Assembly (NCBI GenBank): GCA_019235415.1 | Contig: JAFAKN010000474.1 | Span: 1-34,117 of the forward strand | DNA: 34,117 nt | Origin: Alphaproteobacteria bacterium | GTDB taxonomy: Bacteria > Pseudomonadota > Alphaproteobacteria > Reyranellales > Reyranellaceae | Direction: 5' to 3' | Shown: piece by piece, positions 1-34,117 of the stretch | How positions within the stretch are numbered: the first letter of the stretch is position 1 | Layout: each line of letters starts with the position of its first letter | The notes under the pieces: model-generated | Databases searched by the model: none | Told to the model about the DNA's origin: nothing | What the model saw: the letters and a program-made list of their open reading frames with translations, nothing else | Program-made: the position numbers and the translations under genes

Positions 1-1245
1 GCTCACGATGGCGCTCATGGCCGGCAGCGACCATTCCTGGGCGAACAGCTTGTCGGGCCAGTCGAGCAGCGGCAGCGTACGGCCGCGCACGATGCCTTCC
101 CGGCTGTCGACCAGGGCCCGCATGCGCTCCAGGTAGTCCCACCATAGTTGGGTCAGCGCGAGGTCAGGCACCGCGGCGGCCAGCATCAGCACCGTCATGG
201 TGAGCACCAGGCGCCGCGACACGGCAGGGAGCGCCAAGGTCGCGAGCGGCCGCACGCGGCCGCGCCATGCAACATGGATCCACATGGCCAGAAGCATCGC
301 CGCCAACAGCACGCCCGCGGCCTGGCGGGCGAGGTACTGTGCTGGCGGATAGAGGATGGAATCCGGGTCGAGCAAGCGATACCACGGCGTGAGCGCCAAC
401 GCTGCCATCGCGAGACCCATGGTGAAAACGGGCCCACGTCCCTGCAGCCAGCGCGGACGTGCCAGACTTATCAGGGCGCATGCGGCGAGTGCGGCGACCG
501 GAATGGCGAACTGCAGGTTCTGCCAGAAGTCGAGCGCCGTCGAACGCACCTTCACGAAGTGCGGGTGCGTCCAGTACTCCACGACCGTCGCGCCGCCGAC
601 GACGGCCCCGGCAAGGAAGCCGAGCGCGCCGATGGCGAGCAGAAACCTCGCCATGCGATCCTCGATTCGGCGCAGGCGCCACACCAGCACGGCCGCGACC
701 AGCGGACCGAGATAGAGCATCGCCTCGTAGGATCGCACGCTGACGACACCGAGCAGGCAGATTGCCGCCGCGTCGCCCACCGGGCGCGGCCGCAGCGTGA
801 GCGCGATCGCCACGGCGGCGGTTACCGCGGCGAAGGCGAGGTTGTACTCGCCGACGATGAAGAACCAGGTCGGCAGGTAGACGACGGCGACGATCGCGAT
901 GCCGAAACCGAGCAGCAGCGCATCGTGCCGCAGCCGCGCCAAGGCGAGGTGATAGAGGCCGGTCGGCAGCGCGAACAGGGTCGCCGAGTAGACCATCGAC
1001 AGCAGATGCGTGTCGCCGAGGCCCATCCGCGAGAGCAGCAGGACCGGCGCCTGGGTCAGCCAATCGACATGGGCGCGCGCCACGTAGAAATCGTGGAAGC
1101 GGCCGAGGTCGAGAATGTTCACCAGGAAGGACGAGCCGTCCCAGAACAGACCGCGGCAGGCGAGCGTGTTCCAGATCGTCAAGCCCCACAGCAGGACGAG
1201 CACGGCGCGATAGGCCCATGGCAAGACCGGGGGCGCGCCGAGCAC
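1..1245 (-). CDS. Multi-pass membrane protein, tandem paralog A (partial, C-terminus off window)
   Basis: The reading frame is open for 415 codons from a GTG at 1245 to the window edge, so the C-terminus is missing. The protein is highly hydrophobic, with about ten predicted membrane segments. It aligns along its whole length with the next gene upstream: shared blocks include RGLF-DGS-FLV near the N-terminus, ALPT-LYHLALAR, FFIVGEYN, YEAMLYLGPL and FWQNLQF. By comparison with that 449-residue paralog about 30-35 residues lie outside. The GTG sits 8 nt after the stop of the paralog, which points to co-transcription. I do not recognise a characterised family. The overall pattern of many helices with a short conserved acidic loop after helix 1 recalls polyprenyl-phosphate-dependent glycosyltransferases, but no catalytic motif is certain, so the function is left open. 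Confidence 0.75.
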   Translation of the reverse strand, partial: MLGAPPVLPWAYRAVLVLLWGLTIWNTLACRGLFWDGSSFLVNILDLGRFHDFYVARAHVDWLTQAPVLLLSRMGLGDTHLLSMVYSATLFALPTGLYHLALARLRHDALLLGFGIAIVAVVYLPTWFFIVGEYNLAFAAVTAAVAIALTLRPRPVGDAAAICLLGVVSVRSYEAMLYLGPLVAAVLVWRLRRIEDRMARFLLAIGALGFLAGAVVGGATVVEYWTHPHFVKVRSTALDFWQNLQFAIPVAALAACALISLARPRWLQGRGPVFTMGLAMAALALTPWYRLLDPDSILYPPAQYLARQAAGVLLAAMLLAMWIHVAWRGRVRPLATLALPAVSRRLVLTMTVLMLAAAVPDLALTQLWWDYLERMRALVDSREGIVRGRTLPLLDWPDKLFAQEWSLPAMSAIVS

Positions 1246-1253
1246 GGCCTGCC

Positions 1254-2603
1254 CTACTCGCGCCAGACGAACTGCCCGAGCGGATACGGGTCGGCTGGCG
1301 GGAACGGCTGCCAGCGCTTGAAATCCTTGGGCGGCGCGATGATGCCGTCGCCTTGCTTGCCACGCAGCGCCAGGCTCTGGCTCGGCAGGATCCAGGCTTC
1401 GACCAGGAGATCGAAGGGATGCCTGGCAAGCGGCGAGTCCTCGAAGGCGATGACGCCTGGCTGGCTGCGCACGGCGGCGCGCATTGTGTCGAGGTAGTAG
1501 GTCCAGTTGCGCGTGAGGTAGATGTCCGACGGCAGCGTCGCGAACAGCATCAGGAGCGCGAACGCCATGAACCGCGCGGCGGCCCGTCCATCGGCGAGCG
1601 CGGTGAACGCCGGCAGCTTGAGGCGCAGGTTCGAGGCGTAGGCCCAGATGAACACCACCATCGCGGCGATCACCAGGCCGGCGGCCGAGCGCGCCACATA
1701 CTGCGACTTGGCGAGCGGCCGCACCAGCGTGTCGCCGAGCACCAGCAGCGGGCACAGCGCCAGCAGCAGCAGGCCGATGCTCGCCCACCAATAGGGCCGA
1801 CCGCGCAACAGGTCGCGTGGCCTGATCAGCGCCCACAGGACCACCACGATCGCCGCCGAGAGCACGAGATCGAACTGCAGGTTCTGCCAGAAGTTGGACG
1901 CCGTCTCGATCGTCTCGTCGAGATGCTCGACCGAATAGGGCCGCGCCAGCGAGCGGATCGCGACTCCCATCCCGATCATGAAGCCCACGGCGGAGAGCCC
2001 GTGCAGCAACATCGGGAGCCAGGGCCGCGCCGGCGCCCGCCACACCCGCCATGCAATCATCGCCGCCAGCAGCGGGCCGAGATAGAGCATGGCTTCGTAG
2101 GTGCGCATGCCGAGCACGCCGATCACCGCCAGGAACAGGCCGTCGAGGACCGTGAGATCGCTTGCGGTGGCGAGCCGGACGGCGACCAGGATGGCGATGG
2201 CGTAGGCGGTGTTGTACTCGCCGACGATGAAGAACGACGTGGTCATGAACACCACGGCGATGGCGGCGATCACCGTGGCGAGCAGCACCGCGTCATCCTT
2301 CGCGCGGGCCAGCGCCAAGTGGTAGAGCGCGGTCGGCAGCGCGAACAGGCCGAGCGACAGGAGGCGGGCCAGCAGGTGCAGGTCGGTGACGCCCAGAAAG
2401 ACGCCGGTGATGACCGGCATCTGGCCCAGCACCATGGCGTAAAGCCGCGGTCCGTAGAAATCGAAGAACCATCCGCGGCGGGCGATCTGCACTAGGAACG
2501 CCGAGCCATCGACGAACAGGCCCCGGCTTTCCCACGTATGCCAGAGCGCCAGCCCCCAGATCAGGCAGATTGTCGTCCGATAGGCAACTGTCTTCGTTGG
2601 CAT
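1254..2603 (-). CDS. Multi-pass membrane protein, tandem paralog B
   Basis: A 449-residue integral membrane protein starting at ATG 2603 (N-terminus MPTKTVAYRTT). It has roughly ten to eleven hydrophobic segments, with the first at residues 9-22, then a loop with WESRGLFVDGSAFLV. The conserved FFIVGEYNTAYA and RTYEAMLYLGPL blocks are shared with the downstream gene at 1-1245, so the two are a tandem duplication. The last 60 residues are a soluble tail rich in Trp and Pro. The frame stays open far upstream of 2603, but that part is antisense to the divergent methyltransferase gene and I do not include it. Function is unknown; a membrane glycosyl- or lipid-modifying enzyme is a guess from topology only. 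Confidence 0.8.
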   Translation of the reverse strand: MPTKTVAYRTTICLIWGLALWHTWESRGLFVDGSAFLVQIARRGWFFDFYGPRLYAMVLGQMPVITGVFLGVTDLHLLARLLSLGLFALPTALYHLALARAKDDAVLLATVIAAIAVVFMTTSFFIVGEYNTAYAIAILVAVRLATASDLTVLDGLFLAVIGVLGMRTYEAMLYLGPLLAAMIAWRVWRAPARPWLPMLLHGLSAVGFMIGMGVAIRSLARPYSVEHLDETIETASNFWQNLQFDLVLSAAIVVVLWALIRPRDLLRGRPYWWASIGLLLLALCPLLVLGDTLVRPLAKSQYVARSAAGLVIAAMVVFIWAYASNLRLKLPAFTALADGRAAARFMAFALLMLFATLPSDIYLTRNWTYYLDTMRAAVRSQPGVIAFEDSPLARHPFDLLVEAWILPSQSLALRGKQGDGIIAPPKDFKRWQPFPPADPYPLGQFVWRE

Positions 2604-2693
2604 GCGCAAGCGTGCGGGCTCTACAGGACGGCCGGCAACGACGCAAGCGGTCACGGCTTGCAGCGTCGAAAAGGCGCTGTTAGCAAGGCCCGC

Positions 2694-3518
2694 ATGCAGG
2701 GATCCTCGACGCTCAGCTGGGACAAGGTGGACGCCGTTCCGGGCTGGTTCATGTTCCAATCCTACTGCGTCTGGCGCGCGTTGCTCGACCAGCAGACGCG
2801 CGTGAAGGGCGATCTGTTCGAAATCGGCGTGTGGCGCGGCCGCTCGGCCTCGATTCTCGCCGCCTATCGCAAGCCCGAGGAAAAGCTCTATCTCTGCGAC
2901 CTCAGGCTCGACGAGGAGGCGGTCCAGCGCGCGATCCGCTCGGTGGGCGCCGAGCCCGCGAACCTCGTCCCGCTGACGGGGCCGTCGGCCGACCTGCCGG
3001 CCAAGCTCGACCTGCAGGCGATGCATCAGACGGTGCGCTGGTTTCACATCGACGGCGAGCACACCGGAACCGCTGTCTATCGCGAGCTCGAATTCGCCAA
3101 CCGCATCGTCAATCTCGACGGCATCGTGGTGATCGACGACTTCTTCTCGCCGCGCTATCCGGCCAACACGACCGAGGTCGTGCGCTATCTCGAGAAGAAC
3201 CCCTTCCACTTCCGCCTGCTCGCCGTCGGCTTCAACAAGGGCTATCTCTGCCGCCCGGAGAGCCTGCCGCACTACATGGACTTCATGGCGTCGGGGATGA
3301 GCGGCGCGCTGGCCGCCTATGGCGCCAAGACGACCATCTTCAAGACCACGGGACCTTGGGACACCGACGCCGTCGGCATCACCGATTACGTCGACGACGC
3401 CGGCCCCATCGCCGGGCCCGACAACGAGCCGCAACGCTGGCACGTGATGGCTACCCGCCATGTGTGGGGCCCGTTGCGCCACCTGCAGAACGGCTGGCGC
3501 ATGTTACGGGGGCGGTAG
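2694..3518 (+). CDS. Class I SAM-dependent methyltransferase (Methyltransf_24/TylF-like)
   Basis: A 274-residue protein from ATG 2694 (MQGSSTLSW). Motif I, the SAM-binding loop, is LFEIGVWRGRSA at residues 41-52. The acidic end of the next strand is LYLCDLRLDEE, followed by FHIDGEHTG and then VVIDDFF, which together form the order typical of the Methyltransf_24 group that includes TylF-like and cephalosporin/rhamnosyl O-methyltransferases. The substrate cannot be read from the sequence; relatives methylate sugars or small hydroxylated compounds. The gene is divergent from the membrane-protein pair, with 90 nt between the start codons, and its 3' end overlaps the convergent epimerase gene by 15 bp. 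An in-frame extension upstream to 2538 exists, but it would run into the divergent gene and lacks family similarity. Confidence 0.85.
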   Translation: MQGSSTLSWDKVDAVPGWFMFQSYCVWRALLDQQTRVKGDLFEIGVWRGRSASILAAYRKPEEKLYLCDLRLDEEAVQRAIRSVGAEPANLVPLTGPSADLPAKLDLQAMHQTVRWFHIDGEHTGTAVYRELEFANRIVNLDGIVVIDDFFSPRYPANTTEVVRYLEKNPFHFRLLAVGFNKGYLCRPESLPHYMDFMASGMSGALAAYGAKTTIFKTTGPWDTDAVGITDYVDDAGPIAGPDNEPQRWHVMATRHVWGPLRHLQNGWRMLRGR

Positions 3519-4520
3519 GGACACGCTTGCCGTCAACTTCATCTGCTCGTCGAGATCGTCGGCGATGAAGTTGCGCACGATCTCGTCGAGGTCGCGGTCG
3601 GTTTCGAAGCCGAGCCATCCGGCCCGCTTGGAATCGATGCCTTGCGGCCAGCCATCGCAGATCCTCTGGATCGACGGATCGTGCTGCCAGGTCACCTTGC
3701 CGACCTTGCGATTGCCGGCGTGGCGCCCGACGGCCTGCTCCAGCTCGCGCGCCGTGACGTTGATGCCGTTCAACAGCAGCGTGCGGCCGGGGCCGAATGA
3801 ATCGACCGGCAGATCGTGCAACCGCACGAAGGCATCGACGGTCTTGCGCGGGCTCAGCACCACCATGATCGTTTCCGGTGTCACCGGGCAGACGACGTCG
3901 ACGCCGGTCAGCGGCTCGCGCACAACCGAGCTCGCCCAGGTCGACGCCGCCTTGTTGGGCAGGCCGGTGCGCACGCAGATCGTCGGCAGCCGCACGGAAG
4001 TGCCGCGCAAGAAGCCCTTGCGCGTGTAGTCACGAACGAGGAACTCGCCGATCGACTTTTGCGCGCCGTACGAGGTCTGCGGCGTGAGCGGCGTGTCGTC
4101 GGTGACCGCCGGCGGCAGGTCGCCGCCAAAAGCCGCCAGCGAGCTGGTGAACACCACGCGCGGGTTGCTGCCGAGCGCCCGGCAGGCTTCCAGCACGTTG
4201 CGTGTGCCGTTGAGGTTCACCCTGTAGCCCAAGTCGAAATCAGCTTCGGCGCCGGCACTCACCACGGCGGCAAAGTGGAACACCGTCGCCGCGTTCTGAA
4301 CGATCGATTGCACCGTGGCAAAATTGGCGATGTCGCCCGCGACGGCGCTGACCCGTGGATCGTCGAGGCCGGGGCCGGCGGCCTGGGCGACATCGAACAG
4401 CAGGAGCTCGCTCAGGCGCTCGGGCCGCCCCTCGGGGCCCATCATCTCGCCCTGCTGCAGCAGGCGTCGCGCCAGCTTCTTGCCAAGAAAGCCCGCGCCA
4501 CCCGTGATCACCACCTTCAT
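3504..4520 (-). CDS. denD: NAD-dependent epimerase/dehydratase, D-erythronate dehydrogenase-like
   Basis: A 338-residue extended short-chain dehydrogenase. The Rossmann dinucleotide loop is GGAGFLG at residues 7-13. VFHFAAVVSAGAEADFDLG, the catalytic Ser region FTSSLAAFGGDLP and the Tyr-x3-Lys of SYGAQKSIGE follow in the usual order. The segments LPTICVRTGLPN, CPVTPET and the ending with IQRICDGWP agree with the DenD branch, which oxidises D-erythronate to 2-keto-D-erythronate in tetronate catabolism. The partner genes of that pathway (denK, otnC/otnI) are not present here, so the substrate assignment rests on my recall of the family. The start is ATG 4520, and the gene is divergent from the EEP gene with 103 nt between them. 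The 3' end overlaps the methyltransferase gene. Confidence 0.8.
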   Translation of the reverse strand: MKVVITGGAGFLGKKLARRLLQQGEMMGPEGRPERLSELLLFDVAQAAGPGLDDPRVSAVAGDIANFATVQSIVQNAATVFHFAAVVSAGAEADFDLGYRVNLNGTRNVLEACRALGSNPRVVFTSSLAAFGGDLPPAVTDDTPLTPQTSYGAQKSIGEFLVRDYTRKGFLRGTSVRLPTICVRTGLPNKAASTWASSVVREPLTGVDVVCPVTPETIMVVLSPRKTVDAFVRLHDLPVDSFGPGRTLLLNGINVTARELEQAVGRHAGNRKVGKVTWQHDPSIQRICDGWPQGIDSKRAGWLGFETDRDLDEIVRNFIADDLDEQMKLTASVSLPPP

Positions 4521-4623
4521 GTCGTTTCCATCCCGCTGTGCTCTGCCGACGTTGGACGAAAGTGTGCACAGATCGAGCGGTGCAGTCTATGTTGGCGCCC
4601 CCGGGAGCAGCCGCGAGGAACTC

Positions 4624-5316
4624 TTGAAGGTCATCAGTTGGAATCTGTTGCGTCTGACAGGCGCTGAGGTCGAGGACGTGGCGGCGCTGGTGACCAAGGA
4701 GAAGCCCGATCTGATGCTGATGCAGGAAGCGACGCGGCACATCGAGACGCTGCCTGCGCTGGTCGGCGGCCACTTCCATCGCCTTTCCTGGCTCGGCCGC
4801 ATCCATGGGCTGGCGGCCTGGAGCCTTCACCGCTTTGCCGCGCCGCGCGCGCTGTCGCTGCCCGCCTCGCGCCTGCCGGGACGCCTGCCGCGGCGCCGTG
4901 CACAGCTCGTGCAGATGAACGACATCACCTTCGCCAACGTGCATCTGTCGCACGGCCAGCTGCTGAACCGCCGCCAGCTCGCGCGCATCGCGGCGGCGTT
5001 GCGCGGCAAGCCCTCGGCGATCATCGGCGACTTCAACATGGTAGGCCCCGTCCTGTTGCCGGGGTTCAGCGATGTCGGCCCGCGCGAGCCGACGCACTTT
5101 GCCAGCAACGTCGTGCCCTTTCGGCTCGATCGCTGCTTAACTCATGGCCTCGCTTGCCGGACGGCCGATGCACTGGCGTTCGGCCCGTCCGACCATCGGC
5201 CGATCCGCCTCGAGCTCAGCATTGCCGAAGGCTTCGGCCTGGAGGGCGGCGGCCTGCGCGCCCGGCCCGAGCACCGCCCCATGCGACGCGACCGACTGAG
5301 GCGGCTGTATCGGTAG
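4624..5316 (+). CDS. Endonuclease/exonuclease/phosphatase (EEP) family protein
   Basis: A compact member of about 230 residues of the metal-dependent EEP superfamily (DNase I / sphingomyelinase fold). The fold residues are visible in order: the N-terminal Asn in VISWNLLRL, the metal-binding Glu in LMLMQEATRH, the catalytic GDFNMVG block, and the terminal SDHRP with the catalytic His. The substrate is not determinable; members cut nucleic acids, phosphoinositides or sphingolipids. I choose TTG 4624 because the EEP domain begins immediately (LKVISWN) and GAGGAA lies at 4615-4620, although the spacing of 3-4 nt is short. The open frame continues upstream to 4315, but that stretch is antisense to denD. 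The last 30 residues are arginine-rich. A palindromic repeat follows 4 nt after the stop. Confidence 0.75.
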   Translation: MKVISWNLLRLTGAEVEDVAALVTKEKPDLMLMQEATRHIETLPALVGGHFHRLSWLGRIHGLAAWSLHRFAAPRALSLPASRLPGRLPRRRAQLVQMNDITFANVHLSHGQLLNRRQLARIAAALRGKPSAIIGDFNMVGPVLLPGFSDVGPREPTHFASNVVPFRLDRCLTHGLACRTADALAFGPSDHRPIRLELSIAEGFGLEGGGLRARPEHRPMRRDRLRRLYR

Positions 5317-5320
5317 GTGT

Positions 5321-5442
5321 TCTCCTCCACGCAGTGGGGAGGTGGCGCCGTCTTACGGCGTCGGAGGGGTCAAGGTCATGACCCATGACCCCTCCGTTGA
5401 CGTAAGACGCCGACACCTCCCCAAGCTTCGCTTGGGGAGGAA
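5321..5442. repeat. Composite palindromic intergenic repeat, family A, copy 1
   Basis: It lies between the EEP gene and the convergent cardiolipin synthase gene. It is built as hairpin, central dyad, hairpin. The right terminal hairpin is CCTCCCCAAGC (5416-5426), loop TTC, GCTTGGGGAGG (5430-5440). The central dyad pairs GTCGGAGGGGTCA with TGACCCCTCCGTTGAC, and the outer arms CGTCTTACG and CGTAAGACG also pair. The same order of modules recurs at 18624-18760, so it is a dispersed element and not a private terminator. It carries no coding capacity. It could act as a bidirectional terminator here. Confidence 0.8.
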
Positions 5443-5452
5443 TCTGAGTGGG

Positions 5453-6871
5453 TCAAAGATACGGCTGCAACAGCCGTGCCGCGCTGTTGCGCAGGCGGAT
5501 CGGCAGCGAATCGCCCTCGAGCTCGGCGAGGGTGAGGCGGCGCGTGGTCCGCGCCAGCCCGCTCAGTCGGCGCGCCAGCTCGGCGTCGTGCAGCTCGACA
5601 TTCAGCTCGAAATTCAGCCGGAAGCTGCGCGTGTCCCAATTCGCGCTGCCGATCAAAGCCCAGGACTCGTCGACCATCATGAGCTTGGAATGGTCGAACG
5701 GTCCATCCGTCAGCCAGATCCGGCAACCCGCTTCGATAAGCGCATGAAGCGGCACGCGCCGTGCCCAATCGAGGACCGCGTGGTTGGAACGTTCGGGCAG
5801 GACGACGTCGACGGTGACGCCGCGCCAGGCGGCGAGCCCCAGCGACGTGGTCAGCGGGTCGGGCGGCAGGAAGTACGGCGTGACGATGCGGATCGATTTC
5901 TGCGCGCAGGAAATCGCATGCAGGGCGACGAACTCGATCTGCTCCATGTCCTCGTCGGGCCCCGACGTCACGACCCGTGCGGTCACCGGTCCGACCTTCT
6001 CGAGCGGCGGAAACCAGCTTTCGGTCAGCAGTTTCTCGCCCGTGGTGAACAGCCAGTCGTCGGCGAAGGCGTCGGTCAGCTGCTCGACCACAGGCCCTTC
6101 GATGCGGAAATGCGTATCGCGCACGAGATGGGGCGGGTCGGCGCTGTCGAGGTTCTCGGAGGCGATGTTGATGCCGCCGGTGAAGGCCAGCCTGCCATCG
6201 ATCACCAGGAGCTTGCGATGGTTGCGCAGGTTCAAGAACGGCATCTGCCAGGGAAAGTACGAATGGAGGAAGCGGGCAACCGGCACGCCGACCCTGCGGA
6301 GCTCGTTGTAGGTTCCCGACCAGAAATAGCCGCCGCCGACCCCGTCGATCAGCACCCGCACCTCGACGCCGCGGCGCTGCGCCTGGATCAGCGCCTGGTG
6401 GAAGGCCTGACCGGCGGCGTCATTGCGGAAAATGTAGCTCGCCAGCCCGACGCTCTTCTCAGCCCCGGCGATCGCGTCGAGCATGCGGGGATAAGCCTCG
6501 TCGCCGCTGCGCAGCATGTCGACCCGGTTGCCCGGCTCGCACGGCAGGCCGGTGAGGCGCCCGATCGCGAAGTCGAGCGGTGAGATCGCATCGTCGAGCG
6601 CCGACCGGGCGAGCCCCTCCTCCATCGAGCTGAGCGGCAGGCGGTGGTGCCGCAACCGCTGAGCGCGCCGCTTGACCCGGTTGATGCCCATGGTGGCGTA
6701 AAGCAGCCCCCCCAAGAACGGCGAGAGCCAGGCGATGCCGATCCACGACACCGCCGCGCCGACGTTGCGCTTGTAGAGCAGGACGTGGATCGTGACTGCC
6801 GTGGCGATGCCGAGGTGGGCGAGCGCGGCCAGCTCGCCCAACACATACGGCCATGCGAATGCGGAGATCAC
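5453..6871 (-). CDS. cls: Cardiolipin synthase (phospholipase D family)
   Basis: A 472-residue protein, the usual length for bacterial Cls of the ClsA type, which joins two phosphatidylglycerols into cardiolipin plus glycerol at the inner membrane. Two N-terminal membrane helices (about residues 8-33 and 37-60) are followed by two phospholipase D domains. The catalytic HxKx4D motifs are HRKLLVID (H218, K220, D225) and HSKLMMVD (H394, K396, D401), each followed by the expected GG/GSxN (TGGIN, IGSAN). The start is GTG 6871: an overlapping ATG at 6873 is immediately followed by a stop. The gene follows the aminotransferase gene in the same direction, with a perfect inverted repeat between them. 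Confidence 0.92.
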   Translation of the reverse strand: MISAFAWPYVLGELAALAHLGIATAVTIHVLLYKRNVGAAVSWIGIAWLSPFLGGLLYATMGINRVKRRAQRLRHHRLPLSSMEEGLARSALDDAISPLDFAIGRLTGLPCEPGNRVDMLRSGDEAYPRMLDAIAGAEKSVGLASYIFRNDAAGQAFHQALIQAQRRGVEVRVLIDGVGGGYFWSGTYNELRRVGVPVARFLHSYFPWQMPFLNLRNHRKLLVIDGRLAFTGGINIASENLDSADPPHLVRDTHFRIEGPVVEQLTDAFADDWLFTTGEKLLTESWFPPLEKVGPVTARVVTSGPDEDMEQIEFVALHAISCAQKSIRIVTPYFLPPDPLTTSLGLAAWRGVTVDVVLPERSNHAVLDWARRVPLHALIEAGCRIWLTDGPFDHSKLMMVDESWALIGSANWDTRSFRLNFELNVELHDAELARRLSGLARTTRRLTLAELEGDSLPIRLRNSAARLLQPYL

Positions 6872-6881
6872 ATCGCCAGTA

Positions 6882-6907
6882 TAACAGGGCCTGTCGTGAA
6901 GGCCCTG

Positions 6908-6910
<3 letters not shown>
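6882..6910 (-). terminator. Perfect 10-bp inverted repeat, possible terminator or attenuator hairpin
   Basis: TAACAGGGCC at 6882-6891 pairs with GGCCCTGTTA at 6901-6910 across a 9-nt loop. On the minus strand the first arm contains the TAA stop codon of the aminotransferase gene, and the hairpin ends 11 nt before the cardiolipin synthase GTG. There is no U-tract after the second arm, so classical intrinsic termination is uncertain. Stabilising an upstream mRNA or occluding the cls ribosome-binding region are alternatives. Confidence 0.45.
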
Positions 6911-8239
<1,329 letters not shown>

Positions 8240-8272
8240 GTGTTTACCTTGGAGAGCGAGACGACAGAGATA

Positions 8273-9265
8273 TCACCTGTTCACATCGACGACCACGCGG
8301 CCGCGTATCTCTCCCTTGAGGATTTTTGGGGCGAGCGGCATCAGGTCCGACAGCGCAACCTCGCTCACCGCGCTGTCAAGCTTTGCCAGCGGCACGTCGC
8401 GGCCCAGCCGGCGCCACGCCTCTTCCCGCGGGCCTCGCGGCAGCATGACCGAGTCGATACCGTACACTGTGACGTTGCGCAGGATGAAAGGCAGGATCGA
8501 TCCCGGGAAGACCGCGCCGCCGGCGAGGCCGCAGACGGCGGCTGCGCCGTTGTACTTGAGCTGCGCCAGTGCGCGGGCGAACATCACGCCGGAGACGGTG
8601 TCCACCACGCCGGCAAACCGCTCCGACAGCAGCGGACGGTCCGGCGCCTCGACGAGCGCCTTGCGCTCGAGAATCGTCGTGGCGCCCAGGCCCTTGAGAT
8701 AATCGCCTTCCTGGGGACGACCGGTGGCGGCCACGACGTCGAAGCCGAGCTTGGCCAGGAGTGCGACCGCGATCGATCCGACACCGCCGGCCGCGCCGGT
8801 CACCAGGATCTCGCCCGAAGCCGACGTGAGCCCATGGCGCTCGAGCGCCATCACGCACAACATCGATGTGTACCCTGCCGTACCAATCGCCATCGCCGCT
8901 CGCGGCGAGATCGAGTCCGGCAGCTTGACCAGCCACTCGCCCTTCACGCGCGCCTTGGTGGCGTAGCCGCCCCAGTGCAGCTCGCCGACGCGCCAGCCGT
9001 TCAGCACCACGCGGTCGCCCACCTTGTATCGCGGATCGTCGGAATGCTCGACCATGCCGGCGAAGTCGATGCCGCCGACATGCGGCCAGCTCTTCACCAG
9101 GCCGCCACCGGTCGTCAGGATCAGCCCGTCCTTGTAGTTCAGCGTCGAATAGGCGATCGCGACGGTAACGTCACCCGCCGGCAGCTTGTCGTCGTCCAAC
9201 GTATCGATTCGGCCGCCGACCTTGCGATCATTGCCCTGGGTGAGGACGAGTGCCCTGAATGCCAT
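8273..9265 (-). CDS. acuI: Acrylyl-CoA reductase (AcuI/YhdH family, MDR superfamily)
   Basis: A 330-residue zinc-independent medium-chain dehydrogenase/reductase. The order LNYKDGLILTTGGG, PHVGGIDFAGMVE, the DRVVLNGWRVGELHWGGYA block, FAGTAGYT-like IGTAGYTSM, and the nucleotide loop VTGAAGGVGSIA is diagnostic of the AcuI/YhdH quinone-oxidoreductase-like group. These enzymes reduce acrylyl-CoA to propionyl-CoA with NADPH, removing a toxic electrophile produced from DMSP, 3-hydroxypropionate or beta-alanine breakdown. The start is ATG 9265. It is the first gene of a minus-strand run with the aminotransferase and is divergent from the sulfotransferase gene, with a 209-nt intergenic region (9266-9474) in which I see no convincing operator. 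Confidence 0.9.
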   Translation of the reverse strand: MAFRALVLTQGNDRKVGGRIDTLDDDKLPAGDVTVAIAYSTLNYKDGLILTTGGGLVKSWPHVGGIDFAGMVEHSDDPRYKVGDRVVLNGWRVGELHWGGYATKARVKGEWLVKLPDSISPRAAMAIGTAGYTSMLCVMALERHGLTSASGEILVTGAAGGVGSIAVALLAKLGFDVVAATGRPQEGDYLKGLGATTILERKALVEAPDRPLLSERFAGVVDTVSGVMFARALAQLKYNGAAAVCGLAGGAVFPGSILPFILRNVTVYGIDSVMLPRGPREEAWRRLGRDVPLAKLDSAVSEVALSDLMPLAPKILKGEIRGRVVVDVNR

Positions 9266-9474
9266 GCCTGCTCCTGCACTTTCGTCGCGCAGGTTCTAGC
9301 AGTCCTCGGCAAGCGCCGCGAGGCTCAGCAAAACGCGGGCCATTATAAGCACCCGGCTGCAGAATTGACCTTGCATGGTTGCATACCTGCCCCCAATGCA
9401 CGTGTCTGTGAAAACAATGCTATCAACAGGCGGGTCGGGGGGACGAGCGACACAACGACTGCGTAAGCAGGTCC

Positions 9475-10467
9475 ATGCGAATGATTCCCCGTCTTCCAAT
9501 CTTGGCCACCATCCCGCGCTCCGGCACGTGGTTTCTCCGGTATGCCGTCGCCTTTCTCGCACATCTCGATCGCGGAGGCCGCATCGACAACCGCTTGACG
9601 GGGCGGATCATCGGCGACCCGCATGGCCCACCGTTCGATTTTTCACGATTGAGCGGCGGCCCCTTGTTCTACGTGCGTGGTACGATGCCCGTGGACTTGC
9701 TGTTCGTGGGCCACACGGTCTGCCCCGGTTTTGCACGGGAAGCGTTAACGCATCCATGGTGGCCGCGGACGTCGTTCCACGTGCGTGGCTACGACTATCT
9801 CCACGAGGGCTTCGACTACGCTTGCACCCCCGTTGATCTTGCACCCTATCCGCATGCGCCGTTGCGGGTGTCGACGCTGGAGCGCGACGCTCGCAAGGGG
9901 CGCGCTGCGCGGATCGCGCTGGTGTATCGCAACCCGATCGATCAGGCAGCCTCGTACTACTGGTACTGCCAGAATCACAGGGACTCTACGTACAACTCGA
10001 TCGGCGGACGGCCGCTGTCAGGCATGTCCTTCGGCGACTATCTGTTCGGCCATGCTTTGCCGTCCTATGCCAAGCAACTCATCTCTTATCAGCACATGGC
10101 GTTGCACCACCCGACGCTGGTTCGGCTGTTTTCGTACGAAGGGCTAATGCGTGCGCCTGTGCGCGGCATGACGGCGATCCTCGACCATCTCGATGGCACG
10201 TCGCGCGACCGGCCGTCCCTGCGTGACGCTGTCCGCCTGGCCCAGCGCGATCACTTGAAGGCCGTCGAACGCACGCTCGGGCGATCGCTCGACGGCACGC
10301 GGCGCGATGACTGCGGCCATATGCGTCACCGCTTCGTGCGCAGCGCAGACCGGCAGCATGCGGCATCGCTGCGCGGCCAGGCGATCGAGACGCTGGAGTG
10401 GCTCGGCATCGACACGGCTTTGCTCGAGTGGCCCGAGGTGGAGCAGCAAGCCGCTCACGCGGCATGA
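9475..10467 (+). CDS. Sulfotransferase-domain protein
   Basis: A 330-residue protein. The 5'-phosphosulfate-binding loop is seen as TIPRSGTWFLRY (residues 12-23), the bacterial form of the PKSGTTW motif. The 3'-phosphate-binding segment is ALVYRNPIDQAASYY (residues 148-162) with the conserved Arg and Ser. It is therefore likely to transfer sulfate from PAPS to an unknown acceptor in the cytoplasm. No signal peptide is evident. ATG codons at 9475 and 9481 are both possible starts. No other sulfation genes (cysD/N/C) are nearby, so it looks like an isolated accessory function. The 3' end overlaps the convergent iclR-family gene by 13 bp. Confidence 0.82.
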   Translation: MRMIPRLPILATIPRSGTWFLRYAVAFLAHLDRGGRIDNRLTGRIIGDPHGPPFDFSRLSGGPLFYVRGTMPVDLLFVGHTVCPGFAREALTHPWWPRTSFHVRGYDYLHEGFDYACTPVDLAPYPHAPLRVSTLERDARKGRAARIALVYRNPIDQAASYYWYCQNHRDSTYNSIGGRPLSGMSFGDYLFGHALPSYAKQLISYQHMALHHPTLVRLFSYEGLMRAPVRGMTAILDHLDGTSRDRPSLRDAVRLAQRDHLKAVERTLGRSLDGTRRDDCGHMRHRFVRSADRQHAASLRGQAIETLEWLGIDTALLEWPEVEQQAAHAA

Positions 10468-11222
10468 TCTCTCCTTAGGTGTGCGTTCGCGTCGTTCGCT
10501 ATCGCACGCGCTACGGCCGCAAGACGCCGCGCGTACCTCGCGGCAACCTGGTCCTCGCTCATGGCGGAACGGGGAAAGCGCATGGAGAGACTGCCCAGGA
10601 TGCGCTGGCGATGGCGGATCGGCACTGCCATGCCGTGGATCCGAGTCATCCGGGGCGACGCCGTGAAGGCGAATCCCGCGGCGCGCACGGTTTCGAGCAC
10701 CGAACGCAGCGCCGCTTCCTGGCGCGGTGCCAGCCCACCGATGTCCTGCAGGACGGCCCGGCGCTCCGCCTCGCCGCAGAAGGCGAGCCATACCCGGCCG
10801 AGCGCGCTCGCCAGCACAGACCGGCGGCTGTTCAAGCCGGCGCCCTCGAACGACATCGGACTTTCCGGCGCCGTCGAATGGCGGATGGTAATGGCGCCGT
10901 GGCTCAATGTCGCGAGGTAGAGCGGCCAGCCGTGCTCGGCCGTGAAGCGGCTCATGTGCGGAATGGCGGCATCGACCAGATGGTCGACGAAACGGATCGA
11001 CCCGGCCAGTCCGAGGACCCGATCGGTGAGCCGATAGCCGTGCTGGCGCGATACGCGCTGGGCGTAGCCGAGCGCCGCCAGGGTGTGCAGCAGGCGCACG
11101 ACCGTCGGCCGGGGCAACCCGGTCTCCTGCACCAGCAGAGAAAGCGTCGTCGTGCGCCGCCGGCTCAACGCCTCGAGCAGTGCAAAGCTGCGGCGTACGG
11201 GCTCGATGACGGCAGCGGGCAT
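10455..11222 (-). CDS. IclR-family transcriptional regulator
   Basis: About 255 residues from ATG 11222 (MPAAVIEPVRRSFALLEAL). The N-terminal winged helix-turn-helix has the family pattern: LSLLVQETGLPRPTVVRLLHTLAALGYAQR followed by YRLTDRVLGLA. The C-terminal half is the IclR effector-binding domain, with the usual LNSRRSVLASALGRVWLAF and GGLAPRQEAA segments and the end of the fold around GMAVPIRHRQRILGSLSMRF. A further in-frame ATG at 11282 would add 20 arginine-rich residues; I prefer 11222, where family similarity begins. The gene is divergent from the TauD-type dioxygenase across 196 nt containing two dyads, so it probably controls that gene and itself. Confidence 0.88.
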   Translation of the reverse strand: MPAAVIEPVRRSFALLEALSRRRTTTLSLLVQETGLPRPTVVRLLHTLAALGYAQRVSRQHGYRLTDRVLGLAGSIRFVDHLVDAAIPHMSRFTAEHGWPLYLATLSHGAITIRHSTAPESPMSFEGAGLNSRRSVLASALGRVWLAFCGEAERRAVLQDIGGLAPRQEAALRSVLETVRAAGFAFTASPRMTRIHGMAVPIRHRQRILGSLSMRFPRSAMSEDQVAARYARRLAAVARAIANDANAHLRRDHAA

Positions 11223-11275
11223 GGGCGAGCGACTCGAAAGTTGTTGGGACCACGGGCGTCTTGCCCATCTCATCC

Positions 11276-11356
11276 GGCGCATTCACATGCGCCTGAAGCG
11301 GGCCAGAGGCCGGGGCGCCAGAAGACCCTATCGCAAGCGAGTCCGCAATACGGACT
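11276..11356. promoter_or_regulatory. Two dyads between iclR-type and tauD-type genes, candidate IclR operators
   Basis: Dyad 1 is GGCGCAT-TCAC-ATGCGCC at 11276-11293. Dyad 2 is AGTCCG-CAATA-CGGACT at 11340-11356. Dyad 2 has the short 15-17 bp palindromic form with a CGCAAT-like core seen at operators of several proteobacterial IclR regulators. Both lie in the 196-nt region shared by the two divergent starts. Binding by the adjacent regulator is inference. Confidence 0.5.
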
Positions 11357-11418
11357 TTTGCACCTTTCGCGGGACGCGCCGGCGAGGCCGGCTTATGCTT
11401 GCGGCCCAGGAGGAACAC

Positions 11419-12258
11419 ATGGCCTATCAGACGATCGAGGTGCGCAAGCTCACGCCGACCATCGGCGCCGAGATTTTCGGCGTCGACCTTGCCCAGCCGC
11501 TCGGCAACCAGCAGTTCCAGGAGGTGCACGATGCGCTCATGGACAATCTGGTGATCTTCTTCCGCGAGCAGACGATGACAATCGAGCAGCACAAGGCGTT
11601 CGGCCACCGCTTCGGGCCGCTGCACACCCATCCCAACGCGCCGATCGCGTTCGCCGAGCATCCGGAGATCCTGGTCATCAAGGCCGACGAGAAGTCCAAG
11701 CGCGTGGCCGGCGAGGAATGGCATTCCGATGTGTCGTGCGATCCGGAGCCGCCGATGGGCTCGATCCTCTACCTCACCGAGGTGCCGCCCGATGGCGGCG
11801 GCGATACGCTTTTTGCGAACATGTACCGCGTCTACGAGACGTTGTCGGAGCCGATCAAGCGCCTGCTCGTCGGGCTCACCGCGCTGCACGACAGCAGCAA
11901 GGCGCACTACTACCGCGTGAAGGCCAAGGACCGCGACGACATCGCCTTCCCCAACGCCGAACACCCGATCGTGCGCACCCACCCGGTGACCGGCCGCCAG
12001 GCGCTGTTCGTGAACCGCGGCTTCACCTTGCGCATCCCGCAGCTGCGCAAGAACGAGAGCGACGCGCTGCTCGAGATGCTCTATCGCCACATCGAGACGC
12101 CGGAATTCCACTGCCGCTTCAAGTGGCAGCCCAACTCGGTCGCCTTCTGGGACAACCGCGCCACCCAGCACCATGCGATGTTCGACTACTTCCCGCACCG
12201 CCGCTACGGCCATCGCGTGACGGTGTGCGGCGACAAGCCGTTCTATCGAACGGCCTGA
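11419..12258 (+). CDS. TauD/TfdA-family Fe(II)/2-oxoglutarate dioxygenase
   Basis: A 279-residue non-heme iron dioxygenase. The metal-binding HxD is in EEWHSDVSCDPEPP. The distal His is in WDNRATQHHAMFDY, and the 2-oxoglutarate-binding Arg is in YGHRVTVCG near the end. VFFREQ-like LVIFFREQTMT and the GGDTLFANMYRVYETLS block are typical of the taurine/alpha-ketoglutarate dioxygenase group. The substrate may be taurine, another sulfonate, or an aryloxy or alkyl compound; it cannot be fixed without the associated transporter. The start is ATG 11419 with a strong AGGAGGA at 11408-11414. It is divergent from the IclR gene, its probable regulator. A short in-frame remnant follows the stop codon. 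Confidence 0.9.
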   Translation: MAYQTIEVRKLTPTIGAEIFGVDLAQPLGNQQFQEVHDALMDNLVIFFREQTMTIEQHKAFGHRFGPLHTHPNAPIAFAEHPEILVIKADEKSKRVAGEEWHSDVSCDPEPPMGSILYLTEVPPDGGGDTLFANMYRVYETLSEPIKRLLVGLTALHDSSKAHYYRVKAKDRDDIAFPNAEHPIVRTHPVTGRQALFVNRGFTLRIPQLRKNESDALLEMLYRHIETPEFHCRFKWQPNSVAFWDNRATQHHAMFDYFPHRRYGHRVTVCGDKPFYRTA

Positions 12259-12366
12259 TGCTCTCGCGCCGGCGATTTCGAGCAGACAGCGGCGGCGCTG
12301 GCCGCCGAGCACCAGCGCCTGGGCCGGCTGATCCAGCAGCTGGGCATCAAGGCCGACGGCGCCTAA
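12259..12366 (+). pseudogene. C-terminal remnant resembling a Bug/TctC-type solute-binding protein
   Basis: Directly after the dioxygenase stop, the same frame stays open for 35 codons to a TAA. It encodes AGDFEQTAAALAAEHQRL followed by GRLIQQLGIKADGA. That pattern of an acidic helix with AEHxRxGxxIxxxGIKAD is what I associate with the extreme C-terminus of tripartite-tricarboxylate (Bug family) periplasmic binding proteins. No start codon with a ribosome-binding site and no N-terminal part are present, so I read it as the decayed tail of a lost gene, perhaps the importer for the dioxygenase substrate. Chance coding-like sequence is the alternative. Confidence 0.45.
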
Positions 12367-13121
12367 AGCCGGGACACCCGGCGGCCGGCGCGTCTGCGGC
12401 CGAACCAGAGCCAGACCGAAGCGACGATCAGCAAGCCGAAGGCGATCGGCCCGTGCGGGCTGGCATGCGCGGTTTGCAGCTCCCAGCCGAAGGCTACCAG
12501 CACCGCCATGTTCAGCCAGCCCGCGCGCCCCGAGGCCAGGAGCGCCACCGCGATCAGCACCGATGCCGCAAAGGCGGCCCATGAGGCGGTCAGGCTGACG
12601 AAGGAGCCGATGCCGCCGATCAGCGGATCGACCCACGTGGTGTTGAGCACCAAGGCCACGCCCTCGACCTGCTGCGGGGTGAGCTTGCCGTCCGCCACCA
12701 GCTGCTCGACCACGAGGATCGTCTTGCCAAGGCCGATGCCGCCGATCGCATCCAGCACCGTGAAGTAGATGGCCATCACGAAGATGGCGACGCGCGCCAG
12801 CCCGGCCGATACCACGGCGGCCATGCCGTCCTTCGCGCCGATGCCGTCGACCGTCAGCCACAGCCCGACCGCCACCAGTCCGACCAGCGGTGTCTGGATC
12901 ATGTGCAGCACCAGCCACCAGTGCGGCCCGGGATAGTCGATGGCCCAATATTGCTGGTCGTGCTCGGCATGCGACAGGAATTGGAACATCCCGAGGTGCG
13001 TGAAGCCCGATGGATGGAACAGCTCGATGGAAAGCAGCACCGCCGGCGCCAACACCAGGCAGACCCACCACAGGATGCGCTTGATCCAGGACGGATCGCG
13101 CTCCGAATCAAATGCCGCCAA
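12363..13121 (-). CDS. Hypothetical integral membrane protein
   Basis: A 252-residue protein with about five or six membrane helices (roughly residues 14-36, 68-91, 103-130, 158-185, 190-206 and 222-242). A conserved-looking polar stretch between helices 1 and 2 contains HAEHDQQYWAIDYPGPHWW, rich in His and aromatic residues, which could bind metal or heme. I do not recognise the family. The start is TTG 13121, chosen because GGGGGAG lies 6 nt upstream and no ATG is available in frame. The C-terminus is arginine-rich. The stop overlaps the end of the remnant on the other strand. The 146 nt up to ygfZ (13122-13267) probably hold divergent promoters; I see no clear motif. Confidence 0.75.
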   Translation of the reverse strand: MAAFDSERDPSWIKRILWWVCLVLAPAVLLSIELFHPSGFTHLGMFQFLSHAEHDQQYWAIDYPGPHWWLVLHMIQTPLVGLVAVGLWLTVDGIGAKDGMAAVVSAGLARVAIFVMAIYFTVLDAIGGIGLGKTILVVEQLVADGKLTPQQVEGVALVLNTTWVDPLIGGIGSFVSLTASWAAFAASVLIAVALLASGRAGWLNMAVLVAFGWELQTAHASPHGPIAFGLLIVASVWLWFGRRRAGRRVSRL

Positions 13122-13267
13122 TGCCAGCTCCCCCCGCTTCGGCCGAAGCCAACATAGCCGAAGGGACCGCGGGCGTCGCTCAAGATTGGTGAGCAGGCCA
13201 CAGGCTGGCTTCCCTCACCATCTCCTGCTGCTTGCCAACCGCCGCGCCAGGCCCCAAGTCTTGCGGC

Positions 13268-14131
13268 ATGTCGGGATTGTCATTCAGCCTTCTTCGCCAT
13301 CGTGGCGTGCTGGCGGTCGGAGGGCCGGACCGCATCGCCTTCCTGCAGGGCCTGATCTCCAACGACACGACCAAGGTGGCTCCGGGAACCGCGATTTGGG
13401 CCGCATTGCTGACTCCGCAGGGCCGCTTCCTCAATGAGATGTTCGTGGCCGACAGCGGCGGCGACACGCTCCTGCTGGAGACCGAGCACGACCGCGCGCC
13501 GGCGCTCGCCAGGAAGCTCACGCTCTACAAGCTCCGCTCCAAGGTGACGATCGAGGACCGCAGTGCAGCCCTGGAGGTCGCTGCCGTATTCGGTGCGCCA
13601 CAAGCCGCCCCGCCACGGCTAGCGGGGGTCGTCGCCTTTGCCGACCCGCGCCTGCCCGAGCTCGGTTATCGCCTGATCGGCGCCTCGGGCACGCTCGAGT
13701 CCGCGCTCGCCGCGCACGGCCTGACGCCGGCGCCGTTCGAGGCATACGATGCGCTGCGCTTAAAGCTCGGCGTCCCCGATGGCAGTCGTGACCTGCCGGT
13801 CGAGAAAGCCCTGTTGCTGGAGAACGGCTTCGACGAGCTGCACGGCGTCGACTGGAACAAGGGCTGCTACATGGGCCAGGAGCTGACGGCGCGCACCAAG
13901 TACCGTGCGCTGATCCGCAAGCGCCTGTTGCCTGTCAGCATCGAGGGCGATGTGCCCGCACCCGGAACATCGGTCCAGATGGACGGCAAGGACGTCGGCG
14001 AGCTGCGCTCCGGCTCGGGTGGGCGCGCGCTCGCCTTGCTGCAGCTCGACGCCGTGCGCAGCGGCGTTCCCCTCAGCGCCGATGGCCGCCGGGTCAGTCC
14101 CGAAATTCCGCAGTGGCTGCAGCTCGCGTAG
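13268..14131 (+). CDS. ygfZ: Folate-binding protein YgfZ (Fe-S cluster assembly/repair factor)
   Basis: A 287-residue protein of the GcvT-like tetrahydrofolate-binding fold. The YgfZ signature is intact: NKGCYMGQELTART at residues 197-210, with the conserved Cys200. The N-terminal FLQGLISNDTTKV and LTPQGRFLNEMFV match the family. YgfZ assists in maintaining certain [4Fe-4S] enzymes such as MiaB in the cytoplasm. I take ATG 13268 (MSGLSFSLL) because the conserved domain starts there; an in-frame ATG at 13232 would add 12 residues. A copy of repeat family B follows 7 nt after the stop and can fold into a long hairpin, so it may end the transcript. Confidence 0.92.
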   Translation: MSGLSFSLLRHRGVLAVGGPDRIAFLQGLISNDTTKVAPGTAIWAALLTPQGRFLNEMFVADSGGDTLLLETEHDRAPALARKLTLYKLRSKVTIEDRSAALEVAAVFGAPQAAPPRLAGVVAFADPRLPELGYRLIGASGTLESALAAHGLTPAPFEAYDALRLKLGVPDGSRDLPVEKALLLENGFDELHGVDWNKGCYMGQELTARTKYRALIRKRLLPVSIEGDVPAPGTSVQMDGKDVGELRSGSGGRALALLQLDAVRSGVPLSADGRRVSPEIPQWLQLA

Positions 14132-14138
14132 ACCGGTA

Positions 14139-14207
14139 TGTCATCCCGAGCGCAGCGAGGGATCCTTAGGGAGAGAGCAAGGATCCCTCGCTTCGCTCGG
14201 GATGACA
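14139..14207. repeat. Palindromic repeat family B, copy 1
   Basis: A 69-nt element whose ends are TGTCATCCCGAGCG and its mirror CGCTCGGGATGACA, with the inner GAGGGATCC/GGATCCCTC also paired, so it forms one long hairpin. Near-identical copies are at 21601-21669 and 24996-25063. When translated it gives the HPERSEGS and LASLGMT strings often seen as repeat-derived fragments in annotated proteins. It lies between ygfZ and the TPR/barrel gene. Confidence 0.88.
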
Positions 14208-14285
14208 AGGGGGAGCCATCCCTCGTTCGGACCGTTCACAGGATCCGTTGCCTTCCACATCTGTCCGCGTGTAAATGCAAAGCGT

Positions 14286-15617
14286 ATGCGGATTCTTAGA
14301 CTGGCTGTCGCCATGGTGGGGTTGGCGATGGCTGAGCCTGCGGTTGCGCAGCAATCGCCGCCCCCCGACACGCAGGCAGCCTACGATGCCGCCTTCCAGG
14401 AAACGTTGAAGAAGCCGTCCGACCCCAAGACATTGCTGAAGTTCGCCGAGCTTGCCGTGCAGGTCGGCAATCTCGAAGGCGCGATCTCCGCCCTCGAACG
14501 CCTGCTGGTGATCAACGGCAACCAACCCTCGGTCAAGCTCGAGCTCGGCGTCCTGTACTACCGGCTCGGCTCTTACGAAGCGGCCCGCACCTACCTCGAA
14601 AGCGCACGCCAGTCGGGCGGCGCCACGCCGGAAATCAAGGACAAGGCCGGCCAGTACATTGCCGACATCGACTCCCAGGTCGGCCGCTCGCAGTTCTCCG
14701 GCAGCGTGCTGAACGGCATCCAGTATTCGTCCAACGCCAACAGCGGGACGGCGGGGGCACTGCAGTCGGTGGGGCCCAATGTGGTGACCACGCCCAACGT
14801 GTCCTCCCAGCCCGACTTCAATTACCTGTTGGCCGCGACCATCGATCACCGCTACGACCTCAATCGTCAGGACAATGGCGCTCTGGAGAGCGAGCTGCAG
14901 CTCTACATAACGCAGCAGTTCCAGGTGACGTCGGCAAACGTGCTGTTTGTCGACTTCACGACCGGCCCCCGCACCTCGCCCTTCGAGAGCGGCCTCTTGA
15001 GCAACCTCACGATGCGCCCCTTCGTCACCGGCCGCTATGTGGCGGTCGGCAACATGCCGAGCTACTGGGCATGGGGCGGCGGCATGGAAGGCGGCACGCC
15101 GATCACCAGCCAGATGCAGGCGACACTGGCGGTGTTCGGTCGGCGGCGCGAATTCCTGAACAACCCGACCGTGCCGACCAACAACGAGGGCTCCGGCAAC
15201 GAGGGTGTCGTATCGAGCTCGTTGCAGGTGGCGCTGACGCCCGCCATGACGCTCACCTTGAGTGGCCTCTACACCCGCTTCATCGCCAGCGTGCCCGCCC
15301 AGTCCTATGGCGAGATCGCCTTGGGCGGCACCATGGAGGTGCGCTTCGACGATCCCCTCGGCATCAACGGCCGCACCTGGGCGATCACGGCGAGCGGCGG
15401 CATCGCCCAGGCCACCTACGACCAGCCTGACCCGACGGTCAATCCGACGATTGCCCGCTCCCAAAATGACGTCAATCTCGGCCTCGTTTTGGCCATACCC
15501 ATGACCGAATCCCTCGCTCTTGTTGGCCAGGTGAACTATTTTGAGCGCTCGGCGTCGCTCAGCACCTACTCGTACAACGCCCTTACGGCGCTGGTCGGGG
15601 TCGGTTGGAGATTTTGA
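14286..15617 (+). CDS. TPR plus outer-membrane beta-barrel protein (Slam/DUF560-like architecture)
   Basis: A 443-residue exported protein. A signal peptide covers residues 1-22 (MRILRLAVAMVGLAMAEPAVA, cleavage before QQ). Two TPR-like helical repeats span about 48-115 (LLKFAELAVQVGNLEGAISA and VKLELGVLYYRLGSYEAART). From about residue 136 the sequence becomes alternating and aromatic-ended, with QYSSNANSG near the first strand and a terminal Phe (VGVGWRF), as in outer-membrane barrels. This TPR-then-barrel order is that of Slam-type (type XI secretion) translocons, which move proteins encoded beside them across the outer membrane. I cannot confirm the DUF560 family by eye. The start is ATG 14286. 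The secreted FecR-domain protein follows after 10 nt, suggesting a functional pair. Confidence 0.8.
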   Translation: MRILRLAVAMVGLAMAEPAVAQQSPPPDTQAAYDAAFQETLKKPSDPKTLLKFAELAVQVGNLEGAISALERLLVINGNQPSVKLELGVLYYRLGSYEAARTYLESARQSGGATPEIKDKAGQYIADIDSQVGRSQFSGSVLNGIQYSSNANSGTAGALQSVGPNVVTTPNVSSQPDFNYLLAATIDHRYDLNRQDNGALESELQLYITQQFQVTSANVLFVDFTTGPRTSPFESGLLSNLTMRPFVTGRYVAVGNMPSYWAWGGGMEGGTPITSQMQATLAVFGRRREFLNNPTVPTNNEGSGNEGVVSSSLQVALTPAMTLTLSGLYTRFIASVPAQSYGEIALGGTMEVRFDDPLGINGRTWAITASGGIAQATYDQPDPTVNPTIARSQNDVNLGLVLAIPMTESLALVGQVNYFERSASLSTYSYNALTALVGVGWRF

Positions 15618-15627
15618 GGCGGGGATC

Positions 15628-16683
15628 GTGAGACACTTTAGCATTGCGGCGCTGCTGGCCTCGGCGGCCACAGGCGTCTTGCCGTTGGCCGCCGCGCAGG
15701 CGGGCGTCGGCGTCACGTCCGTGGTCGACGGCAGCCCGATCGGCCAAGATCAATCCGGATCCGAGCGCATCCTTCGCGTCGGCCGCGATATCAAGCAGAA
15801 CGAACGGGTCGTGACGAAGGCCGACGACCGGGCGCACCTTGTGTTCCTCGACGGCACGTCGATCACGCTGGGGCCCGACAGCGAGCTTGTGATCGACAAG
15901 TTCGCCTACGATCCGGACAAGAAGTCGGGCGACATGGCGCTCACCGTCACGCGCGGCACGTTCCGCTTCGTCGGCGGCGCGATCAGCAAGCAGAACGAGG
16001 TCGTGATCAACACGCCGACGGGGGAGCTGGGCATCAGCGGCGGCATCGCTACGGCCAGCGTGACGCCCGCCGGCACCACGGCCAATTTCCTGTACGGCAC
16101 GTCGCTGCGCGCCACCAACCAGGGCCTCACCCAAACGGCGACACGCGCCGGCTCGCAGATCGCCATCCCGTCGGGCGGCGCACCGAGCGCGGCGTCGGTC
16201 ATCGGCCCGGGCGCTCTGCCCGGTAACACCGCACTCGAGCACCAGGGCCCTCCCTCCACCCAGTCTACCCAGGCCATCCCTCGCCGCACCGCGAGGCAGC
16301 TCAATCAGGCGCTCAGCCAGCCCGGCACCTCGACCGACAACGCCGATCCGACGCCCACCGCTGCCTCGCCGAACGCCAATGACACCTCGAATACGGACGT
16401 CGGATCGGCGACGCCGGGCGACCAGGTTGTGCGGGACTCGGTTCTCGCCAAGCGCAACTCCGGCCTGTCACCTTCGCAGGCGCGGCTGCCGATCAAGGTC
16501 GAGGGAGAACAGGCCTCACTGGGGCATCAGAGCAAGGCCGCGGCGCCGGCCGGGTCGGCGGCGCCCACCGTGCCGCATGGCCTCGCCTCGCCGCACGGCA
16601 GCCCGACGCAGAAGGCGACCGCGACTCACTTTGCCGCCGTTGCCAAGACCACGGCCGCGCAGAGCGTGACGACCAAGCGGTAA
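15628..16683 (+). CDS. Secreted FecR-domain protein
   Basis: A 351-residue protein from GTG 15628, with GAGGCGGGG just upstream. The N-terminal hydrophobic signal sequence ends near AAAQAG, with no lipobox Cys. Residues about 45-140 form a FecR domain: LRVGRDIKQNERVVTKAD, AHLVFLDGTSITLGPDSEL and VTRGTFRFVGG. The following VINTPTGELGISGGIATASV is the usual continuation in free-standing FecR proteins. The C-terminal 200 residues are low complexity, rich in Ala, Ser, Thr and Pro, and probably disordered. There is no transmembrane helix and no N-terminal anti-sigma segment, so it is not a classical FecR regulator. Its close linkage to the TPR/barrel gene suggests that it is that protein's cargo or periplasmic partner. 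Confidence 0.8.
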   Translation: MRHFSIAALLASAATGVLPLAAAQAGVGVTSVVDGSPIGQDQSGSERILRVGRDIKQNERVVTKADDRAHLVFLDGTSITLGPDSELVIDKFAYDPDKKSGDMALTVTRGTFRFVGGAISKQNEVVINTPTGELGISGGIATASVTPAGTTANFLYGTSLRATNQGLTQTATRAGSQIAIPSGGAPSAASVIGPGALPGNTALEHQGPPSTQSTQAIPRRTARQLNQALSQPGTSTDNADPTPTAASPNANDTSNTDVGSATPGDQVVRDSVLAKRNSGLSPSQARLPIKVEGEQASLGHQSKAAAPAGSAAPTVPHGLASPHGSPTQKATATHFAAVAKTTAAQSVTTKR

Positions 16684-16799
16684 CCGGCTCGTTTTCCGAG
16701 GCACCGCGGGCGTCCCGCGCGCGGTCCTTCGAGGCCCCTAGCCCCTTCCCTCCTGCAGGCTTAAGGTCTGCGGCTTTCGAGCGTGGAGGAGGCCGCCCT

Positions 16800-18605
16800 G
16801 TGAGCCGCATCAATCCCAGTCCGTTCACTACCCGTCCCGAGATCGTCGGCACGTTCGGGGTGGTCGCTTCGACCCACTGGATCGCCACCGCGGTGGGCAT
16901 GAGCATCCTGGAAAAGGGCGGCAATGCCTTCGATGCCGCCGTGGCCACGGCCTTCGCGCTGCAGGTGGTCGAGCCGCATCTCTGCGGTCCGGGCGGCGAT
17001 GCGCCGCTTATCCTGCACGACACCAGGCGCGGCAAGACCGAGGTGATCTGCGGCCAAGGTCCGATGCCGGCCGGCGCCACCATCGCGCACTACAAGGGCC
17101 TCGGCCTCGATCTGATCCCCGGCACCGGGCTTCTGCCGGCCTGCATTCCGGGGACGTTCGATGCCTACATGCTGCTGCTGCGCGACTACGGCACGCTCAG
17201 GCTTTCCGACGTGCTGGCGCCCGCCATCGGCTACTTCCTGAACGGCCATCCCCTGGCAGAGCGGGCGAACGCCACCATCGGCACGGTCGCGGACCATTTT
17301 CGTACTCACTGGAAGACGTCTGCGGCGGTCTTCCTGCCGGGCAACGCGATCCCGGCAACCGGTGCGCTGTTCCGCAACACCGCTGCCGGCAATACCTATG
17401 CGCGCATCCTCAAGGAGGCCGAAGCCGGCGGCGGCGGCCGCGAAGCGGAGATCGATCGCGCACGCAAAACCTGGAGCCAAGGCTTCGTCGCCGAGGCGAT
17501 CGACCGATTCTGCCGCATCCAGGCGGTGATGGACGTCTCGGGCCGTCCGAACAAGGGCGTGCTCAGCGGGCAGGACATGGCCGGCTGGCAGGCGACGGTC
17601 GAGGCGCCTCTCACCTACGACTACGGTCGGTACACGGTTTGCAAGGCGGGAACCTGGACGCAGGGACCGGTGGTCCTGCAGCAGCTCGCCCTCCTGAAAG
17701 GCTTCCATCTCGACCGCATGAGCCCGACCAGTGCCGATTTCATCCACCTGCAGGTCGAATGTGCCAAGCTCGCCTACGCCGACCGCGAGGCCTTTTACGG
17801 CGATCCGGCCTTCGTGGACGTGCCGATGAAGACCCTCCTGTCCGACTCCTACAACGCCGACCGCCGCCGCCTCCTGAGCATGCAGCGTGCTTCGCTGGAG
17901 CAGCGGCCGGGCATGGTCGAGGGCTATGGCGGCGTGGTGAAGCTCAGGCGCGCCGACAGCAGCCGGCTCGGCGTCTCGTCGGCCGGCGCCGGCGAGCCGA
18001 CCGTCGGTCGCGTCGGCCAGACCAGCGGCGACACGGTGCATTTCGATATCATCGACAAGGATGGCAACATGATCTCGGCCACACCGTCCGGCGGCTGGCT
18101 GCAGAGCTCGCCGGTCATTCCTCAGCTCGGTTGGCCGCTCGGCACGCGCGGCCAGATGTTCTGGCTCGAGGAAGGCCTGCCCGGCTCGCTGGCGCCAGGC
18201 AAGCGGCCGCGCAGCACGCTCACCCCCACGCTCGCCCATCGCGACGGCGAGCCGTACATGGTGTGGGGCTCCCCCGGCGGCGACCAGCAGGACCAGTGGG
18301 TGACGCAGATGTTCCTGCGCCACGTCCATTCCAACATGAACCTGCAGGAGGCGATCGACGCGCCGGCCTGGCACAGCGAGCATTTCCCTTCCTCCTTCTG
18401 GCCACGGACGGCGCGGCCCGGCGTGCTGGTGCTGGAAGGCCGCGTGCCCAAAGAGTCGGTCGACGAGCTCAAGAAGCGCGGCCACGAGGTCGAGGTCGGC
18501 GCGCAATGGTCCGAAGGCCGGCTAACGGCGGCGCGGCGCGAGGACCCTTGGCGCAAGGCCGGCGCCAACCCGCGCGGCATGCAAGGCTACGCCGCGGGCC
18601 GGTGA
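16800..18605 (+). CDS. ggt: Gamma-glutamyltransferase-family (Ntn-hydrolase) enzyme
   Basis: A 601-residue member of the GGT family, which is self-cleaved into two subunits. EKGGNAFDAAVATAFALQVVEPH and GPGGDAPL form the N-terminal family signature. The catalytic Thr at the new N-terminus is T412 in SGDTVHFDIIDKDGN; the second Thr of the usual TTHF is replaced by Val. There is no signal peptide, so it acts in the cytoplasm, unlike E. coli Ggt. Substrates could be glutathione or gamma-glutamyl peptides, but the family also includes cephalosporin acylases and oxamate amidohydrolase (HpxW). The start is GTG 16800 with GGAGGAGG at 16785-16792. The 116 nt before it (16684-16799) show no clear motif. 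The gene precedes a DUF1028 gene and a peptide importer. Confidence 0.88.
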   Translation: MSRINPSPFTTRPEIVGTFGVVASTHWIATAVGMSILEKGGNAFDAAVATAFALQVVEPHLCGPGGDAPLILHDTRRGKTEVICGQGPMPAGATIAHYKGLGLDLIPGTGLLPACIPGTFDAYMLLLRDYGTLRLSDVLAPAIGYFLNGHPLAERANATIGTVADHFRTHWKTSAAVFLPGNAIPATGALFRNTAAGNTYARILKEAEAGGGGREAEIDRARKTWSQGFVAEAIDRFCRIQAVMDVSGRPNKGVLSGQDMAGWQATVEAPLTYDYGRYTVCKAGTWTQGPVVLQQLALLKGFHLDRMSPTSADFIHLQVECAKLAYADREAFYGDPAFVDVPMKTLLSDSYNADRRRLLSMQRASLEQRPGMVEGYGGVVKLRRADSSRLGVSSAGAGEPTVGRVGQTSGDTVHFDIIDKDGNMISATPSGGWLQSSPVIPQLGWPLGTRGQMFWLEEGLPGSLAPGKRPRSTLTPTLAHRDGEPYMVWGSPGGDQQDQWVTQMFLRHVHSNMNLQEAIDAPAWHSEHFPSSFWPRTARPGVLVLEGRVPKESVDELKKRGHEVEVGAQWSEGRLTAARREDPWRKAGANPRGMQGYAAGR

Positions 18606-18623
18606 TCATGGTGAACGCTCGTC

Positions 18624-18760
18624 TTCCCCTCCCCTTCGCGGATTCCGCGAAGGGGAGGTGTCGGCGTCATACGCCGACGGAGGGGTCAAGGCTCGGATTC
18701 ATGACCCCTCCGCCCGCTTCACGGACACCTCCCCATCGCGGATTCCGCGATGGGGAGGAG
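18624..18760. repeat. Composite palindromic repeat, family A, copy 2
   Basis: It has the same module order as the copy at 5321-5442. The left hairpin CTCCCCTTCGCGGA (18629-18642) pairs with TCCGCGAAGGGGAG (18644-18657). A central dyad includes GTCGGCGT/ACGCCGAC and GGAGGGGTCA/TGACCCCTCC. The right hairpin CCTCCCCATCGCGGA (18728-18742) pairs with TCCGCGATGGGGAGG (18744-18758). It fills the gap between the ggt stop and the DUF1028 start, and its last bases GGGGAGGAG are the only good Shine-Dalgarno of the DUF1028 gene. Confidence 0.88.
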
Positions 18761-18771
18761 AAGCCCCAATG
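18752..18771 (+). promoter_or_regulatory. Repeat-derived ribosome-binding site in a hairpin
   Basis: GGGGAGGAG at 18752-18760 stands 8 nt before the ATG at 18769. Most of it is the 3' arm of a perfect 15-bp stem, with its partner at 18728-18742. When the hairpin forms the site is hidden, so translation of DUF1028 and of the coupled genes behind it may depend on ribosomes arriving from ggt or on hairpin opening. The regulatory effect is inference; the pairing is seen directly. Confidence 0.55.
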
Positions 18772-19482
18772 ACCTGGTCGATCATCTTCCGCGAGCGCAC
18801 GACCGGGCGCATCGCCGTCGCGGTCGCCACCAAGTTCTTCGCGGTCGGCGCGCGCGTGCCGTTCGTGGCGCCGCAGAAGGGCGCGCTCTGCACCCAGGCG
18901 CTGTTCAATCCGCTGTACGGGCCGCGCGGGCTGCGTCTCATCGACGAGGGCGTCGGTGCGGTCGACGTCGTGCGCCTGCTGATCGCCCCGGATGCCGGCC
19001 GCGAGCATCGCCAGCTGCACGTGTTGGGCGCAGACCGGCGCTTCGCGGCCCACACTGGCAGCGAGTGCGTGCCGTGGTGCGGCCACTGGATCGGCGAGGA
19101 CCTGTCGGTCGCCGGCAACATGCTGGCGGGCCCGCAAGTGATCGCCGAGACCGTGCGGTTCTTTCGCGAGAACGAGGCGCTGCCCCTGCCGCGGCGACTG
19201 ATCGGCGCGCTGAAAGCGGGTGAAAGAGTCGGCGGCGACAAGCGCGGCAAGCAATCGGCGGCGCTGCAAATCTGGGGCGATCAGGACTATTCCGAGCTCG
19301 ACTTGCGCGTCGACGACCACGTCGAGCCGCTCCTGGAGCTCGCCCGGCTGGAGGCGGCGAGCCGCGAGACGTGGACCGCGTTCCGCGCGTTCCTGGCGAC
19401 CGATGACAATCCGTCCGGCATCTACGACCGCGCCAAGATCAACGCAGCCGTCGAGGCCAGCGTGGCCGCCGCCCGGCAATGA
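18769..19482 (+). CDS. DUF1028-family protein, probable Ntn-hydrolase-like enzyme
   Basis: A 237-residue protein with the DUF1028 pattern along its length: [64 protein letters not shown] and [15 protein letters not shown]. The family has no firmly assigned reaction as far as I know. Its fold has been compared with Ntn hydrolases, and removal of Met1 would expose Thr2 as a possible nucleophile, which is inference. It is shorter than DUF1028 proteins carrying an extra C-terminal peptidoglycan-binding domain. The start at ATG 18769 is set by the repeat-derived GGGGAGGAG. The stop overlaps the next ATG by 4 bp. Its position between a GGT-family enzyme and a peptide importer points to amide or peptide breakdown. 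Confidence 0.88.
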
Positions 19483-20471
19483 ACGCACCGGTCGCACCGC
19501 TTCTCGAACTGCGGCGACTGGCCGTCTCCTTCTCCTCCGACCACGGCACGGTGCAGGCCGTCGACGGCGTCGACCTGTCGCTGGCGCGCGGCCGCACCTT
19601 GGGTCTGGTAGGCGAGTCGGGCTGCGGCAAGAGCGTGACGTCGCTTGCCGTCATGGGGCTGCTGCCGTCGGAGAATGCGAGCGTCTCGGGCGAGGTCCGC
19701 TTCGAGGGCCGCGACCTCCTGAGCCTGGCGCCCAAGCTGATGCGCGACCTGCGCGGCGCGCGGCTCGCCATGATCTTCCAGGAGCCGATGACGTCGCTCA
19801 ACCCGGCCTACACGATCGGCAACCAGATCGTCGAGGCGATCCAGCGCCATCAGGGACTGTCCGCGGCGGACGCGCGGAGGCGTGCGATCGAGATGCTGCG
19901 GCTGGTCCGCATTCCCTCGCCCGACAAGCGCATCGACGACTATCCGCACAAGCTGTCGGGCGGCATGCGCCAGCGCGCCATGATCGCCATGGCGCTGGCG
20001 TGCGGCCCGCAGCTCCTGATCGCCGACGAGCCGACCACGGCGCTCGACGTCACCATCCAGGCGCAGATCCTCGACCTGATGCGCGGCCTGCGCCGCGACA
20101 CCGGTACCGCCATCATCCTGATCACCCACGATCTCGGCGTGGTGGCCGAGATGGCCGACGAGGTCGCGGTCATGTATGCCGGCCAGATCGTCGAGCGGGC
20201 GCCGGTGGGCGCCCTCTTCGCACGTCCCGAACATCCCTACACGGTAGGCCTGCTGGGCTCGATCCCCCGGCTCGACGAGAAGCGCGAGCGGCTGCCGTCG
20301 ATCGAAGGTCGGGTGCCCGACATGACACGCCCGCCGGACGGCTGCCGCTTTGCCGCGCGCTGCCCGTTCGTCGAGCCGGCCTGCCGCAGCAGCGGGCCGC
20401 CGCTGGTCGAGGTCGCGCCGGGCCATCTCACGCGCTGCCGTCGCGCGCCCCTCAGCCAGATCGCGCAATGA
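19479..20471 (+). CDS. Peptide-type ABC transporter ATPase (DppD/OppD-like)
   Basis: A 330-residue ATP-binding subunit. Walker A is GESGCGKS (45-52), the Q-loop is [11 protein letters not shown], the ABC signature is LSGGMRQR (159-166), Walker B is LLIADE (179-184), and the H-loop is LITHDLG. The C-terminal oligopeptide-transporter extension has [18 protein letters not shown], whose cysteines in DppD/OppD-type ATPases bind an Fe-S cluster. Together with the next ATPase it would power import of peptides or related solutes through the two permeases encoded downstream. The ATG overlaps the DUF1028 stop (ATGA), implying translational coupling. Confidence 0.93.
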
Positions 20472-21544
20472 CGGCCCTGCTCGAGGTCGAGGGACTGGCC
20501 AAGCACTTCGCGGTGCGACGCGGTTCCTTCGGCCTTGTGTCGGGCCATGTTCGCGCCGTCGACGGGGTCGACTTCCACCTGGCAGCAGGCGAGACCTTGG
20601 CGATCGTCGGCGAATCGGGCTGCGGCAAGTCGACGGTCGGCCGGCTGGTGCTGCGCCTGATCGAGCCCTCGGCCGGCCGCGTGCGGTTCGAAGGCGAGGA
20701 TCTGCTCCCCCTCTCCGACAGCGCGATGCGCGCCCGCCGGCGGCGCATGCAGCTGATCTTCCAGGACCCTTATGCCTCGCTCAACCCACGGATGACCGTG
20801 GGCGCCATGCTGGGCGAGCCCCTGATGCTGCACGGGCTGGCCGCCAAGGAAGGCGAGCGGCGCGCGCGCGTCGGTGAGCTTTTGACGCTGGTCGGGCTGC
20901 GGCCCGACCATGCCCGACACTATCCCCACGAATTTTCCGGCGGCCAGCGCCAGCGGCTGGCCATTGCCCGTGCGCTGGCCGTCGAGCCAAAGCTGATCGT
21001 CGCCGACGAGCCGGTGTCGGCGCTCGACGTGTCGATCCAGGCGCAGGTCATCAACCTGATGCGCGCGCTGCAGCAGCGCTTCGGGCTCGCCTACATCTTC
21101 ATCAGCCACGATCTCGCCGTCGTGAAGCACATCGCCGATCGCATCGCCGTAATGTACCTCGGCAAGATCGTGGAGACTGCGACGACCGACGAGCTGTTCC
21201 GCAACCCGCGCCATCCCTATACGCGTGCCCTGCTCGCCGCCGTGCCGCTGCCCGACCCGACCGCGCAACGCGAGCGGCGCCTGCTCGAAGGCGATATCCC
21301 GAGCGCGCTCAGCCCGCCCGGCGGCTGTCGCTTCCACACCCGCTGTCCTTTTGTGCGCGACGCCTGCCGTCGCGACGAGCCGCAGCTGGCCGACGATGGC
21401 ACAGCGCATGCTACCGCCTGCCCGTACTGGCCGGAGTTTCCCCCAGCCGTCCAGCGCGGCGCCGGCAACGACAAGGATGAAGACAGGGTGCGCCTCGAAC
21501 GCCTGCAGGCGGCGTTCGTGTCCGAGCAAAGGGAAGCGTCATGA
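20468..21544 (+). CDS. Peptide-type ABC transporter ATPase (DppF/OppF-like)
   Basis: A 358-residue second ATPase. Walker A is GESGCGKST (48-56), the Q-loop is [14 protein letters not shown], the signature is FSGGQRQR (156-163), Walker B is LIVADE (176-181), and the H-loop is FISHDLAVV. The C-terminal extension has [18 protein letters not shown]. The D-loop reads [10 protein letters not shown], as is standard for OppF/DppF. The start is ATG 20468, overlapping the previous stop by 4 bp. The final segment after the cysteine motif (about 60 residues, charged, ending [14 protein letters not shown]) is longer than in DppF and unexplained. The stop overlaps the binding-protein start. Confidence 0.93.
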
Positions 21545-23154
21545 GGACAAGGCTCAGCTGGCATTCCGAGCATATCAACTGTCATCCCGAGCGGAGCTGC
21601 TGTCATCCCGAGCGTAGCGAGGGACCTTTCCTGCTGCTTCAAAGGTCCCTCGCTGCGCTCGGGATGACAGTGGTGCTCACCGTGGCGCTGCTCGGCACCG
21701 CCATGGCGCAGTCGCATCTGCGCATCGGCCTCGCCGACGATCCCGACGTGCTCGATCCCAGCCTGGCGCGCACCTACGTCGGCCGCATCGTCTTCGCGGC
21801 GATTTGCGACAAGCTGTTCGACATCGACGAGAATCTGAACGTCGTGCCGCAGCTGGCGCTCAGCCACGAAACCTCGGCCGACGGCAAGGCGGTCACGATC
21901 AAGCTGCGCCCGGGCGTGAAATTCCACGACGGCGAGGCGTTCGACGCTCAGGCCGCCAAGTACAGCCTCGACCGCCATCTCACCATGAAAGGCTCGTTCC
22001 GCAAGCCCGAGATCGGCTCGGTCGACAAGGTCGAAGTGGTCGATTCGCTGACCATCCGGCTGATCCTCAAGGCGCCGTTCTCGCCGCTGCTCGCCCAGCT
22101 CACCGACCGCGCCGGCATGATGGTGGCACCCAAGGCGGCCGAAGCCGCGGGCGACAAGTTCGGCCTGCATCCGGTTTGCGCCGGCCCCTACAAGTTCGTC
22201 GAGCGGGTGCAGCAGGACCGCGTCGTCGTCGAGAAGTTCGCCGACTACTGGAACAAGGACCAGGTGTTCATCGACAAGATCACCTTCCTGCCGGTGATCG
22301 ACAGCACGGTGCGACTGGCCAACCTGCAGTCCGGCGGCCTCGACATGATCGAGCGCGTGCTCGCGACCGACATCAAGTCGGTGCGCGACAACCCCAAGCT
22401 CAAGCTGATCATGGCGGTGTCGCTGGGCTATCAGGGCATCACCATGAACCTTGCCAATGGGCCGAAGGCGCAAAACCCGCTCGGCAAGGACCCGCGCGTG
22501 CGTCGCGCGCTGGAGCTCAGCCTCGACCGTGACGCCATCAACCAGGTCGTGTTCAACGGCGAGTTCGTGCCCGGCAATCAGTGGATCAGCCCGCAGAATT
22601 TCTACTATCAACAGGCCTTCCCGATCCCCAAGCGCGACGTCCCCAAGGCCAAGGCGCTGCTGAAGGAGGCGGGCGTGACGGCCCCGCTCTCGCTCGACTT
22701 CATGGTGCCAAGCGGCCCCGAGCCGCGCGCCGTCGCCGAGGTGGTGCAGTCGATGGCAGCCGAGGCCGGCTTCGACCTCAAGATCCGGGTGACCGAGTTC
22801 GCGACCACGCTCAAGCAGGCCGAGGACGGCGATTTCCAGCTCTATCTCATCGGCTGGAGCGGCCGCAGCGATCCGGACGGCAATTCCTATTCGTTCCAGG
22901 TGTGCGATCAGCCGCAGAACGCCGGCAAGTACTGCGACAAGCAGGTCGATGCCGACCATGCCGAAGCGCGCTCCATCAGCGATCCCGCCGCGCGCAAGAA
23001 GGCCTATCAGAAGGTCGCGGCCAAGGTGCTGACCGAGGGCTCGATCCTCTACCTCTACCAGCCGCAGGTGCTGGTGGCCCTGTCGGACAAGGTCGAAGGC
23101 TACAAGCAGATGCCAGACGGGCTGATCCGGGTCGTCGGCGTCAAGCTCAAGTAG
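21541..23154 (+). CDS. ABC transporter substrate-binding protein (family 5, peptide type) with repeat-derived signal peptide
   Basis: A 537-residue periplasmic binding protein of the SBP_bac_5 group. Mature-type sequence starts at [20 protein letters not shown]. It is followed by family blocks such as [41 protein letters not shown] and [12 protein letters not shown], and by the end-domain [15 protein letters not shown]. It would capture peptides, glutathione-like or nickel-type ligands for the importer. The start at ATG 21541 is fixed by a 4-bp overlap with the ATPase stop and by AAAGGGAAG upstream. Codons 21-43 are exactly a 69-nt family B repeat, preceded by a partial copy. The signal peptide is therefore unusually long (about 56 residues) and partly repeat-encoded. 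A shorter start at ATG 21664 lacks a ribosome-binding site and positive charges. Confidence 0.92.
21580..21669. repeat. Palindromic repeat family B, copy 2 plus partial copy, inside a coding region
   Basis: The full element runs TGTCATCCCGAGCG (21601-21614) to CGCTCGGGATGACA at 21669. It has an inner GAGGGACCTTT/AAAGGTCCCTC pair and is 69 nt long, like copy 1. Immediately before it, GTCATCCCGAGCG at 21581-21593 is a truncated duplicate of the same end. The element keeps the reading frame of the binding-protein gene. Confidence 0.9.
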
Positions 23155-23158
23155 GATC

Positions 23159-24100
23159 GTGCTCGCTTTCCTCACCCAGCGGCTGCTGCAGATCGTGCCG
23201 ACGCTGATCCTGGTGTCGATGCTGATCTTCGGCCTGCAGCAGCTGCTGCCGGGCGATCCGGCGCTGATCATGGCGGGCGAGGAGCGCGATCCCAGGGTGC
23301 TGGAGGAGATCCGTCAGCAGTACCGGCTGAACGAGCCGATGCCCGTGCAGTACTTCTACTGGATCAAGGGGGTGCTGTCGGGGAACCTGGGTGAATCGAT
23401 GCGGCTCAAGAGCTCGGTGGCCTCGCTGGTGGCCGAGAAGTTGCCGGTGACTCTGCAGCTTGCCGGCATGGCGATCCTGGTAGCCCTCCTGATCGGCATT
23501 CCCGCCGGCATCGTCTCTGCGGTCAAGCGCGACACGGCCTGGGACTACGGCGCCAACCTGTTCGCGCTGTGGGGCATCAGCACGCCCAACTTCTGGCTCG
23601 GCATCCTGCTGATCTTCCTGTTCTCGGTGACCTTGGGCTGGCTGCCGGCGTCGGGCTATGTCAGCCTGGGCGAGAACTGGCGATCGAGTCTTGCCACCAC
23701 CGTGATGCCGGCCTTCGTGCTGGGCAACGCCATCGCCGCCATCCTGATGCGCCACACGCGCAGCGCCATGCTGCAGGCCATGTCGGCCGACTACGTGCGC
23801 ACCGCCCGTGCCAAGGGCCTGTACGAGAGCCGGGTGGTGCTGAAGCACGCGCTGCGCAACGCCATGACGCCGGTGATCACCCTGGGCGCGCTCGAGTTCG
23901 GCACGCTGCTCTCGGGCGCGGTGCTGACCGAGCAGATCTTCTCGATCCCCGGCTTCGGCAAGCTGATCGTCGATGCGGTTTTCAACCGCGACTATGCCGT
24001 GGTGCAGGGTGTCGTGCTGGTCACCGCCACGACCTACATCGTGCTGAACCTCCTCGCCGACCTGGCCTACGTCTTGGTGAACCCGAGGCTGCGCGGATGA
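23159..24100 (+). CDS. Peptide-type ABC transporter permease (DppB/OppB-like)
   Basis: A 313-residue inner-membrane permease with about six helices. The first, LTQRLLQIVPTLILVSMLIFGL (residues 5-26), is followed by the periplasmic LLPGDPALIMAGEERDPRVLEEIRQQY region typical of DppB/OppB. The cytoplasmic EAA loop reads YVRTARAKGLYESRVVLKHALRNAMTPVIT. The end, NRDYAVVQGVVLVTA-LADLAYVLVNPRLRG, is also standard. GTG 23159 is the start, 4 nt after the binding-protein stop. It forms the translocation pore with the next gene product, with which it overlaps by 4 bp. Confidence 0.93.
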   Translation: MLAFLTQRLLQIVPTLILVSMLIFGLQQLLPGDPALIMAGEERDPRVLEEIRQQYRLNEPMPVQYFYWIKGVLSGNLGESMRLKSSVASLVAEKLPVTLQLAGMAILVALLIGIPAGIVSAVKRDTAWDYGANLFALWGISTPNFWLGILLIFLFSVTLGWLPASGYVSLGENWRSSLATTVMPAFVLGNAIAAILMRHTRSAMLQAMSADYVRTARAKGLYESRVVLKHALRNAMTPVITLGALEFGTLLSGAVLTEQIFSIPGFGKLIVDAVFNRDYAVVQGVVLVTATTYIVLNLLADLAYVLVNPRLRG

Positions 24101-24981
24101 CTGCCGCCTCGCTTTCCGCCGTCGTCGCCGACGAGTCGCATGAGGAGAACCCCTGGGCGCGCGCCTGGCGGCGGTTGAAGCGCCGCAAGGGCGCCATGGC
24201 CGGCCTGGTCGTCGTGTCGCTGTTCGTGCTGCTCGCCTTCTTCGCGCCGCTGGTGGCGCCCTACGATCCGGTCGCGACGAGCTGGAGCGCGGTGCGCAAG
24301 GCGCCATCCTGGGCCCACTGGATGGGCACCGACGAGGTCGGCCGCGACATCCTGAGCCGCGTGATCTGGGGGTCGCGCGCCTCGCTCAGCGCCGGGCTGG
24401 TGTCGGTCGGCATCGCGCTCGGCGTCGGCGTGCCGCTCGGGCTGCTGGCAGGTTATGGCGGCGGCTGGATCGATTCGGTGCTGTCACGGATCGTCGACGC
24501 CATGCTCGCCGTACCTTTCCTGATCCTGGCCATCGCGCTCGCGGCTTTCCTGGGCCCGAGCCTGGGCAACGCCATGATCGCCATCGGCGTCACCGCGACG
24601 CCGATCTTCGTGCGGCTGACCCGCGGCCAAACGCTCGCCGCCAAGGTCGAGGATTACGTCGAGGCGGCGCGCGCGGTCGGCAATCCGCACTGGCGCATTG
24701 CGCTCCGGCACGTGCTGCCCAACATCGTGCCGCCGCTGCTGGTGCAGGCCTCGCTCGCCATCGCCGGCGCCATCATCGCCGAGGCGGCGCTGTCGTTCCT
24801 CGGCCTCGGCCAGCAGCCGCCGGCACCGTCCTGGGGCAGCATGCTGAACTCCGCCCAGCGCTTCATCGCCCAGGCACCGTGGATGGCCTTCTGGCCGGGC
24901 TTCGCCATCTTCTTCGCCGTGCTCGCCTTCAACCTTCTAGGCGACGGCCTGCGCGACGCGCTGGATCCGCGGCATCGGTAG
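24097..24981 (+). CDS. Peptide-type ABC transporter permease (DppC/OppC-like)
   Basis: A 294-residue permease. The N-terminal OppC-type helix region is RLKRRKGAMAGLVVVSLFVL, with FFAPLVAPYDP after it. HWMGTDEVGRDILSRVIWGSR is the family hallmark. The EAA loop is YVEAARAVGNPHWRIALRHVLPN, and the end AFNLLGDGLRDALDPRHR is complete. The start is ATG 24097, overlapping the dppB-like stop (ATGA). It is the last gene of the ggt to dppC run. A family B repeat lies 14 nt after its stop and could form the transcript's 3' hairpin. Confidence 0.93.
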   Translation: MTAASLSAVVADESHEENPWARAWRRLKRRKGAMAGLVVVSLFVLLAFFAPLVAPYDPVATSWSAVRKAPSWAHWMGTDEVGRDILSRVIWGSRASLSAGLVSVGIALGVGVPLGLLAGYGGGWIDSVLSRIVDAMLAVPFLILAIALAAFLGPSLGNAMIAIGVTATPIFVRLTRGQTLAAKVEDYVEAARAVGNPHWRIALRHVLPNIVPPLLVQASLAIAGAIIAEAALSFLGLGQQPPAPSWGSMLNSAQRFIAQAPWMAFWPGFAIFFAVLAFNLLGDGLRDALDPRHR

Positions 24982-24995
24982 GGAGTTGAACGGTC

Positions 24996-25063
24996 TGTCA
25001 TCCCGAGCGAAGCGAGGACCTTTGAGGCGACAGGAAAGGTCCCTCGCTACGCTCGGGATGACA
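24996..25063. repeat. Palindromic repeat family B, copy 3
   Basis: The ends are TGTCATCCCGAGCG and CGCTCGGGATGACA, with inner GGACCTTT and AAAGGTCC arms. It is 68 nt, one G shorter than the other copies in the left arm. It lies between two convergent genes (permease and small basic protein), where its hairpin could terminate transcription from either side. Confidence 0.88.
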
Positions 25064-25073
25064 GGGACCGCCG

Positions 25074-25346
25074 TCAGTTCGGCAGCGAGGTGTCGACCTG
25101 CTCGAAGGCGGTGAGCGCCGTGCCCTCGCTCGTGGCCCGTTCCTCGACCAGCAGCTGGGTCACCGCGAGAAAATGCAGCAGTTCGCGATCGCGCAGCCGT
25201 TCGGCTTCCTGCATCATCTCCCGCACGCCGTGCCAAACGCGGAACAATGCCGCCGCCTTCTTCTTTCGCGCCAGCGCACGCTTTGCCCGCCGCCGTTCGC
25301 TTGCCTCGACCACGATATCGACCACGCGCCCGCCCCCTGTCGCCAT
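25074..25346 (-). CDS. Small basic hypothetical protein
   Basis: A 90-residue protein. The first half is strongly basic (ASERRRAKRALARKKKAAALF) and the second half looks helical and acidic (MMQEAERLRDRELLHFLAVTQLLVEE). It has no signal peptide and no known motif that I recognise. The start at ATG 25346 is supported by GGAAGGGG a few bases upstream. It lies 52 nt downstream of the second GNAT gene on the same strand and may be the last gene of that operon. Its amino-acid composition is protein-like, whereas the overlapping frames are arginine/glycine shadows. Confidence 0.62.
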   Translation of the reverse strand: MATGGGRVVDIVVEASERRRAKRALARKKKAAALFRVWHGVREMMQEAERLRDRELLHFLAVTQLLVEERATSEGTALTAFEQVDTSLPN

Positions 25347-25398
25347 CTCGGCCCCTTCCAGACCTTGCCACCGATCCTACACGACCTCGAAGATCCGG

Positions 25399-25965
25399 TC
25401 AGTTCGAGGCCCGCTCCCGGCGCCCGCTCGCCGCGGGGCTCGGAGCATCGCCACGCAGGGTCACGGCCTCGGGCGCATCGCTGCCGCGCATCGGCTTGCT
25501 GGGGTCGACTGCACGAACCATGGCGATCATCTGCTTGGCGCCGGCACCCGCCGGCTCGCTCGCCAACCGCTGCCAGCCCTGCTTTTCCCAGTACGTGACG
25601 TCAGCCGGCCGCACCTGGACGTACAGCGTGCTGCAGCCGCGGCTCTCGGCCAGTTGGCGGCAGCGCTCGAGCAGAAGGCCGCCGATATTGTGGCCGCGGA
25701 AGCGTTGGATGACCGCCAGCCGCTCGGGCATGGCGAACGACTGCAGCCAGCGCACCCGCACCGCGCCGACGGGCTCGCTGCCGAGATAGGCGATGATGTG
25801 GGTAGCGGAGAAGTCGTGACCGTCGAACTCCTCCGAGTACGGCACGTCGAGCTCGCCGATGAAGGTGGCCGCGCGCACCGCGAAGGCGTGCAGCGAGTCT
25901 TCCATGCGCATGGCGAGCTTGGTGGTCAGCGGCTCGCCGTTGATGCTGCGGGGCGTGTTACTCAT
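25399..25965 (-). CDS. GNAT-family N-acyltransferase, tandem paralog 2
   Basis: A 188-residue protein. The GNAT fold begins with FAVRAATFIGELDVPYSEEFDGHDFSATHII, a YjcF/ElaA-like opening. AYLGSEPVGAVRVRWLQSF follows, and the acetyl-CoA pyrophosphate loop region is RFRGHNIGGLLLERCRQLAES. The YWEKQGWQRL end of the fold is present. The last 40 residues are a Pro/Arg-rich tail outside the domain. It shares the opening block with the upstream gene and is a tandem duplicate of it. The acyl acceptor is unknown. The start is ATG 25965 with GAGGAAG upstream, only 10 nt after the stop of paralog 1. Confidence 0.85.
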   Translation of the reverse strand: MSNTPRSINGEPLTTKLAMRMEDSLHAFAVRAATFIGELDVPYSEEFDGHDFSATHIIAYLGSEPVGAVRVRWLQSFAMPERLAVIQRFRGHNIGGLLLERCRQLAESRGCSTLYVQVRPADVTYWEKQGWQRLASEPAGAGAKQMIAMVRAVDPSKPMRGSDAPEAVTLRGDAPSPAASGRRERASN

Positions 25966-25975
25966 GGACTCTTCC

Positions 25976-26596
25976 TCAGTTGGCCCGGCGCTCGGCGTGG
26001 ACGTGCGGGTTGGTGGCGCCGCGCGCGGCGGACTTCTCCAGCACTCCTTCCTCGTCCAGCCGGTCCTCCGGCCGGTTCACCACCATGGGCACGGTCTGGA
26101 GCGTCACGGCATCCTGCGGCGGCACGAGATCGCAGTACACCGCATAATACTGGTGGTCGGAGAAGTTGAAGATGCGGTCGTCGACCAGGCGAAAGCCTTC
26201 CTTCTCCATCATCGCCAGGTGCCGCTTCTGCAGATGCACGTAGGCCTTGGTGTAGCCCTTGCGGCGCGCGAACTCCTTGCACCAGGCGTTGAGCTGGTGA
26301 TGCAGGCCGAGCGCCCGGTAGCGGCGCAGCACGACGCAGCGCTCGAACTTGCAGAACGACTGGAACCAGCGCAGCCGCATGCTGCCGGCGGGCTCGCCGT
26401 CGACGTACAGGATGACGTGCGTGGCGGTGTAGTCGTTGCCGTCGAACTCCTCGTCGTAGGGGCACTGCTGCTCGCCCATGAAGACCGCCGCCCTGAGCGC
26501 AAAGCACTGCAGCATCTCGTCGGAGGTTGCGGCCAGCTTGATGGTCACCTCCGGTGCAAGGTTCGGCACCGGCGGCTTGGTCGTCGTCATCGTCAT
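25976..26596 (-). CDS. GNAT-family N-acyltransferase, tandem paralog 1
   Basis: A 206-residue protein. FALRAAVFMGEQQCPYDEEFDGNDYTATHVI matches its neighbour almost position for position. The CoA-binding loop is represented by RRYRALGLHHQLNAWCKEF, which departs from the usual Q/RxxGxG/A by having LGLHHQ, so cofactor binding may differ. MMEKEGFRLVDDR ends the fold. A 60-residue tail with DAVTLQTVPMVVNRPEDRL follows. ATG 26596 overlaps the TGA of the upstream nucleotidyltransferase gene (ATGA). A second ATG at 26590 has better spacing from GGGGAG, so either may be used. The coupling ties this enzyme to the membrane nucleotidyltransferase. Confidence 0.85.
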   Translation of the reverse strand: MTMTTTKPPVPNLAPEVTIKLAATSDEMLQCFALRAAVFMGEQQCPYDEEFDGNDYTATHVILYVDGEPAGSMRLRWFQSFCKFERCVVLRRYRALGLHHQLNAWCKEFARRKGYTKAYVHLQKRHLAMMEKEGFRLVDDRIFNFSDHQYYAVYCDLVPPQDAVTLQTVPMVVNRPEDRLDEEGVLEKSAARGATNPHVHAERRAN

Positions 26597-27954
26597 CTCC
26601 CCTCGATCAGAACTCCGTTGTCGTTGCGGAACCGCCGTCCGCCTGCCACGACCTCGGGCCGATTGGCGGTCAGCTGCTCCAGCACGTCGGTCACCACGGC
26701 CGACGTCATGCCCTTGGCGCCACGACGGATCGCGGTCGCCGAAACCTTGTCCCGGCGCAACATGCGCCAGGGATAGATCCAGCCGCATTCGTCGTAGATG
26801 TTGCGCACCGTCATGCCGCCATGGTCGGTGCCGTGCAGTCCGTGCAGGCGCACGCCGGGATGCCGCCGCTTGACCTCGGCGATGACGCCCTGGAAGCCCT
26901 TGCTGTCGTAGATCTCGCGCAAGAACGCGACCTCGACCCGGTTGGCCAGTCCCGCCTCGCCGACCGCGAGCTCGATCAGGATGCGGCGCGTCTCGGGCGG
27001 CAGGAACTGCCGGCCGCTCGGGAAGTAGTCGACGTTGACGTCGGCCTTCTCGGTCCGCTCGTAGATCTGGAAGCCTTGCTCGAGCCGCGCCACGCGGATC
27101 TCGCCCTTGCGGAAGGCGTCGGCATGCAGCCGCGGAATCAGCGTCGGATGGATGATGACCTTGTCGAGCCCACGCTCCTCGATGGCGCGCCGCAGGAGCG
27201 TGAGATGCGTATTGTGGAACGGATTGAAGGTGCCGAAGAACACGCCGATGCCGCCTTTGGGCGCGAGTACGGAGCGCAAGTCCGAGGCGAGCCCCAATCC
27301 GAACAGCGCCACGCCCAATCCGAAGCCCATGACCAGGAACGCCTCGCGCGCCAACGGCACGCCGGCCGTGCCGAAGGCGGTCAGGATGAGGTTGATCGAA
27401 AGGCCAACGAGGACGTTGCGGTTCAAGTCGCCGATGCCGCGCGCCACGCAATAGACGGCGAGGTACTGCACGCCCTGCGAGGCCAGCGTCGTGACCAAGG
27501 CGGCTACCGCGAAGCCGCCGACCGACGCGATGCCGGGGCGGCTGAAGGCACCGCCGAAGAAGAAGATCGCGAACACCGCGAGGTTGAAGGCGTACTGCGG
27601 CACGAACCGGCCGAAGCGCCCCGCCGTCACGAAGCCGAACTGGTTGTTCGCCCACAACTCGGCCTTGTTGCTGAGCTTGGCATAGGTCGGCAGGAAGACG
27701 CCGGTGAAGATCGACACGCCGATCAGGGCGGCGTTCGACCAGCTGCCATGCGCATACCCATAGCATGCATACGACAGCAGCGCGGAGAACGCCGCCAGTC
27801 GGGTGGATGGACTGCGCACGTAGCGGCGCGCGCTCTCGACCAACGTCGCGAACCCCATGATCTTGGCACTGGCACCGATTGCGGCCACGAATCCCCCGAG
27901 CCCAGTTTGCAGAACGTCAAATTGACCAGCGGCTGTGACTGATTGACTAACCAA
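26593..27954 (-). CDS. Membrane protein fused to a NadD-like nucleotidyltransferase domain
   Basis: Up to 453 residues. The first half holds about six hydrophobic segments (roughly 55-70, 74-92, 117-136, 143-172, 181-200 and 204-224). After residue 234 a soluble cytidylyl/adenylyltransferase domain begins. Its nucleotide-binding motif is GTFNPFHNTH (241-250; the family form is G-x-F-x-P-x-H-x-x-H), and its second motif is KVSATAIRRG (403-412; family ISSTxIR). HGLHGTDHGG (371-380) stands where NadD has its IGAD loop. It would transfer NMP to a phosphorylated substrate at the membrane. I know of no characterised protein with this arrangement. The listed start TTG 27954 lacks a ribosome-binding site; GTG 27888 or the Met at residue 33 are alternatives and leave all domains intact. 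Confidence 0.82.
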   Translation of the reverse strand: MVSQSVTAAGQFDVLQTGLGGFVAAIGASAKIMGFATLVESARRYVRSPSTRLAAFSALLSYACYGYAHGSWSNAALIGVSIFTGVFLPTYAKLSNKAELWANNQFGFVTAGRFGRFVPQYAFNLAVFAIFFFGGAFSRPGIASVGGFAVAALVTTLASQGVQYLAVYCVARGIGDLNRNVLVGLSINLILTAFGTAGVPLAREAFLVMGFGLGVALFGLGLASDLRSVLAPKGGIGVFFGTFNPFHNTHLTLLRRAIEERGLDKVIIHPTLIPRLHADAFRKGEIRVARLEQGFQIYERTEKADVNVDYFPSGRQFLPPETRRILIELAVGEAGLANRVEVAFLREIYDSKGFQGVIAEVKRRHPGVRLHGLHGTDHGGMTVRNIYDECGWIYPWRMLRRDKVSATAIRRGAKGMTSAVVTDVLEQLTANRPEVVAGGRRFRNDNGVLIEGR

Positions 27955-28030
27955 TGGAGGGCTTGGCGGCCCGGCCGGCGCTTCCGGTCAAGGAAGACCG
28001 GCTAAACTCTTATGGAGCGACAAAAAAATT

Positions 28031-28065
28031 GCCATTTCCCGGACTGCGGGAAAGGGTAAAATGGC
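28031..28065. promoter_or_regulatory. Nested dyad upstream of LysR gene, candidate operator
   Basis: TTTCCCG-GACTG-CGGGAAA (28035-28053) is a perfect 7-bp inverted repeat, enclosed by GCCAT (28031-28035) and ATGGC (28061-28065). It sits in an AT-rich 163-nt region between the divergent LysR gene (ATG 28118) and the membrane nucleotidyltransferase gene. LysR regulators commonly bind interrupted dyads between themselves and a divergent target; the assignment here is inference. Confidence 0.5.
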
Positions 28066-28117
28066 CACTGGCTTTCAAGAATACTGCAGCTGCAATTTTA
28101 TTGTACCGATTGTCGCG

Positions 28118-29074
28118 ATGCTCACTCCTCCTCCGCGCAAGGCCAAGATCCCCAACATTCTCGGGGACTGGGACGACGTGCGTTTCTTTCTGGCCGTTGC
28201 CAAGACCGGCAGCTTCAGCGCCGCGGCGACCCAGCTCGACACCAAGCAAACGACGGTCGGCCGGCGCATCCAGGCCCTCGAGCGCCGGCTTGGGGCCAAG
28301 CTGTTCGACCGGCATCGGCACGGCATGGAGGTCACCCCGGCGGCCCGCGGCGTGCTGGTGCAGGCCGAGTCGATGCTGGCCAACGCCACCTCGATCGAGC
28401 GCCATCTGGCCGGGCTGGATCGCGAGATGGCCGGCGTGGTCCGGGTGGCCGCCACCGAGGGCTTGGCCGCGCAATGGCTGGTGCCCCGCCTCACCGAGCT
28501 GCGGCGCCGACATTCCGACATTCTCGTCCAAGTGATCGTCGGCGATCAGGTGCTCGACCTTGCGACCCGCCAGGCCGATCTCGCCATCCGCTTCTTCCGC
28601 CCGACCTCCAACCAGCTGGTCGCGGCCCGGGTCGGCCAGTTCAACATGTCGATTTTCGCCGCCCCTGCCTACATCGAGCAATTCGGACTGCCGCAAGAAC
28701 TCGAGGAGCTGCGCGACCATCATCTGGTCGATCACACCACCTTGCACAGCCTGCCGGCGATGAAGCCCTGGAGCGAGATCGTCGAGCGCAGCCCCAACGT
28801 GGTCCTGCGCACCAATTCCTCGCACTCCGCCATGGAGGCCGTGAAGGCCTCGTGGGGCCTGTCGATCTTCCCAAGCTACAGCAGCAAGACGGCCAACATC
28901 ATCGAGGCGCCCATCGACCTCGACATCACCCGCGACATCTGGCTGGTGTCCCACGAGGAGACCAACAAGGGTGCGCGCATCCGGGCGGTGATCGACTACA
29001 TCCGAGACCAGTTCCGTCAGGACGAGCGGGAGTGGTTCTCCCTCACCCAACGCGGGGCCGGGGCGGCAGCGTAA
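28118..29074 (+). CDS. LysR-family transcriptional regulator
   Basis: A 318-residue protein from ATG 28118 (MLTPPPRKAK). The N-terminal winged HTH is standard: DVRFFLAVAKTGSFSAAATQL, TTVGRRIQALERRLGAKLF and HGMEVTPAARGVL. The substrate-binding region has two lobes, starting with VVRVAATEGLAAQWLVPRL; ADLAIRFFRP and ETNKGARIRAVIDYIRDQF mark the end. An ATG at 28061 would add 19 residues without family similarity and would overlap the dyad. The gene is divergent from the nucleotidyltransferase/GNAT operon, which is its likely target. The 130 nt after the stop (29075-29204) are AT-richer and hold nothing I can identify. Confidence 0.9.
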   Translation: MLTPPPRKAKIPNILGDWDDVRFFLAVAKTGSFSAAATQLDTKQTTVGRRIQALERRLGAKLFDRHRHGMEVTPAARGVLVQAESMLANATSIERHLAGLDREMAGVVRVAATEGLAAQWLVPRLTELRRRHSDILVQVIVGDQVLDLATRQADLAIRFFRPTSNQLVAARVGQFNMSIFAAPAYIEQFGLPQELEELRDHHLVDHTTLHSLPAMKPWSEIVERSPNVVLRTNSSHSAMEAVKASWGLSIFPSYSSKTANIIEAPIDLDITRDIWLVSHEETNKGARIRAVIDYIRDQFRQDEREWFSLTQRGAGAAA

Positions 29075-29204
29075 AAGGACGGCGCACCTGGGCAAGCTGA
29101 CTCCGCGGTTTCAGGATCAGACTTACCGTACTCGCAGCCGGATTGAGGTATGCAGTTTCGCATATCTAAACGAAGATGGTGCGGATTTTACATTCGGTCA
29201 GAGG

Positions 29205-29630
29205 CTAAAGACCCGCCTTCAGGCGATGCCAGACCGCTTCGATCTCGGCCCGTTCCACCGCCCTGGGCTGCCAGTTGAACAAGAGATCATCCCCCGGCCG
29301 ACGGGGGATGATGTGGATGTGCAGATGCGGCACGCTCTGCCCAGCGCCTGGTCCATTGGCCTGCATGAGGTTGACGCCGTCGGGCCGAAGCTTGGCCATC
29401 ACCGCTTTGGCGATCCGCTGCGCCGTCGTGGCCACCGCCGCCAGGACCTCGGCCGGGATCACGTCGACGGTCGGCCAGTGTCCCTTGGCGACCGCCAGGG
29501 CGTGGCCTGGATTGACCGGGTTGATGTCCATGAAGGCGATCGTGGCGTCGTCCTCCAGGAGCTTGAAGCAGGGAATCTGGCCGGCCACGATCTTGCAGAA
29601 AACGCAGTCGGCTACCGCGGGAAGAGTCAT
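29205..29630 (-). CDS. HIT-family (HinT-like) nucleotide hydrolase
   Basis: A 141-residue protein. CVFCKIVAGQIP at residues 9-20 has the zinc-binding CxxC of HinT-like proteins. FMDINPVNPGHALAVAKGHW follows, and the histidine triad is HLHIH (102-106) in SVPHLHIHIIPR. Members hydrolyse purine nucleoside phosphoramidates or acyl-adenylates. ATG 29630 overlaps the TetR gene stop (ATGA), so it is the coupled last gene of the acyl-CoA dehydrogenase operon. Its 3' end faces the LysR gene. Confidence 0.92.
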   Translation of the reverse strand: MTLPAVADCVFCKIVAGQIPCFKLLEDDATIAFMDINPVNPGHALAVAKGHWPTVDVIPAEVLAAVATTAQRIAKAVMAKLRPDGVNLMQANGPGAGQSVPHLHIHIIPRRPGDDLLFNWQPRAVERAEIEAVWHRLKAGL

Positions 29631-30292
29631 CGTCTTGCCTTCCGGGTCGCGGTCCGGCGGGCGGCGCGCTCGCGCACAAAGGCTCTCTCCAGCAAGTCGA
29701 ACATCTCGGCTCCTCGCTGCACCAGGTCGTAGGGCTGGCGGTACAAGAGCCATACCGCCGTCAATTGGCACATGCCGCCCATCAGCGACGACATGGCAAG
29801 GTAGGGATCGAGGTCCTTGCGATAGTCGCCTGCCTCAATAGCCGCGCCGACCAGCTCGACATAGCGCAAAGCGTAGCGGTCGACACTCTTGCGGATACGC
29901 GCCTGGCCGGCTCGAGAGCTGCCGACCGCGGCGCTGGGCCAGATCTCCAGGAAGAAGAGCCGCCCCCAGTCAGGATTGGCGCGGATATATTCGAAGTTGG
30001 CGAGATAGATCGATCGCAGCAGGGTGCGGGCGCTTCGTTCGCCCACTGTGGCGTCCTGCGTCACCCGGCGGTAGAGCGCGAGGTAGTTCTCCTCGGGCAC
30101 GGCACCCACCAGGTCCTGCTTGTCCTTGAAGTAGTCGTACAGGCTCGGCAGAGGGATGCCGGCCAGCCGGGCGACGTCGGTGAGCGAGGTCTGGCCGATC
30201 CCCTGGCGGCCGAACAGCCTCGTCGCAGCGGCCACGATCTTCTCGCGACGCTGCCGGCTGCGCCTTTGCCTGAGCTTCAGCGCGCCGCTCAC
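29627..30292 (-). CDS. TetR-family transcriptional regulator
   Basis: A 221-residue protein. After a basic leader (LRQRRSRQRREKIVAAATRLFG) comes the TetR helix-turn-helix, QTSLTDVARLAGIPLPSLYDYFKDKQDLV. The ligand domain follows, with IRANPDWGRLFFLEIWP and a C-terminus of RERAARRTATRKARR. GTG 30292 is taken because it overlaps the methyltransferase TGA by 4 bp (GTGA) and the family domain starts right after; the longer in-frame extension to 30421 would run antisense-free but inside the methyltransferase gene. It probably controls the operon it belongs to through the palindrome at 32172-32196. Confidence 0.88.
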   Translation of the reverse strand: MSGALKLRQRRSRQRREKIVAAATRLFGRQGIGQTSLTDVARLAGIPLPSLYDYFKDKQDLVGAVPEENYLALYRRVTQDATVGERSARTLLRSIYLANFEYIRANPDWGRLFFLEIWPSAAVGSSRAGQARIRKSVDRYALRYVELVGAAIEAGDYRKDLDPYLAMSSLMGGMCQLTAVWLLYRQPYDLVQRGAEMFDLLERAFVRERAARRTATRKARR

Positions 30293-30978
30293 GGGAGCTT
30301 GACCGAGAGCTCCAGCCCGCCCTGATGGGACAGCAGCACCGAACGAAAACCGTTGCCGGGATCGCGCACCAGGGCCGTGTAGTCGGCATACTCCTTCTCG
30401 TACCTCTCGACGTTGTCGCACAGCACGATCGCGCCCGGCCGAAGCTGCGGCGCCATGACGTCCATCACCGGCCGCACCAACGGGATCCAGCTGTCCAGCA
30501 GCAGGAAATCGACCGGCGCACCGATGCCCCGCAACGTCTCGCGCGCATCGCCCACGCGCACGTCGACGTAGGCCGCGAGGCCGGCTTCCTCGAGATTGGC
30601 GTTGGCAACCGAAGCCTTGGTCGGCTCGATCTCGGTGCCGATCACCACGCCCTCCCCACCCCCTTCACGCACGTTGTCCCGCACGGCCGCAGCGAGATAG
30701 ATGGTCGACACGCCAAACGACGTGCCGAACTCGACCACCCGCCGCGCCCCGAGCGACCGGCACAGCAGGTAGCACAGCGCACATTTCTCGGGATCGAGCG
30801 CCACCAGCTTGTCGCGCACGAAGTCCATGTCGGCCTTGGAGTCGGGATCCGTCGTTCGTTTTGCCGCTCGACGCTTGGCGTCGTAGTAGGCGGTCATCTC
30901 GGCCTCCTGCCGGTCTGCCTGCCCGGCCAGTCTTTCCAGGACCGCCTCGGCCCGCGGATCGCACAGAATGGCAGTCAT
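30289..30978 (-). CDS. Class I SAM-dependent O-methyltransferase
   Basis: A 229-residue protein of the catechol/caffeoyl-CoA O-methyltransferase-like group. Motif I is VVEFGTSFGVSTIYLAAAV (E-x-G-x-x-x-G-x-S/T), followed by GTEIEPTKASVANANLEEAG. VGDARETL and then VDFLLLDSW carry the acidic metal-site residues, and GAIVLCDNVE closes the core. The usual D-x-D of metal-dependent members is only partly visible, so metal dependence is open. The start is ATG 30978, 15 nt after the acyl-CoA dehydrogenase stop. The stop overlaps the TetR start. A role in modifying a small phenolic or acyl compound along with the dehydrogenase is inference. Confidence 0.87.
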   Translation of the reverse strand: MTAILCDPRAEAVLERLAGQADRQEAEMTAYYDAKRRAAKRTTDPDSKADMDFVRDKLVALDPEKCALCYLLCRSLGARRVVEFGTSFGVSTIYLAAAVRDNVREGGGEGVVIGTEIEPTKASVANANLEEAGLAAYVDVRVGDARETLRGIGAPVDFLLLDSWIPLVRPVMDVMAPQLRPGAIVLCDNVERYEKEYADYTALVRDPGNGFRSVLLSHQGGLELSVKLP

Positions 30979-30993
30979 GTCGCCCTCTCACCG

Positions 30994-32169
30994 TCACAGC
31001 CGCGCGTTGCGCCGGTCGGCCTCGCGAAACAGCTCGCGGGCGACGATGCGGCGCATCATCTCCGACGTGCCGTCGAGAATGCGCACGACCCGCGTCTCGC
31101 GCCAAATCCGTTCGATCGGCTCGTCCTTGGAGTAGCCGGCGCCGCCGAAGATCTGCAGCGTCTGGTCGGCAATGCGATGGACCATGTCGGCGCCCAGAAG
31201 CTTGGATCGCGCGGCCGCCAGAGTGGCGGCACTGCCGTCGCCGCAGTCGTAACGCCACGCCGCCTCGTAGGCGACGAGCCGTGTCGCGTGAATGGCAGCG
31301 GCCATGTCGGCCAGCATCCATTCGATGCCCTGGTGTTCGCGCAAGGCACGGCCGAACGTCTCGCGCGCCGAAGCCCGCGCCACCGCCAGATCGAGCAGCC
31401 GTTGTGCCGCCCCGACGCAGTAGGCTCCCCAGTGCGTGCGGCCGGCATCCAGGCAGCGCATGGCGAGCGCGAAGCCTGTGCCCTCTTCCCCCAGGCGATT
31501 GCCGGCCGGCACGCGGCAGTCCTCCAGGACGACCTCGGCATGCGACGATCCGCGACCGGCCGCCATCTCGATGGGGCGACCGACCGTGAGCCCGGGCGTG
31601 CCCGCCTCGACCAGGAAGGAGGTGATGCCCCGCGCGCCGAGCGTCGGGTCGACCGTTGCGAACACCGTGAGCACGCCCGCCTGCGGCGCGTTGGTGATGT
31701 AGGTTTTGCGCCCGTTCAGCACATAGTGCCCGGCGCCGTCGCGGCGGGCCGTCGTGCCGAGCCGCGCCGCATCGGAGCCCGCCTCCGGTTCGGTCAAGGC
31801 GAAGGCGGCGATCATGCGTCCCGAGGCGAGCTCCGGCAACCATCGGCGCTTCAGCGCTTCCGAGCCGGCAAGCTCCAACGGCTTGGACCCGATATGCACG
31901 TTGACGCCGCACAGGTAGTAGAACGCGACGTGTGCCTTGGCGATCTCCTCGACCGCCAGGCAGCTTCCCAGCATCGACAGGCCGAGCCCGCCATAGGCTG
32001 CCGGCGTGTGCGTGCCGAACAGACCCAAGCGCCGCAACCCCGCTAGGGCCGCCTCCGGCACCCGGGCCGTCGCTTCGACCTCGGCATCGTGCGGCTGCAG
32101 CTCCTCCTGCACGAACTGCCGCACGCGCCGCTGCCAGCGATCGAGCTCGGGTGGGAGGATAAAGTCCAT
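30994..32169 (-). CDS. Acyl-CoA dehydrogenase
   Basis: A 391-residue FAD enzyme. The order RRLGLFGTHTPAAYGGLGLS, FALTEPEAGSDAARLGT (FAD/substrate loop), YVLNGRKTYITNAP, ARETFGRALREHQGIEWMLADM and QIFGGAGYSKDEPIERIWRE is that of the family, which introduces a 2,3-double bond into acyl-CoA. At the usual catalytic Glu position of YEGT the sequence is LDGTSEM, giving D366, and no Glu is obvious at the alternative isovaleryl-type site. That Asp is also seen in ACAD10/11-like enzymes, so activity on an unusual acyl group is possible. The start is ATG 32169 (MDFILPPEL); an in-frame ATG at 32229 would cross the operator palindrome. Confidence 0.92.
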   Translation of the reverse strand: MDFILPPELDRWQRRVRQFVQEELQPHDAEVEATARVPEAALAGLRRLGLFGTHTPAAYGGLGLSMLGSCLAVEEIAKAHVAFYYLCGVNVHIGSKPLELAGSEALKRRWLPELASGRMIAAFALTEPEAGSDAARLGTTARRDGAGHYVLNGRKTYITNAPQAGVLTVFATVDPTLGARGITSFLVEAGTPGLTVGRPIEMAAGRGSSHAEVVLEDCRVPAGNRLGEEGTGFALAMRCLDAGRTHWGAYCVGAAQRLLDLAVARASARETFGRALREHQGIEWMLADMAAAIHATRLVAYEAAWRYDCGDGSAATLAAARSKLLGADMVHRIADQTLQIFGGAGYSKDEPIERIWRETRVVRILDGTSEMMRRIVARELFREADRRNARL

Positions 32170-32171
32170 GT

Positions 32172-32196
32172 GAATTCCGAATATTATTCGAAATTC
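32172..32196. promoter_or_regulatory. 25-bp AT-rich palindrome, candidate TetR operator
   Basis: GAATTCCGAAT (32172-32182), spacer ATT, ATTCGAAATTC (32186-32196): ten of eleven bases are symmetric. It begins 2 bp before the acyl-CoA dehydrogenase start codon and is strikingly AT-rich for this GC-rich region. Its length and symmetry fit a TetR dimer site, and the operon encodes a TetR protein two genes on. Direct binding is inference. Confidence 0.6.
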
Positions 32197-32231
32197 CTGA
32201 TGGCCTGAGCTGCCGCTGTCAACCCGCAAGA

Positions 32232-32303
32232 CCTCATCCTGAGAGCTTGTGAAGGTATGCCCACGAATTTCGCTCTCCTCCCCAGCTTCGCTGAGAGGAG
32301 GAG
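32232..32303. repeat. Degenerate intergenic repeat fragments
   Basis: CCTCATCCTGAGAGC at 32232-32246 looks like the start of another common intergenic palindrome. It is followed at 32273-32303 by an imperfect hairpin CTCTCCTCCCCAGC-TTC-GCTGAGAGGAGGAG that resembles the terminal hairpin of repeat family A. Both are incomplete. They occupy the 148-nt gap between meaB's stop and the acyl-CoA dehydrogenase start. Confidence 0.4.
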
Positions 32304-32317
32304 GGTGCGGACGTGCG

Positions 32318-33247
32318 CTACTGTGACGGCTTCAGGGCAGCCGCAAGCTCGCGCAATCGCTGGAACGGCTGCATGCCTGGGTCGAGCGACGAGGTGAGCC
32401 CGAGCCGGTGCAGCCTGGCAAGGCCCTCGCGACCGAACCGCTCGCGCAGCGATTCGGCGATCCAGACCTCGCTCTGCCGATGCCGCAGCACTCGGAGCCG
32501 GCCGGCTTGCGCGAGATGCTCTCGGTGCGCCTCCAAGGCGGCCGTGAGTTCGGCCATGCCGGCGCCGCTGCGCGATGAGAGCGCGACTGTCCGCAACGCC
32601 CACGCGCCGTCGGCCACGGCAAGCGACAGCGCGCCCAACACGTCGGCGCGCGCGCGCTCCGCCGCAGCGCCGAGGTCGGCCTTGGTCACGGCGATCACGT
32701 GCGGGATCTCGACGATTCCTGCCTTCATGAACTGCAGCGAGTCGCCGGAGCCGGGCTGCACGCAGAACACGACCGTGTCGGCCACGCCCGCCACGTCGGT
32801 CTCCGACTGGCCGACGCCGACCGTCTCGATCAACAGGCGGTCGAACAGCGCGCGCATCACCACCATGGCCGCGAGAGTCTGGTCGGCCAGCCCGCCCAGC
32901 CGGTCGCGCGCCGCCATCGAGCGGACGAAGCTGCCTTCGTCGGCGGCGTCCTGCACGATACGCACGCGGTCACCGAGCAGCGCGCCGCCGCTTGCCTTGG
33001 ACGACGGATCGACCGCGATCACGGCCACGGTATGCCCGACCTTGCGCCAGGCGGCGACCAGCGCGGCGCACAACGACGACTTGCCGACACCCGGCGGTCC
33101 GGTGATGCCCACGACATGGGCGCGTGGCGCGCGCCACGCCTCGTCGAGCAAGGCCTGCGCCGCGGCGCCGTCGGGATTGCGTTCCAGGTCGGCGAGCGCT
33201 GCGGCCAGGGCGCGCTTGCCGCCCTGACGAAGCGCCAGAAGCTTCAT
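32318..33247 (-). CDS. meaB: Methylmalonyl-CoA mutase-associated GTPase MeaB
   Basis: A 309-residue G3E-type P-loop GTPase. Walker A is GPPGVGKSS within [16 protein letters not shown] (residues 46-60). [19 protein letters not shown] is the MeaB hallmark after it, with [12 protein letters not shown] for switch/Walker B and VTKADL for base recognition (family NKAD). MeaB guards B12-dependent methylmalonyl-CoA mutase by gating cofactor loading and removing damaged cobalamin. The start is ATG 33247, overlapping the pyruvate phosphate dikinase stop by 4 bp (ATGA); a longer in-frame start at 33322 lies inside that gene. The mutase itself is not in the window. Confidence 0.93.
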
Positions 33248-34117
33248 TCCGTCCTGAGCGGCACGCCGAGCGCGGCCTGGGCCGCCGCCAGCCGAGCGAT
33301 CGGCACGCGATAGGGCGAGCACGAGACGTAGTCGAGGCCGGCCTTGTGGCAGAAGAACACCGAGGCGGGATCACCGCCGTGCTCGCCGCAGATGCCGAGC
33401 TTCAGGCTGTTGCGTGCCTTGCGGCCGCGCTCGCAGCCGATCTCGATGAGCTCGCCCACGCCCTCGATGTCGAGCGAGGCGAACGGGTCGTGCTCGAAAA
33501 TGCCGCGCTGGCGGTACTTCTCGAGGAACGACGCCGAATCGTCGCGCGACAGGCCGAAGGTCGTTTGCGTGAGGTCGTTGGTGCCGAAGCTGAAGAACTC
33601 GGCCGTCTCGGCGATCTCGGCGGCGCGCAGGGCGGCGCGCGGCAACTCGATCATGGTGCCGACGAGGTATTCGAGCTTCTGGCCCGAGAGCTGCCCGACC
33701 TCGGCCGCCACCTGGTCGACCACCGCCTTCATGAGGTCGAGCTCCTTGCGGGTCGCCACCAGCGGAATCATGATCTCCGGGGTCACGGTCGCGCCGCTCT
33801 TCTTCTGGACCTCGGCCACGGCCTCGAAGATGGCGCGGGCCTGCATCTCGTAGATCTCGGGGTAGGAGATGCCGAGCCGCACGCCGCGATGCCCGAGCAT
33901 CGGATTTGTCTCGTGCAGCTTGTGGGCGCGCGCCTCGACCTCCTCGGTCGGCACGCCGAGATCCCTGGCCACGCCCTCCATGTCGGCCTTGGTCTTGGGC
34001 AGGAACTCGTGCAAGGGCGGATCGAGCAGGCGGATGGTGACCGGCAGGCCGGCCATGATCTCGAACAGCTCGACGAAGTCCTGGCGCTGCATGGGCTGGA
34101 TTTTGGCGAGCGCCGCC
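33244..34117 (-). CDS. ppdK: Pyruvate phosphate dikinase, C-terminal part (partial at window edge)
   Basis: The frame is open to the window edge, so the N-terminal ATP-grasp and phospho-His domains lie outside. The 290 residues present are the PEP/pyruvate TIM barrel: [91 protein letters not shown] and the catalytic-Cys loop [10 protein letters not shown]. The enzyme interconverts pyruvate + ATP + Pi and PEP + AMP + PPi. The stop overlaps meaB. An internal Met at 34092 is not the real start, since family sequence continues upstream of it. Confidence 0.95.

Follow-up and report, generated by a model that had tools for sequence, protein, structure and literature searches.

A LysR-linked operon of Reyranella with a membrane-fused nucleotidyltransferase and adjoining GNAT genes points to an undescribed small-molecule pathway

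The stretch of DNA analyzed here (34,117 nucleotides, hereafter the window), from a bacterium of the genus Reyranella, whose members inhabit soil and water, contains an operon whose first gene encodes a nucleotidyltransferase domain fused to a predicted membrane domain (hereafter NT). Because NT nearly always adjoins a GNAT gene, the operon points to an undescribed small-molecule pathway. No description of the fusion or of the operon was found in open-licence papers.

The layout described in the initial annotation is present in the window in full: the ORFs comprise four minus-strand genes, encoding the NT protein of approximately 431 residues, GNAT1, GNAT2 and a small protein, with the NT stop codon (26595-26593) overlapped by the ATG at 26596 in the sequence ATGA, a spacing of 10 nt between GNAT1 and GNAT2, and a divergent LysR gene (Table 1). 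The true start of NT is probably GTG 27888 rather than the listed TTG 27954, which would make the protein 431 amino acids long. When read from the TTG, the frame opens only at residue 11-23 in 26 of 39 relatives, and GTGGCC at 27888, preceded by GGGGGA in the window, is conserved at 90% or more in an alignment of 25 upstream regions, selected from GNAT2-type loci exclusively. Similarly, LysR probably starts at ATG 28118 rather than at the listed 28061. The encoded regulator has a helix-turn-helix domain (HTH_1, 73.4 bits) and a substrate domain (117.1 bits), and is divergent from NT at a distance of at most 300 bp in 60 of the 67 loci for which 1 kb or more of upstream sequence is available. 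A conserved element in front of it (window, ACAATCGGTACAATA; consensus, ACAATCGATACAATA) resembles an operator and is considered putative; each consensus letter occurs in at least 90% of the 25 upstream regions, with a strong deviation in one row (L093) or more. At the other end, a REP-like palindrome marks the operon boundary and probably has no part in what the operon does.

Table 1. Features of the NT operon and its surroundings in the window
Feature	Coordinates	Strand	Basis and remarks
NT gene, predicted six-helix membrane half plus NadD/CoaD-fold nucleotidyltransferase, 431 aa	26593..27888	-	Probable GTG start; domain, model, alignment
Membrane half, residues 1-211, conserved GRxxRFxxQ, SQGxQY, RGxGDxNRN, SDxR	27256..27888	-	Alignment A4, model m983de8a323e1, charge pattern
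Nucleotidyltransferase half, GTFNPFHNTH and VSATAIR	26593..27255	-	PF01467, fold comparison
GNAT1, second in-frame ATG at 26590	25976..26596	-	PF00583
GNAT2, paralog of the Reyranella lineage	25399..25965	-	PF00583
Small basic protein, 90 aa, optional	25074..25346	-	Homologs downstream in GNAT2-type loci
LysR-type regulator, divergent (listed ORF from 28061)	28118..29074	+	PF00126, PF03466
Operator-like element just 5' of the probable LysR start	28099..28117	.	25-region upstream alignment
REP-like palindrome beyond the small gene	25001..25058	.	Operon boundary

A match to NT was detected in 35 of 36 Reyranella congeners; outside the genus, the family is rare and scattered among other bacteria in the genome samples surveyed. 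The linkage to the GNAT gene is nearly invariant: in 73 of 74 loci, some of which are on the same contigs as the congener survey, a GNAT match lies on the same strand within 150 bp of NT, with spacings, by match coordinates, from an overlap to a gap of 131 bp, and in the single exception (L127) the contig ends inside NT. Thus, the survey of neighborhoods turned up no NT homolog free of a GNAT among the loci found, so that the objection to the interpretation that was named in the initial annotation does not apply to them, although the scan that yielded the 71 named loci used a pattern built on nine sequences and could miss distant relatives of this kind. Several loci are incomplete or irregular: L105 contains unread bases (X in the translation), NT of L141 lies in two frames, the NT match in L135 is devoid of most of the membrane half, and little sequence follows NT in L121, L122 and L141. 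The operon is far beyond chance, given that 40 relatives aligned with the window protein are 35-77% identical to it and that dozens of loci show the same arrangement of genes. Of 14 genomes matched in one search, 7 gave only weak NT matches over short stretches (E 4.9e-5 to 4.4e-4), as did 6 of 7 in another search, there confined to a short stretch around HxxH; these were discounted as chance similarities or as nucleotidyltransferases of the ordinary kind.

Both GNATs match PF00583 (29.7 bits for GNAT1 and 36.4 bits for GNAT2; cut-off 20.7). They had been described as duplicated YjcF-like GNATs; two GNATs are indeed encoded, but the label is loose, the matching NCBIfam models being TIGR04045 (MSMEG_0567-Sll0786 type; 19 and 39.8 bits) and, for GNAT1, PRK10314, which we take to be the ElaA entry, all weak-to-moderate matches under the curated cut-offs (68.45 for TIGR04045). 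The FSDHEY/NRPE tail of GNAT1 is common to most single GNATs of distant loci and is missing from GNAT2 and from the GNATs of two loci, L142 and L148. In a tree of 42 of the 129 extracted GNAT rows, GNAT2 forms one clade (15 rows, 100/100 support), and among the loci found it is confined to the Reyranella lineage, in which the GNAT is duplicated. Loci outside this lineage carry a single GNAT, and two loci within it (L103 and L122) have the second GNAT only, so that the GNAT pair is not the core that it had been taken for: the NT-GNAT linkage extends far outside the genus, whereas the pairing does not leave the lineage. NT and one GNAT thus make up the smallest unit, in most cases accompanied by LysR. 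The small basic protein, for which no Pfam family was found at E 1, is encoded in the window but is an optional member of the operon, with a homolog in 33 of the 53 GNAT2-bearing loci that extend at least 1.7 kb downstream.

The fusion of membrane helices to a nucleotidyltransferase domain was borne out by a match of the C-terminal half to PF01467 (29.1 bits; cut-off 21) and by an AlphaFold2 model with six long helices followed by the NT domain (mean pLDDT 88.2, pTM 0.82). In fold searches, the predicted domain is closest to NadD (VIA-align with 5db4_B: Z 16.0, rmsd 2.5, 149 residues), with CoaD (3x1k_A, Z 14.8) and NadM also near. Like NadD and CoaD, it carries the HxxH and SxTxxR motifs; unlike them, it is fused behind six predicted membrane helices and has HxTH or HxSH in place of HxGH. 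In alignment A3 (41 sequences: the window and 40 of the 71 named loci, with L148 and L158 left out), HxxH is kept in all 41 sequences, always as HxTH or HxSH and never as the exact HxGH, and SxTA(I/V)R in 39, so the catalytic motifs are conserved. The third position of HxGH varies among true members of the fold as well, as in NadD 8aih, which has HLAH. Housekeeping NadD activity as the main role of NT was rejected: the protein scores 26 bits against the NadD equivalog TIGR00482 (curated cut-off 112.45), and the genome encodes another NadD candidate (C189), so that NT need not be the housekeeping enzyme. This cut-off is strict here, given that C189 itself scores 94 bits.

The membrane half belongs to no named family detected here. 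The window's own sequence has no match in Pfam, 39 membrane halves compared with Pfam gave scattered weak matches (best E 0.0077), their profile matched no PDB sequence at E 5, and Foldseek returned nothing at E 0.001 or better; together with the best VIA-align Z, 4.9, this argues neither for a novel fold nor for an established one. These 39 sequences (alignment A4) are those of A3 except L106 and L133, whose GTYNP motif was missed by the search pattern. Eleven charged positions are kept in at least 90% of them, and in the topology assigned from the model, 10 of these (71, 77, 91, 94, 150, 154, 157, 203, 205 and 211) fall beside the NT domain, on the side that would be cytoplasmic if that domain is. 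A conserved basic position, 181, and N52 are at the predicted periplasmic ends, and conserved amides (98, 102, 138 and 141) are inside the predicted helices. The six helices and the positive-inside pattern of charges suggest that the hydrophobic half is membrane-embedded, as originally proposed. The top Foldseek rows are PIP synthases (first 5d92; E 0.44, TM 0.30), which are absent from the VIA-align table. By analogy, PIP synthase and IPCT-DIPPS, which we take to be a bifunctional fusion of a cytidylyltransferase and a CDP-alcohol phosphotransferase, may be compared with NT in combining six membrane helices with a nucleotidyltransferase and activation at the membrane; the nucleotidyltransferase of the IPCT-DIPPS type has a different fold. 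At the level of sequence, a CDP-alcohol phosphotransferase identity (PF01066) was rejected: the DxxDGxxAR motif of these enzymes is present in 0 of 39 membrane halves, and a profile comparison was negative (probability 0.1, in a weak comparison of 3 rows including 2 identical sequences).

The gene order, conservation and domain families of the module are directly observed, and the NT fold, helices and topology are predicted from the model. We give nearly even credence to the reading that the module, under the control of LysR, acts at the membrane on a small molecule that bears an amine and is probably an amino-acid derivative, activating it by nucleotidyl transfer and N-acylating it. The NT protein would be anchored in the inner membrane by its six helices, with the NadD/CoaD-fold domain in the cytosol joining NMP from NTP to a phosphate- or phosphonate-bearing substrate and releasing pyrophosphate; the adjacent GNAT would acylate an amino group on the same molecule, and the membrane half may hold the activated intermediate or transfer it, for example, to a membrane acceptor. 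On this scheme, the GNAT would have been duplicated in the Reyranella lineage and a hydrolase, or an oxygenase with a flavin enzyme, added elsewhere. Here, we infer the substrate, nucleotide, acylation, transfer and product, and a ligand of LysR; that the product is a lipid, surface or signaling molecule is a guess, and so is catalysis by the membrane half, given that no fold match was significant. Counted against the module are the apparent truncation of the GNAT in L130, the absence of GNAT1 in L103 and L122, position 181 and N52 at the predicted periplasmic ends, and the amides inside helices. Nothing that could furnish a phosphate or phosphonate, such as a kinase or PEP mutase, was noticed beside the operon. 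It is also possible, if rather doubtful, that NT is a new bifunctional membrane enzyme, in which the NadD-fold domain activates an amine-bearing compound, the GNAT supplies an acyl group, and the six-helix half uses the activated product directly, either handing it on to a lipid or membrane acceptor or releasing it vectorially.

The combination of a nucleotidyltransferase with GNATs resembles phosphonate pathways, whose enzymes PhpF, FrbH, Fom1 and AlpM are not known to be membrane-fused. Nucleotidyl activation by these enzymes is reported to yield a CMP conjugate of a small molecule, and the argolaphos cluster also contains GNATs (PMC8976061). Among the genes neighboring the NT operon, whose translations were read by eye, no PEP mutase was noticed. 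In the tabtoxin cluster, TblD, with a GNAT domain, is listed beside TblE, described only as a 'putative membrane protein' (PMC3927611), so that, by description, a GNAT gene next to an undescribed membrane-protein gene would be a shared trait.

In 8 loci outside the Reyranella lineage, an isochorismatase-like hydrolase takes the place of the second GNAT; encoding of this partner elsewhere in the window genome was rejected, the best match being 29% identical. The isochorismatase family includes nicotinamidases, and this partner, along with the closeness of the NT fold to NadD, NadM and CoaD, would suit uptake and trapping, whereby the membrane half transports a nucleotide- or vitamin-like compound of the nicotinate/NMN type, which the NadD-like domain adenylylates on entry, with the hydrolase being nicotinamidase-like. 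We consider this unlikely: the near-constant GNAT is left unexplained, the conserved charges, mostly on one side, outline no path through the membrane (although there are the amides inside helices), the TIGR00482 score is well under the cut-off, and the L139 hydrolase, the only one scanned, matches the NCBIfam biuret hydrolase and RutB models, both under cut-off. Further partners include an M20 peptidase in 2 loci and, in L142 and L148, a HalD/BesD-type Fe/2OG enzyme with the HxD pattern (GWHLD), a flavin enzyme and a gene that we read as an IPNS-like oxygenase. The partners are small-molecule enzymes; because they differ between lineages, the loci need not all lead to the same product.

The divergent LysR and the two kinds of modifying enzyme would also fit detoxification, in which nucleotidylation and N-acetylation, both classic modes of inactivation, disarm an incoming amine-bearing toxin sensed by LysR. 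This appears improbable because the operon, unlike mobile resistance genes, is near-universal in Reyranella, because the oxygenase-rich neighborhoods of L142 and L148 look biosynthetic, and because plasmid and phage collections contained no NT match; with 4 pattern-matching stretches in viral contigs, none of them confirmed, a mobile or phage origin was rejected as well. It is more unlikely still that the GNAT acetylates, and so regulates, NT or another protein, with no small-molecule substrate shared: the strict NT-GNAT adjacency would suit a protein-protein pair equally, but the GNAT tails vary by lineage (none in L142 and L148, changed in GNAT2), as those of a single-protein modifier need not.

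The activation-and-acylation reading is testable with two purified proteins, given the fixed NT-GNAT pair. A membrane domain of no named family is here joined to a catalytic fold that is well known, and even in distant bacteria it keeps company with a single kind of partner, which clearly signals a reaction not yet described. Its near-universal presence in the Reyranella genomes examined, with sporadic occurrence elsewhere, provides an entry point to a metabolite or signal that would be new. If NT is indeed bifunctional, nearly all Reyranella species would make an uncharacterized, LysR-controlled conjugate or signal.

Reading of the open frames bore out the four minus-strand genes (25074-27954) and the divergent LysR gene of the initial annotation, and the ATGA overlap of the first two genes and the subsequent 10-nt gap are present in the sequence. 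For the first gene (NT, for nucleotidyltransferase), the start, originally placed at TTG 27954, is better placed at GTG 27888, because the open frame begins only at residues 11-23 of the TTG reading in 26 of 39 relatives and GTGGCC at 27888 is shared by 90% or more of 25 aligned upstream regions, every one from loci bearing GNAT2. In the same alignment, a ACAATCGATACAATA element (window copy, ACAATCGGTACAATA) lies directly 5' of the LysR start and is a candidate LysR site. The REP-like palindrome listed below yields six matches at up to 3 mismatches, with 0 expected from 100 shuffles.

Genes and other features of the window and of two related loci
Locus	Feature	Coordinates	Strand	Remarks
Window	NT	26593-27888	-	CTP_transf_like (PF01467), C-terminal half; domain scan
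Window	GNAT1	25976-26596	-	GNAT; domain scan
Window	GNAT2	25399-25965	-	GNAT; domain scan
Window	Small basic protein	25074-25346	-	no family; domain scan
Window	LysR regulator	28118-29074	+	HTH_1, LysR_substrate; domain scan; start at 28118 probable
Window	Oligopeptide-type ABC transporter genes	21541-24981	+	convergent with operon; named from translations
Window	REP-like palindrome, three copies	14144-14202, 21606-21664, 25001-25058		TCCCGAGCGNAGCGAGGGACC and its inverse
L135 (also L067; one MAG)	LysR and shortened NT	7000-8777		18 bp apart
L148	Cluster with flanking EamA-like, PNPOx, M20 and LuxR-type genes	5380-13967		all save PNPOx named from translations

The operon is real and conserved, and a literature search found no description of it in the papers searched. 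Our set comprises 74 loci: 71 from a scan of named genomes, the window itself, and L148 and L158 (genomes G653 and G940, both from one order of the phylum). The prospect that homologs mostly lack the GNATs was not borne out in these loci: a same-strand GNAT match lies within 150 bp of NT in 73 of the 74, and the sole exception, L127, ends inside NT. The GNAT is downstream of NT in 71 loci and upstream in two (L142 and L148). Of the 67 loci whose upstream sequence spans 1 kb or more, 60 have a divergent LysR gene within 300 bp. GNAT2 occurs in 56 loci, and the small protein in 33 of the 53 GNAT2 loci with at least 1.7 kb downstream. Eight loci, none with GNAT2, carry an isochorismatase-like gene, which in six starts 446-713 bp after NT, approximately GNAT2's place in Reyranella; an M20 peptidase gene separates the two in L139 and L158. 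In L135, the NT match covers the protein from residue 194 (numbered from the TTG) onward; most of the membrane half is thus missing, through either a deletion or an assembly error.

In a midpoint-rooted tree of 42 GNATs, in which the L142 row is long, all 15 GNAT2 rows group as a single, long-branched clade (100/100), placed with modest support (90/76) next to the 13 GNAT1 rows of the Reyranella lineage; the single GNATs of other lineages lie outside. This fits a GNAT duplication in the ancestor of the Reyranella lineage, L124 included. GNAT1, like most single GNATs, keeps an FSDHEY/NRPE tail that GNAT2 has lost. Two loci of this lineage, L103 and L122 (the latter contig ends 652 bp after NT), have GNAT2 and no GNAT1 beside NT; their GNAT2 rows group together (94/91).

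In the AlphaFold2 model of NT (41-sequence alignment; pLDDT 88.2, pTM 0.82), the C-terminal domain is NadD/CoaD-like (VIA-align to 5db4_B: Z 16.0, rmsd 2.5, 149 residues; best Foldseek match 8aih, E 1.2e-4). HxGH is replaced by HxTH or HxSH in all 41 homologs and SxTA(I/V)R is present in 39; the domain very likely still binds NTP. The six or so membrane helices proposed initially appear as six long helices when the membrane half (residues 1-211) is modeled alone (pLDDT 88.4, pTM 0.81). Taking the NT domain as cytosolic, mean K+R for the inner segments is 3.72, 4.51, 1.97 and 2.15, against 0.08, 0.64 and 0.95 for the outer ones, the segments being unequal in length; these counts fit both termini lying inside. 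A charge is conserved in 90% or more of 39 halves at 11 positions, of which 10 lie on the inner side (base 71, acid 77, R91, R94, R150, D154, R157, D203, R205, base 211), and base 181 sits at an outer end. From these inward-facing residues, one might guess that the membrane half catalyzes a step. Searches of solved folds gave it no convincing match (PIP synthases top the Foldseek list, E 0.44; best Z 4.9).

NT matches occur in 35 of 36 congeners of the window's genome (genus Reyranella), two of them partial; the exception, G007, is 73% complete. Outside Reyranella, the family is rare in our samples: full-length matches in 7 of 289 genomes of the class (3 Reyranella, including the window's own), and matches in 3 of 398 of the phylum (2 Reyranella), 2 of 300 of G653's order (G653 being one), 1 of 369 of its class (G653 itself) and 1 of 249 of the Paraburkholderia ribeironis family (that same genome). 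Plasmid and phage collections gave no NT match. Loci beyond the Reyranella lineage include those of Camelimonas fluminis (L134), Desertibaculum subflavum (L140), P. ribeironis (L142) and MAGs labeled Herbaspirillum frisingense (L141) and Megamonas, Bacillota (L138), the latter holding the one full-length NT among 250 genomes sampled from its class. The Megamonas-labeled contig (L138/L159), which carries the NT-GNAT pair together with trxB-, trx-, uppP- and pth-like genes (named from translations), suggests transfer between phyla if binned rightly.

The GNATs of L142 and L148 are ElaA-like (94 and 96.3 bits to PRK10314, below the cut-off of 171). Both loci encode HalD/BesD-family Fe/2OG enzymes, 63% identical (L148: PF23169, 182.5 bits; NCBIfam BesD, 95.9, below the cut-off of 450), a flavin enzyme (51% identical) and a putative oxygenase that we term IPNS-like (57% identical; several kb from NT in L142). 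Both enzymes contain GWHLD; among Fe/2OG enzymes, HxG goes with halogenases and HxD with hydroxylases, which points to hydroxylation rather than halogenation here. These neighbors, in two loci, are the main hint that the pathway substrate is amino acid-like. The near-constant presence of a GNAT beside NT suggests that the two act in a shared pathway, and we infer that they share one substrate.
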